This document shows, in pieces, positions 1 to 64,000 of a stretch of DNA of 64,000 nt (its first letter is position 1; every line of letters starts with the position of its first letter). The stretch spans positions 10,167,501 to 10,231,500 of the forward strand of contig NC_053048.1 of assembly GCF_003473485.1 (NCBI RefSeq), in the 5' to 3' direction. Origin of the DNA: Medicago truncatula (taxonomy: Eukaryota > Streptophyta > Magnoliopsida > Fabales > Fabaceae). The translations under genes were made by a program, and so were the position numbers. The notes under the pieces were generated by a model. That model worked only from the letters and a program-made list of their open reading frames with translations, ran no database searches and was not told where the DNA came from.

Positions 1-1157
1 GAAACTCTCCCTATAAATACCACATTCCTCATTCATAATTTCTCATTCATAATGAAGCGGTTCGAGAGGAAGGCAAGCACTATGAGCTTCAAAGGAGGAG
101 TCTCTCTCCTCTCTCAAGGTTTTTCTATTGTATGTTTTTTTTCTTTTGTAATTTGTCTTTAGTTACCATGATTAACTAAATATTTTTAGGGTAGTGTTCT
201 AAGATGAACCTCTATTCTATTTGTTGGATAATTATTTAATTTAAAGTCGTTTATTCACTTATTTTCTATTCGCTATTTAGTTTTACTGTAGTGCGTAAGA
301 TTTGTCTCCTCTTAAGCATAACCCTGATTTCAGCACTTAGGTAGTGACATGGCCTAACAGTAATATTCTTATCTTGATATTTATATATGTCTAACCATGA
401 AGTAATTGGTTAATAACTAGCGAAACGAGTTGAAAGCGAGCGTACCCTGATAGTAAGTACTTAACAAGCTTAAATCAGCACAATAACTCCATTCTCCTCG
501 CACCTTAGTAAGGTAGACGCTGATAGGGCTCCCCATTTGTAGAACTACTGAGAGAGAGAGAGTGTGTGTGCTATGTATTTCTAAGACTCATAGATGGGAG
601 AACCTTTAGGAACATTGGATCCGTACCTTTGAAAATTTAGGAACTATAATTTAAGTCTATTTTTCAATTACTCTTTAGGGAGTAAGACCCCCACGTAAGG
701 ATCACCTTGTCACCAACAGGTGCAACTCAACAAACAGAGGGATAGATCGAAATCGACCGAGAGAGTAAGACCCCGCACGTAAGGATCACCGTGCGACCAA
801 CAAGTGCAACTTGACAAACAAATTAGGTTATCATGTCCCGACGAACTCATCACTTAGATAGTCTACTTAAAATAATTGAACGCGGCTTGACTGTTAATTA
901 ATTCCCACAAATGAATGGAGGGGATTCAAAGAATGCTAACTGTCGTTGATATTCTGCAATCAAAACAGGTAACTTTGCTTTGTTGCAAACAGAGTAAATT
1001 GCAAAACTCTAAACCCTTATCTCTTTATATATTTTATTGTTCTCAAATAAGTAACGCAAATTGTTTAGACGAAACGACAATCCTTGTGGATATGATACTC
1101 TACTTATCACTTTATTACTTGGTAAACAATTTGGTACACTTGCCTAATCCGACCATG
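1..1157 (+). mobile_element. LTR fragment, repeat family A (cut by window start)
   Basis: This is a long terminal repeat fossil, not a gene. A TATA-like box (TATAAATA) lies near position 12, as expected of an LTR promoter. The right end is near CCGACCAT at about 1,157. The same sequence recurs in reverse orientation at 26,736 and 47,243, and in pieces at 1,215 and 3,125. Conserved landmarks are the TATA region, an AGTAAGACC block near 680 and 765, and GGTAAACAATTTGGTACACT near the end. A short AG/TG microsatellite lies at about 549-572. No matching internal region is seen beside it, so it may be a solo or partial LTR. The superfamily is not resolved. Confidence 0.6.
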
Positions 1158-1214
1158 AGTAATGATGAGACATATCTTGTTTATAATGATAAGTTTGATG
1201 AGATAAATTCTATT

Positions 1215-2370
1215 GTAATGTGTGATAGACTTTTAGCAAGTACTAAAAATGCATCGAAGCAATAAAATAAGTTCGTATCCATGAGGACTGTGTTAATCTC
1301 AATTTAGAAATAAAGTAAATATTTAGGATGTGTAAATTATTTTTTTTGTAGATTTGATTTGATTGCATAAAATTAAATAACAGAAAAGAAAGATTCGGTT
1401 AGAAAATATGAAGAGAGATGAGATCAGGTCTTTCAAATCATCTATGTATCCCTAATTGGTATACTACACCTATTCGTATTAATGATTTTCTAGTTCCACG
1501 ATAGTTAACAAAATAGCCCTAATCAATCCCTTGAGTTAGGACCCTCTTCTCAAACTACAACCCATAATTCCTTAGGTGGTCTAATAATTCTCGAAGGTTT
1601 AAAGCACGTTAACTTAATATCACTAACAAACGATTATCCATTCCTAGACTAACCATGTTTATTAGAACAATTCAATTAGGTCTAAGTCGAAAGCTAGGGT
1701 CAGTAGTCATTCGTTCTCACTAAATCATGTTTATATTTGATCAGGATATAAAAAGCAATAAGAACAATTGAATTGAATAAAAACTACATTGTCATTAATA
1801 ATAAATAGAGTTTCACAGCAACATGGATCAATTAGGGTTACAAAGAATCATCTCAGACCTAATCTCTAAGAGATTTAGCTACTCATAATTGAGTTTACAA
1901 ATAGCATAATCAATAGTGGAATCAAGACATACATGAACTGATAGAAGGTTGAAGAAATCGCCCTCCTAGCCGTGTTTAGGTCTCAAAATCACACTTTGCT
2001 CTCTCCAAATCGTAACCCTTGTTTTCAGAATAGTCTTCAGCTTAAATAGGCAAGAACTGCTCCTAAAATTGTGGCACGATTTAAGTAAATCGTGACACGT
2101 TTCTTCCTTGTGTAACAAACCACCAAAATTAGGGTTTCCATAATCGTGTCACATTTTTGCCATCGTGACACGTTTTCACCAATGCCGAATGCATATTTCT
2201 TGAAAGCTCGAAATCGTGTCACGTTTTTCAATAATCGTGACACGATCCTCTTTTTTCATTTTCTTCAGTTTTTCTTGCTTTTCTTGCTGCTTAATCTTGC
2301 TTGTGAACTCAAAAATATCATAAAAAGACTCTAAAAATAGCGAATGACTGACTGTCATCAGTGTGAATTA
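1215..2370 (-). mobile_element. degenerate LTR-like repeat related to family A
   Basis: The left edge (GCAAGTACTAAAAATGCATC, then GTATCCATGAGGACTG) resembles the reverse-oriented family A copies at 26,750 and 47,250, so this is probably an older relative on the minus strand. The part at about 2,065-2,245 contains a motif of the form CGTGACACG/CGTGTCACG about five times in both orientations. The short open frames here fall on that repeated motif and look accidental. Old and diverged. Confidence 0.4.
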
Positions 2371-2569
2371 CTGATAATGTTACAATGTGTAGTATTTAGT
2401 GAGTCTTTTCTTCCTCATGCATCATATCATATTTAATAAAATGATGAAAATGTGTATGTTCTGTAACACAACTCTGACATAAAATAAATGACGAGTATAA
2501 ATGGTACCACATGCATATAGATTATAGGAATGAAGTAGATTTGCACATAAATGGTGATATTTAAACTTG

Positions 2570-3124
2570 GAGTGTGTCATGTGAAATGATGTGTAAATGA
2601 TAATGTATAAATTGATGAGGAGTTATGATGATGTTCGTAAATGATGACGACTTTATGTGATTAATATTTTAATGTTATTCATGTACTCTAATTATAAGTT
2701 ATGAAATCTATTCTCACTCCTCTTGTTATTGTGTGTTTGTGGTGTATGTACTCGTTAGGTAGAGATACTCAATACGAGGAGCTCTAGCTGCAGGACGATT
2801 ATAAGATGACGACAAAAGTTTTTCTTCCATCAATATTTTTATTAGTGATAATTATGTAGTCTAACATGTGCTCTTATCTATAACACAATGGTCGGGAGTT
2901 TATCATTTCATTTATGTTTTTGAAGTTTAAAGTTTTGGAAGTTTTGTTTATTTTACCTTGGTGACGATAACTTAATTTGTATTATTGTGATGGTTGAACT
3001 ATTCCGCTGCTAAATTATGAGTTTTGTTTTATGAAACGTTGAAATGACGAGTATGTGTAACACCTTTTATTTAAATATATTCATTTTATTTAATAATTCA
3101 AAGTCGGGATTTTAGGGTGTTACA
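2570..3124 (+). mobile_element. probable LTR fragment with TGTAACACC/GGTGTTACA ends
   Basis: The segment 3,056-3,124 starts TGTAACACC and ends GGTGTTACA, a TG...CA inverted pair like those bounding plant Ty3/gypsy LTRs. The preceding 500 bases are non-coding and resemble LTR leader sequence. It abuts a family A fragment at 3,125, which suggests nested insertions. Family assignment is inference. Confidence 0.35.
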
Positions 3125-3375
3125 CGAACATTCTGCAATCAAAAATCAAGTTAACAGCTAAACTCTTGCTTTGCTGCAAAGTGCAAACAGACTAAATTGC
3201 AAAACCCCTTTACCCTTTTATCTTGTATATTATTGCTTAATTTAATGTTTTCTGTTTCCAAATAAGTAACGTGAATTGTCTAGTTAGAACGACAATTATT
3301 GTGGATATGATACTCTACTTACACTTTATTATTTGGTAAACAATTTGGTACACTTGCGTAAATCTCACCATCAAG
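3125..3375 (+). mobile_element. LTR family A, right-end fragment
   Basis: Positions 3,125-3,375 repeat the last part of the element at 1-1,157: the ATTCTGCAATCAAAA block, the ATTGCAAAACCC block, and GGTAAACAATTTGGTACACT followed by a CCATCA terminus. It is a truncated fossil lying between the putative gypsy LTR piece and a Copia fragment. Confidence 0.6.
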
Positions 3376-3385
3376 GATCCATGCA

Positions 3386-3640
3386 CTACTTAATCAAGAA
3401 CAGTGCTTTGTAATCTTTTTTCTTCAATTCTATTTGTGGAACTCTTTGTAGTTCAGTTGCATCTGTCGCAGGTTCTTCAAAGCCTGAATCAATAATCTCC
3501 AACACGTCTTGAAAACCAAATAACACCTTCATATGCTTGTTCCCATTATCATAGCTCTTCCCTTCATGAACAAGTAAAGTTCCATGAAGATTAACGAATG
3601 CATTCACCACAATTGTAAGGTTTCAAAATCAAACCAGTGT
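3386..3640 (-). mobile_element. Copia-type gag fragment (fossil)
   Basis: The minus-strand frame contains hallmarks of the N-terminal gag region of plant Ty1/Copia elements (DUF4219/UBN2 type): a Y-D-N-x-x-x-x-M-K start, the G-x-x-D-V-x-E-I-I core followed by G-F-E-E-P, and a downstream E-L-K-K-K-D-x-K-A-L-F-L-I block. Only this small part is present. It is a broken remnant without visible LTRs of its own. Confidence 0.65.
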
Positions 3641-4389
3641 TGTGATACCAATTTTTGGAACAAAGGAATTGATTTTGTGATTTTAAGAGAAAATATAGAA
3701 GAGAAGAGAGAAGAGATTAGAGATAGCTTTAGAGAGTAGATAACTTGTATATTATTTTGCCAAAGTCTCGAATACAAATACACATGAGATCTCAACTATT
3801 TATAAACTACATTATTTGTAGTGCAAGTTAATTGGGATACAAGTTATCACTTATAACTATTTTTCTAACAATTTTTCTAACAAACAAACTTCCCATACTA
3901 AATTATTAGACTTCTAATAGTTTGTTGTTTTAACGTGAACGTAGGGGGTGCAACTAAAAATTCAAACTTACCGGGGGTATGAATAGCAGTTCTGTTGATT
4001 AAAAATAATGGATACTAGGAACTAGGCTAAGACAGCCCAAGGAGGAAGACTTAGTGTACCCAAATCATATGCCAGACTGCAGTAGTAAATTAGAGGTGCA
4101 GAAAACAGAATGGTTCAAATCTATTTTTTCTATTAATTCAAGTTTTCAAATTAAAACTAATCACTCTTCCACTCGTCCATACTAAAATATTATTCTAAAA
4201 AATACTTGTGTAAACTACTATAAATTTTCCAAAATGATTAAAATAAATAAATATAATATCAACATTTTTCATTGCTCCATAAACCAAATAAGTATGTATA
4301 AAACTATAAATCATAGCAAATGCACATATAATAAAAAAATAATCACCATATTAGTAAGACATTTTTTATTAAACCAAAAGTGATAACAA
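3641..4389. other. intergenic, AT-rich, nothing recognised
   Basis: I see no supported gene, RNA or terminal repeat here. The first 150 bases may be leader sequence of the neighbouring Copia fragment. Confidence 0.4.
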
Positions 4390-4930
4390 CGTCAGGGAGA
4401 AACTGGACACTATGTACAAGAGCGGGACCTAATTAAAACCCTCTGAAAAAGGCCCAAATAAAGAAAACAAAAAATAAAAGGGTAAAAAATTTACGGAAAG
4501 CAAAAGGTAGGTAACAGTTCTGAACCGGTCAGAAGACCAATAACAGGTTAACACATGGCATGGCTACACCTTCTTAAGGTTCTGCGTCTGAAGGAGCACA
4601 CTAGTTTAAATGCACCACACCGCACAGAAGTGCGCCCCCGCGCGAGAATCCTCCTCCTCAAGGTATGATTCACTTTTAACAACACTTTCTACAAACTCTT
4701 CCTCAGTTCCATTACTGACTTGAGCGTCAGAGTGCTAACGTTCCTGCATGCACCTTTCGTCCCACCGCGAAGACTCGTCGCCGCCGTTCTGGAAGCCGTT
4801 ACCGTCACATCGAAGCATTATCTGTCGTCGTTGCCACTCATTCATTCTCACCGGACAGATCAATAACCAAAATTGGTCCCTAAAGAAATCATCTGTAATA
4901 AAAATAGGCAACAAATTGCACCAAATGATA
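4390..4930 (+). mobile_element. LTR fragment, probable Ty3/gypsy type
   Basis: The block around 4,675-4,745 (TACAAACTCTTCC, then TGACTTGAGCGTCAGAGTGC) matches the segment at about 22,300-22,350 and resembles the R/U5 region of plant Ty3/gypsy LTRs. The flanking part is more GC-rich than the surroundings. It is a non-coding fossil. The short open frame at 4,748-4,936 lies inside the repeat and is not a gene. Confidence 0.45.
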
Positions 4931-6285
4931 TCGTGAACAATGATTCTCTTAATGAATTTTACTCAATTGCATAAGTCAGAACAATTTTTCCTTTCTTAGA
5001 AAAGAGTCATCGCTTGCATTAGTGACCCATCCTTGCGTCATCACTTGGTACAAAGGATCCCATTCCAGATGCTTGAACCATAAAGCGTTGATTTCCACAT
5101 AATTTTTCCTTGATCTTGATACAAAGCCTTGTCTTTATCTATGACATAGAGCTTCACATCAAGGTCCAAAATGTTGACCGCTAGTTTAGAGTGTTGAATT
5201 GGTTTAGACTTTAGAGGCATAACTTCATTTACTTAGAATTTCCTACACAACACACGTTAGAGTATCCTTATTATTCTCATACTAGTGTCACAAAGACGGT
5301 AATAGAATATATCTCAAGTTAGTATAGTTTGAGCAATTAATATTAGATTGAACCATAAAAACTAGGGTTAATAATCATTTGAGGCCTAGATCGATTCATG
5401 AACATTCGTAAACAAATAAAAAAAAACACTAAAAAAAGATCCTTAACAAATATTAATTGAATAAATCTATGCTTTAAATTGCATTCAAGCAAACTCAACA
5501 AATTAAATGGATCAAGCAACTACATAGAAATTATGTACTTGACACAATCGAGAGAACTATCCACTCAAATAAAAACTAGACATAAACAAGTGTTTACGAA
5601 GATAAATAACCTCTTTTCTCAACTTCAAAGCTTCCAAAATCAAATGAATAAATACAATGGAATGTTGCCCTTTTATAGACTCATGTTTGCTAAAAGGGTA
5701 CTAAAAACATGATATGACTAATAAAAAGAGGATTTTGATTATCCTCGCACATCTATGTTGGTTTTATCTAAAATAAATTGTCGAACCACATAAACCGCGC
5801 TTACCTCGATTTTTGCTCATAATGACAATTTTGAACAAAGTTTTGTAAAATTGTTTTGTTGACGGAATCAAAGTAAACTGAAATATAATAGATAAAGTTA
5901 TGTTGGAATTGAATTTCAATATTTATTCCTTATACGTTTTCATTTAATGGATTGTATACTTTTTATGCCTCAAATATAACTACACCTTTCTCTCAACATA
6001 TGCCTTCATTTGTGGTCAATGATGTGAGATCCATTGAACTCAAGGTAGTCAAAATCGAAATTTTACGTATAATCGGTTTATGCAAGAGTAATGCATAAAT
6101 GTAAATATTACATATTATTGGTTTATGCAAATACACATAATGAGTCGTTTGATGTAAATAAATATTACTCCTTTAACATTTTTATCCATTTGTTGACCTG
6201 ACATCAGTTCTCCATGATCAATGAAATATGATTAATAATGTCTCACATAATACTCTTTATATATTATTTTCGTTCTATTTAACGA
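4931..6285. other. intergenic with a possible coding remnant
   Basis: Mostly AT-rich sequence without a supported gene. On the minus strand, about 5,175-5,055 reads as a short stretch of ordinary amino-acid composition (for example D-V-K-L-Y-V-I-D-K-D-K), then ends. It could be an exon relic of a host gene, but I do not recognise the family. Confidence 0.25.
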
Positions 6286-6294
6286 TAATAATAT

Positions 6295-7074
6295 GACTGG
6301 TGCTAGTCACACCCCAAAAAAAAAATAAGTTACACCCCAGAATGACTAATATACCCTTAAATTGAACATAAGTAAACTTAATTTACATTAACCTAGATTG
6401 AACGTAAGTAAACTGAATTTACACTAACCTCTTATATACATACTATATACATACGTAAACAAATAACTTAAATTGAACGTAAGTAAACTTAATTTACATT
6501 AACCTAGATTGAACGTAAGTAAACTGAATATACACTAACCTCTTATATACATACTATATACACACGTAAACTAAATTTACATTAACCTAAATTGAACATA
6601 AGTAAACTTAATTTACATTAACCTAAATTGAACGTAAGTAAACTGAATTTACACTAACCTAATTTGAATATACGTAAATTTGAATTTACATTAACCTACA
6701 TACGTAAATTACACTAACCCCTTTTATATACATACACGTAAACTTAATTTACACTAACCTCTCACTTAAAATCAAATTGACAAGCATATCTCATACCAAA
6801 ACAAACAATAAACAAATAGAAACTCATCGAAAATGAAATTCATGAAATTCACTAACCTTTATGAATATAGTACATATCAATAACAAAGATGTTGATTCAG
6901 ATCTTGGTTGCACATCTATGGTGATTTGTGGATGAAAGGGGATAAGTGTTCAGAATGATAATAAAAGATGGGTTTTTAGAAATTTACATGAAGAGGACAA
7001 TTTTGTTATTATTGTAAACTTTTTAATTAATTTGGATGTAACTTATTTTTTTTTTGGTGTGACTAAGATCAGTC
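6295..7074. mobile_element. Mutator-type MITE with 9-bp target duplication
   Basis: The termini are long inverted repeats: the left starts GACTGGTGCTAGTCACACC, and the right end read in reverse starts GACTGATCTTAGTCACACC. Both continue into an A-run and AAGTTACA. Each end is flanked by a perfect 9-bp direct repeat TAATAATAT (6,286-6,294 and 7,075-7,083), the length made by Mutator transposases. The 780-bp element has no transposase frame, so it is non-autonomous. Confidence 0.85.
6352..6745. repeat. minisatellite inside the MITE
   Basis: The motif ATTGAACGTAAGTAAACT followed by TTTACACTAACCT recurs many times, with a longer unit that includes CTTATATACATACTATATAC. Units vary by point changes and small indels, so the array was probably amplified inside the transposon. 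Confidence 0.8.
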
Positions 7075-7083
7075 TAATAATAT

Positions 7084-7747
7084 ATCACGACGGCTATATA
7101 TACTTAAAGAATAATATTCTGTTATTTAATAGATTGCATGATCAAGTGAACTACTTGATTCCACTGGAAAGAAAGTGATCTACTTGATTATTAAATAAAC
7201 ATATTACTAAATAATAATATATAACTCACTTGAATAAAATATATATGTCAAACATACCATATTTAAGTTTTACCAGTCATAATATAAATAAAATCTTATA
7301 CAATAATTACCTCTATAGCTCATTCAACACATACCAAATGTGCAAGCTCCAACGGTAGAACATAGTAAGAACTATTTCTTCCATTAGGTATTTCTATATA
7401 AAGTATATGATATAATAGTCTGGAAAGATACATATATATAGTCCAAAGCTGCAGTCACTTTCTCCATTGTCTCCCATGTCCAATTGGCCACCACCACCAT
7501 TTATTCTACTTGCATTATTATTTTTATTCATGTGGTCATTGCTTTAGCCAAGACTTGACCCAAAAAAAAAAAAAAAAACTAGCCAGAAAGATGAAAGGGG
7601 GTAAGGTAAGGGTTATATTGATCCTTAATTGAGTAATAAGTTGTCATAATAGTTCTTGGATGTATCTGAATTTTAAAATAGTATCTGATTGTGTACTCTG
7701 TTGTTCAAAATAGTCTTTGCCGCTAAAATAATTTTTCAATACTCACA
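7084..7747. other. intergenic, AT-rich
   Basis: No gene is supported. There is a poly-A run near 7,560-7,578 and a short palindromic segment with CAAGTGAACTACTTGA near 7,143. No other structure was noticed. Confidence 0.4.
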
Positions 7748-7868
7748 ATAACTATATTTTTTTTAAGAAGGTAAATTAGTCCACCTAGCACAGAGAGAAT
7801 CGAATCTGAGACTTCGAGGAGGAGCACACTCCCAAATCCCAAGCCGATATCACCAGACCAATAATAAA
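7748..7868 (-). mobile_element. tRNA-derived SINE, family 2 (minus)
   Basis: Read on the minus strand this gives a box-A-like TGGTCTGGTGATAT, a box-B-like AGATTCGATTCTC, and a 3' part GTGGACTAATTTACCTTCTT followed by an A-run. The same layout is seen on the plus strand at 54,550-54,671, so the two are copies of one SINE family. Confidence 0.6.
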
Positions 7869-7989
7869 TAAATATATTGAAGGATTGATATAACAATACT
7901 AATATATTAACGAAATGCACAATCATAAACTACTTATTACACATTAAGTGACGAAGATAACTATATCACATAACACTAACACCCCTCCA

Positions 7990-8851
7990 CACAAAAAAAA
8001 AAAAAAAAACAGATCTCACTCTTCCCCATAACTTATTTATTTTTGCTAAGTAAAGATAACTATAATATATAATATAATACCATAGTATATAAATAATATA
8101 TTCCTATTAATGTGGTTTCTGCCTCTAAATCCACCACAAGAGCTCAATGAATGATGAGATTTGGTGAGCTACTTTTTCATTCCAACATACCTATTTTTTC
8201 TAACAAATTCTTTCTTTTTATTATCTTCTCCCTCATATAAAAAAAAAACGTCAAACATGGGTCTTGCTTCTTCTCTGCCCATTGTCTTGGAAAATCATCT
8301 ACAATTGTAAGAAAATTTTAACCAAATTTAATTTTTAGATTAATTACTATGTTTGTTAGCTCTAGTTGGTCTCTTTAAATCATTAAAAACCTTATGTTAA
8401 TTTTCTATTATAGAAAACTATAAAGTCTTGAATTGACATAATTTAATTTAATTTTTTTTATAAACACATCACTTTAGTTTGAGGGGACCTTAGTGTTTGT
8501 GGTCTTTAATTTATAAAAGGATATCTTCTAATATTCTTTTGCTTCTTTTTATATTTTTATTATTTATTTATTTATTTTTTTGAATATTTTATTTCTAATG
8601 CTTGTGATGGATTCAATTTAAAATTTTGAGAACTTGGTATTTATTCTTAATGTTTCCTCTGACCAACTTTATACTAAATTTGATTCTCACAAGTCAAAGT
8701 TTTCTTTCATTTTGTTGTGAAAAAATATAAAGTGATTTAATTTAGATTCTGATTCTTGTGTTTTTGAGTACTTTGTGGTAGGTTTAGCATATTGAAAAGG
8801 GTTTAAAGAATTTGAAGAAAATAGTATTGAAGTGTGATTAGTTTGGTTTTT
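7990..8851 (+). promoter_or_regulatory. promoter and leader region of the SPL gene
   Basis: This stretch precedes the SPL start codon. A leader with a possible 5'-UTR intron can be drawn (donor GTAAGAAA near 8,307, acceptor TTTGTGGTAG near 8,780), which would put the start codon shortly after the second leader exon. This is only a splice-signal reading. No TATA box is assigned with confidence. Confidence 0.35.
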
Positions 8852-11181
8852 ATGGATTGGGATTGGAAAGAGTTTGCTTGGGATCCATCTGGATTTGATG
8901 AGGAGTTGAAGAATGAAGGAGATTCAATGGATTTGAGGCTTGGTGATCAAGCTTCTGATTCATTGGAAAAATCAGTTCATGATTCAGGAAAGGAAGATTC
9001 AAAAGCTGTGTCATCGTCGTTGTCGCCTAGTGGATCGTTGAAAAGATCGCGTTTACAAAATGGATCGCAGAGTATGATTTGCTCGGTTGATGGATGTAAC
9101 TCTGATCTTAGTGATTGTAGAGAGTATCATAAGCGTCATAGGGTGTGCGAAAAGCATTCCAAAACTCCTGTTGTGTTGGTTGGAGGTAAGCAGCAGAGGT
9201 TCTGCCAACAATGCAGCAGGTATATGAATTCAAGTTGTTTGTTTCGGGTTCATAACTTGTTCAATTTTGTTGTTTTAGTGTCATGTTTGAATAAACAGCT
9301 TAATTAAGCGTGATTATAGTTTATGTATATGTTGTTTCTATAACAAAATATAAAATAAAGTCAAACTGTTTTTCGTATGAGCTACAAGTTGATTTCATAA
9401 GCTATTCTGCAAAGAATATGAAAATGAGCTGGAAACAACTTATGGACATGTCATAAGTTGTTTCCATATAGAAGCTAATATTCTAAAAATGGCTTATTTG
9501 AGTAGATATGCTTAAAAATAATAATCCAAACATACCATGTTTTGAGGTTGTTTTGTAACATGGGGTGGTGTCAATTTGATGTAGGTTTCATTCACTTGCG
9601 GAGTTTGATGATGTTAAGAGGAGTTGCAGGAAACGTCTTGATGGACATAATAAGCGCAGAAGGAAACCTCAGCCACCTTCTCTTTTCATGGCTGCTGAGA
9701 AGTTCATGTACAATTACAAAGGTTTGTGTCTTTTGCATCTCATGTTTCTGTTCATGTTTAACAAGATCTCAATTTTATGATTGTGAAACATGAGATGAAA
9801 GAGGGAATTATGTAGAAGATATAACATTTTTTATAAGCAGGAAGAAGATATTCATGACGAGCACGTAAGAAATCGCATATATATAATAATCCATGAAGTT
9901 CTGACAATAGAATTTAGAGTATCTTTCGAAATTTGTTTCAAATTTTTATTTATGATGAACTGAATTCTGAGCTAAGCTTACTAATTAGATATAGTTATTT
10001 AACGACTTTTGGATATACAACTTAATTAAAAACTTACTTTATAAGTGCTTATTGTGAAAGAGTTTATGTTCAAGCTGATTCTACTAGTTAAGAGGGAAAG
10101 GGTAAAAACTCTGCATAAAGCTAATAATAGCTTATTGCAATAAGTTTCTTGGAGGAGCTTATACAAATATGTAAAAACAACTTAATAAACATATCGTAAT
10201 ATATTTTCATTTGCTCTTCCAAATACTTGCGCAAGTGTTTATGTCATAAGATAAGTTTAAATAAGCTCTTTAATCCTCTCCCCAATCAAATTTAATGATA
10301 AGTTTAGATCGGACATTTTTGTTGATTTTAATCTTTTCGATAATTCAAAATACTGAGCTGGAAATTCACACTGTCCAATCTTGATCCAACAGTCACTGAT
10401 GTGTTGACTGCGTGAATCCATAGTATCCCAACTGCGTGGATTCCGGCGTGTTTAAACTTAGCTAATATGATTACTTCTGACATCTGTTTGTTTTCTAGTC
10501 ATAATTAATTACATTATTTTTGTCTTCGACAAGCACAAGTATTATGTAGTTTTAACACTGTTTTCTCTTTGTACAACTTTAGGACCTAGAATCCTGCACT
10601 TTGGTAGCCCTCAGACATATGTGAATCCTATTATGAGAAACATTTGGCCTGCGACTTCCATAACTGAAGCTGAATCTGGTTACGATCATCAAAGACTTTT
10701 GTATCGAATTGACAAACATAAACAGGATAAGGGACATCCTCATTGGCAAGAAATTCTCCCTAAATCTGGCGATGTTAACAAAGCAGCGCCTGGAACTCCT
10801 ATCAGCCATCCTATCCGCGGTGCCGTTGGTTCATCCGCAGGTGAAAAAGGCGGTAGGAAGCTCTCTTCTGATGGCAAGCCCGGATCTTTTGACTCGGGTT
10901 GTGCTCTCTATCTTCTGTCAACACTTCAAACACAAAGCTCAGAGTTGAGTTTGATGCAGTCAAGCATCAACAGTCCAACACAATCTTCGTCTGGAACGTT
11001 GCATTTTGATGCTACAAAGGAGTACTCTTACTCCGGAAAGGTGAAGGATAAGCCGAATGGTCCGGTATTTGTTCTAGATGGAAACACAACAAACCTTCAT
11101 TGCAATGGGATGCTGCAAATGGGTCCTAATGGATTGATCGAAAACGATAACTCAATGACTCTTCCATTCTTCTGGGAGTAA
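8852..11181 (+). CDS. SPL13-like: SQUAMOSA promoter-binding-like transcription factor, SPL13 type
   Basis: This gene encodes a 367-residue plant transcription factor of the SBP-box family, which binds GTAC-core promoters and controls vegetative phase change, branching and flowering. Exons are 8,852-9,219, 9,585-9,721 and 10,583-11,181; both introns obey GT-AG and the joins keep frame. The SBP domain spans about residues 75-152 and crosses intron 1, the usual place in this family. Zinc site 1 is C77, C82, C99, H102; site 2 is C118, C121, H125, C137. A basic nuclear localisation segment (KRSCRKR...NKRRRK) lies at 134-150. The start is the ATG that opens MDWDWKEF, a start typical of this clade. 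The C-terminus LPFFWE resembles the PFHWE end of Arabidopsis SPL13, and the length is close to SPL13 (about 359). Introns hold palindromic repeat-like sequence (about 9,370-9,540 and 10,030-10,270). The last exon holds a miR156 site. The exact orthologue needs a tree. Confidence 0.93.
10901..10920 (+). promoter_or_regulatory. miR156/157 target site in SPL mRNA
   Basis: The 20 bases GTGCTCTCTATCTTCTGTCA match the SPL consensus complementary to miR156. Against the common Arabidopsis target only one base differs (A for C at position 10). In protein the site encodes C-A-L-Y-L-L-S, a variant of the usual A-L-S-L-L-S. Its position in the coding part of the last exon is normal for this clade. It implies age-dependent post-transcriptional repression. 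Confidence 0.9.
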
Positions 11182-11420
11182 CGTGCAGCTGAGTGGTGTC
11201 ACGGCTTTTTGGTTGTTCTCGTCATTAGTTTATTGTTGCTCCTGACGCTCCCCCAGAGTTTCCAACACCAAGTTGTTTGGTCTTTGTTTGGAAATTTATG
11301 AAATTGTTGGTTTTCGAAACATTATGTGTACTCTTTTCCTTATGTATGAGTTGAACTCGATACCTTGGAAATTACAACATTCAAACACATTGCGCATCAA
11401 CCATTCGCGCTAGACCCCTA
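11182..11420 (+). other. probable SPL 3' UTR
   Basis: T-rich sequence follows the SPL stop codon. No canonical AATAAA signal is close enough to fix the transcript end. Confidence 0.35.
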
Positions 11421-12776
11421 TGGTAAACATTGTGTGTATTCTATTAATTAATAGACTTGTTGAATCTTTCCGTTTAGTTTACTTTGTTTCTATCAATTCA
11501 AATGTTAAGCACAATTGGTTTTTGTGCTGAAGATGAATTGGTTTTTGTCTCAGTTGTGATGAATCACTTTGAACTGTTGAAAAGTTTTATTAATTGAAGG
11601 TTTTTGGATTTTATGAGATCTTGGTTGTGATTAGATAATAATATAATAATATCATTAATAGTAAACAATTATGATTGATAATCCCTCCTACCTAATAAGA
11701 TAAGATTTGATAGCTATAGATGTGGTTAATCCTTTCATTTAGCCATTAAGAAACGTGAGTGTTGAACAGATGGATTGGTGATAGAAATGAGTTCAAGTAC
11801 ATATATTTACTATTTAGTGTTTGACTTAAGTAAGATTTCACTTTATTAGAACACAATCGAAAGATTTTTTGTCGGAGACAACACAAAATTGAAATTAAGG
11901 GACTTACATATATGTTGGATTACAATGGGGAGCGGAGTCATCTGCATTGAATCAAGAACAATCGAGAGTTAAATACCATATCTTTATCTAAAGTTTTAAG
12001 GAAACAATCACCCCATTAATCGTAAGTCATTCTTTTCATATGTTTCCTCTTATCCAAAAGCTTTTTTTTTTATTTTTTATTATCCACCAACACTTGCATT
12101 GCGTTGATGTTGTATCAATGAGACACGACGTCTGACCACCATTGTCGTGAAGACTTTCAACACAACGAATCGGTCAAATCATTGTTAAACAATCGACTTT
12201 GATATCATTGTTGGATCATAAAGGGAGCTGTGAGATCATTCATATAAGCGAGTTTGACATCTCATCTTTATGCAAAATTTTAATATATTAAGTTTATGGA
12301 TCTCCTCATTCATAAATCATCCAACCTTCACTTTTTCAAATAATATGAGGCTTTAACCCACTTTACACTTGTCACAACTATAATGTGTTTACTATTAAGA
12401 TCAACAAGGATATTCCCATAGTCATGTAATATTTGTTAATGGCTTATATGTTTTACGAAAGGTCACAACCAATTTAATTGCCTAATTTATGATGTATGTG
12501 ATGATATGCCAGCACTCTTATGTCTGAAACATTTTTTTTTCTAACTAAAATGAATTTTATTTAGTTATCCGAAAATGAATGTTAATTACAAAAGGAACAC
12601 AATAATTTCAAAATTTGGAGGAATATAAATCAAAGAAATATTTTCTGCATAAATCAAAACTAAAATTAGATCATTTTGCAAAATAAAATTAATATTTTCA
12701 TATTTTTAAGAAATTAAAGTTCAAGAATTTTTTTTTTGTAGACCAACAAAACAAAACCTCTTTATCAAATAACCTA
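11421..12776. other. intergenic, nothing recognised
   Basis: AT-rich DNA with no supported gene or terminal repeat. The part at 12,090-12,260 is less AT-rich but gives no convincing frame. Confidence 0.4.
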
Positions 12777-13048
12777 CTCCCCCATTCCTTTTCTTTTGAT
12801 GTTTTAAAACTTCAACTATATTCCAAAACTTTTGATGTTTTAGTGAATTTATTATTGTTTTCTCAATTTTACCCTTGTTGGAAAACACCATAAACTATTA
12901 AAGTAGTTGTGACCTTTGGTTTATCACATGTGAATTTAATGATAAATAAGGACATTTTAGTAAAAATCACACAAATATTTATATATTTTAATTACTCCTT
13001 AAAACTTATGCCAATAGCTAAAACATAAAAAAAAAAGAATGGAGGAAG
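12777..13048. mobile_element. Stowaway-like MITE (Tc1/mariner type)
   Basis: The left end CTCCCCCATTCCTTTT and the right end read in reverse, CTTCCTCCATTCTTTT, are inverted repeats that continue into ATGTTTTA. Both ends are flanked by TA (12,775-12,776 and 13,049-13,050). The start resembles the plant Stowaway CTCCCTCCGTTCC consensus. The 272-bp length and lack of coding sequence fit a MITE. Confidence 0.8.
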
Positions 13049-13703
13049 TAATAACAAAGACTCACGTTTTAAATGTGAAGAAACAAATAGTCTGAGATTT
13101 GAATCACAACCCTGAATATCATTGTCTTTGAAAAACAAAAGAGAACCTTAAATCCTCTTAAAAAAACCAGAGCCTTTAATATAGGCATTGCTGGAAGATT
13201 TATAACCACTATAGTAATATACATGATAAAACTAATTAGAGTATTGCCTTTTTCTTTTTTGATAGAAGACACTAGAAGTAGTAGGGGACTTTTGGGGATG
13301 CAAGGTGGCAAATAGTATCCACTTTAAGAAAGCTAGAGAATAGAACAGTGGCCATTTGTGATGGTCATTGATGTGAGTTGAAGAAAAGTGTGTGGGGTGT
13401 AATAACAACACATTACACACAGCATACTCAACAATAATGTTGATTGGATTTGAAAAATAATTCTTACCCTTTGTGTCAAAAGTGTCACTCAATCATCTCA
13501 CTTTATTTTAAAGAAAACAAAAAATCATGATTATTTTGGTCAAATAATTTAATAGGTAGAAATTTATTTCTTACATATGAATAAATAAGGTGTTTAGAGT
13601 TTGAATCATGGTCTCTGTATGTATTATATAATGTCTTTATCAATAGTCGAACTCATTAAGATAAATCATTTTTTTTAATGAAGGTAAAATCAGAAATTTT
13701 ATA
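13049..13703. other. intergenic; possible degenerate SINE at 13,572-13,668
   Basis: No gene is supported. The piece 13,572-13,668 loosely follows the minus-strand SINE family 1 pattern (GTTTGAATC, then a TAATGTCTTTATCAAT block), so it may be an old copy. Confidence 0.3.
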
Positions 13704-13852
13704 TTTATTTTTTTATTTTTTTTGGTCAAGGAGCCTAGTGGCTAGAACTCACACAATTTAATTGTGGAGAAGTGGGGTGTCCGGGGTTCGAACCCCGGCC
13801 CCTGCATATAATATGCAATATCCCTACCAACTGAGCTAAGCTCACGGGGATA
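13704..13852 (-). mobile_element. tRNA-derived SINE, family 1
   Basis: On the minus strand the element starts TATCCCCGTGAGC, with box A TAGCTCAGTTGG (13,827-13,838) and box B GGTTCGAACC (13,785-13,794), and ends in an A-rich tail (the T-rich run near 13,704-13,725). These are RNA polymerase III internal promoter elements. Other copies occur at 29,631, 40,066, 42,618, 44,854, 52,560 and 60,731. Confidence 0.85.
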
Positions 13853-14630
13853 TTAATTTTTTTTTTTTTTAACTTGTAAAGAAAATTGAATATGCAGTTT
13901 TTTAACATAAAATTTGGTTGATTATTTATTTTCATAATAATCTTCTAAGAATAGTTTGTTTCAAAAAAAAAATGTTCTAAGAAGTTTTATAATAAAAATA
14001 TAATTAAATGAATTGAGATATACACCATAGAATTATATTAGAGAAAAATATGTAGTAGAGTTTCATTGATATTTTAAAATGATAAATAATAATAAGACAA
14101 ATGAATATTTCAACTATGACAAATTGCTAGGTCTAACTTAAAAAAAAATAAAAAATAAAATTGATTCTATGTTTAACTTTAAACATAAATTAATTTATAC
14201 TCATTGTATCATATACCATTGTAATTTGTCTTCCATTATGTCGCAATCAAAATATGAAAGATCAGTGTGGTCCTTCTCCATTTGTTTCTTTCTTTGGAAC
14301 AATGTTAGTAATCAAGTTATCCATTGATTATAAGAGTGACAACTGAAAGAGTTACAAAGGTATTTTATATAACTTTTACAAGCAAATTGCTATCAATCTC
14401 GTCATGCATTAATTTGTTAGTTAACTGTTCTTTTCATATAGATATGTCGATAGAGAAACAAATAATATTAGCTTTTAAAGTTTTTAATTTGGCTTTTTTA
14501 ATTTGGTTTCAATAATATATTTGGGATGTCGGTTAGAGAAAAAAAAATATTTGGGGTGGCAGGTAATATTTACTCACTTTGGGGAAGACTGGTCCATCAA
14601 ATTTTCATATTTAAAATAAAATTTGAGGAG
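13853..14630. other. intergenic, AT-rich, nothing recognised
   Basis: No gene, RNA or transposon end is supported here. Confidence 0.4.
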
Positions 14631-16930
14631 TGTTAGAAATTATGGAATCTCAAGGATAAATGTTATAGTGAATAGCAAGAAAGAGAGCATAATAGTATTC
14701 ATGTGGGAGATATCTATAGAGACTCATAGTTGAATGAATAGATTAATAAAAGATTAGTAAGAGAGTACAATGGTGAGAGTTATTTATAGTGGGTTAGTTA
14801 GTCTAACTGTCTAACTAACTCCTAACTATCTAACATACAACTAACCATAGTTTATATATTAACTACCTATGGTTTATTCACTATACTCTAATAGTCCTCC
14901 TCAAACTCAAAATGGGGAAACTCATCAATTTGAATTTGATATACAAAGAAAATACAATGATTAACTATAGTGTAGAAACTATGTAAAATGGATGTACACT
15001 AGCAAAAACAAAAAAGAACCGATAGGAAAACAATTATGCCACTAGGTCCAACTAGAAATGGCCCAAACCCAAACCCATCAGTGAGAAATCTTGAGAATCT
15101 GAGCTTAAAACTTTAATTCTGCATATTGTGCTTTTCCAAAAACAGTTTATTCAAAACATAATTTTTCTAGAACGCACTTTTCCAATAAGAGCTTTTTCAA
15201 ATAAGCTTTTCAAAAACCCGACTCGCAATCACTTCTCCAAAACGCGCACAATAACAAATATGATTGTGCAAAACGTTGAATTCTTCGTGGCTTACTCTTC
15301 ATATGCTGCAAAGTGCTTATGAACAAATAACAGCTTATGTAAAACGCGCTTTTTACAAGAAAAAACATAAACAAAGTGATTTTGCAAATCGTGATTTTGC
15401 AAACCATTCCAATCACGTTCATGACCAGCGAAAACGCGATGCGACAAACACTTGTCTTCTTCCCATAATCTCTCAAACTGAAGTAAGTCTAAAAGAAGAA
15501 AGAATGATTAATCTGAATTGGAATCATTATTGAACAAGGTTCTTGATAAGTGCTTGCAAGTGTTATGCAAACAGAAATTGCGAAAACTGCCTCGAAAGTA
15601 TGTGTTACACTGAGATTAAGCGTTTTCCTTCCTCTGTCCCATGGTATCCACCATAACCGGAAAGAAGCGTGACGTAGAAGATCCTAAACGGAGAACAACG
15701 AAAACGAAGAACATCCACCAAGATCAAAATTAACAACAAATTCATCATGTAACTGAAAAGACTGGACCTGATTGTTGACGACGGAAACAATTGGTTCAAT
15801 ATGTTTTCTGACGAAGAACCAAGAGGCGAAAGACCTCACGGCGGTGGCGCCATAAATAGAGCTACACAATCTCACCGGAAGTATGTTAATGATGAATTTT
15901 TTGAACGCTTCAGAGGCATTGAAAACAGAGTCGCGGATCTTCATGTTTGGTTCAAGATACTGCAATTTCTCGTCTTTCTGAATAACGAACACATAATAGA
16001 ATCGTCATCTTCAACGATGTTGCTGAAAGAAGTAACAAGAGCACAATAAATCTCCCCAATCTTAATTGAAAAACACAGGGGGGTGTTGAATTATGTTTTC
16101 TTTTTAAACTTTTACTAAGCGTTCAACCTGATCAGAGCTGAGTGAGTCATAGTCTGATTGCAAGGTCTGAGTGCATTATCTTAGAAAATTCTTTGCAAAG
16201 AGTACTATTAGTAGAACAAAAAATGATATCATCAATATATCTGGCCAACTAAGATGTCTTTCTTCAGAGTCTTTCTGAAAAGAGTAGTGTCAACTTATCC
16301 TCCTTTGAAATCATTTTCTAGAAGAAAGTTACTTAGTCTATCATGTCAAGCTCTAGGAGCTTGTTTTAGACCATATAATGACTTCTTAAGTTTGTAAACA
16401 TACTATTGGTATTTTAAAAATTCAAACTCAGATGGTTGTTTGACATATACTTCTTAAAAAATGACACCATGTAGAAATGCACGCTTAACATCCATTTGAT
16501 ATAAAGTGATACCATGATTAACAACATATGACATAAATAATCTAATTGCTTCTAATTTAGCAATAAGTGCAAAAGTTTCAGTGTAATCAATATCTTCCTG
16601 CTCATTATAGTCTTGAGCTACAAGTCGAGATTTGTTTCTTATCACTCAACCTTGCTCGTTAAGCTTGTTTTTGAACACTCATTTTATTCTAATAATGTTC
16701 TTCTGTGGCGGTTTAACAACTAAGTCCCAAACATCATTTCTTTGGAACTGATTCAGGTCTTCTTGCGTAGCTACAATCCATCCATTATCTAGCAATGCTT
16801 CTTCCACAGAAGTATGCTCAATAAGTGAAATTAATTCAAACATAGATTCATTTGTAAAAGCTGGTCTTGTCTTCATTGGACTATTTTTGTACTTGTCTTC
16901 AGAAGTAAGTCTAAAATTGCACTTTCGAGC
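14631..16930 (-). mobile_element. Ty1/Copia retrotransposon fossil with one LTR
   Basis: On the minus strand, 16,876-16,200 encodes recognisable Copia reverse-transcriptase (RVT_2) landmarks, including R-L-V-A-Q, I-D-Y-T-E-T-F-A, E-A-I-R-L and Y-Q-M-D-V-K-x-A-F-L-H-G. The 3' LTR is 14,631-14,893, 263 bp, with TGTTAGA and TCTAATA ends. A purine-rich tract lies just inside it (14,894-14,910), as expected at a Copia 3' end. The 5' LTR, gag and integrase are not seen, so this is a truncated, multiply broken old copy. Confidence 0.8.
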
Positions 16931-17305
16931 ATATTATACCGTATGAAAATAAACTTTCAAAAGCATGTCGAGTGAAAAAGTAATTCAAATATTCTTTGAT
17001 TAGGTTTAAAAAAAATGTAATTTAATGTTCAATTAGATTTAGAGCATCAAAACCATCAAACCGGCCAAGTTCAAATACAAAGATTTCCGAATGATTGCTC
17101 TTTTGGCCCCCCTATTTGCTCTTGAGGTTTCACCCAATAGAAGAGTGAGCGTTAGAGAGTGTTTGTAGCATTTTGCTTTGCTCTTGATTTTGAAAAAAAG
17201 ACTTTCAAGAGTTATCTCCTGAACCCTTTAAAAACACAAAAATGTTGTTTCAGAGTTATCTTTTGAACGGTTTCCGCATTTTTTGTGGGCCAAAAAAGCA
17301 ACGCA
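16931..17305. other. intergenic, nothing recognised
   Basis: No gene supported. The segment 17,150-17,300 borders the MITE that follows. Confidence 0.35.
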
Positions 17306-17314
17306 TAGATTTTA

Positions 17315-17598
17315 GAAAATTGCTCTTCTCCCATCAAGATTTGCTCACTCCCAATTGAACTTTCGAAAATACTCTCACGTGACCTAAACCATGCAAGTGT
17401 TAAACCCAACGCGACTTAAGTCACGTTCGCCACATTGGTACATCTCACGTGAGTTAACTCACATAGGTTATAATCCTAGCGTGAGTTAACTCATGTAAGT
17501 TAGACTACAACTTACCGAACATGAGTTCACATATGTGGGGGGTATTTTGTTCGGTTTGTATGGGAGTGAGAACTTTTGTTGGGAGAAGAGCAATTTTC
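17315..17598. mobile_element. Mutator-type MITE, 284 bp
   Basis: The inverted termini are GAAAATTGCTCTTCTCCCA at the left and its complement at the right. Flanking 9-mers are TAGATTTTA (17,306-17,314) and TAGATTTCA (17,599-17,607), an 8/9 match. The interior has repeated CACGTGAGTTAACTCAC-like palindromes. There is no coding sequence. A related fragment may lie near 38,740-38,830. Confidence 0.8.
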
Positions 17599-17909
17599 TA
17601 GATTTCAGATGTAACTGTCACCAAACCCACAGAACCAAACCCAAAATAAGCCCAATTATTTAGATATACATGAGCAAATGATCTTCCTGAAAGACACTAT
17701 AATATGCCTTTAATGGCAAATATTATCAGCTATAGAGTAATGACACAAAATTTGCACTCCAAAAGTTAACATACTCAAGGTTACAGTTAGAAGGCTCTCA
17801 CTCCCAGCCGTAAAATATTGCAGCTATGCTAAAACCTAGGACTGTGGAAAAACCATAATTTCATATTGTTGATAAAATTATTCACTAACAATGCTTTTTC
17901 GATGATTTA

Positions 17910-18650
17910 GGGGGGTGTATTGGATTAGGATTTTAAAAGACAATTTTAATAAAAAATTCTTTAAGATTTTAAAAGACTGTGTGAGATTGTATTGATTCTA
18001 TGAGATTTTAAAAGACTTTTTATGTAAAAGACTTTATACACTCAAGATTTTAAAGGATTTATCACACTGACTTTTAAGGATATCAAAGGATTTTATGTGA
18101 TTTTAAAATTTCAAAGGATTCAATGAATTTTAGGGGAAAAACAACAAACTTTCAAGCGTGAATAATAAAAATAATGAACAAATAAATTCTAGCGTTTGAA
18201 TAAAGAAAAATAAAATAAATAAAAAATTCTTTTACTATTGATTTTCAAATTTTAAGAATTTTATGGATTTTATAAGATTTTACGGGATTAAAAAACACTC
18301 TAACACATTATTCTCAATACATATTTTTTATTTGTTAAAAATGTTATTCCCACAAAATTTTTTATTTGTTACAAATCTTTCAAAAAAAAATTGTGTCAGC
18401 GATTACAGATCGGTCGAGTTTACACAAGTTTACCGAGTGTTAACTTAGTCAAACTCGTTAAACCTTCCGATTATACCAGAAACCGAGTTTACCTCAGAGT
18501 TAACACGATTTTTGTACCTAAAAACATAAACTCGGTTCTCAGAAAGTTAACACTCAATTTGCGGAACATTGATTACGACATACTCTGTATAATAATATTC
18601 TCAATACAATTTTTTATTTTTTTATGAGATAGAGAGAGGGAGAGAGGGGG

Positions 18651-18729
<79 letters not shown>

Positions 18730-19124
18730 AGAAGGGAGAGAACAGGGAGGGGAGGGAGAGAGAGAGAAAGGAGAAGAAAGAGATAATAACTTTTAAAAGA
18801 AAAACAATCTCAAGAAATCTCATTTTTTATGAAAGACTTTTTCTTCTTAAAATTACACTACAAAATCCCACAAAATCCATCAAAATCCAATTTATTAAAC
18901 AATCATTCGAAATTTGAATGATTTTGAATACCACAAGACTTTTTTTAAGTGATGAAAAGTCTTGATTGAATACCTCAAGACTTTTTTAAAATGACAAAGA
19001 GTCTTGATTGAATACCACAAAACTTTTTTTAAATTGCAAAAAGTCTTGATTGAATACCATAAGACTTTTTCATAATTAAAAAGTCTTTTAAAATCCTATA
19101 GAATCCTAATCCAATACATCCCTC
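17910..19124. mobile_element. PIF/Harbinger-like non-autonomous element, 1.2 kb
   Basis: The left end GGGGGGTGTATTGGATTAGG and the right end, read in reverse GAGGGATGTATTGGATTAGG, are inverted repeats running into ATTTTAAAAGAC. Both ends are flanked by TTA (17,907-17,909 and 19,125-19,127), the 3-bp duplication of PIF/Harbinger elements. Subterminal tandem repeats of AGTCTTGATTGAATACC lie at 18,950-19,060. No transposase is present. Confidence 0.8.
18647..18760. repeat. (AG)n microsatellite
   Basis: A nearly pure AG dinucleotide run of about 75 bases is followed by an imperfect purine tract. It lies inside the PIF/Harbinger-like element. The serine-leucine frame on the minus strand is a product of this repeat. 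Confidence 0.95.
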
Positions 19125-19225
19125 TTATATTAATAGACATTGATCTAGAATTCTTCTTAGTATAAAAGAAAAAGAAAACATCTATCCATCATAACCACCC
19201 CATCACTCTATCAGCAACATAAACA

Positions 19226-22200
19226 TTAGTGTTTGTCGTCCTTAGGAGGGTCTTTTGGAGGAACCTTTGATTCCAGTTCCTTTGCAGTCTTTTCAATTTT
19301 CCTGAAATAGACAATACAAAACATATTAAATCTATGTATTGTTGAATCTACCAAAAAGAAAACAAAAAACAGTTTTCTCTATAAGATTGCACAAATAATT
19401 TCGCATAACAAAATAAGCAATCCAAATTCATCAAATTATTATCTGAGATTTATAGCTTACGATCTTTTCCTAGTGTTAACTCATTGAATTAAAACATCAA
19501 ATGAAATAAAGTAGAAAATCCTTTTCTGAGTCTAATCCTACAAACAATCCAACAACTCTGAAAAAAAAATTCTTCTTTTCCTGTGTGAACTAATTAAGCA
19601 TGTTTATTCAATGTTTTGAACGAGCAGTTATAGTCGTAGTTGTTTTGTTTCCTTCAAATCCAATCCATAGGAAAAGGTTGCATGACCTGGCACATTTTCT
19701 TACAAGATTTTCAGACTCATTGCTAAATCTCTTCAGTTAATGATGAAGCACCTTAGTAAAATTTGAAGAAAAACAATCCCCTAGACCTTATGACAATAAA
19801 TAAAAGGCGAAACTATTTCACAACAGTATTAAAAAGCTAAAAGAACCACCAACAACTGCAGTCTGCAGCTAACTAACACTGTAAGAGACACAAAAGCGCT
19901 TTCTTTTTATCCCTGTGGACCGTTCCACAAAAATATTGAAAAGCAAAAGAACTATCAAGAAAGACTGTGTCAAGTTTCACTGTAACTTGTAAGAGCAATT
20001 TTCATAACTTTCATACTTTGATACTGACACTGGGCACAACAGTGACACGTAGACAGCGAAAAACAAGTAGAGAAAATAGAAGTGATAAAATGTAAATATA
20101 TGTATCAGTATCGTGTCCGTGTTGGAAACCAAAGACACCATCAATATGAGGGTTATTGCTACATAGCTTTCATCCACTTCTTGCTATAACTTAGCATGAT
20201 TTATTGTTAAAGTAGTAATTGAAACAAAGTATGTTGCTGATCAGTAGAAACATGAAATAATCTAAATTTAGTTCAAATGATTAAACTTAAATGCATTCCT
20301 CCAGTTATCTGTTCAGGAAGGATCCGTAAAACAAGTTTATGCACACATTGTCCAAAACAATAATAGCAGCACACCAATCACATGATTACGACACCCTGCA
20401 TCCCCTACGGTTACACTATAAATCGAAAGCGAGAGTAGAATATTCCACTTTCATTGTTTTCATCAACCTCTCAAGGAAAAAGAAAAAAAAAAAAAAGGTG
20501 AAAATCTTCAGCTTAACATTAGCTACAGAAATCATTCCAGCAATACAAATTTTATAGTTCCTATTAAACTAGTGTAAGGCTCTAATCACACATTCACACA
20601 CACAAATCAGATTTTAGGCAATAAAACAAGTTTGCGAAACAAGCAAGTGGAACGGTCTATCCTTTTTGGTCTATCCTACTAACAAGCTAATAACCAATTC
20701 AACAGCTCTGAGTGAAGTACTCAGCATGTTTATTTAATGTTTTGAAAGTACAGTTGTAGATGTTTTGTTTCCCTTCCAAATCCAATCCAGAAGAAAAGGT
20801 TGCATGATCTATTGATCTTGCACATTCTCGTACAAAATTTTGTCAAACAAGCAGTGGAATGGTCTTCCCTTGGGTTAAACTCAATGTGTTAAAACATCGC
20901 ATGGAAAAAGAGTAGAAAATCCTTTTGAGTCTAATTGATCACACACATTCTCGTACAAAATTAAGACTCATTGCTAAATCTCCATCAGTTAATGATGAAG
21001 CACCTTATTTAAACCGAAGAAATAAATCCCCTAAACCATAGTAAATGGCAATAAATAATAGAGGAGACTATTTAAAAACAGCATTAAAAAGTTAAAAGAA
21101 CTACCAACAACTGCAGTCTCCAGCTAAATAACACTGTTAAGAGACACAAAAGCACTTTCTTTTTACCTTTGTAGTACATTTGAATAAATAAAATGGAAGA
21201 CCATTCCACAAAAATATTGAAAAGCAAAGAAGCACTATAAAGAAAGACTGTTAAGTTTTACTGGAACTTGTAACTTTTAAGAGCAAATCTCATTACTTTG
21301 TACTCTGACTCAGACACCGGACACGACACTGACATGTGGATAATGAAAATAATTAAAAATATAAGTGATAAAATGTAACTACATGTGCCAGTATCGTGTT
21401 GGTGTCGGACACTAGAGACGCCATCAATATAAAGAACTGTTGCTACATATCTTTCATCTATTTCTTGGTATAAAATACATCATGATTTATTGTTAAAGTA
21501 ATAGTTGTAACAAATTATGTAGATGATCAATAGAAACATGAAATTATCTAAATTTAGCTCAAATGGTTAAACTTATTTATTTGTCCAGTTATTTGTTCAG
21601 CCAACCACATAAAGGATCCCCTAAACAAAAGTATATGCATACTTTGTCCAAACATTAGCAGCATACCAATCACAAGATTCTCTACATCCCTTACATGGCT
21701 ACACTATAAATCTAAAGAGAAGTACAGTATTTCACTTGCATTGTTTTCATTATCCTCTCAAGGAAACAGACAAAAAGGAGGTAGATGTCTTCATCTCAAC
21801 ATCAACAACAAAAATCATTCCAGTAATACAAATTCTCTTGTTCCCATTACACTGGTTTAAACCCTAATCACACATGAAAAACAAAGTTTTTGGCAATACA
21901 ACAAGTTTGTAAAATGAGCAAGTATGTGGTGAAAAATTGCTTAAGATATGTACCACATCACTACAAATTGAAGATGTGTCTACTGTCCAATGTCACAACA
22001 CTGACACATTTCATTCCATTCAATTATTTACATTTTCCCAAATTATTACTACTGTCAACATATTCGTATCGCGTCTGGTATTCGTGTCTATGACAACTCT
22101 TCAGAATTGAATTGCAAACATTTTGGATACACAAATTTAGATTGCGTGTTTAAAGTAAATGTTCTGGATTTGGCCAAGGCCCAATCCAGGTTTGGAACCG

Positions 22201-22621
22201 GGTCACCTTAAATTTCATGGGATCCGTTAGCGCCTCCTTTCTCTATATAAGGGTGTCTCAGTGTCACCCTCGAGATATGATTCATTTCCCACACATTTTT
22301 ACAAATTCAACGTCATTTCATACACCGACTTGAGCGTTGGAGTGCTAACATTAATATTTCTTAATTTTCCATGGTATCTAACTTCTAAATTAATATTTAT
22401 CAAATCCAAAACCATAGCCTAACAACTTCAAAAAATGAAAAGTGAAATTTCTAGAAAAGGGATTCTTACTTTGAAGAATTAGCGGTTTCTTCTTCAAGCC
22501 AATGACGAATTTGTTTGACGTTGCGTTTGAAAATGGACGCAGATTGCTTCACATCACTCCTTAGAAGAAGAACCACAGCGCTAACACCGGCAACCGTAAT
22601 TATGAAATTCGTCAAACCCAT
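19226..22621 (-). CDS. small single-pass membrane protein, 75 aa, two exons
   Basis: Exon 1 is 22,621-22,470 and exon 2 is 19,301-19,226 on the minus strand, joined through a 3,168-bp GT-AG intron that keeps frame (codon AA|G). The 75-residue product starts MGLTNFIITVAGVSAVVLLL, a hydrophobic N-terminal helix (about residues 4-20), followed by a basic amphipathic part (RSDVKQSASIFKRNVKQIRH), an acidic turn and a lysine/proline-rich tail ending KDDKH. Small plant proteins with this layout are conserved in angiosperms, but I know no assigned function. A membrane or organelle-anchored role is inference. The clean frame across the splice and the conserved-looking start support a real gene. The large intron is filled with a tandem duplication and an LTR fragment. 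Confidence 0.8.
19590..21870. repeat. diverged tandem duplication within the intron
   Basis: The block at about 19,590-20,570 is repeated at about 20,715-21,870, offset roughly 1.13-1.29 kb. Shared landmarks include GCATGTTTATT followed by AATGTTTTGAA, GAAAAGGTTGCATGA, GCAGTCT-CAGCTAA, ATCATGATTTATTGTTAAAG and CACACAT near the end. Copies differ by many substitutions and indels, so the duplication is old. Both include a GTGTC-rich repeat also found at 55,918. Confidence 0.75.
22150..22375 (+). mobile_element. LTR fragment inside the intron
   Basis: A TATA-like CTATATAAGG at about 22,242 is followed by TTACAAATTC and GACTTGAGCGTTGGAGTGC, matching the LTR piece at 4,675-4,745. It is a probable Ty3/gypsy LTR fossil lying about 95 bp from the splice donor of exon 1 of the minus-strand gene. 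Confidence 0.5.
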
Positions 22622-23639
22622 CACTCTTCTGCGCACGCCGATCAACGAATACCACTGTTCTGTGGTTGCAAAGGATTTAGATTTCTTCTTCCAATTCCAA
22701 TTTTTTTTTATCCTTTACCCGATCAATTATTAATTCAATTTTTTCAGCTAAAAATGATTAATTCAATTTTTTAATATAAAGTTTAATATCTTTTATTTTT
22801 TATTTTTTTGTCAAGAAAAGAGAATAATCTAACATTTTAGTATTATGTAAAAGAGATATTTTCTTAGTGAATACAAAATATTGATCAATTTTTAAGAGTA
22901 TTTTGTAGTCGGTAAAAAAATATATTGTTGATTATCGAGTGGAGTAGATACATTATTTCACTTTCCACTTGTATCATCCATGATTTGTTTAAGATTGAAA
23001 TTCTTCAAATGACAGGTTATACGTAAATTTCATTGTGAATACAATCACTTGAGTTGTTTTGTCATTCAAAAGGGTCATAAATGCGGAGTTGGTACCTAAT
23101 TTGGAGATTTTGTTCATCTTGATATATTTTTTTCAAATAGTCATGTCGCTTGTTTATCTCTATTTTACTAAGTAGATTTATCATAATTTTTGAAATGTTT
23201 GATAGGGGGTTGACTCCCTTTTTTTAGGTGGAATAATTATTGGTAAGTTTATACTTACCTCATAGTCGAACTTCGGATTATCAGAGCCTCGTTTTCCTAA
23301 GAACAAAAGAGTCGACTACAAAAAACTAAAGGTTTTCACTCGCCATCAAAAACCTTAGGGTCTTTATAAGGAGGAGAATTTTGAGGTGTCAATTTACATT
23401 TTTTAAAAGTTAACTGGGGACAATTTGAACAAAAGAATTTGTGTTAATTCATTTTAAAAAGTTATAAGGAAGAAATTTGAAATTCTTTACTTTTAAGTTT
23501 AATTAGAAATTTCCTAAATTTACTTTATAAATTTCCATCAATTTAAAAAAATTTCAAATTATCTTCCAAACAATGAACTTTACCGAAAATAATTTAAATT
23601 CCCCCAAAAATTTAAGTGACCTCAGACCATTTTATCATC
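22622..23639. other. upstream region of the minus-strand gene; otherwise empty
   Basis: The first few hundred bases hold the presumed promoter and leader of the 75-aa protein gene, without a clear TATA box. The rest is AT-rich with no supported feature. Confidence 0.4.
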
Positions 23640-24265
23640 TAAACACACTCTAAGAGTGTGTTTGTTTAGAGTGTGTTTGTATTTGGAGGATGTAATTAAA
23701 AATATTAGAGAAATTAGAATTTTAAGCAACTCAAATTATTCAATTGCCTTCTTTTTTAAATGTTTTTGTTTGGATACTATTTTCCAATGCAATATTTCTA
23801 TTTTTATCCTCTTAACCAATGTCCTAAGGGTACTCTTTAACATTTCCCTAATAATCTTATTGTTATTTTTTTTTGGGCAACTTAAAAAATTGTAAAATAA
23901 TGGTCAATTTGCAAATTTTAGAAATATTAAGGAGCCAATATGTAATTTTGATAAAGTTTGAGGGGTCAGTTTGTAATTTTTAAACAATAGGGGTCAATGT
24001 GCAACTTTTTTAAAATATATTGCGGTCAAATTGAATATTTTGACAAATATGAGTACCAAAATGTAAAATTTGAAAAAAATTTAAGAAAAAAATATTTAGA
24101 ATTCCTAGCTTTTAAGTGTCATTTGAAGTTCTCTAAGAAAAAATACTTCAAAATTTTCCATCATCATTTTGAAAGTTCTCCAAATTATCATCCAAACAAT
24201 TAAATTTAGATGACAGGGTTTAAATCCTCTACCTCAAAACATTCCTTTATCTAAACACAGTCTTG
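23640..24265. mobile_element. possible MITE with AAGA-TGTGTTT ends
   Basis: The left side AAGAGTGTGTTTGTTTAGAG and the right end read in reverse, AAGACTGTGTTTAGATAAAG, look like short inverted termini about 0.6 kb apart. No clear target duplication was found, so boundaries are approximate. Confidence 0.4.
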
Positions 24266-26735
24266 GTGAATGAGTGTACACCATGATTGTGGCTTACAAG
24301 TGCTAAGATGAAAGGGAAATGTTAGCTCACCCCTGAAACAGAGCCAATACTTTGTTCCAAATGCAAACTAGACTCTTAACTCCCTCTGCCCTTGCAGCTT
24401 CAAGAAGGCTAATCTCTGATTTGTCACGGTAGAACAAGGCATTGTGTTTCCATAAAAGCAATAAAATGTTTAAAGATAGTTGACTAATGGAACAGTGCAC
24501 ATATACCTTTTATTTCCTTCTCTTCCCTTAGTATTGACATGTCTTGAGGTTCATTCTTATGGGACAAGTCTTGATCTATTGCAATTGGTTTGTACTTCCT
24601 TAAACCTGTTGGTACTTGGAGAAAAACATATGATAGCACAATGCTAAATTGTAGCTTTGCTTTGTCTTTGTTTTACTATCTCTATCTTTCTATCCAAGTT
24701 GTACTAGATTTTACATATCAAAACAACAAAAGCAATAAGATACTCAACTATGCAATGAAATGAAAGAGAATGAGAGAGAATATTATTTGGAGATTAAAGA
24801 CTTTTATCGCTTAATATGATATTGGCACGACTCAATCAGACTAAAGAACTCAAATTTCAAGAACTTTGATTTGATTGAGACAAGCCAACATCAAAAAGCG
24901 GAGGGGAATTCAAACTTTTTCATTTCAACTTCTATTGTCTCAATTTTGTCTAGCTAGGACAACATCAAATGGTTATTGTAACATTTTTTTTTATGCAACT
25001 AATCAATTATGATATTAAATGTTATCTCAAATCTAAAATAGACATGGTTAAATAATAAATAGAAATATATGACATAAAAAATACACATTTACTAGTGTGT
25101 TTTAAAATGCGACTATTGATTTCGTACTTCGCATCCACCCACCTCTTTAGGTTATGATGACATTACGGTTCACCGAAAGTCAAAACACAAGTTTAGTTAC
25201 ATTCATGACATGCCCCGATAAGCTTTCACACTTTTATACCGACATATTAGCTTCGATTTCAACATGATTCGAATCCTCTATATACAACGATGCACACATT
25301 GCAACTGTTTTTAGACCATTGGATGTGTTTTCGAAGAGAGAGAAACTTTGATCCAACGATTATACAGTCGGTGCGCACGGTGAAATGCTCGAGAGAATCT
25401 AAATCCAATAAAGAATGACATAATCTAAAGAAGATGATATACAAAAATAAAAATAAAAGGGAGGAAAAGATGTTTTTTACAATAAAGAATGAGGGAATGG
25501 TTGGACTTATAGAGCAAAGAATGTAAGGTACTTAACTTATATAGGAAGAATGACCAAGTGGTGAGAGGGAACAAATCATAAGATCACATTTTTCAATTGG
25601 ATCAAACTGTTAAATGAACAGGACGTGTTTGCTATTGGTGACTTTATCTTTCTTTGCTCATACCTAATGTAGTTGGAATGACAATCACAAGGTCCCATTT
25701 ATTTCCAAATTGGTAAATTAATTCCAAATTAAGTAAAGGTGTGATGTCATGTCCCTATAATATTTAATTTATTGAAATTTAAAAAATAGTTACGAGAAAT
25801 CCACTTGAATTAGCCTGATAGTAATTTACTTGAGATTTGAGAGTATACTGCCTCTCAAGGTCTCAGCTTCAAGAGATTATGATGACAATGACTCAAGAAC
25901 TCAGATCAAAAATTTTATTTACTAATTGCAAATTGCACTCACCTTTGCTGTCATTGTGGCATCATCATCATTGAGTATTCTTATGACTCTTTTTTTTAAC
26001 TTTATAATCATCTTCCTGCTGTGGTAACATGGGAAGTTAAAATGTTCCAATCAAATAGTAAAATAAAATCAAATTGTTCAACAATTCAACAACATGATGG
26101 ACATGGAACGAACAGAATAGGGGAGCCCTCACAAGTCCCACCTAACTCAGCCAACCACTAAGTAGTGACTGAAGCTAAGTAGAGAATACCCTTATCACGT
26201 GGGCACTGTTTTCTTCACAATTTCATTTGTTGGGCCTAAAAACAAGAGAAATGATATTGGATTTTGCTCTTTTTGCTTTTAAAATTGTTGATTCACTCCT
26301 AAAAATTATGATATTAACCATTTGTGATAATTTTTTGACAAATTTATATTTATATTCACATTGGATTCTCATTTTCTCTCTTCCTGAAGCAATGGATTCA
26401 GTGTCGTCGTCGAGGAATGTATGGAGTTATATATGAAGTAAAGAAAATATACTATCGATTAAGAGAAACCATTGGATAAGGAGTTATCCAAGTCTAATCT
26501 CAATATAACTTTCTTTAAATTATCGTATTTTAGTTGCGAACCTACTACCAAAATACTTTTACAAAATGTAATATAGAATTTCAGTGAATTTAAGAATGAT
26601 CAAAACTAAACGGGGTGTCTAAGGTTTGATATATTTTCTTTATATATAAAATTGAAATTAATACTTATTGTTATACGAGGAGGTAAGATCCTCTTTATTC
26701 GTGTCCTAGGATGTGACTCCATGCTCATGGGAGTA
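24266..26735. other. intergenic with a possible coding relic
   Basis: No supported gene. On the minus strand, 24,445-24,320 reads as a short uninterrupted stretch (including Y-R-D-K-S-E-I-S-L-L-E-A-A-R-A-E-G) that looks like an exon fragment, but I do not recognise it. Confidence 0.3.
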
Positions 26736-28115
26736 TGATGGTCGGATTTAAGCAAGTGTACTAAATCGTTTACCGAGTAATAAAGTAGTAAGTAGAGTAT
26801 CGTATCTGCAAGGATAGTCGTTCCAACTAAGCAGCAATAAAAAAATAAATTAAAAACAATAAAGTAAAAGATAAAGGAGGGTTTTGCAATTTAGTTTGTT
26901 TGTAGCAGAGCAAGAGTTTAGAAACAACCTGTTTTGATTGCAGAATCTTAGCGGCGGTTAAGATTCTTCAAATCCCCTCTATTAATTTGTTGGAATTAAT
27001 TAATTGTTAAGTCTAACCCAAAAAAAAAAAATTAATTGTTAAGCATTATTTAGGGTTTGGTTAAATGTCTCCCATAAAAGTGATGAGTAATTAGTGGGAT
27101 TTTATTTTTCTACCAGCTTAAAAGTTACGCATATTAATCACACGGATTTGTATGTGTGGGACCTTAGTCTCTAAGAGGTCATGGTTTTATTCCCCTCCAG
27201 CTGTTGAGTTGCACCTAATGGTCACACTAAGGTTATACGCGCGCTACAATATAGGGTTGACAATTCTATATGATTTGTACACCTTCGTAAGGAATATTAT
27301 AATGAGGTCTTACTCTCTTAGAGGTAATTGAAACATAAAACTTGAATTAGCGTTCATACATTTCCAATGGTCATAAAGGTTCCCTGATCAATGAATCTTA
27401 GAAGTACATCAACATACTCTCACTCTCGATAGTTCTAAAAACTGACTTCCCTTTCTCGTCTACCTTACCAAGGATGGAAGAAGAGCAAAGTCACTATGAT
27501 GATTTAATTCCCTAAAGTTACTACTATTTGCCTAATTAATGTGTTTTGTTATATTAGTTACTTCCTGATTAGAGTAGGTTTTCACCAATATTAGGTATGT
27601 CACTACCCTAAGTACCGTTATCTCAGGGACAGTTTGCTTTAGAAGAAACAAATTTTACACAATAATAAAATGAAATAGGATTCATAAAATAATTGAATAA
27701 AGAACTTAAATGAAATAATCCAACAAATAAAATAGAGGTTCATCTTAGAACCCTATCCTAATAGGGTTTAGTTACTCATGGTAACTAAAGACAAATTACA
27801 AAAGAAATAAAATATACTAAAGGGACTTAAAGTGAGGAGAGACTCCTCCTTAAAGCTCATATTATTTGCCTTCCTCTTGAACTGCTTCACTCTAAATGAG
27901 AAATAATGAATGAGAGGTTTGATATTTATAGGAAAGTTTCCACCTGGGTTTGGGCTGATAAACTAGATTGTTTCCACCAAAAAAATGGCAAAAGCAGTTC
28001 TGACCCGCTCCTAGCATGCCTAGGTCACATGGCTGGGGCGCAGAGGTGTAAAACTCATGCCCCGGGTGCATGACAGAATGCCTAGGGCGCATGGAGCATG
28101 CTTGGGGAACATCAA
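26736..28115 (-). mobile_element. LTR family A copy (minus)
   Basis: The left edge TGATGGTCGGATTTAAGCAA matches the copy at 47,243 and is the complement of the right end at 1,157. A TATA-like CCTATAAATATC on the minus strand lies near 27,930. The region 27,990-28,110 carries the repeated CCTAGG/GCGCATG motif also found in the third copy. It is a non-coding LTR fossil without an adjoining internal region. Confidence 0.65.
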
Positions 28116-29617
28116 TTTAAAATCAGATAAGAAATATCAATTGCATCAAATCAAATAAACCTAGAAATATCAAGTTATGAATCAGATATTTTTTTTTGAA
28201 CAAATGAATCAGATTTATTATATCATCAACTTAACTTAAACATCAAAATACCTCATAAAATCAGAAGAATTAACTCAAAAATTCAAATTCTAACTCAGCG
28301 ATTGGAACAGAATGAGATTGCAATGAAGAATTTGATCTGACCAATTTCGATGAAGGGATTGTGAAGAAGAGCGATTGTGATGAAGATGTGAGAGTGATTG
28401 AAATGAAACTGATGAAATGATGTCATGAAGCGATTTTGATTAAGCGATTTTGACTAAGCGTAATTGGGATAAAGCGGCGCTTCTGAGAAAAATGATTTGA
28501 TGAGAGAGATATCTGAAATGAAAAATAAAGTTTTATAAATCTATAAAGCAAAAATAAAAATTGAAAAGTTAAACTAATTAAATAGTGTTAAAAAAACATT
28601 TTTTTTCAGTGAAATAAAACTGTTATTTAAACGTTATTCTTATAATATTGAAAACAACTAAGTCTACCAATTGTGTCAAAAAAAAAAACTAACACTACCA
28701 ATTAAAATTTCGTTGTCTTTGTCATGTTAGGAAACAGATTTTTTGAAGTCATATAACAGTGGCGTTGTATTACATCATAATTGTTGTAGTGATCTATATA
28801 TATATATATGTCTCCTCTTAGTTGACATTTCCCAACAATTTAAGATTTATATTTGAGGATATTGTGTCTATTGAAGTAAATATCATCATGAAGCTAGGAA
28901 TAGCAAACGTAAAGTGTTTTATTTGACTGCTTTACATTGCTTAATAATTATTTTTAGATATGCTAAAATACATTATTAAAATAGATAGAAAAATATCGTA
29001 GCAGACATAAACAAAACATAAGGGAAAGAAATATAAAATTACAAAATAATATGAACACAAAACACCACCCTCATAACGAAATATTATAAACCTTCGTTAC
29101 TTTTATTTTTTGATAGAAAAACCTTCGTTTCTTCTGTTTGCTAAAACATCATCACAATGATTCCCTTATCTATAGACATGGCTGACTATGAAGTTCACGG
29201 TTCTAGTTTTAAGCATAAAATTATTCCACCTATATCTTAACTTCAACAAATATATATATAATATTTGAAAGAAGAAATTCATTGTATTTCATTAGTTAAA
29301 ATGTGCTAAAAATATAAAGGAGCATCATCTGTAATATGGAAGCTAGGAATTAATGGGATTGTATGAGCTAACTCGTGAACGACCCCATTTACTTACCCCA
29401 TATTAAACTCGACATGAGAGTTCTAAAATCTATATTGTAACAATCGTTTACAAGCATAAATTAATTAGAAAATTATATATAAGCTAGTTCATGGACTTAA
29501 TTATAATATTTTTAGTTTAAAACCTATTTAAAAATTCTCCAATAGTTTAAGGACCTACATATTAATTAATCCTATATGAAATGTATACCAAATATAAGCA
29601 AAATAATAAAGGAAATT
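28116..29617. other. intergenic, AT-rich
   Basis: There is a short (TA)n run near 28,796-28,810. The part 28,300-28,480 has imperfect repeats of GCGATTTTGATTAAGCG. No gene is supported. Confidence 0.4.
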
Positions 29618-29630
29618 GAACAAACAAATG

Positions 29631-29716
29631 TTTTTTTTGTGGTGGCCGGGATTTGAACTTCGAACCTTGCATATTTTATGTATTGTCCATATCAATTGAG
29701 ATAAGCTCACCAGGAC
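29631..29716 (-). mobile_element. short SINE family 1 copy with 13-bp target duplication
   Basis: This 86-bp copy has the family 1 layout (minus strand: GAGCTTATCTCAATTGATAT, then a TTCGAAG-containing box B region, then an A-run). It is flanked by the perfect 13-bp direct repeat GAACAAACAAATG (29,618-29,630 and 29,717-29,729), which defines the insertion exactly. Confidence 0.85.
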
Positions 29717-29902
29717 GAACAAACAAATGTTTAACAACATGATATGCGACAAAGAAGGAGATGATAAAACAAAAAAAGAAACAAAAACAAATCATTATGG
29801 CTATAATGAATCCATGCAACAGAGAAAAAAAAAAAAAAGAGTTAATAAAAAAATAAAAAATATGGCGATATTGCACCTGAAACAAATATAAGACGAAGAG
29901 CG

Positions 29903-30178
29903 ATGAAAGTTTCACAACAAAGATTATATGAATTAAGGGAGATTGTTGGATATTTCTATGTTGGTCTCATTTTCGCTAAAAAGCAAGATGAAGGATACGA
30001 TGTTCCAACATGTTGGCACGCTTCAGTGTGCCCTGATTTCGTGTCTTGTATCGATTTCTTGGATGTTTTATTTTTGCGTGAGATCACTGAATATTCTTTG
30101 AAGATTTGGATTCACGTGGATTGCTGCCCAAGAAGCGTGTTCCTAGAAGCAAGGAAAGACGATTTATACTTAGCTTAA
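29903..30178 (+). CDS. uncharacterised 91-aa frame, possible exon
   Basis: This open frame starts MKVSQQRLYELREIVGYFY and has balanced amino-acid use with several Cys and Trp residues (for example T-C-W-H-A-S-V-C and H-V-D-C-C-P-R-S). The same frame remains open about 40 bases upstream of the ATG, so it may be the last exon of a longer gene or a relic. No family is recognised, no signal peptide is visible, and no promoter can be placed. Confidence 0.3.
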   Translation: MKVSQQRLYELREIVGYFYVGLIFAKKQDEGYDVPTCWHASVCPDFVSCIDFLDVLFLREITEYSLKIWIHVDCCPRSVFLEARKDDLYLA

Positions 30179-30254
30179 TTTTTAAGAATGTTGTTGCGAC
30201 ATTTAAGGAAATAATATATTTGCTTCTAGAATATTGTAGAGACTTAATATATGA

Positions 30255-30845
30255 TTTGGTCTGTTGATTTTTTTAGCCTATGATGAAAAAGCCCATGCTG
30301 CTAAATGACTATAAAAGAAAGACTCGGACCCTAGTTTTATTCACCGATTCAATAGTATTGAATTGAGTCTTTTAGGGTTTCGACTTGGTCTTTATTTGTG
30401 AGCCTCTCTTTGTATCATCTTAATGCACTGAGAAGGACTTGTAGTCGAGTTGTAATGGATCAAAACCATCGATTGACAAAAGAGTCATTATTAGGGTTTT
30501 TGAGTACTTGTTATTTGTGAATCTCTCTGAAGCTTTTAAGCAAAGAGAAGGTTCTGTTTATTGGAATGTGTCTCTATTCTTGTATTTGTTTAATGACATG
30601 GGTTGTGATTGATTGAGTGAAAGTGAGATGGGATCTCAGATCTAGGAGTTCCTAGGTTGAAGTCAATACGGGTATGTCCTAGGTCTTAAGTTGTAAACTT
30701 GGAATTTGCTGAGAACTTAGAATAAGGACTACACTAGTGGATTTCCTTACTGACTTGGTAGTCCCCAGAGTAGGTGTGTTTGTCACCAAACTGGATTAGC
30801 AAACCAACTGTGCCATTTGCTTTTCTGTCCTTTATTATTCCTTGT
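30255..30845 (+). mobile_element. Copia LTR fragment (probable)
   Basis: The non-coding stretch includes TTAGGGTTT blocks, then a transition through AGTGGATTTCCTTACTGAC and GGTAGTCCCCAGAGTAGG to GTCACCAAACTGGATTA, a layout like the R/U5 of large plant Copia elements of the Sire/Maximus type. No internal region follows. A solo or truncated fossil. Confidence 0.5.
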
Positions 30846-31724
30846 TGTGTTTGTTTACTGCTAGCTTGATGTTTAAACATTAACCTCATCATTCTGTTTG
30901 TGGATGATATTGAAAAATCATATAAAACATTAAGTGACTAGCGTGCTAGAATTTCAGAGATGATGTACGATGTCAAAATGAGGGTCTGGAAACGAAGGGA
31001 GACAAGACGACATGGTATAGCAGTTGAACGCTAGCGCGTCTGTAAGGGGTAAATTTCATTTGTTCAAATATCAGCCGGTACTATAAGCAAATATTGTTGT
31101 AACTTAAGCAAAATAGGTGCAGCCACAAATTTTAGCTTTCATCTTTATTACACCAATATCTTCATATTTATGTTATACCCGTTTCTTTCGTTTTTGTAAT
31201 AATATTGGTGCGAAGTTTCCACCGCTACTTAATATCTAATAACATTAGCAATTTTTCCCTGTTATTATTTTGTTTCCGTCTTGTAGTAGCGAAAGAATCA
31301 ACCAAAATCAACTTACATCGGTGCGATGCACGACTAGACAATAAAAAGTTGGAATAACTTATCCCTGAATCTTCAATAACTTTAAGACTCTTGTCTCTTC
31401 TTTAGTGCATGATCGAGTAAAGCAATACAATTCTGTTAAGCAAGTGAACATAGAAACAAGAATGGCAGAGCTGAAAAAGCTATACCACATCCACCTAAAG
31501 CAAATATAGATGCCTCTCTTACTCACATAACTTTTAAGTTAATGACCGTTAAAATTTCTAACGATGAATACTTAATGTGAAGATCTCTTTTTTAATTTAT
31601 AACCAATTAGTTTATAATAACTTCTATTAATTTTGAATAAATTTTTAAAAAAAGTATTATTTTCAGAAATACAAAGAAAAATCTAGTTTTTTTAAATCTA
31701 TGACAAACAAGTCCATTATTAATA
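30846..31724. other. intergenic, nothing recognised
   Basis: AT-rich DNA with no supported feature. Confidence 0.4.
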
Positions 31725-32275
31725 TTTTTTTGAACAAGCAAAAATGATATATATTAACACTGACAAGCAATCTTCTCAGTACAAGGTGTACCAAAGAAAC
31801 CACTAAGAATTTACAATGTCAATACCTGAATACAGATACAAATTAGTCGATGCCCAAACATAAAAGCGGGCTCGTCCACCACATACGAATACCAAAAACA
31901 AAATGGACTTTCTTGGCTTGAAGCCACTATAAAGAATAAGACTTAACATTTTTCAATAATTGAAACATAACATTTTCTTTCTGCTTAAATAAACTGTTGT
32001 TACGTTCATTCTACACAATCCAAGCACACAGTAACCAAATCAGCTGAAGAAAAGACAGTCACAATTTCAGACTATGTGTAAAAAATAAACTTAACTTCAA
32101 ACCTCCAACACCATTTACCTAGCAAATCAATATTAAATTCCCTTAACTTCCTCACCGCCAACCCTCCATACTCCTTACGCAAACATACAATATTCCAACG
32201 TAACCAAGATATTTTCCTATGATCCTCACTCTTCGATAGAACTTGATCTGTCCTAGAACAAAGCTTCTAGATATT
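31725..32275 (-). mobile_element. LINE (L1-type) 3' fragment
   Basis: On the minus strand the sequence encodes the typical C-terminal tail of plant LINE ORF2: a W-x-V-x-x-E-R-N-N-like segment (degraded here), a K-S-Y-S block, then A-K-K-V-H-F-V-F-G-I and M-W-W-T-S-P-L-L-C-L-G-I. At least two stops and two frame changes interrupt the reading. The 3' end lies at the low-coordinate side next to a short T-run (an A-tail on the minus strand). This is a 5'-truncated dead copy. Confidence 0.7.
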
Positions 32276-32289
32276 TTGGTTACCATACC

Positions 32290-35200
32290 GATGTTGTGGT
32301 GGACTGGTATGGTGGAAATGATGGTTTAATGAGGTTTTTAGTGAAGGTTAAGGCGGTGGACGACAATATGTGCAAAACCAACACATGCTACGACAGCCAA
32401 GTCGGGGTTTGTTTGAGAGAAGGAAAAGTATGCAAAAGTATACTTTTGAGATTATGTGGTTGTGTACCTGGTATGGTAGAGGTGCCACACTTATATAGAC
32501 AACTAAGGCTAATGGAGATCAATTTTTGGATCATAATATTGTAGGTGAGGTCGTCATGTGACTTTGTTCCGTGTTGTCATGAGCCCAAATCGCTTAGTGT
32601 GAGCGCCTTTGGGAGGCGTTATGCCTGTTTGATAAGCTATAGTTAGTGGAAACATCTTCGAGCTTTTTGGGGGGCCCATGAGTTTTCTTTAGATAGGTAT
32701 TTCCTGCCCACAAGAGTGTTTGCAACCTCCCTAACCATCCTGAACTCGGTGATGAAACATTGGAAACACTGGTAGTTATGATTTACAGTATGGCCACTCT
32801 GGGAAGGGTTTGTATACTCTTGTCAGCAGTCAGGGATTTTTTTATGAAGATTTATTTCCCAAAATTAGGGTGAAAGAGCACACCGATTTTGTGAGTAGGA
32901 GCTTCGTTTTTAATGATAGTGAGCTGAATGTTGAGGAGTTGAGGGTAAGGAGTGTTCTTCAAAATTTTGTGTAAACTCAGAGCTCAAGATGGTCCCCAAT
33001 ACTAAGGATCCTCCGCAGTGCGTTAGTCCTCCTTGGTAAAGTGTTACAAGGATATATTAGCCTTATGAAAAACCAAAAGAGACTGGAAGTCTATATTTAG
33101 TGAGTCCTTCCTTTATTTATTTATTTTATTTTTTTACTCCTTCTTTCCAGATAATATAAATAGCTTGAGAAGGTTCTGCGTCCGATGAGCTTCCATAGGG
33201 AAGACCCTGTGTCGAACTTTGATTAGGACGAAGCCTATTGTTGTTGACGAGAGAGTGTCAGTAAAAAGGTCTTCTAGAAGTCTTTCCATTTAGTATGTTG
33301 GCGTGGAACCTCAAACTAGTCATCCATGTCTTGTGGTTCAAAATGATTGTGTTAAGGTTGTCCTTCCATGAGTGACATTCTTATGCCGGACGTTTCATTT
33401 TCACTTACTTTCATTCCCACGCTTGATCCTAACACCACTGAGCTTTATGAGGATTTGGATAGTCCTACAACGGAAGAATATCAACAAGTTATGCCTAATC
33501 TTTCGATCGAGAAGCATCGAGAGTTTTATCTTCTTCCTTGATTCATTTGTAGACTGTTTCTTCTAATATTTAGATGAATTATGTTGGTGATCCTAGGGTT
33601 ATGTTTAAAGAAAGCTCTTACGAGAGCAGTTGGAGAGTTTAAGAGAGACTCGTCAAGCTTTGAGGTCATCTATAGTTATAGCAAAGATTGACACGACTCC
33701 CTTGGTTGAAGAAAAAGTTGGGATGCTCCAATCACTTATCTCTGCATATAATGCATCCGAAGTGTTGAAGACTTGTAATTGATAACTTCCAGAGCAAGTG
33801 GCTTCTCTTGAGAATGACGTTTTAGATTTCGACGCTCCTAGAGACTTGTCTCAGAGGCTGTTGATTTTGCAATCAATTATAAGACAATGTTATTCCCAAG
33901 TCGAATCACGAGAGGGGTAGTTGGTAATGATCATGTTGGTATTGAATGAAGCCAAATATCGGTCATCTCTTCCTAAGAATCTTTATAACCGGGATGTCTT
34001 GGATTCTAAAACTTATGTTTGTAAATCCTCTGAAGACACGTTGGTTCAAGGTAATATTTCCATCCTTATTTCAAAATTTTACGAGTTAATATTTCCATCC
34101 TCGTTTCAAGTTAATCCTGTGAAGACTTGTGTCAGTCCTGGTCATATTATTCATGGTGGAAAACCTATCCAAATTGATGATCTTCCTAACGAGTAGTTTA
34201 GTTTTTATTTTAACTTCCCTCTATGGTCTTTGCAACTATTTTCCTTATTTTGAAGTTAATGAATGTTGATGACTTTAAGCAAAGTGTTTTTCTTGAACCT
34301 TGGTCGTTTATATCCTACGTGTATGTTTAACCACAATTCATATTTAATTTTTCAATAGTCATACTATTTTGTTGACGCTAGCCGTCCATTGGACATCATT
34401 ATGAAGCATGACCGAACAAGGTTTAGCTTCCCCTGCCCCTTGGTTTGGATCTAAGACAATGTAGATATTTACCAGCACGACTCCATTGCACTGGGGTGGC
34501 TAGCCCTGATGACAAGTCAATTGTTTGTATTACATCCCTATTATAGCCTAGCCATTTTTGAATATGGTCGACATGGAATGTTTGATTCTTTGGCCACTCC
34601 ATTATAGCCAAATCGCTTAAGAATGTGGTAGACTTACGAGGTTTAGTTCTTTGACCACTCCATTATAGCCTATTCATTTAAGAACGGGGTCGACTTTGAA
34701 GGTTTTATTCTTTGACTGCTCCCTTATATTTTTGATGTTTAAGAACAAGATCGACTTAGGAGAAGGTCTTTTTTTTTTTTTTCCGCTTCATTATAGCCTA
34801 ACCGTTGAGGAATGGGGTCGACTTAGGAGCGGGTCTTTTTTGTTTGCTCCATTATAGCCTCACCGTTGAAGAATGGGGTCGAAATAGGAGCGGGTCTCTT
34901 TTCCCCTTCATCTAATCTCGGATGCATGGCTCCAACTAGGAGCTCGTCGTCTTCCGAAGAAGAAACATTGTTGGCAAAACTGTGATCCAGATGTCAGATT
35001 GTTTTGTCATCTTCTTTTGCTGGTAGGAGTCGTAAAGTCAATAGATTTATTTGAGAGAAACTTGCAATTGATGGATGCTTCAAATGATGAATCTTACAAG
35101 GGAGCATTGATAGCAGGAAGGGCTGGTAGCGGTTCCGCCTCAAACGATTGTGAACATTCTTGAAGGTTCACGACAGAAGGATGAAAAGGAGCTTCACCAT

Positions 35201-35830
35201 TGATCATCGGTCTGAGAACTGGATCAGAACGATTCTGAAGATTTTGACTTGCGGAGCAAAGCATCATCGAAGTGGCAACGGTGTCTGCGTTAACGTTTCT
35301 AGCATAAGTAGATCGAAAAGCGGTCATCGTAACTTCGAATATGAAGTTGTTACTGGTGGATATGAAACGGTTACAGTGAAGGATTATTTGAGAAAAACAG
35401 TTGGAATTGCTAACATCCCCACCTTCTAGCGCCAATGATATTTGCGAGAACATAGCTTATGGATGATTCAATTAAGATTCCCATGCTGTGATGAACCATT
35501 CCGGTGGAGATGATGCTCAAATGAAGTTTTCAGTGACGACGGTGGACGATGATACCTTCAAAATAGTCCCACGCTCCGACGTCAAAGTCAGTGTTTGCTT
35601 GAGAGAGGAAAAAGCATGCAAAAGTGTAGTTTTGAGAGCATGTGATCGTGGACCTTGCACGGCAGAGGTACGTCTTAGGCCAATGAAGATTGTTGGATCA
35701 TAAGATTGTAGACGAGGTCGTCATCATGAGACTTTGTTCTGTGATGTGATGAGCCCAAATTACTTAGTGTGAGCGCCTTTGGGAGGCGTTGTGCCCGTTT
35801 GCTGGTCATGAGTTAATAGGTCGTTGTTGG
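32290..35830 (+). mobile_element. LTR-bracketed retroelement fossil, family unassigned
   Basis: Two direct repeats of about 0.36 kb, near 32,290-32,650 and 35,480-35,830, bracket the region. Both contain GTTTG-TTGAGAGA, TATGCAAAAGT/CATGCAAAAGT, GAGGTCGTCAT, GATGAGCCCAAAT-like and GTGAGCGCCTTTGGGAGGCG landmarks, and the left one has a TATA-like CTTATATAG. They look like LTRs. The interior is more GC-rich than the flanks, has scattered short frames, and contains a minisatellite. Divergence between the two repeats is considerable, so the insertion is old. It is broken, and no pol motif was recognised. Confidence 0.55.
34545..34900 (+). repeat. minisatellite of about 70-bp units
   Basis: About five units share the core CTCCATTATAGCC, then a GTTGA/TTTAAGAA-GGGGTCGAC segment and AGGAGCGGGTCT. 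The last two are the most alike. The array lies inside the LTR-bracketed fossil; repeats of this sort are common in the non-coding parts of large plant retroelements. Confidence 0.8.
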
Positions 35831-36556
35831 ACCGTTTTTAAAACCCGAGGTCCGAAACAGAACTGAACAAAGGAGAACATAACCTCATTTTTTGTGAAAC
35901 TTCATATTTAATTTATGAAAAGCATAATTTGTACGAATCATATAAAATTGAAACATTTTTTAAACCATTCTTATCCATAATCCATACAATCTTGCTTTCT
36001 ATAGTCTTTATGAAGATATGGTTTTTCCCTTTATTCTTTTGCTGGCCTTAGATCTGGCCATTACTCATTAGTCGTGTTCAGAAAGGACAGAGTACTTAAA
36101 CAGTCAATTTTCCTAAGTACATTTAAAACTAACAAACACTTAGGTTTCTCGTATCTTATTGAGGTGATGGTACATCCATATATAGTAGTAAAAGGCTTTT
36201 TCACCAAAAATATATGCATCCCCTTAATGATTGTAACATTTATAAATAAATAAATAAATAAAAGTATTTGCTCTAAAAAGAGTAACATTTTTTGTTTTAA
36301 TGTAATTTTAATTGTTTTCCTCTAATTCCACATTCTAATTAATACAATATCTATCAACTTCTAAGTATTATGCTTCACTTTGTATTTCATTTCTCTTTGT
36401 TATAAATTGTCTGGTTAAGAATTGTTACGCCTAAGAATCGATTTAAGTTCTCCTGAACGGTTCGTCTTTGGTGAAACTCATTTACTAATTGACTTCAATT
36501 GTTTGGTTACTTTGTATTTATTATAATAGAAATATACTAATAGATAACAAGGATAA
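35831..36556. other. intergenic, nothing recognised
   Basis: AT-rich, with a short TAAA repeat near 36,244-36,262. No gene is supported. Confidence 0.4.
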
Positions 36557-36565
36557 TTTAGTTAA

Positions 36566-37426
36566 GGGTTAATTAAGTTTTTGGTCCCTATAAATATCTG
36601 CAGTTTTATTTTTAGTCCCTATAAAAATAAATCACACTTTTTAGTCCCTACAAAATTTTCTGTTAGTGTTTTTAGTCCCTGTTAAATTAAAATTTGTTTA
36701 ATTATGCTTAAACTTCTAAATTTTTGAAATATTTTTTACATACATGTTCATAACATCATAAGACACTCTTTTATAATTTTTTTTAGTTTTTTAACATGTA
36801 ATGAATTAAATATGAATTTTTCTAAAAGCCAAATTTTCAAGATTATATTAATGAAAATTTGGACCTAATAATAAAATTTTAGGTTACTTTTTCGCGGAGG
36901 AACTTTGTATAATATTCTAAGTAAGTATGTAAAAAATATGTTACAAATTTAAAAGTTTAAGCACAATTAAGCAAATTAAGCAAAGTTTAAGCACAATTAA
37001 GCATTTAAGTTTGAAATTTATTTAATTATACTTAAACTTTTATATTTTTAAATGATTTTTAACATACATGTTAAGAACATTATAATAATCTCTTTTATAA
37101 AAAATTAGAATTTTTTAACATGTAATGAATTAAATATAATTTTTTTAAAACGCCAAAAATTCAAGATAAAACTAACGAAAATTTGGACCTAAAAATAAAA
37201 TTTTGAGCTAATTTATTATGACGGAACCTTTTATAATGTTTTAAACAAGTATGTAAAAAATCATTAAAAAATTTAAAATTTTAAACATAATTAAACAAAT
37301 TTTAATTTAACAGGGACTAAAAACACTTAAGGAAAATTTTGTAGGGACTAAAAAGCGTAATTTATTTTTATAGAGACTAAAAACAAAACTGCAGATATTT
37401 ATAGGGACCAAAAACTTAATTAACCC
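36566..37426. mobile_element. Mutator-type MITE, 861 bp, perfect 9-bp target duplication
   Basis: Left and right ends are long inverted repeats (over 100 bp) starting GGGTTAATTAAGTTTTTGGT and continuing through CCCTATAAATAT-CTGCAG and several TTTTTAGTCCCT units. The flanks are a perfect 9-bp direct repeat TTTAGTTAA (36,557-36,565 and 37,427-37,435). The interior has further internal duplication (about 36,700-36,830 against 37,015-37,140) and no coding frame. The 9-bp duplication and long TIRs indicate the Mutator superfamily. Confidence 0.9.
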
Positions 37427-37435
37427 TTTAGTTAA

Positions 37436-38556
37436 TCACCATTCTTTTTCTTTCATTTATCATATTTTTCTCAATTCTTAATACACGTGAAATGATTAAA
37501 TGAAACAGTTATCGTAGGAAGGAGTATATTATGGAAAAGGTTGAGTTCAGTGGATGAAGCATAAATTCTTCTGCTATAAAGTCTAAACTATCAAGTATAT
37601 GTGGATCCCATGAATCCCTTTCGACAAAACTCCTAAATCAAGCAAACTATATATCTCGTTAATTTTCATTATATCTAACATATGTATCAAATGATGCATG
37701 ATTAAAACATAACAAATAGATATTAAGTGAAGCACTAAATATATTCAGCCTAACCACATTTGAAATTTGGTTGGATTGAATCTGATCCCTTCCCAAGATT
37801 GGTAGGTCAGATTTTTCTAGATAAAGTATAAGTAATCAAATTATTTTATTGATTCTAAAACAAAAAGTTACCAACATCATAGTTTAGGAAACAACAAAAC
37901 TAAATTAACAATCAAAAGGAATAAACCAGGACACCAATACATGTTCAAAGAGATATGCCACCAGATATTTAGATGAGGGACCATTAGCCCATCCTCATCC
38001 ATAGGAGTATATTTTTATTTCTAAAGTTAACTTTGAAAGATGTCTTTTTAATACAAATATTTGGGGTATTGCAAAAATAAATGTTACTTTTGTTTAACTC
38101 GATACCATATTATTGAGAAAATAAACACATGTTATTTATTATCACTGCAGCTACATTAACATATGAAGCAGTTACATTAACACAACACTACAACACCGAA
38201 ACTGTTATTGTGTATAAGTGTGAGTTATATGTCCACATCGGATAAAACAGTAAAGGTTGAACATCTTATACGTAGAGGATCCATAAACTCATTGTCTTAA
38301 GGTTTTGGGTAAGAGTGTGGTGTCTCTCTTGCTAGTGCGGTTGTTCTAGCCTCGGTGTGGACTGTCCTCCGAACGTCCCTCGTGACCCAACAGAAACATA
38401 TATATATCGTTAATAATTAAAAAATATATAAAAGACTTTATGTACTCACAAGTGTCTATGTCGGTGTGAGACTCCAACATCTGTTAGACACGTTTAAATA
38501 TAAAGTGTGGTGCAGTATAATAAATTTATATGTTAACTATTTTGAAAACAACAAAA
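37436..38556. other. intergenic, nothing firm
   Basis: No gene is supported. The part 38,210-38,520 (with GTGTCTCTCTTGCTAG and CCTCGTGACCC-like blocks) may be an old repeat. Confidence 0.35.
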
Positions 38557-38629
38557 GCCCGTCTAGCTCAGTTGGTAGAGCGCAAGGCTCTTAACCTTGT
38601 GGTCGTGGGTTCGAGCCCCACGGTGGGCG
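38557..38629 (+). tRNA. tRNA-Lys (anticodon CUU)
   Basis: A complete 73-base cloverleaf: acceptor stem GCCCGTC paired with GGTGGGC (two G-U pairs), D arm with AGCTCAGTTGGTAGAGC, anticodon stem CAAGG/CCTTG closing loop CTCTTAA with anticodon CTT at 38,590-38,592, and T arm with GGTTCGAGCCC. The discriminator base is G, as in eukaryotic tRNA-Lys. There is no intron. It is a normal-looking nuclear gene transcribed by RNA polymerase III. Confidence 0.97.
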
Positions 38630-38639
38630 AAAATTAATA

Positions 38640-38645
38640 CTTTTT
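38640..38645 (+). terminator. RNA polymerase III T-run after tRNA-Lys
   Basis: A run of T residues begins about 11 bases after the tRNA 3' end, the usual Pol III termination signal. Confidence 0.8.
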
Positions 38646-38895
38646 CTTTCAAAATGATGCAATCATTCATGCAATTATACAATTGAAAATTTATATTGTT
38701 ATTTTCGACTGTAACTTATATAAGGATACATCTACGTGAGTTCACGCTCGATTATTTTGACGGGAATGAGCAAAAACAGATGGGAGAAGAGCCGTATACT
38801 CATTTTCTAATTGCTGAGAATCCAGGTCCACTGCATTGTATATGAGTTAGGCCCCACTAATCCATAATTCAATTCAACACAATAGGAACCATAGA

Positions 38896-38910
38896 GCAAT
38901 ATATATACCC
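38896..38910 (+). promoter_or_regulatory. TATA box region of the 108-aa protein gene
   Basis: The sequence GCAATATATATACCC lies about 95 bases upstream of the start codon at 38,996, a suitable distance for a TATA box with a short leader. Confidence 0.5.
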
Positions 38911-38995
38911 ACACTCCCTCTACTCTCTAAGCTACACAAATTACCCCCGTGTACTCCTTTAAGTCCATTTGCGTCTTCATAATTTCTTAGTAAAA

Positions 38996-39322
38996 ATGGA
39001 GGCAAATAGAAAGATTAGAAGTAGAGGAATCTTGAAAGGAAAGATTGCACCATTATTTAGAACAACAAAACCTTCATCAACTTTAGAATATACAACAACA
39101 AATGTTAAACCAAATCATTCTTCTCCTTCACCTGCATCTCATGTTGTTGTAGTTCAAAAGGACTATGCAAAACCAAGCCCAAAAGTTTCTATTGTGGTAA
39201 CAGATTATTGGAATGAAAATAATTTTCCTACGGATGAAAGTGTTGACTTGAAAGCTGCAATTTATATATCTATGGTTCAACAACGTTTGAAAGCTGAACA
39301 AAAGCAAGTTCAAGAGAATTGA
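38996..39322 (+). CDS. small plant-specific protein, 108 aa, function unknown
   Basis: A single-exon gene starting MEANRKIRSRGILKGK and ending about residue 108. The N-terminus is strongly basic, the middle is Ser/Pro/Thr-rich (about 24-45), and the C-terminus has a D-Y-W-N-E-N-N segment and a probable amphipathic helix V-D-L-K-A-A-I-Y-I-S-M-V-Q-Q-R-L-K. Small intronless plant proteins with a similar basic start and a helix of this kind exist, but I know no function. There is no signal peptide or membrane segment. The ATG chosen is the first in frame; a TATA box lies 95 bases upstream and an AATAAA-type element (AATAAATT) about 50 bases downstream. The tRNA-Lys gene is 370 bases upstream, independently transcribed. 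Confidence 0.7.
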   Translation: MEANRKIRSRGILKGKIAPLFRTTKPSSTLEYTTTNVKPNHSSPSPASHVVVVQKDYAKPSPKVSIVVTDYWNENNFPTDESVDLKAAIYISMVQQRLKAEQKQVQEN

Positions 39323-40050
39323 TGAATCATGTGGTAGTTTAGCTATAGTTTGATTATAGCTACTAATGTTCAATAAATTATAGCAAGTAATTTGTGTCAC
39401 TTTGACACTTTGTGTAGAGACAATTCTGCTATGTAGTATTTTGTTTAATTAAAATAACAAGTTTGCAAATGTTGTCATCCATTGATACTAATAGCTTCTT
39501 TAGGATATAAGTCTCGGAAGAGTAATCCAATGGTTTGAGATTTGACACCACACTAATTTTATGCACCAGGTTCAGAGTTTAATATTTGTTACTAACATTT
39601 TTTCCTATAAAAAAAAAAAAGAAAATAAAAACTTGTTTGAGATATATATTAATAGATAAATGTTGTTTCTCGCGACGAGATGTATAGCGAACGCATAGCG
39701 ACAATAGCTGGTTAGTTTTAATTGGAGGTTTATTTTTTGACTTCCGTTTTTTTCACAAACACCTCCTTGTACTCCGCCAAACAGCAAACTGTGATTAGTT
39801 AGTTTAATTTAAGATGCTTTCGCTGTGTTTTCTTTCACACTATATAGCATCGTTCATATTAATATATGCTTGCGAATTTATCATTGTATAGTGTTAATTT
39901 GGTTATAATTTTCGGTATAAATTATGGTTTGATTAAGTCTAAAATGATTGCTTTGTTTTTTTTATCAAACTACGTTGTACCGGTGAATAATCTAATTAAA
40001 CATGATAGATTTTTTAAAACATTAAGCTCGCGCAGTGCGCTAACATCTAG
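39323..40050. other. 3' flank; possible SINE-like piece at 39,505-39,615
   Basis: The 39,505-39,615 part (AGTAATCCAATGGTTTGAG, a GGTTCAGAGTT block and an A-run) resembles a degraded SINE on the plus strand. Nothing else is recognised. Confidence 0.35.
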
Positions 40051-40065
40051 AATGTTTAATTTGTG

Positions 40066-40150
40066 TCCTCGTAAGCTTAATTCAGTTGATATAGTAGATA
40101 ATGCATAATATATGCAAGGTCCACGATTCAAACTCAGCCATCACAAAAAA
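40066..40150 (+). mobile_element. SINE family 1 copy with 15-bp target duplication
   Basis: This copy reads TCCTCGTAAGCTTAATTCAG, then a GCATAATATATGC block and CACGATTCAAACTC in place of box B, ending in an A-run. It is flanked by AATGTTTAATTTGTG (40,051-40,065) and AATGTTTAGTTTGTG (40,151-40,165), a 14/15 match. Confidence 0.8.
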
Positions 40151-40165
40151 AATGTTTAGTTTGTG

Positions 40166-40689
40166 AAAAAAAAAGAGAATAAAGAACTATTTATTATTCA
40201 TATAGTAAAATAGTTGATAACATATGAATTCAAAGATAAAAATAAGAAATATATGTTGACATTAATTAAAATAGTTCGTAAAAAAATTAATTAATTGTGG
40301 GTGTGTGGATATAAATTGGCTGCCCCCACTCATTAACAACCAATTCATCCCCAATAATATTGTGTTTAGTGTGTAGATATAAACGATGGTTGATCTAATA
40401 GCAGAAATCTGATAGAATGTGGTTCAATAAATCTTTAAAAGAAGATCTGACACCATCATAGATTTTGTGGTTTTGCTTAAAACAATCTCAAAAAACCGAT
40501 TTGTGAGATGAGAACTAGCTTCACTTATATCAACATTTGTTGAGATCATCACTCATCTAATACAGGTCTCTTTAAAATACAATATGAAATATAAGGCAAT
40601 TGAGTTTGGGTCATATGAAATTCATATTTTTTTTTTCTTTCAAAATTGTAATTAATTTGTATAGTTGGTGTATAAAAATTAGTAAATAG
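40166..40689. other. intergenic, nothing recognised
   Basis: AT-rich, no supported feature. Confidence 0.4.
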
Positions 40690-41330
40690 ATATGGTTTAA
40701 GCAGGGAGCCTATTAGCATAGGAAGTAGAGGTAGTTCTGTTTCGTGGAAAAACATTTGTAACATAGACTTAGGAAGTGTCCAGCCTCGTAATTTGTATTT
40801 AGTTAAAGAGGTTTATATGGTGGGATTGATTTCTAAAATGTCAAGCTCTTCGGAATCTATATGGTTGAAAGTTTGGCATAAATTGGTCCCGTTTAAAGTT
40901 TATTGTCTAGTTTGGAAAAAAAATCATAGCAGATTAGCAACAAGGGATAATCTATGTGGAAGGGGTGTCTTAGATCAAACCTCGTTACAATGTGTGGGTG
41001 TGAAGAATTGACAACTCATTTGTTTTTCGAGTGTCTTGTGTTTTCAGGTGTTTGGTCCGATATATGCCAAGGGCTTGGAGTATCATTTGCTTTACAAATG
41101 GAAGGACATCTTCATCTTGAGTAGTTCGGAGGCTTGCTAAGCAACGAAAAAGCAATCTCAACGTGCATAAGTGTGATTTGATTTGCCGGTATTTGGAAAG
41201 CAGGGAACGATAACTGTTTCCATAATAAAAGAGTAAGCAATGAAAAAATGATGGAGGATGTGAAGATATTCTCTTGGAATTGGATTGGATGCAGTTTAAA
41301 TCAAAGACCTTAGATAGATTATAACATTAA
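40690..41330 (+). mobile_element. LINE fragment with reverse-transcriptase zinc-binding domain
   Basis: Plus-strand frames encode the zf-RVT region of plant LINE ORF2: I-W-L-K-V-W-H-K-L-V-P-F-K-V, then R-L-A-T-R-D-N-L, then in another frame C-G-C-E-E-L-T-T-H-L-F-F-E-C followed by V-W-S-D-I. A frameshift separates the two parts near 40,990, and an in-frame stop follows after 41,120. Upstream polymerase and endonuclease parts are missing. It is a dead, 5'-truncated copy. Confidence 0.75.
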
Positions 41331-41775
41331 TCAATGGTGCATAAATTCGAGGGCATGTATGGGAGATATGGTGATGTGAAGCTTAAAACAGTTCGTTAAT
41401 TTAACGGTATGTATCAAGGATTAAGTTTTGGTGTTGTATTAGTGTGAAAGACACGTGCCGTCGAGTCATGTTTTTGTAAGTGTCGTCGAATCGTCCTCGT
41501 TGTATCTCAATATCCATGTTCGACTGGCGGCAGTTGAAGAATGTGTGTTCTTTCATGTTCTTCGTAAGCCCGTTAGTTGTTTTTTCATGTTCTTCGTAAG
41601 TCCGTTAGCTGTTATGTGTGAGTTGAGGAATCCTTGTTGTATTTCTGGCGATGTCATAGTATGTAATTATCATAATGGTGCAGGTGCTTAATTGGCGATT
41701 GATTATATTTAGGAGCTGATTTAGGAGGTTGTTAGTATTTGTGTTGGTGACTAACGTTTTGGTGTTCACTCACTA
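41331..41775. other. intergenic, nothing recognised
   Basis: Moderate GC content with a duplicated TTCATGTTCTTCGTAAG segment (about 41,552 and 41,585). No gene is supported. Confidence 0.4.
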
Positions 41776-42377
41776 GAGTTCAGGTATGCTCCATTTAGGT
41801 AATGCTCAATTTAGTCCATTTAAACTTTGGATGGAAAAGGTAAAGCAAAGCACTACCTTTTTGTCTTCTCATGTTACGTATTTTCTCTCTATATCCTCTC
41901 ATCCCCGTAAACCTCCACCACCACCACCCACAACCGTTTATCGCCGCCATCACTAAAGTTTTCATCTTTGTGAAGTTCATCATTTCAGATCTAATCTAAT
42001 TCTTATTTGTGTTTGGTTGTTTTTGATTTTGTAGATTTCAATGGAATAGTTTATGATGGCGGTGGCGAGATGATGATGGGAGGAAGAGGGGCGATGATGG
42101 GGATAGAGGAAACATCAACGATGGTGGAAACAACGGCGATGTGGCGCCGTGGCGGTGGGGTGGAGGTTGTAGAAGATAGAGGAAGAGTGAGGGTTGCTGA
42201 AGAAGATGGGAGTGTGAGAAGGAGAAGAAGAAACTAATTTTGTTTTTGAATAAAATACATGTTCTGTATTTTAATTAAATAAATCTCAACCTTTATATTT
42301 AATTTTGTCATGTGTCTTCGATCCAAAGCTTAAATGGACTAAATGAAGCATTACCTAAATGGAGCGTACTTGAACTC
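41776..42377. mobile_element. TIR element of about 600 bp with GC-rich interior
   Basis: The ends are inverted repeats of about 57 bp: left GAGTTCAGGTATGCTCCATT and right, in reverse, GAGTTCAAGTACGCTCCATT, both continuing TAGGTAATGC and TTAGTCCATTTAA. The interior is richer in GC and has an intron/exon-like look (GATTTTGTAG then GGCGGTGGCGAGATGATG and a purine-rich stretch), as if host sequence had been captured. I did not find a clean target duplication. Confidence 0.65.
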
Positions 42378-42617
42378 CACTCTTGTATATTATTTACTCT
42401 TGTACATTATTTTCTTTTCTGTAAGGTAAAGGGAGCTCCACAATCCATTGGCGCAAAACAGCATTTTCACTTTCTCTCAAATATCTGCAAGTAGACATCG
42501 ACTCTATGCCAAGAATATTTCAATCATGGACCAGGCTTACTTCACTACCTTTGAAGAAATTAGTAATTACGGATGGGGTCTAATTTGATCAGAAAAAGTT
42601 AAGACAGTTTATTTTTA

Positions 42618-42763
42618 TTTTTTATTTTTTGGTCGAGTAGCCTAGTAGTTAGAGCTCATACAATTTAATTGTGGAGAAGTGGAATGTCCGGAGTTCAAAC
42701 CCTGATTCCAGCATATAAAATGCAAAATCCCTACCAATTAAATTAAGCTCACGGGGATAAAAC
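42618..42763 (-). mobile_element. SINE family 1 copy
   Basis: Same layout as 13,704-13,852 with more changes: the box B region reads GAGTTCAAACC on the plus strand, the box A region CCAATTAAATTAAGC, and the tail is T-rich on the plus strand. Confidence 0.75.
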
Positions 42764-43534
42764 CATTTATTTCTAACGAGATACTTGATGCTAGTAAACT
42801 TAAGACCATTTTTCTTACAAAATTCGGTATCCATTTACAATGACGTATCAAGGAGCCTAGGTCAGCGGATGCAAACTATTAAAAAAAATAAATTATATTA
42901 GTTATTATTATCGTACATGTGAAGATTAAAATGGAAATTTTTTACTAGGTAGGAATTTAAATATTATAATTACAGATTTAATATATATTTCATAAAAAAA
43001 ATCACCCACCTTGCAAATCTGCATAGAGTTAAAAATATTCTTTTCAACATTCACTCTAACATCGCTCTTTTATTGAATGAAATTGATCCGAATCTCCCAC
43101 ATTGGAAATGACGTAAAGTGGTGAAACTCTTGTGAGTTTTATTCAATAAGAAAGTGTTGAAAAGAGAATGTTCTTAACATTCATCTAAAATTTAGTAGTG
43201 TTTAGTTATTTAAAAGAAGACTTATAAAGATGGTAAGTAATCTCTTCCATTTAAACATAATTATGCAACATTATTAAATCTCTTAAGAGAGAATTTTGTC
43301 ATCTATTACAGTTCTACTCGACTTGAGAGATTAATCTATATAGCTACGTGTGGAGGATATTTTGGTTACACAAAAAACACTTATATTTATTGATTTTTTT
43401 CCCTAAAGAATGCTTATAAATAGAAACCGAAAGAGTATTCAATTTTTTCTCACGAAAATTATCAATTGACAGCAGCATATAGCCATCATTAATTGACTAT
43501 TTAAGATCATTTACCTCTGTATATTTTGCTTAGA
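42764..43534. other. intergenic, nothing recognised
   Basis: AT-rich. A GAAAGTGTTGAAAAGAGAAT-type segment (near 43,150) is the complement of one near 43,040, suggesting a small diverged inverted-repeat element. No gene. Confidence 0.35.
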
Positions 43535-43905
43535 CCATCTGCAACAGAGCACTCCATTTTAGGTGCTTAAATAGGCCATGTATGTTCACATCATCTATTT
43601 TTTTTATTTTCAATGATATTACTTAATAAGCATCAAATCTCTTCAACCCAACACCTCAGAAAAAAGTTATTAAATAGATCCTATTAATAACTCAATGTCA
43701 TTGTATCTCAAAAAAGTTTATTGGTTTGTGTACAATTTATTACATATGACCCACAAAAATTAAAGAGAGAGAGGGTGCTTATATAATCACCCTTCTCTAT
43801 AAGCACCAAACATTTTATCTCCACAATGAGGATGCTTATCACTTCCGGTGCTAAATAGATGAAGCACCAACCATTGTGGATGCTCTATAAGCATTCTTCA
43901 GGGAA
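43535..43905. mobile_element. possible MITE with AGAGCA-type ends
   Basis: The left end AGAGCACTCCATTTTAGGTG and the right end in reverse, AGAGCATCCACAATGGTTGG, then GGTGCTTCATCTATTTAG, are imperfect inverted repeats. The boundaries are approximate and the target duplication is not resolved. Confidence 0.45.
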
Positions 43906-44034
43906 ATGATCTTAAAGAATACTATTGAATACTATTTAATGATCTTGAGAGCAAAATACTAACCTTGAGTACGATTTTAAATCCTTAAAAGAGTGATCTT
44001 AAAGCACTCATCAGCAGTTCTCTTGAAGAAAAAA

Positions 44035-44470
44035 ATAGGCCAAATAACTCCCTGGGTCATTTAAGTTTAACGTTTGTTTCAGATAGGTCCTTTAAGTTTT
44101 TAAGGTTTTAGATAGGTCCTTTAAGTTTGGAGTTTGTTTCGGATATGTCCTTTAGTTTTTAAGGTTTCAGATAGGTCCTTTAAGTTTTGAGTTATTTCAG
44201 ATAGGTCCTTTCTATCAAATCAACTCTAGCTTAACGGAGGTTGATAGAAATGACCTATCTGAAACAAACTCGAAACTTAAAGGACCTATCTGAAACCTTA
44301 GAAACTTAAAGGACTTATCCGAAATAAACTTCAAACTTAAAGGATCTATCTGAAACCTTATAAACTTAAAGGACCTATCCGAAACAAACTCCAAACTTAA
44401 ATAACCTATCTGAAACTTTAGAAACTTAAAGGATCTATCTGAAATAAACATGAAACTTAAAAGATCCGGA
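44035..44470. repeat. foldback element of tandem repeats
   Basis: The left arm (44,040-44,215) is a tandem array of AGATAGGTCCTTTAAGTTT units. The right arm (44,240-44,470) is the inverted array (AAACTTAAAGGACCTATCTG units). A short spacer with CAACTCTAGC-TTAACGGAGG separates them. The whole would fold into a long hairpin. The repetitive minus-strand frame here is a by-product. Confidence 0.8.
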
Positions 44471-44499
44471 AAGGTATTTGTCAAAAAAATATATTGTAA

Positions 44500-44565
44500 T
44501 GATAAATTTTTTTTGGGTAGATAGACGAAATGACAAAACCATTATAAACTCACACATACAAGTGA
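44500..44565. mobile_element. fragment of SINE-like family 3
   Basis: The TTTTTGGGTAGATAGACGAA segment, followed by AAACTCACACATACAAGTG, matches the piece at 54,875-54,925. Only this part is present. Confidence 0.5.
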
Positions 44566-44853
44566 AGGAGTTTCGAAAATTGTAATGATAATTATAAAAG
44601 AAATATTTGCGGAATCCATTTATTCCTTCCCTATTATCCCATTCACCCATGCGACTTTTTTTGGCTGCATATGCAAGAAAAGCTCTTTCTTTACTTTCTG
44701 CGTGTTATTATTGCAACGTGGTATAGTGGAGCTGAGGGTGCTTTGATGCTGTTAACATCCACATGACGTTGCTTTGATGATGTGAACATCAAGATCCATT
44801 CTTATTTTATCCCTAAGTATATAAGCATCAAGGAATCCGATTATCCTTCTCTA

Positions 44854-44930
44854 TAGGAATAACTCAGCCGATAGAGATATTATATACGTTATATATGTAA
44901 AGGTAAGGTTTGAACCTCGGATTTCCTATA
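44854..44930 (+). mobile_element. truncated SINE family 1 copy
   Basis: Box-A-like TAACTCAGCCGATAGAG and box-B-like GGTTTGAACC (44,908-44,917) in the family 1 order. The tail is not clear. Confidence 0.5.
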
Positions 44931-45178
44931 TATTTATTTTAAAGGTAAAATTTTATTCATTAAACTATTTACCAACAAAAAATCCAACTATCCTAAGCCG
45001 CAAACAAAATATATATTATGAAAGAGAAAAAATGAAAAACAAACATAAAAGAACATAAACGAAAATCTATAGAAAAATCATCAAACAAATCTAAAGAAAG
45101 GAAGACTATGAAACATTTAAGAGGATGTTTGTGTACGCACTTATGTTTGGTATTCATGGAAACTATGTTATAATTTAA

Positions 45179-45454
45179 TCACTTGCATTCACACCAGCCA
45201 TTTATACACGTTGGATATAAACCAGGCGAGCACTTATATTTTTGACAATGAACATCATCAATGCATATATTCTTTGCTGTGATGAAAATGTGAATAAAAG
45301 TATGTTACTAAAATGAGATAAAATATTATGTGCGAAGTAAAGAAGATAATTTGAAAAATGATATAAAAAATGGTTTACCGTCAGTGTTCTTTCCACTGAA
45401 AAATACAAAGAGTACGATAATTATAACATAAATAAATTTGATAATATCAGCCAT
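45179..45454 (-). CDS. NCR: nodule-specific cysteine-rich (NCR) peptide, copy A
   Basis: Two exons on the minus strand, 45,454-45,379 and 45,276-45,179, separated by a 102-bp GT-AG intron (phase 1) at the place usual for NCR genes. The 57-residue product has a hydrophobic signal peptide starting MADIIKFIYVIIIVLFVFFS, the hallmark K-F-x-Y start, then a mature part with six cysteines spaced C-x5-C-x4-C-x7-C-x4-C-x1-C, the classic six-Cys NCR pattern. NCR peptides are secreted into symbiosomes of nodule cells, where they drive terminal differentiation of rhizobia. The mature exon is base-for-base the same as in copies B and C; the signal exon differs at a few residues (V8I, I17V, I24T). The TATA-like TTTATAAA lies at 45,512-45,519, but the AAAGAT motif of the other copies is altered. 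Confidence 0.88.
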
Positions 45455-45511
45455 ATTTCCCCTATAAACGTATCAAATAAAAAATGACTTTTTCTTTTAT
45501 ACTACAAAAAA

Positions 45512-45519
45512 TTTATAAA
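45512..45519 (-). promoter_or_regulatory. TATA box of NCR copy A
   Basis: TTTATAAA, 58 bases upstream of the start codon. The same element occurs 50 bases upstream of the start in copies B and C. Confidence 0.6.
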
Positions 45520-45850
45520 CATAGTGTTTTTCTTACAAAAAATTAATATTTTTTAGCGCTTATGGAGTTCTGAACAGCCCTTCTTAAACTTAGAATCATT
45601 AAATTTATTTTTTGGACTAAATTAGTGTATTTTGTTTGTCCTTTCATCACTTAGAAAGGATTGCTAATGCTGTATATTTTGATTGCTAATGGTGTATGTT
45701 TTGATTGATGAAAAGGCATGTATTAAAGGACAAGTTACTCCACAAGTCAATGCAATGGGTAATTTTCCTATATTTTAAAGAAGCGTTTTATTTTTAAATT
45801 TTGTTGACGAGAAATTATTTAAATTTAAGTGATGTATACTATTTGAATAT

Positions 45851-46258
45851 GGCAAATTTTATGGTACATCTAATAAATTTGGGTGTATCGGTACTCCAAG
45901 TCGTAAAATTAATAATAAATGAGTTGTTTTTTTGAAGAAAAATAATTATTTTCTATCATTGACAACTAAGATAATTAAATTTTATATACCAAAAGCTTCG
46001 ACGAAATAAAACTTAATTTTTAAGAATTTTTATTACTCATAACAATGAATATTGATTATTTTTTATGACAAAATGTAAATTTTGTAATATGATCCTTATA
46101 AACAATGAAATGATGATTTTTCTTATGAAATGATGTTTTCTAAAATATAAATATTGACAAATACCTTTTTATTTCATTAAAGTGATCTTTAATTTATATA
46201 TTTTGTGAAACAAGAGTACCGGTACACTCAAAATTGTGAGTGTACCATAGAAGTTCCC
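45851..46258. mobile_element. Mutator-type MITE, 408 bp, perfect 9-bp target duplication
   Basis: The left end GGCAAATTTTATGGTACATC and the right end in reverse, GGGAACTTCTATGGTACACT, are inverted repeats that continue to a GGTGTATCGGTACTC / GTGTACCGGTACTC block. The flanks are a perfect 9-bp direct repeat TTTGAATAT (45,842-45,850 and 46,259-46,267). There is no coding sequence. It lies upstream of NCR copy A. Confidence 0.85.
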
Positions 46259-46343
46259 TTTGAATATATGTTATATACTCTACTTTCATGGTCTACCTTT
46301 TGCTTCTTGAGGAATGATTTCATCCGATTGTTCATTTTTTTAA

Positions 46344-46534
46344 GGGTTAATAGGTCTTTACCCCCTGTAATATAGGTTATTTTCAGTTTTTCCCCTGTAA
46401 AATATTTTTTTTGATTTACACCATGTAAAAAAAATTGTTTTGATTTACCCCCTATAGGCCAAATAATTTTATTTTATTTTTAAAGAAATTTTCGTTTTTG
46501 TTTGGCCTATTAGGGGGTAAAGACCTATTAACCC
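46344..46534. mobile_element. short Mutator-type MITE, 191 bp
   Basis: The ends are inverted repeats GGGTTAATAGGTCTTTACCC (left) and its complement (right). The flanking 9-mers TTTTTTTAA and TTTTTTGAA match at 8/9. The interior carries repeated TTTCCCCTGTAAA/TTTACCCCCT blocks. Its GGGTTAAT start resembles the element at 36,566. Confidence 0.75.
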
Positions 46535-46543
46535 TTTTTTGAA

Positions 46544-47242
46544 TTTACACTTATTTTTACATGCTTATCAGTTGTACATGTGGAACCCCTTGAACTATTC
46601 TACCTATTTAATGACCCTAGTTTTCTAGAGAAAAAACTCCAACTTCTCTCCAAACTTTCTTTCTCCTTCGTTTATCGAGGAGGGTTAATTTTAGGTCTTT
46701 TTTTTTTTTACCTACAATCAGATAAACGTCAAAAATAAGTCTCTCAAAAAAAAAGGAAGAAAAAAAAAGGAAAAAGACAGCAAAAATTGGTCCCGGCACA
46801 AAAATTTACGATTCCTTTATACCCATTTGGAATTGATTAAGGCAAAAGTGCTTGGTAAGAGTTGAAATGCTAAATAAATAAAAAAAGTAGTAGAAACCTA
46901 ACTCCAATCTAACTATAATTTTTCAAATATAACCACCTTTTACCTAAGGTAAGTTATAACCGTTGGTCTATATGGCAAGCTAGAATACACGCTAGAGGGA
47001 GGGGGTAAATAGCGTTTTAAAATTTTTAAGAGTTTAGCAAAAGTGTGTTTGAAAACGAATTTGACTAATTGGATTCGTGCTTGGTAACGATAACAAAAAT
47101 TAAAGTAATGAATAATACAATAAGATTTACTATTGAATTGAGAGATTCAATTGCCAAATCTTAATACAATCAATTATAAATAATTCTTAACACAATATAC
47201 AAAACTAGACGATTCTAAACCAAACCTAAACGCAATAAAACT
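46544..47242. other. intergenic, nothing recognised
   Basis: AT-rich with a few homopolymer runs (for example near 46,700 and 46,747). No gene. Confidence 0.4.
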
Positions 47243-48640
47243 TGATGGTCGGATTTAGGCAAGTATACCAAATCATTTACCACGTAATAAAGTAATAAGT
47301 AGAGTATCGTATCCACATGGATTGTAGTTTCAACCAAACAATATGTGTTACTTATTTGGGAACAATTAAAATAAATAAAAGATAACGATTTAGAGATTTG
47401 ATATCAAAATGTTAGCGGCGGTTAGGATTCTTCGAATTCCCTCTATTTAATTGTTGGAATTACGCAACAATCAAGTCTTAATCATGATATTTATCGTTAT
47501 TTATCTAAGTGATGAGTTATTGGGGTTTTACTACCTATTAGCTGTCGAGTTGTACATGCTAATCACACGGGTAGGTATGTGTGGGGCCTTATTCTCTCAA
47601 AGATATAGGTTCATTCCTCTCAAGCCGTCGAGTTGCAACAGTTGATCCCTCTGGTTGGTACGTGTGGGTCTTACTATCTCAGAGTTGAAACATAGACTTT
47701 AATTAAAGTTCCTAAATTCCCAATGTTGTGGACCCAATGCTCAAAAAGGTTCCCTCATCTATGAATTTTAGAAGTAAATAGCACACTCTCCCTCTCGGTA
47801 TTTCTACAAATGGGCAGCCCTATCAGCATCTACCTTACTAAGCTTCGAGGACAACGAAGTTATCGAGTTGATTTAAGTTGTGAAGTCACATGTTTCCCTA
47901 GTTACTTCCTGATTGGAGTTGTTTTGCACCGATGTTTGGTAATGTCACCTCCCGAAGTACTTTTATCACAGGGTTATGCTATATAGCTTTTTTCCCTAGT
48001 TACTTATTAGTTAGTTCCTGTTTAAGACAGATATATATACATCAATATTAGGTATGTCACCTCCCTAAGTGCCTATGTATCAGGGTTATGATTCTGACAA
48101 GACAAATCTTACGCACGACAGTAAAATTAATTAGTGTAAAGAAAATACCTGAACAAAGACTTTAAATTAAATAAATTATCCAGCAACCATAATAGAGGCT
48201 CATCTTAGAACCCTAGTCTAAAAATATTTAGTCACACATGGTAACTAAAGACAAATTACAAAAAAAATAAAACATACCCTAGAGAAGCATGGAGTGAGGA
48301 GAGAAACTCCTCCCTTTAAGCAAACTTCTTGGTTTTGAATGAGAAATTATGATTGAGAGGTATGGTATTTATAAGGAAAGTTTCCACCTGAAGTTTGGCC
48401 CAAAAACCAACATTTTTCCACAAGTAACAAAATTTAGTTTTTGCCCGCAAGACATAGGCGCTAGGTACTAGGAGCATGTGAGAGGAGTTTCAGGTGCCAG
48501 GCACCTAGACCCATGCACCAGGCGCATGAGCATGCGTTAGGCACCCAGAAATGTGTGTCAGACGCATGTGAGTGCACTCTGGATGCTGAAACGCATGTTT
48601 TTTCGTCTTTTGGGTGTTTGCTTTCATAAGATGTCTTTGA
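47243..48640 (-). mobile_element. LTR family A copy (minus)
   Basis: Starts TGATGGTCGGATTTAGGCAA and follows the 26,736 copy: the GTAATAAAGTA-TAAGTAGAGTAT block, the TCTTCGAATTCCCTCTATT block, a minus-strand TATA-like CTTATAAATACC near 48,375, and CATGCG-CCTAGGCGC motifs at 48,440-48,600. The segment 47,870-48,080 contains an internal duplication. A non-coding LTR fossil. Confidence 0.65.
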
Positions 48641-49390
48641 ACCTAGGAACAAAATTTCTCCCTATGTAATGTCTTTTGAGGCCTCTTGAATCTTCATTCT
48701 TTGATCTTCCCAAAATCTTCACAAATCTTCAAATGTCTTGCTTTGCCGGTTTGCATGATTTCTTCGTTAAAACACCTAGAAATACCCAAAAATTGCTATA
48801 TTTCGGGAAGAATATGATTAGAGACTCAAATATAGAAAACATTACAAATCTCCCGAAGTCATAAACAATTGCTCTAATACCCCTCTATTTTGGATGTTAA
48901 ACTTACTGAAAATGACTCAAAAACATGTCAAGAATAACGTAAGATGACATGCAATTACCCATAAAAGGGTATTTGAAGAAGTAAAGAAACTAGAAAAAGA
49001 AATTCTCTAGTATACCATACTGAGACAGTACCAAGTTTTTCTATAGCTATGGTATGATGGAGAAAAAATAGAGAATCGAAATTCGTTGAGACACTAATCA
49101 ATGTATAATAGAGATCAAAATAAAACTAATTCGGATCATAAAATGGCTACAACATCTATATTCAGATACGAGGTAGGGTTAGAAAGAAAATATGATATGC
49201 CAAAATTATAGGACATGCGATTTCTCTCAACTCAAAGAAACAAGAATCCTATGAATATAATATCATTTACGGACTTATTTCATTTCATTGCCATTATATT
49301 TAAGTACAAATACATAACAACATGGTTCATGAAATTAGAGAAAGAAAAAGATAATTATAGGTTGCCAACACTATAACTAGATAACACCTA
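48641..49390. other. intergenic before the duplication
   Basis: The first part may be outer LTR sequence. No gene is supported. The duplicated block starts at 49,391. Confidence 0.4.
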
Positions 49391-49461
49391 ATGAAACATT
49401 TAAGAGGATGTTTGTGTACGCACTTATGTTTGGTATTCATGGAAACTATGTTATAATTTAA

Positions 49462-49739
49462 TCACTTGCATTCACACCAGCCATTTATACACGTTGGATA
49501 TAAACCAGGCGAGCACTTATATTTTTGACAATGAACATCATCAATGCATATATTCTTTGCTGTGATGAAAATGTGAATAAAAGTATGTTACTAAAATGAG
49601 ATAAAATATTATGTGCGAAGTAAAGAAGATAATTTGAAAATGATAAAAAAAAAATGGTTTTACCGTCAATGTTCTTTCCACTGAAAAATATAAAGAGTAC
49701 GATAATTATAACATAAACAAACTTGATAATATCAGCCAT
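49462..49739 (-). CDS. NCR: nodule-specific cysteine-rich (NCR) peptide, copy B
   Basis: Exons 49,739-49,664 and 49,559-49,462 (minus), with a 104-bp GT-AG phase-1 intron. The 57-residue product begins MADIIKFVYVIIIVLFIFFS (signal peptide, cleaved near the exon junction) and has a mature region of about 31 residues with cysteines spaced C-x5-C-x4-C-x7-C-x4-C-x1-C, ending C-E-C-K. Mature charge is near neutral to slightly positive (four Lys against two Asp and one Glu, one His). The product is identical in sequence to copy C. Family knowledge gives nodule-specific secretion to bacteroids and disulphide-bonded action. A TATA-like box and an AAAGAT nodulin-type motif lie within 50 bases upstream. 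A MITE begins 131 bases upstream of the start codon. The frame that ignores the intron is an artefact. Confidence 0.9.
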
Positions 49740-49777
49740 ATTTTCTCCTATAAACGTATCAAATAAAAAATGACTTT

Positions 49778-49796
49778 ATCTTTTTTAGTTTATAAA
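49778..49796 (-). promoter_or_regulatory. TATA box and AAAGAT motif of NCR copy B
   Basis: On the minus strand TTTATAAA (49,789-49,796) lies 50 bases before the start codon and AAAGAT (49,778-49,783) follows it. AAAGAT is one half of the classic nodulin consensus; its position here, downstream of the TATA box, is not typical, so function is uncertain. The same arrangement is present in copy C. Confidence 0.5.
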
Positions 49797-49869
49797 CATC
49801 GTGTTTTTCTTATAAAAATTAAATATTTTTTAGCACTTATGGAGTTCTGAAAAGCCCTTCCTAAATTTA

Positions 49870-50207
49870 GGGTGTGTTTGGTTTGCAAAACAGCAAATAC
49901 TGTACAGAACAGTACAAGAAAGAACAACACAATACAAGGGAGAACACCACATGACAAATTTTTATGGAATTGAATAATTTTTAGTTTTATACGATTTTTG
50001 GGGGACGAAATGTTATTTTGGTATTTTAGACAACCTGTACGTGGGAAAAAAAGTTGTGATGTGGTTTGGTGAGCGACAAAATATCAATTTTTGTCCTGTC
50101 CCTTGCCTCTAGTTTATCCTGTACCTGAAATAGTTTTACAAATCAAACACCGGATAACTGGAGTTGTTCTGTCCTGTCCTTCATTTTTTAGCAAATCAAA
50201 TGCACCC
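49870..50207. mobile_element. Tourist-like MITE (PIF/Harbinger), 338 bp
   Basis: Starts GGGTGTGTTTGGTTTGC and ends GCAAATCAAATGCACCC, inverted termini typical of Tourist elements, with TTA on each side (49,867-49,869 and 50,208-50,210). The NCR copy A locus has the empty site (near 45,600) with a single target TTA, which confirms the insertion and its limits. Confidence 0.9.
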
Positions 50208-50210
50208 TTA

Positions 50211-51942
50211 GAATCATTAAAAAAAATCTTTTAACTAAATTAGTGTATCTTGTTTGTCCCTTCATCACTTAGAAAGGAGGTCATATAAAAGGTTAGCAAT
50301 CGTAAAAAATTATTCTTTATTGACTAAATATCCGCTATTTTATAACCTTTCATGGTTGCTAATGGTGAATATTGTGCAAGAGTAAACCAAGTGTAATTTC
50401 TTGATGAAAATCAAATGTGGCTAAATTATGAGGAAAATCACCTTCTGTGTAAGACACACAACTTACATTTAAGAACACAATTAAAAAGCATTTCCGCGCA
50501 TGTTTTTTAATCCCTATGGAATAGAATGAACATTCTTAAAAGCTACCACCACAATTTTTATCAAAACAAATTTCAATAGTGGTAATAGTAGTTTTTTTTT
50601 TGAGGGAATAGTGGTAATAGTAGTTGTTAACTCAGCTTCAAAAGAAGTCATATAATGTATAATTTTAATGTAGTCAGATTTCATAATGTATATTTTTCCC
50701 CCTAAAATGTTGTAAACATGCAAAGTATGTGAAAGCGTGTCAAAAGTGTACGGGGTTCTACATCGCAATGACTTCAATATCTTGTTAAGCTTTCCCTCTC
50801 ACGCGCTCTCCAAACTTTAATTTTACACCGTTCAGGTTTTAAATCCGAAGTGAGCTTTATCATTTTCAGATTATATAATCGGAAAAAGTCCAGATTGCAA
50901 AAAACAAGAGATTTAACATACATTCAAAATCTACAAGGTCTGGCCGATCAAGTGTTGTTACCATTGATGTTCGTCGGTGCCTATAAATGCCCAAAGCGTT
51001 CATGTTCCTTTTCATTCTAAATGGACTTTTTTGGGATGTTTGTGTTGTTTGAATCTCCTTGGGCGCTTATGATGCCATTGTTTCTCTGTTTGCCTTTCAT
51101 ATGGCCGGTAGAGTTGCATTGCAGAATTTTGGAGGCAACGCGATGGTAAACTAGGACCTTCATATTTGTAATTGTGGGAGTAGTATGCTTTAGCTAAATG
51201 AAGATCTGAGCATTGTAATAGGGTTGTCATCAATTGAAGCCATCCACATCTATGTAGTGATCCTTTGACAATTTTTGTGGGTGTTGGATTCGTCCTTTCG
51301 TCCATGGTTCCACGAGTGTGGGTTTGGATTTTTTTTCTGTTCAAATCCGGAGTTGTTTTCATTCGTCTATTTTTAGTTGCCAAGCATGTTTATAGTACTC
51401 CTCCATGGTAAAGATATGACGATTTCTTTGATGTGTGTTTATATCTTTATGAGATGATGTTTATGTAAATGGGATATGTTTGCCTTAATCTGCTTGTCAA
51501 GATCAAAAGTGTAAAAAACGGGAGCGAAAGTGATACATCTTTGTTTAAATTGTGTTGTCATTTCAAAATGATTTCTCAATTTATGTCAATTTGCATTATA
51601 CTTTTCACATTGTGTAATGTCAATTGACACACGGTCTTGTGGTCGATATGGAAGACTAGGAACGATCAAATTTTCTCTTCAAAAACGTATTCGGTACTTG
51701 AGTTAGTGGAGCCAATTAAAAGTTTGTCTTGACAATGGCATTCAGCTAGAAATACGAGGTCTCTATGTATATTTTACGAGTGAATCTCTTTATCCCTAAT
51801 GTATTTTTAGATAATCTTACGAGCTACGAGCCTATGTGGTGTTTTGATATTGTTTTGATGGATAGAGTACGGCTTGTACTTTGTCCTTCACCTATTAATT
51901 TGGGGCTAATAAAATTTATACTTTGTTTCACCTATTAAAACT
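50211..51942. other. duplicated intergenic stretch, higher divergence
   Basis: No supported gene. Short frames on either strand are not kept between copies B and C. A small poly-T insertion with a tandem GTGGTAATAGTAG repeat near 50,575-50,625 is absent from copy C. Confidence 0.5.
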
Positions 51943-52260
51943 ATGCTTGTACTTCACCATTATAAGATGCAAATTATGGATGATTCCTTACTAAATCAAA
52001 CCAAACAAACCTTAATAGGGTTACGAATCAGATTTTTTTGCCAAATCTTACCCAAAATCTACCTACCCATGATCTTCTTTCCGATCACAATTCACAACAC
52101 ACATATCCAAAAGCTATTTGTAATTTTGCAAACGTTAGCAGCTTATCCTTTAGTCTTGATCTTTGAACAAAAGAACCCACTTTGTGACTCTATCCATGCA
52201 CTGACGTATCCCATTCCAACACCCATACCCTTACCCATTCTCTCCCACTTTAACTATTGA
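51943..52260 (+). other. open frame of doubtful coding status
   Basis: A 105-residue frame starting MLVLHHYKMQIMDDS is kept open in copy C (106 residues), although the copies differ by compensating indels near residue 43. No domain is recognised. The minus strand of the same place has a 31-residue frame starting MGKGMGVGMGYVSAW, also preserved. Neither is convincing as a gene. Confidence 0.2.
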
Positions 52261-52559
52261 CCATTTTATCAAAACAATACTCCCCTTTTTCTTTTTCTTA
52301 TTATAAGTAAAAAAATATCTTTTCATAATTATTAAATAATTAATGTATTTGGTCTGAATTATAGACCAAGCATATCATTTTCGTAATATTTTGTTTATAA
52401 TAATGAACAGATGAATATAAAGATAAACCTAGTGATTTATCTCAAATGATTAATGAGCTATATCAAATAAAAATTTGTTTAGAAAATACCATGTTCGATT
52501 TTGGAAGAAACAATTATTGGTTAGACTTTACATACATTTTGGATGAATTCTAGATTACT

Positions 52560-52684
52560 TTTTTTTTTTTTTTGGTCAAGTAATCTAGTGGCTAGAGAGA
52601 AGTGGAGTATCCGGGGTTCGAACCCCGACCGCTGCATATAATATTCAATATCCCTACCAACTGAGCTAAGCTCACGGGGATATA
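52560..52684 (-). mobile_element. SINE family 1 copy with 14-bp target duplication
   Basis: 125 bp with box A (CCAACTGAGCTA on the plus strand), box B (GGTTCGAACC) and a T-run tail on the plus strand. Flanked by the perfect repeat AATTCTAGATTACT (52,546-52,559 and 52,685-52,698). Present at the same place in copy C, so it predates the duplication. Confidence 0.9.
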
Positions 52685-52698
52685 AATTCTAGATTACT

Positions 52699-53340
52699 AA
52701 TACTCATTCCCGTGGAGTAAAGGGGTTAAAAAAAACTATATAATACTAATAGAGAAAAATGTTATTTAATCAATTATTAGATGATTTTTTTTTTTTTTAT
52801 AAAAATTCTATTCATCCTTAATTATAAACGGCTATTGCATATTTAACATGTATTGAAAAAATTAGTATTATAATTAATATATACAATTTATATAAAACCA
52901 TTTGTGTATAGATAGATAGATAGATGTATCCATGATACACTTTCATATTTAAAAAAAAATATTAATATTATTAAGATTGAGTTAAAAAAATTAAATAAAT
53001 CTAATTATTTCATGGAGGTTTATATTCAAAGATAATTATTCCTCATTGAATGCTTAAAATTAACGACCAAATGGAGTAGTAAGTATAGCTGCATCCGATT
53101 ATTATTATAAACAAAAATTTATATTTTAGATTCATTTAATTAATTATGTATATAATCTCTTGTTCAAAAAAAATAAATTATGTATACAATCTTTATAATA
53201 AACTATATTCATAATTTAATAAATGAATATAAAATATTGATTTTTTTTACTTATAACAGTGACCGAATAATGTATATCTCTTGGTTGACATTCAAGTCTT
53301 AGTTAAATAAGTTCCGAATAGTTAATATAGGCTTCCCAAG
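52699..53340. other. upstream region of the membrane-protein gene
   Basis: Very AT-rich, with a short (GATA)n run near 52,909-52,924. It presumably holds the promoter of the gene at 53,404; no TATA box is assigned. Confidence 0.4.
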
Positions 53341-53403
53341 ATTATGACCATTTTCATTCCTTTCAAATTTCATTTCTCAAGTTTCATTTCAAAGGATCGA
53401 ATC

Positions 53404-53829
53404 ATGATACACCAAAACGAAGATGACCAACAATCTAAGGTTCTATACGAGCTTTGTTCCATGATAATCCACACTCTCAAGTTCCCTTTACCCTCCCCAC
53501 GCTACAGTACTCAACATCCATATTCTTCAACTTCTATAGCTTCTTCTTCTTCTTCTTCGTCATCTAAGAGACAGCCATGGTGGACGACAACGTTATCAAC
53601 ATCCCCGAAGGACTCACCGGCAGCATTTGCATCTCTTTTTTTCGGCATATGCGTAGCTTTAATGCTTTTTGGATCGGTCACTTTCTTAATTGGGTTGCTT
53701 TTGTTGCCTTGGATTACTCTTTTAGTGCTGGTTTTCTATGTTGCTGCTTTTGTCTCTAACTTGTCCTTGTTAGGTCGTTTCATTGTTGGTTCCTTTGGGG
53801 TTGCACTTGCGCAAGCATGTTCAAGGTAA
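53404..53829 (+). CDS. small membrane protein with two hydrophobic helices, copy B
   Basis: Uncharacterised plant membrane protein. I take the ATG at 53,404 (MIHQNEDDQQSKVLYELCSM, 141 residues) because the acidic, soluble start resembles known plant relatives; an in-frame ATG at 53,344 would add 20 residues. After a Ser-rich linker (about 41-54) and a K-R-Q-P-W-W segment come S-P-A-A-F-A-S and two hydrophobic helices (about 74-100 and 103-120), then G-R-F-I-V-G-S-F-G-V-A-L-A-Q-A-C-S-R. A GTAAG donor overlaps the last codons and an acceptor TTCCTACAG lies near 54,470; splicing there would give the same C-terminus because the next exon starts with an immediate stop. The duplicate at 61,578 encodes an identical protein. 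A DUF3339 gene converges on it from the right. Confidence 0.8.
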   Translation: MIHQNEDDQQSKVLYELCSMIIHTLKFPLPSPRYSTQHPYSSTSIASSSSSSSSKRQPWWTTTLSTSPKDSPAAFASLFFGICVALMLFGSVTFLIGLLLLPWITLLVLVFYVAAFVSNLSLLGRFIVGSFGVALAQACSR

Positions 53830-54538
53830 GCCTCTCCTTTCTTGTTTCATAGTTCCTAAATGATTAATGATTCTTAGTTTTCCATATTTGCAACTTTCAT
53901 TTTGTTTTTTCTCTTTTAATTTTGTTTGTTGAATGAATATGTATTTTCGTATGTGAATTTGTAATTATCGGTTAAATTTGTTTACGATTTTTACAACTTA
54001 AACAATCTCTTTCTTGAACATTGTAACATGTCAATTAAAATGGTTCATTCATATGTGACACGTTAAATGTAGATATAGCGGCAAATGTGTGCTCTTCGTC
54101 ACTACCACAATCGAAGGAGGAATTGTTTGTTATAATTTTGAGGGGTAAAAGCCTAGGAATTACTTTCTCTTTAAATTTGGAAAAGAAAAAGTAAATTCTA
54201 GGCTATTACCAAAAAAGAAATATTTGACATTCGATGTCATCCCTTGAGACGTGATATGATAGTCGCATCTTCATTTAACATGCCACATGATGTTGGAGGA
54301 GGAAGTATTTTGATTGAAGTGTTAACTTTCAAGGAAGGGCATATTCACTCCTAGTTTTTTTTTTTTAAGGAAATTCACTCGTAGTTTTTGAGTTCTTCTT
54401 GTTGAAACAATTTTCTTTCTTATTTTATAGTATGGCTTGTATGTCTGCTACTCACTTTAAATTCCTACAGATGAGATAAGGCCAATATACTGCTAGAAAG
54501 CTAGGAGGGAAGGAATTGTCAGAGAAACTAAGGTTACT
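53830..54538 (+). other. 3' region or intron of the membrane-protein gene
   Basis: Non-coding. The possible donor at 53,826 and the acceptor near 54,470 suggest that at least part is an intron within the 3' UTR. Confidence 0.45.
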
Positions 54539-54549
54539 TAGCTACTGAG

Positions 54550-54671
54550 GTATTGACATGAGTTAGTCTGGTGGTATTGACTTGAAACAAGAGTGTCTTT
54601 CTCTCCAATGTCTTAAGTTCGATTCTCCTCGATGTTAGTTTGAGTGGATTAATTTAGCTTCTTAAAAAAAA
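54550..54671 (+). mobile_element. tRNA-derived SINE, family 2
   Basis: 122 bp with box-A-like TTAGTCTGGTGGTATTGAC, box-B-like AGTTCGATTCTCC, a GAGTGGATTAATTTAGCTTC part and an A-run. Flanked by TAGCTACTGAG (54,539-54,549) and TAGGTACTGAG (54,672-54,682). In copy C the two flanks are identical, so the mismatch arose in copy B after duplication. Confidence 0.85.
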
Positions 54672-54865
54672 TAGGTACTGAGATGCATGTTTCATAGTAT
54701 TAAAGAACATAATCTTGTTATTGAGAATTAATAATGATGTTTACATTTGCAAGAGCTAGTATGATTATTTATATATCTTCTTCCATTGAAATTTTGTCTC
54801 TAATCCTAGTAATGGTATCATTGAACACGTCAATTGTAACTTTTTTTTTTATGAATCCGGTATTT

Positions 54866-54990
54866 TTTTTGGTAGATAGACGAAATGTCAAAGTCATTAT
54901 AAAACTCACACATATAAGTGGAAGTATCAGGGTTCGAACTCCGATCATGGCATCCAACCTAACAATTTCGGCATTTTACCAGTTATCTTT
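54866..54990 (-). mobile_element. SINE-like element, family 3
   Basis: On the minus strand a box-B-like GGAGTTCGAACCC is present and the 3' side ends in an A-run (the T-run near 54,864 on the plus strand). A partial copy lies at 44,500. A convincing box A is not seen. It creates small accidental frames on both strands. Confidence 0.55.
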
Positions 54991-55585
54991 TCCGTGCAAC
55001 AGTAGAGACTATTTATTTTCTTAAGATAAATATACTAATTGGCTGTAATGTATTAATGAGGAAATATTAATTTGTTAATGAGTACTAATGTTCATCATAG
55101 AAGATTGTATCAACAATACCGACATCTATTAAACATTAGATTAATTGCTTTCATTATGAAATACATAAGAATTACTATTTTAAGTTTGTGCAGAGGGGAT
55201 TTAGACACAATAAATCAAAAGACATGCATTATTTAATTAAAATAATAACAAGAAAACTCATCAATGTCTTCACACTAAAATTGTTGAATACAAAATAACA
55301 AGCTCACCATACTGATCACAAAAATGCTCACTTCTATAACATTAAAAGTGTGTATAACTGAAAGATGTATAAATTTGAATATAACTAAATTTCCTAAGAC
55401 AGGTAGTGTATGTAGGTGGATGCATGGTTTTGAATAGCATTTGTAGTTACGCTGCGAACTTTTATATTGCAGAAAAACGTGATTGATATAGTCGAAATTG
55501 AGGTTATTATATTGTTCCAGAGACCTCAAAATCTTTTATATATCGTCTTAGAGACCTCAAATCAAAACCATAGGTGGATGATCAC
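54991..55585 (-). other. intergenic and probable 3' UTR of the DUF3339 gene
   Basis: No separate gene is supported. The open frame at 55,275-55,529 lies downstream of the DUF3339 stop and has no recognisable domain. Confidence 0.4.
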
Positions 55586-55795
55586 TTAACCACTATTGAT
55601 ATGAACATTAATGGCAACAAGAAAGATAACCATAAAGCCAAAGAAGAGAAGGGAATGAACAAAAATGGAAATGGCACTTGTTTGGAAATTTACAAATTCC
55701 ACCACCCTGCCTTTGCCAGGTAGCTGAAATAGTAATCCAGGTGAAAATAACACAAACAAGATCAAGCCTATAACAATTGGAGCCCAATCTGCCAT
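55586..55795 (-). CDS. DUF3339 small membrane protein, copy B
   Basis: A 69-residue protein of the plant DUF3339 family (Pfam PF11820), starting MADWAPIVIGLILFVLFSPG. Two membrane helices are evident, about residues 6-24 and 44-65, with the family-typical S-P-G-L-L-F-Q-L-P-G turn, a V-E-F segment, and the end V-N-V-H-I replaced by I-N-V-H-I-N-S-G. The full length matches the family's usual 65-72 residues, and the frame needs no intron. Molecular function is unknown; family members are predicted to be small integral membrane proteins. It is convergent with the membrane-protein gene at 53,404. The duplicate at 63,769 differs by one synonymous change. Confidence 0.93.
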   Translation of the reverse strand: MADWAPIVIGLILFVLFSPGLLFQLPGKGRVVEFVNFQTSAISIFVHSLLFFGFMVIFLVAINVHINSG

Positions 55796-55917
55796 TTATT
55801 TCTCCCTTTGAAGCTTTCTATGATAACTAGTGAGAGATAAAAATTATAAAGAAAAATGTAACACATTGTTTGGAGATGTAGATCAATTTATAAACGAATT
55901 ATTGAGTAGTATTCAAT

Positions 55918-56062
55918 AAAGCATAGATACAGACACGGATATCAGACACGACGCGGATATTGACACGTCAACATTACTAATAATTTGAAAAAATCACATA
56001 TTTCAGTAAACTTATGTGTCAGTGTCGTGTCGGTGTCGGACACGACACGTGTCTGACACAAG
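55918..56062. repeat. GTGTCGG/CCGACAC dispersed repeat
   Basis: The segment has ACAGACACGGATATCAGACAC on one side and GTGTCAGTGTCGTGTCGG, then GACACGACACGTGTCTG on the other, forming imperfect inverted repeats about 145 bp long. Related copies occur near 20,015-20,130 and 21,300-21,425. Likely a MITE-like or satellite-derived repeat. Confidence 0.6.
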
Positions 56063-57075
56063 ACATGTATAATTTGAGGAGTGTTTGTATTTCATCGATA
56101 ATATTTGCTTGAAATCATAGTGCTTATCATATGTATTTGGATTAGAAGTTGTAACTACACTTATTGGTCCTGGCCGTCCGATCTAGAGTCGATGGTGAAT
56201 ATGATTTAACGATGATTTGGTGTCAGTGAAAAGTAAACCGACCAATCTCAAATTAATGGTCGAGATTATTTAATGTGTGTAAGTACCTGCTTTTTTAACT
56301 ACAGTGGATCTGGATCCATTTCAAATGAATGGCATAAAGGACAACATAAAATTCAAGGAGAACGGAATTTAGTTCAAAATGGAAGATAAGACAAATAGAA
56401 GGGTTTGGTTCACATCAAATTCGGCAGAGGCATTGGATAAAACGATAACTTGAAAGTTACAGCCCTTTGTCATGGCATGACACTATTGAGATCTCTCATA
56501 TAAAATTATACATGGACGGCTATCAACTAGGGGAGTCATGTAATTTATTAAACTTTTTTATTTTGAAAAAAATCCATGGCATGTAATTTATTAAACTTTT
56601 TATTTTGAAAAAAATCTATATTAAATACTTCATCCAATATACATGTTATATGATTCGATGATTGTACCTTTTTTTTTCCGCCTCTCTCTTCTCCTTCTCT
56701 CTTTTCGAGCCGTCATGAGAATCCTAGTTTTTTCTCCTTCATCTATCAAAGAGAGGTGATTTAGGGTCAATTTTTGACCCAAAATCACCCCTCTAACTAG
56801 TATTTCTATTTCCCTTTTATTAAAATAAGTGATTTTTACATCTATTTCGTTTTTTCTTTTGTGATTTCGCCGTCTTAGTGCGACGTTGTTTTGTTCGTCG
56901 TCTTTGTGCGACGTTTGTCTTTCTTGTTTCGTTCAGGTATTTGTTGATTCAGATTGTCAGATCAGCTTTGATCCAGTGCAGATCAAATCAATGACTTTGG
57001 AGTCGTCAACGTTGCAGATCCGGAGACATGTTAGATCAGCTTCGATCTAGTGCAGATCAAATCAATGACGTCATA
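56063..57075. other. intergenic between duplicates, with small local repeats
   Basis: A tandem repeat of about 55 bp with CATGTAATTTATTAAACTTT lies at about 56,533-56,625. The motif TCAGCTT-GATC-AGTGCAGATC, followed by AAATCAATGAC, is repeated at about 56,963 and 57,035. The interval 56,860-57,075 is GC-richer, with GTGCGACG repeats, and may be an older element. No gene is supported. Confidence 0.45.
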
Positions 57076-57106
57076 CTAGGTATATAACCCGTGCAAAGCA
57101 CGGGTT
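57076..57106 (-). mobile_element. Helitron-type 3' terminus (candidate)
   Basis: On the minus strand a perfect hairpin CCCGTGC-TTT-GCACGGG (57,104-57,088) is followed after 8 bases by CTAG and then T, at 57,076-57,075. A GC hairpin just before a CTRR-T end is the signature of a Helitron 3' end. The element body would extend to higher coordinates; its TC 5' end was not located. Confidence 0.5.
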
Positions 57107-57511
57107 TGATCAAAACACTTGCAGCTTGTCCAAGAACCATAGCCAATCAATATTTTTAATTTGTTCTACCAATTTTCCCACATTATCCACCCCACCTTGA
57201 AATATAATATTGTTTCTAATATTTTAACTACACCATATTGTTAGTGATCAAACCAATTGCTTAAACTTATTTACGTGACTTTGCTGTAACAAAGCTCTAA
57301 AATGTTCTCTCTAATTGTTATGTATAGAACCTGAAAACAAATATAAAAGAAAAACATCAATCTTGTTAAAAAAAATAATGTGCTCTCTCTTAAAAAAAAA
57401 AAAGCGTCAATCTTTTTAAGAAAATAACGTGCTTTTTCAATATATAATGTTACAAAAATTGAAGAGTATAATCCAAGAGTTGATTGAAGAAAGTGATAAT
57501 GATGATCCAAA
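57107..57511. other. unique stretch next to copy C; possible captured exon
   Basis: The plus strand at 57,429-57,595 has a charged frame (for example S-D-N-D-D-P-K-P-N-I-K-E-H-K-R-K) running into the NCR 3' flank. If the Helitron reading is right, this lies inside it and may be a captured fragment. No family is recognised. Confidence 0.3.
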
Positions 57512-57652
57512 ACCAAACATAAAAGAACATAAACGAAAATCTATAGAAAAATCATCAAACAAATCTAAAGAAAGGAAGACTATGAAACATTTAAGAGGAT
57601 GTTTGTGTACGCACTTATGTTTGGTATTCATAGAAACTATGTTATAATTTAA

Positions 57653-57930
57653 TCACTTGCATTCACACCAGCCATTTATACACGTTGGATATAAACCAGG
57701 CGAGCACTTATATTTTTGACAATGAACATCATCAATGCATATATTCTTTGCTGTGATGAAAATGTGAATAAAAGTATGTTACTAAAATGAGATAAAATAT
57801 TATGTGCGAAGTAAAGAAGATAATTTGAAAATGATAAAAAAAAAATGGTTTTACCGTCAATGTTCTTTCCACTGAAAAATATAAAGAGTACGATAATTAT
57901 AACATAAACAAACTTGATAATATCAGCCAT
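57653..57930 (-). CDS. NCR: nodule-specific cysteine-rich (NCR) peptide, copy C
   Basis: Exons 57,930-57,855 and 57,750-57,653 (minus), intron 104 bp, GT-AG, phase 1. The predicted 57-residue peptide is the same as copy B: signal peptide MADIIKFVYVIIIVLFIFFS, then a six-cysteine mature part spaced C-x5-C-x4-C-x7-C-x4-C-x1-C. The TATA-like box is at 57,980-57,987, 50 bases upstream of the start codon, with AAAGAT next to it, and the Tourist-like MITE starts at 58,061. Unlike copy B, its 3' flank keeps the longer segment shared with copy A. Being identical in product to B, it may add dosage of one peptide. Confidence 0.9.
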
Positions 57931-58060
57931 ATTTTTTCCTATAAACGTATCAAATAAAAAATGACTTTATCTTTTTTAGTTTATAAACATCGTGTTTTTC
58001 TTATAAAAATTAAATATTTTTTAGCACTTATGGAGTTCTGAAAAGCCCTTCCTAAATTTA

Positions 58061-58398
58061 GGGTGTGTTTGGTTTGCAAAACAGCAAATACTGTACAGAA
58101 CAGTACAAGAAAGAACAACACAATACAAGGGAGAACACCACATGACAAATTTTTATGGAATTGAATAATTTTTAGTTTTATACGATTTTTGGGGGACGAA
58201 ATGTTATTTTGGTATTTTAGACAACCTGTACGTGGGAAAAAAAGTTGTGATGTGGTTTGGTGAGCGACAAAATATCAATTTTTGTCCTGTCCCTTGCCTC
58301 TAGTTTATCCTGTACCTGAAATAGTTTTACAAATCAAACACCGGACAACTGGAGTTGTTCTGTCCTGTCCTTCATTTTTTAGCAAATCAAATGCACCC
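58061..58398. mobile_element. Tourist-like MITE, copy in duplicate C
   Basis: 338 bp, nearly identical to 49,870-50,207 and at the same position relative to the NCR gene, flanked by TTA. It was carried along by the duplication, not inserted anew. Confidence 0.9.
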
Positions 58399-58401
58399 TT
58401 A

Positions 58402-60110
58402 GAATCATTAAAAAAATCTTTTAACTAAATTAGTGTATCTTGTTTGTCCCTTCATCACTTAGAAAGGAGGTCATATAAAAGGTTAGCAATCGTAAAAAAT
58501 TATTCTTTATTGACTAAATATCCGCTATTTTATAACCTTTCATGGTTGCTAATGGTGAATATTGTGCAAGAGTAAACCAAGTGTAATTTCTTGATGAAAA
58601 TCAAATGTGGCTAAATTATGAGGAAAATCACCTTCTGTGTAAGACACACAACTTACATTTAAGAACACAATTAAAAAGCATTTCCGCGCATGTTTTTTAA
58701 TCCCTATGGAATAGAATGAATATTCTTAAAAGCTACCACCACAATGTTTATCAAAACAAATTTCAATAGTGGTAATAGTAGTTGTTAACTCAGTTTAGTT
58801 GTTAACTCAGCTTCAAAAGAAGTCACATAATGTATGTAGTCAGATTTGATAATGTATATTTTTTCCCCAAAAATGTCGTAAACATGCAAAGTATGTGAAA
58901 GCGTGTCAAAAGTGTACGGGATTCTATATCGCAACGACTTCAATATCTTGTTAAACTTTCCCTCTCATGCGCTCTCCAAACTTTAATTTTACACCGTTCG
59001 GGTTTTAAATCCGAAGCGAGCTTTATCATTTTCAGATTATATAATTGAAAAAGTCCAAGTTGCAGAAAAACAAGAGATTTAACATGCATTCAAAATCTAC
59101 AAGGTCCGGCCGATCAAGTGTTGTTACCATTGATGTTCGTCGGTGCCTATAAATGCCCAAAGTGTTCATTTTCTTTTCATTATAAATGGATTTTTTTCGG
59201 ATGTTTGTGTTGTTTGAATCTCCTTGGGCACTTATGATGCAATTGTTTCTTTGTTTTCCATTCATATGGCTGCTAGAGTTGCTTTGCGGAATTTTGGGGG
59301 CAACGCAATGGTAAACTAGGACCTTCGTATTTGTAGTTGTGGGAGTAGTACGCTTTGGCGAAATGGGGATGTGAGCATTGTAATAGGGTTGTCATCAATT
59401 GAAGCTATCCACCTCTATGTAGTGATCATTGACAATTTTTGTGGGTGTTGGATTCGTTCTTTCGTCCATGGTTCCGCGAGTGTGGGTTTGGATTTTTTCC
59501 TGTTCAAATCCGGAGTTGTTTTCATTCGTCTATTTTTAGTTGCCAAGCATGTTTATAGTAGTTCTCCATGGTAAAGATATGCCATTATTTCCTTGATGTG
59601 TGTCTGTATCTTTATGAGATGATGATGTTTATGTAAATGGTATATGTTTGCCTTAATTTGCTTGTCAAGATCAAAAGTGTCAAAAACGGGAGCGAAAGTG
59701 ATATATCTTTGGTTAAATTGTGTTGTCATTTCAAAATGATTTCTCAATTTATGTCAATTTGCATTATATTTCTCACATTGTGTAATGTCAATTAACACAC
59801 GGTCTTGTGGTCGATATGGAAGACTAGGAACAATCAAATTTTCTCTTCAAAAACGTATTCGATACTTGAGTTAGTGGCGCCAATTAAAAGTTTGTCTTGA
59901 CAATGGCATTCAGCTAGAAAGTCGAGGTCTCAATGTATATTTTACGAGTGAATCTCTTTATCCCTAATGTATTTTTAGATAATCTTTCGAGCTACGAGCC
60001 TTTGTGGTGTTTTGATATTGTTTTGATGGATAAAGTACTGCTTGTACTTTGTCCTTCACCTATTAATTTGGGGCTAATAAAATTTATACTTTGTTTCACC
60101 TATTAAAACT
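58402..60110. other. duplicated intergenic stretch
   Basis: Counterpart of 50,211-51,942 with many small differences. No gene is supported. Confidence 0.5.
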
Positions 60111-60431
60111 ATGCTTGTACTTCACCATTATAAGATGCAAATTATGGATGATTCCTTACTAAATCAAACCAAACAAACCTTAATAGGGTTACGAATCAGA
60201 TTTTTTTGCCAAATCTTACCCAAAATCTACCTACCCATGATTGCCCTTCTTTCCGATCACAATTCACAAACACATATCCAAAAGCTATTTGTAATTTTGC
60301 AAACGTTAGCAGCTTATCCTTTAGTCTTGATCTTTGAACAAAAGAACCCACTTTGTGACTCTATCCATGCACTGACGTATCCCATTCCAACACCCATACC
60401 CTTACCCATTCTCTCCCACTTTAACTATTGA
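60111..60431 (+). other. open frame of doubtful coding status, copy C
   Basis: Counterpart of 51,943-52,260. It is 106 residues, with a short altered stretch from compensating indels. No recognised domain. Confidence 0.2.
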
Positions 60432-60730
60432 CCATTTTATCAAAACAATACTCCCCTTTTTCTTTTTCTTATTATAAGTAAAAAAATATCTTTTCATAAT
60501 TATTAAATAATTAATATATTTGGTCTGAATTATAGACCAAGCATATCATTTTCGTAATATTTTGTTTATAATAATGAACAGATGAATATAAAGATAAACC
60601 TAGTGATTTATCTCAAATGATTAATGAGCTATATCAAATAAAAATTTGTTTAGAAAATACCATGTTCGATTTTGGAAGAAACAATTATTGGTTAGACTTT
60701 ACATACATTTTGGATGAATTCTAGATTACT

Positions 60731-60855
60731 TTTTTTTTTTTTTTGGTCAAGTAATCTAGTGGCTAGAGAGAAGTGGAGTATCCGGGGTTCGAACTCCGAC
60801 CGCTGCATATAATATTCAATATCCCTACCAACTGAGCTAAGCTTACGGGGATATA
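60731..60855 (-). mobile_element. SINE family 1, copy in duplicate C
   Basis: Counterpart of 52,560-52,684, with the same 14-bp target duplication (60,717-60,730 and 60,856-60,869) and a few substitutions, one of them in box B. Confidence 0.88.
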
Positions 60856-60869
60856 AATTCTAGATTACT

Positions 60870-61517
60870 AATACTCATTCCCGTGGAGTAAAGGGGTTAA
60901 AAAAAACTATATAATACTAATAGAGAAAAATGTTATTTAATCAATTATTAGATGAATTTTTTTTTTTTTTTATAAAAATTCTATTCATCCTTAATTATAA
61001 ACGGCTATTGCATATTTAACATGTATTGAAAAAATTAGTATTATAATTAATATATACAATTTATATAAAACCATTTGTGTATAGATAGATAGATAGATGT
61101 ATCCATGATACACTTTCATATTTAAAAAAAAAATATTAATATTATTAAGATTGAGTTAAAAAAATTAAATAAATCTAATAATTTCATGGAGGTTTATATT
61201 CAAAGATAATTATTCCTCATTGAATGCTTAAAATTAACGACCAAATGGAGTAGTAAGTATAGCTGCATCCGATTATTATTATAAACAAAAATTTATATTT
61301 TAGATTCATTTAATTAATTATGTATATAATCTCTTGTTCAAAAAAAATAAATTATGTATACAATCTTTATAATAAACTATATTCATAATTTAATAAATGA
61401 ATATAAAATATTGATTTTTTTTACTTATAACAGTGACCGAATAATGTATATCTCTTGGTTGACATTCAAGTGTTAGTTAAATAAGTTCCGAATAGTTAAT
61501 ATAGGCTTCCCAAGATT
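60870..61517. other. upstream region of membrane-protein gene copy C
   Basis: Counterpart of 52,699-53,340, nearly identical, including the (GATA)n run near 61,081. Confidence 0.45.
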
Positions 61518-61577
61518 ATGACCATTTTCATTCCTTTCAAATTTCATTTCTCAAGTTTCATTTCAAAGGATCGAATC

Positions 61578-62003
61578 ATGATACACCAAAACGAAGATGA
61601 CCAACAATCTAAGGTTCTATACGAGCTTTGTTCCATGATAATCCACACTCTCAAGTTCCCTTTACCCTCCCCACGCTACAGTACTCAACATCCATATTCT
61701 TCAACTTCTATAGCTTCTTCTTCTTCTTCTTCGTCTTCTAAGAGACAGCCATGGTGGACGACAACGTTATCAACATCCCCGAAGGACTCACCGGCAGCAT
61801 TTGCATCTCTTTTTTTCGGCATATGCGTAGCTTTAATGCTTTTTGGATCGGTCACTTTCTTAATTGGGTTGCTTTTGTTGCCTTGGATTACTCTTTTAGT
61901 GCTGGTTTTCTATGTTGCTGCTTTTGTCTCTAACTTGTCCTTGTTAGGTCGTTTCATTGTTGGTTCCTTTGGGGTTGCACTTGCGCAAGCATGTTCAAGG
62001 TAA
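61578..62003 (+). CDS. small membrane protein with two hydrophobic helices, copy C
   Basis: Duplicate of the gene at 53,404. The 141-residue product is identical; the only coding difference seen is a synonymous Ser codon (TCA to TCT) in the Ser-rich linker. Start choice, helices, splice donor at the stop and convergent DUF3339 neighbour are the same. The upstream 640 bases are also nearly identical, so both copies probably keep the same promoter. Confidence 0.8.
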   Translation: MIHQNEDDQQSKVLYELCSMIIHTLKFPLPSPRYSTQHPYSSTSIASSSSSSSSKRQPWWTTTLSTSPKDSPAAFASLFFGICVALMLFGSVTFLIGLLLLPWITLLVLVFYVAAFVSNLSLLGRFIVGSFGVALAQACSR

Positions 62004-62721
62004 GCCTCTCCTTTCTTGTTTCATAGTTCCTAAATGATTAATGATTCTTAGTTTTCCATATTTGCAACTTTCATTTTGTTTTTTCTCTTTTAATTTTGTT
62101 TGTTGAATGAATATGTATTTTCGTATGTGAATTTGTAATTATCGGTTAAATTTGTTTATGATTTTTACAACTTAAACAATCTCTTTCTTGAACATTGTAA
62201 CATGTCAATTAAAATGGTTCATTCATATGTGACACGTTAAATGTAGATATAGCGGCAAATGTGTGCTCTTCGTCACTACCACAATCGAAGGAGGAATTGT
62301 TTGTTATAATTTTGAGGGGTAAAAGCCTAGGAATTACTTTCTCTTTAAATTTGGAAAAGAAAAAGTAAATTCTAGGCTATTACCAAAAAAGAAATATTTG
62401 ACATTCGATGTCATCCCTTGAGACGTGATATGATAGTCGCATCTTCATTTAACATGCCACATGATGTTGGAGGAGGAAGTATTTTGATTGAAGTGTTAAC
62501 TTTCAAGGAAGGGCATATTCACTCCTAGTTTTTTTTTTATTTTTTTTTTAAGGAAATTCACTCGTAGTTTTTGAGTTCTTCTTGTTGAAACAATTTTCTT
62601 TCTTATTTTATAGTATGGCTTGTATGTCTGCTACTCACTTTAAATTCCTACAGATGAGATAAGGCCAATATACTGCTAGAAAGCTAGGAGGGAAGGAATT
62701 GTCAGAGAAACTAAGGTTACT
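62004..62721 (+). other. 3' region or intron of membrane-protein gene copy C
   Basis: Counterpart of 53,830-54,538. It differs mainly in a T-rich run near 62,530-62,550. Confidence 0.45.
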
Positions 62722-62732
62722 TAGGTACTGAG

Positions 62733-62854
62733 GTATTGACATGGGTTAGTCTGGTGGTATTGACTTGAAACAAGAGTGTCTTTCTCTCCAATGTCTTAAG
62801 TTCGATTCTCCTCGATGTTAGTTTGAGTGGATTAATTTAGCTTCTTAAAAAAAA
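62733..62854 (+). mobile_element. SINE family 2, copy in duplicate C
   Basis: 122 bp, with a perfect 11-bp target duplication TAGGTACTGAG (62,722-62,732 and 62,855-62,865). Confidence 0.88.
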
Positions 62855-63048
62855 TAGGTACTGAGATGCATGTTTCATAGTATTAAAGAACATAATCTTG
62901 TTATTGAGAATTAATAATGATGTTTACATTTGCAAGAGCTAGTATGATTATTTATATATCTTCTTCCATTGAAATTTTGTCTCTAATCCTAGTAATGGTA
63001 TCATTGAACACGTCAATTGTAACTTTTTTTTTTATGAATCCGGTATTT

Positions 63049-63173
63049 TTTTTGGTAGATAGACGAAATGTCAAAGTCATTATAAAACTCACACATATAA
63101 GTGGAAGTATCAGGGTTCGAACTCCGATCATGGCATCCAACCTAACAATTTCGGCATTTTACCAGTTATCTTT
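63049..63173 (-). mobile_element. SINE-like family 3, copy in duplicate C
   Basis: Counterpart of 54,866-54,990; box-B-like GGAGTTCGAACCC on the minus strand. Confidence 0.55.
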
Positions 63174-63768
63174 TCCGTGCAACAGTAGAGACTATTTATT
63201 TTCTTAAGATAAATATACTAATTGGCTGTAATGTATTAATGAGGAAATATTAATTTGTTAATGAGTACTAATGTTCATCATAGAAGATTGTATCAACAAT
63301 ACCGACATCTATTAAACATTAGATTAATTGCTTTCATTATGAAATACATAAGAATTACTATTTTAGGTTTGTGCAGAGGGGATTTAGACACAATAAATCA
63401 AAAGACATGCATTATTTAATTAAAATAATAACAAGAAAACTCATCAATGTCTTCACACTAAAATTGTTGAATACAAAATAACAAGCTCACCATACTGATC
63501 ACAAAAATGCTCACTTCTATAACATTAAAAGTGTGTATAACTGAAAGATGTATAAATTTGAATATAACTAAATTTCCTAAGACAGGTAGTGTATGTAGGT
63601 GGATGCATGGTTTTGAATAGCATTTGTAGTTACGCTGCGAACTTTTATATTGCAGAAAAACGTGATTGATATAGTCGAAATTGAGGTTATTATATTGTTC
63701 CAGAGACCTCAAAATCTTTTATATATCGTCTTAGAGACCTCAAATCAAAACCATAGGTGGATGATCAC
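63174..63768 (-). other. intergenic and probable 3' UTR of DUF3339 copy C
   Basis: Counterpart of 54,991-55,585 with very few differences. No separate gene. Confidence 0.4.
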
Positions 63769-63978
63769 TTAACCACTATTGATATGAACATTAATGGCAA
63801 CAAGAAAGATAACCATAAAGCCAAAGAAGAGAAGGGAATGAACAAAAATGGAAATGGCACTTGTTTGGAAATTGACAAATTCCACCACCCTGCCTTTGCC
63901 AGGTAGCTGAAATAGTAATCCAGGTGAAAATAACACAAACAAGATCAAGCCTATAACAATTGGAGCCCAATCTGCCAT
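63769..63978 (-). CDS. DUF3339 small membrane protein, copy C
   Basis: A 69-residue DUF3339 protein identical to that at 55,586. The single coding difference is a synonymous Val codon (GTA to GTC). The coding region is complete, but its promoter and leader lie beyond the window edge at 64,000, so it cannot be judged whether upstream control is shared with copy B. Confidence 0.93.
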   Translation of the reverse strand: MADWAPIVIGLILFVLFSPGLLFQLPGKGRVVEFVNFQTSAISIFVHSLLFFGFMVIFLVAINVHINSG

Positions 63979-64000
63979 TTATTTCTCCCTTTGAAGCTTT

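What the first reader, a model, noticed from the sequence alone, without database searches (positions are those of the whole stretch)
45179..57930. Three clustered NCR peptide genes that simple frame-finding misses
Each gene has a 76-base signal-peptide exon and a 98-base cysteine exon split by a ~0.1-kb intron. Spliced, they give 57-residue peptides with the six-Cys pattern C-x5-C-x4-C-x7-C-x4-C-x1-C. The mature exon is the same in all three copies, while the signal exon and flanks differ in copy A. This suggests recent amplification or conservation of one particular peptide.
Basis: partly seen in the sequence, partly recalled or inferred. Interest (0 to 1): 0.75.

Follow-up and report, generated by a model that had tools for sequence, protein, structure and literature searches.

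The report
Three NCR nodule-peptide genes sharing one peptide
A legume DNA stretch carries three small two-exon genes of the known nodule-peptide (NCR) family with an identical predicted mature peptide, copied by DNA duplication and exchange, two of them with a mobile element lodged in a predicted promoter control site; the genes are ordinary family members, the promoter contrast is the interesting part.

Summary
Three minus-strand genes (A, B, C) have a 76-nt signal exon, a 102 or 104-nt GT-AG intron and a 98-nt exon, giving 57-aa peptides with C-x5-C-x4-C-x7-C-x4-C-x1-C. The spliced proteins match Pfam Nodulin_late over its full length (E 1.8e-15 and 5.2e-16). They are NCR genes by sequence; expression could not be tested.

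The inference needs changing. B and C lie in one duplicated block of at least 6.4 kb that carries two other genes. A is identical to B over a 252-nt run that includes intron and 3' flank (0 of 20,000 permutations), while upstream DNA and exon 1 differ. That points to gene conversion or crossover, not selection on the peptide.

New here: published NCR promoter motifs stand upstream. In B and C a 338-bp MITE-like insertion, absent from A, splits motif 4, which in NCR169 holds an AHL-binding site. A's own motif 4 is degenerate, so the effect is open.

Verdict: real, a new member of a known kind with a testable promoter contrast. An assembly artefact for B/C is not excluded.

The parts
45379..45454 (-). 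NCR gene A, exon 1 (signal peptide, 76 nt)
   Evidence: 25-aa piece matches Nodulin_late positions 1-25, E 2.3e-6, below the gathering score alone
45179..45276 (-). NCR gene A, exon 2 (six-Cys mature peptide, 98 nt with stop)
   Evidence: identical to B and C
49664..49739 (-). NCR gene B, exon 1
   Evidence: identical to C
49462..49559 (-). NCR gene B, exon 2
57855..57930 (-). NCR gene C, exon 1
57653..57750 (-). NCR gene C, exon 2
45108..45359 (-). 252-nt run of A identical to B (3' flank, exon 2, 83 nt of intron): conversion or crossover tract
   Evidence: 22 mismatches in 477 aligned sites, run length not reached in 20,000 permutations; A versus C run 201 nt (25 mismatches in 550), reached in 1 of 20,000
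45035..45107 (-). 73-nt 3' flank segment shared by A and C (57509-57581), not found at B
   Evidence: 98.6%; 2 places in the window at E 0.01 or better
49391..55817 (.). Left copy (B) of the segmental duplication; right copy (C) 57582-64000 reaches the window end; start-to-start spacing 8191
   Evidence: 97.7% over 6449 columns
57582..64000 (.). Right copy (C) of the segmental duplication, cut by the window end
50527..51874 (.). Diverged island inside the B/C block: 83 of 1320 sites differ, versus 14 of 5077 outside
   Evidence: boundary chosen from the data
49870..50207 (.). 338-bp MITE-like insertion upstream of B, inner edge 131 bp from the ATG; TAA on both sides, terminal inverted repeat 16 of 20
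   Evidence: A aligns on either side of it without it (45108-45593 and 45589-45660)
58061..58398 (.). The same insertion upstream of C, 1 mismatch to B
50208..50233 (-). Upstream 26 nt of NCR promoter motif 4 in B, cut off from its other part by the insertion
   Evidence: with the insertion and one TAA taken out in silico, motif 4 scores 32.1 (36/41) at -153..-113 in B and 23.0 ungapped / 27.9 gapped in C; the surviving part still scores 15.1 in B
49809..49849 (-). NCR promoter motif 5 of B (37/41)
   Evidence: above the maximum of the resamplings
50235..50275 (-). NCR promoter motif 1 of B (31/41), at -536..-496 with the insertion
   Evidence: above the maximum of the resamplings
50328..50368 (-). 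NCR promoter motif 2 of B (31/41), weaker support
   Evidence: score 16.5: within the whole-window resampling maximum of 21.1, above all 1,000 resamplings of its own 1 kb
58000..58040 (-). NCR promoter motif 5 of C, same sequence as B
58425..58465 (-). NCR promoter motif 1 of C, at -535..-495
45532..45572 (-). NCR promoter motif 5 of A (36/41)
45575..45615 (-). Degenerate motif 4 of A, no insertion (28/41, score 8.2; gapped 14.2)
45617..45657 (-). NCR promoter motif 1 of A (31/41), -203..-163
55586..55795 (-). DUF3339 small-protein gene carried by the B block (C copy starts at 63978, same protein)
   Evidence: (scanned with one mistyped residue)
53404..53829 (+). 141-aa predicted membrane-protein ORF carried by the B block (C copy 61578-62003, same protein)
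   Evidence: no Pfam family above its cut-off

Best explanation
These are three genuine two-exon NCR (late nodulin) genes of a legume. Shown from sequence: exon 1 encodes the signal peptide, exon 2 the six-cysteine peptide, and NCR-type promoter motifs stand upstream. Inferred from the family: in nodule cells the transcript is spliced, the precursor enters the secretory pathway, and the folded, disulfide-linked peptide goes to the symbiosomes and acts on the rhizobia. With a computed net charge near +0.8 it is more likely a regulator of bacteroids than a membrane-killing peptide (inferred). History (inferred): an older NCR pair (A and the B/C ancestor) diverged upstream; a Tourist-like MITE landed in motif 4 of the B/C ancestor; a block of at least 6.4 kb was duplicated to give B and C; and the 3' half of the gene was exchanged between A and B/C, so all three now encode the same mature peptide. 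Expected result (inferred): B and C are driven differently from A, probably more weakly, because the predicted AHL-binding motif is split and the upstream motifs are moved away by the 338-bp insertion.
For: Gene structure and translation; Cys pattern absent from 40 resamplings; Nodulin_late E 1.8e-15 / 5.2e-16, both exons contributing; chickpea NCR13 as the only PDB sequence match up to E 10, E 2.9e-4, same Cys spacing; motifs 1 and 5 in 3 of 3 promoters, above the maximum of the resamplings made (30 of the window; 1,000 each of the A and B upstream 1 kb; C was not resampled); motif 4 restored in silico at -153..-113, against the reported order 2-1-4-5-3 and AHL site -157 to -121 in NCR169 (PMC9946822 passages); A/B identical tract across noncoding DNA; block duplication; insertion with TAA on both sides and A aligning without it. 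Computed pI 7.8, net charge +0.8.
Against: No transcript, nodule or genome-wide data; species unnamed and no genome held. Motif 2 is missing in A. Motif 3 in B/C (12.9, 39/50) beats 95% but not 99.9% of its resamplings and ranks third in the window within chance; A has none there. Against the promoter contrast: A's motif 4 is degenerate without any insertion (28/41, gapped 14.2), no better than what is left of it in B with the insertion (15.1, also above 200 of 200 resamplings), and A's best ungapped motif-4 match in 1 kb lies elsewhere (-716..-676). The weights made from IUPAC letters and the Markov resamplings only approximate the published motif models. The order of events is the simplest I found, not proven: B lacks the 73-nt 3' segment that A and C share.
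Confidence: 0.8

Rival explanations
1. The mature exon is identical because purifying selection conserves this one peptide in all copies.
For: Exon 2 is 98/98 identical while exon 1 has 4 changes.
Against: The identical run also covers 83 intron bases and 71 bases of 3' flank with no difference A versus B; noncoding inside the tract 0/154 versus 22/225 for all A-B sites outside it, p 7e-6 (tract boundary taken from the data, so the permutation test is the fairer control).
Confidence: 0.08
2. The B/C duplication is an assembly artefact: two haplotypes of one locus placed in tandem.
For: Very low divergence (14 of 5077) with one diverged 1.3-kb island could be allelic variation; no reads are available.
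Against: B has no counterpart of the 73-nt 3' segment that C has; clusters and local duplication are described for NCR genes (PMC9515463 section 19; PMC7230169 passages). Neither excludes the artefact.
Confidence: 0.15
3. B and C are silenced relics: the insertion destroyed their promoter and A is the only working gene.
For: Motif 4 gapped score falls from 32.1 to 15.1 (B) and 27.9 to 10.9 (C), and motifs 1 and 2 lie near -500 and -600; removal of the H0 site left the NCR169 promoter poor in complementation (PMC9946822).
Against: All three reading frames and splice sites are intact; motif 5 stays in place; part of motif 4 survives in B; AT-rich DNA of the insertion might bind AHL proteins.
Confidence: 0.25
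4. They are defensin-like genes of other tissues, not nodule genes.
For: Tissue of expression untested.
Against: Nodulin_late match and motifs 1 and 5, of a set that Nallu et al. report as confined to NCR upstream regions (PMC3613412 passages).
Confidence: 0.05

Closest known systems
NCR / late nodulin family (Pfam PF07127); promoter compared with Medicago truncatula NCR169
   Same: Signal exon plus Cys exon, full-length profile match; with the insertion taken out, B's promoter motifs run in the order reported for NCR169, motif 3 being weak
   Different: Peptide strings not found in the open full texts searched (0 papers); motif 4 split by an insertion in B/C, degenerate in A, and motif 2 missing in A
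Chickpea NCR13 (PDB 7th8, 8ulm)
   Same: Same spacing of six cysteines; only PDB sequence match, E 2.9e-4
   Different: NCR13 is strongly cationic, +8 (PMC11637438 passages); this peptide computes to about +0.8, pI 7.8. The fold search of the model did not return NCR13
Tourist / PIF-Harbinger-type MITEs (name and features recalled)
   Same: 338 bp, TAA on both sides, terminal inverted repeats 16 of 20
   Different: No transposon library was searched

Membership tests
NCR (nodule-specific cysteine-rich) peptides | Short secreted precursor: signal peptide plus mature part | tested here: met
   57 aa; N-terminal 25 aa matches profile positions 1-25. No signal-peptide predictor was run
NCR (nodule-specific cysteine-rich) peptides | Four or six cysteines at conserved spacing | tested here: met
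   C-x5-C-x4-C-x7-C-x4-C-x1-C
NCR (nodule-specific cysteine-rich) peptides | Match to Nodulin_late profile above gathering score | tested here: met
   57.4 and 59.2 bits against 30.4; mature part alone 19.3 bits, below it
NCR (nodule-specific cysteine-rich) peptides | Intron between signal and mature exons | tested here: met
   GT-AG introns of 102-104 nt; splicing itself not shown
NCR (nodule-specific cysteine-rich) peptides | NCR-type promoter motifs | tested here: met
   Motifs 1 and 5 in 3 of 3 copies; motif 2 in 2 of 3; motif 3 weak in 2 of 3, absent in A; motif 4 split in B/C, degenerate in A
NCR (nodule-specific cysteine-rich) peptides | Nodule-specific expression | not testable with these tools
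   No RNA data
NCR (nodule-specific cysteine-rich) peptides | Host is an IRLC legume | not testable with these tools
   Window unnamed, no genome held
NCR13-like fold | Structure similar to 7th8/8ulm | tested here: inconclusive
   Single-sequence model pLDDT 91, pTM 0.50, short helix 7-10 and hairpin 21-24/27-30; Foldseek best E 2.5, NCR13 not listed
Tourist-like MITE | TWA target duplication, terminal inverted repeats, short, empty site in a relative (features recalled) | tested here: met
   no transposon library searched

The most novel reading that the evidence does not exclude
The cluster is a natural promoter experiment: gene exchange has placed one identical mature peptide behind two promoter forms, one with the compact motif array and one in which a mobile element splits the AHL-binding motif and moves the upstream motifs away by 338 bp, so the same peptide is made at different times or zones of the nodule. 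The exchange keeps the mature peptide uniform while the promoters diverge.
Probability: 0.25. Interest if true: 0.55.

Novelty: new member of a known kind. Interest (0 to 1): 0.35.

Why it matters
NCR peptides let some legumes force their bacteria into a terminal nitrogen-fixing state. The genes themselves add three members to a family of hundreds. The useful part is the contrast: an identical mature peptide behind a promoter without the insertion (A) and behind one split by a mobile element at the motif reported to bind AHL factors (B, C). It would let the need for motif 4 and for motif spacing be tested on natural promoters, and it suggests how local exchange, rather than selection, can keep a mature NCR peptide uniform.

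Tried and rejected
Rejected: identity of the mature exon as a sign of selection (noncoding DNA in the tract is identical too). Rejected: further NCR genes of this type in the window; a loose six-Cys search gave the same 3 places only, looser four-Cys searches two more places (48477 and 9707, both on the plus strand) that I did not take as NCR exons, and a signal-exon regex gave 10 places, the 3 genes and 7 others with no Cys exon beside them. My first test of B/C heterogeneity used a wrong boundary (49391-50620) and gave no difference, p 0.30; the likelihood scan then found the island 50527-51874, a boundary chosen from the data.

Led nowhere: the whole-genome search (none held); relatives in viral contigs (65 pattern matches, 0 confirmed; bacterial genome contigs were not scanned); Foldseek against PDB (11 matches, best E 2.5, mostly small venom peptides, taken as no match); text searches for the peptide (0 papers). 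Paper searches on NCR with gene conversion, transposons, MITEs or promoter insertions listed no paper that I recognised as reporting this promoter insertion: 20 of 303 listed, 9 of 9, 12 of 126, 12 of 334, 12 of 28; supplements could not be read.

Papers: PMC3613412, PMC11637438, PMC7230169, PMC3924332, PMC5369179: passages; PMC9946822: passages and section 10; PMC9515463: outline and sections 17 and 19; others only as search listings.
Full report
Observation. On the minus strand, A, B and C each have a 76-nt exon, a GT-AG intron of 102, 104 and 104 nt, and a 98-nt exon, giving 57 residues. The exact cysteine pattern occurs 3 times in the six frames of 64 kb, and 0 times in 40 Markov resamplings. 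ORF listing, tried around gene A, misses the cysteine exon.

Identity. The spliced proteins match Pfam Nodulin_late from end to end (positions 1-54 of 54, E 1.8e-15 for A and 5.2e-16 for B/C, scores 57.4 and 59.2 against a cut-off of 30.4 bits). Each exon alone falls below the cut-off (28.3 and 29.8 bits for the signal exons of A and B, 19.3 for the mature part), so the assignment rests on the spliced product. The only PDB sequence match is chickpea NCR13, E 2.9e-4, with the same cysteine spacing. NCR13 is described as net +8 and antifungal (PMC11637438, passages); the present peptide computes to about +0.8, pI 7.8, so strong membrane killing is not expected (inference). A single-sequence AlphaFold model of the 31 residues has pLDDT 91, a short helix and a hairpin, with pTM 0.50; Foldseek gave nothing below E 2.5, so I draw nothing from the fold.

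How the copies arose. Self-comparison shows that B and C lie in a direct duplication, 49391-55817 and 57582-64000, spacing 8191, 97.7% over 6449 columns, the right copy being cut by the window end. The block carries a DUF3339 gene and a 141-aa predicted membrane-protein ORF, both with the same protein in the two copies. Divergence is uneven: 14 of 5077 sites outside, 83 of 1320 inside an island at 50527-51874 (boundary chosen by likelihood from the data). A and B differ at 12 of 129 aligned upstream sites, 4 of 76 in exon 1 (3 amino-acid changes) and 6 of 102 in the intron, but at 0 of 98 in exon 2 and 0 of 71 in the 3' flank. The identical run is 252 nt, 45108-45359, not reached in 20,000 permutations; against C the run is 201 nt, reached once in 20,000. 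A and C share 73 further bases of 3' flank that were not found at B. Because intron and flank are in the tract, gene conversion or crossover explains it better than selection on the peptide.

Promoters. Nallu et al. reported five 41-50 bp motifs confined to the upstream regions of NCR genes (PMC3613412, passages). Scored with weights made from their IUPAC consensus, motif 5 stands between -118 and -70 in 3 of 3 copies (36-37 of 41) and motif 1 is present in 3 of 3 copies (31 of 41), above the maximum of the resamplings (30 of the window; 1,000 each of the A and B upstream 1 kb; C was not resampled). Motif 2 occurs in B and C, not A; it beats all 1,000 resamplings of its own 1 kb but not the whole-window maximum. 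Motif 3 in B and C beats 95% but not 99.9% of resamplings and is within chance for the window. In B and C a 338-bp insertion (49870-50207 and 58061-58398, 1 mismatch between them) has TAA on both sides and inverted ends matching 16 of 20; A aligns on both sides without it. Taking the insertion and one TAA out in silico gives motif 4 at -153..-113 with 36 of 41 (score 32.1) in B and 33 of 41 (23.0; 27.9 gapped) in C; with the insertion the scores are 15.1 in B and 6.0 (10.9 gapped) in C. The resulting order 2-1-4-5-3 is the one reported for the NCR169 promoter, whose AHL-binding H0 site at -157 to -121 resembles motif 4 and is needed for full complementation (PMC9946822, passages and section 10).

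Against the contrast. A has no insertion, but its motif 4 is degenerate (28 of 41; gapped 14.2, above 200 of 200 resamplings), no better than what survives in B with the insertion (15.1, also above 200 of 200). What differs is position: A keeps it at -161..-121, in B the remainder lies at -494..-454. Whether A is the better promoter is therefore an expectation, not a result.

How it works. Shown: gene structure, family, motifs, insertion, duplication, shared tract. Inferred from the family: nodule expression, splicing, secretion to symbiosomes, action on rhizobia. My expectation is that A keeps the compact promoter and that B and C are weaker or shifted. The alternatives are set out under rivals; an assembly artefact for B/C (0.15) and silenced B/C copies (0.25) are the serious ones.

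Novelty. New members of a known family. NCR clusters, local duplication and nearby transposons are described (PMC7230169, passages; PMC9515463 section 19), and missed two-exon NCR genes are a known annotation problem (PMC3924332, passages). The split motif 4 beside an unsplit paralogue with the same mature peptide is the part I did not meet in the searches made (capped listings, open papers only).

Noticed in passing
window 8831-11181 (+): Part of an SBP-domain (SPL-type) transcription factor gene: the ORF at 8831-9304 matches PF03110 over profile positions 1-48 of 75, E 3.1e-17; the ORF at 10471-11178 had no Pfam match and is put with it only by position.
   Followed up: partly
window 50527-51874: A 1.3-kb island of 6.3% divergence inside a B/C block that is otherwise 0.28% diverged; possibly conversion from a third copy outside the window.
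   Followed up: partly
window 44041-44480: Inverted-repeat element with 60-bp internal repeats, about 0.7 kb downstream of the NCR A stop codon.
   Followed up: no
window 36556-37436: 881-bp self-complementary element, 73%, MITE-like.
   Followed up: no
window 57041-57130 (-): Hairpin followed by TATATACCTAG on the minus strand, resembling a Helitron 3' end (recalled feature), between the B block and NCR C.
   Followed up: no
window 1-1156, 26736-27977, 47241-48421: Dispersed repeat in three long copies, matching in pieces at about 64-81%, with a shorter piece at 3127-3375.
   Followed up: no
window 40676-41008 (+): ORF with a zf-RVT domain (PF13966, E 5.2e-7), probably a retroelement fragment.
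   Followed up: no
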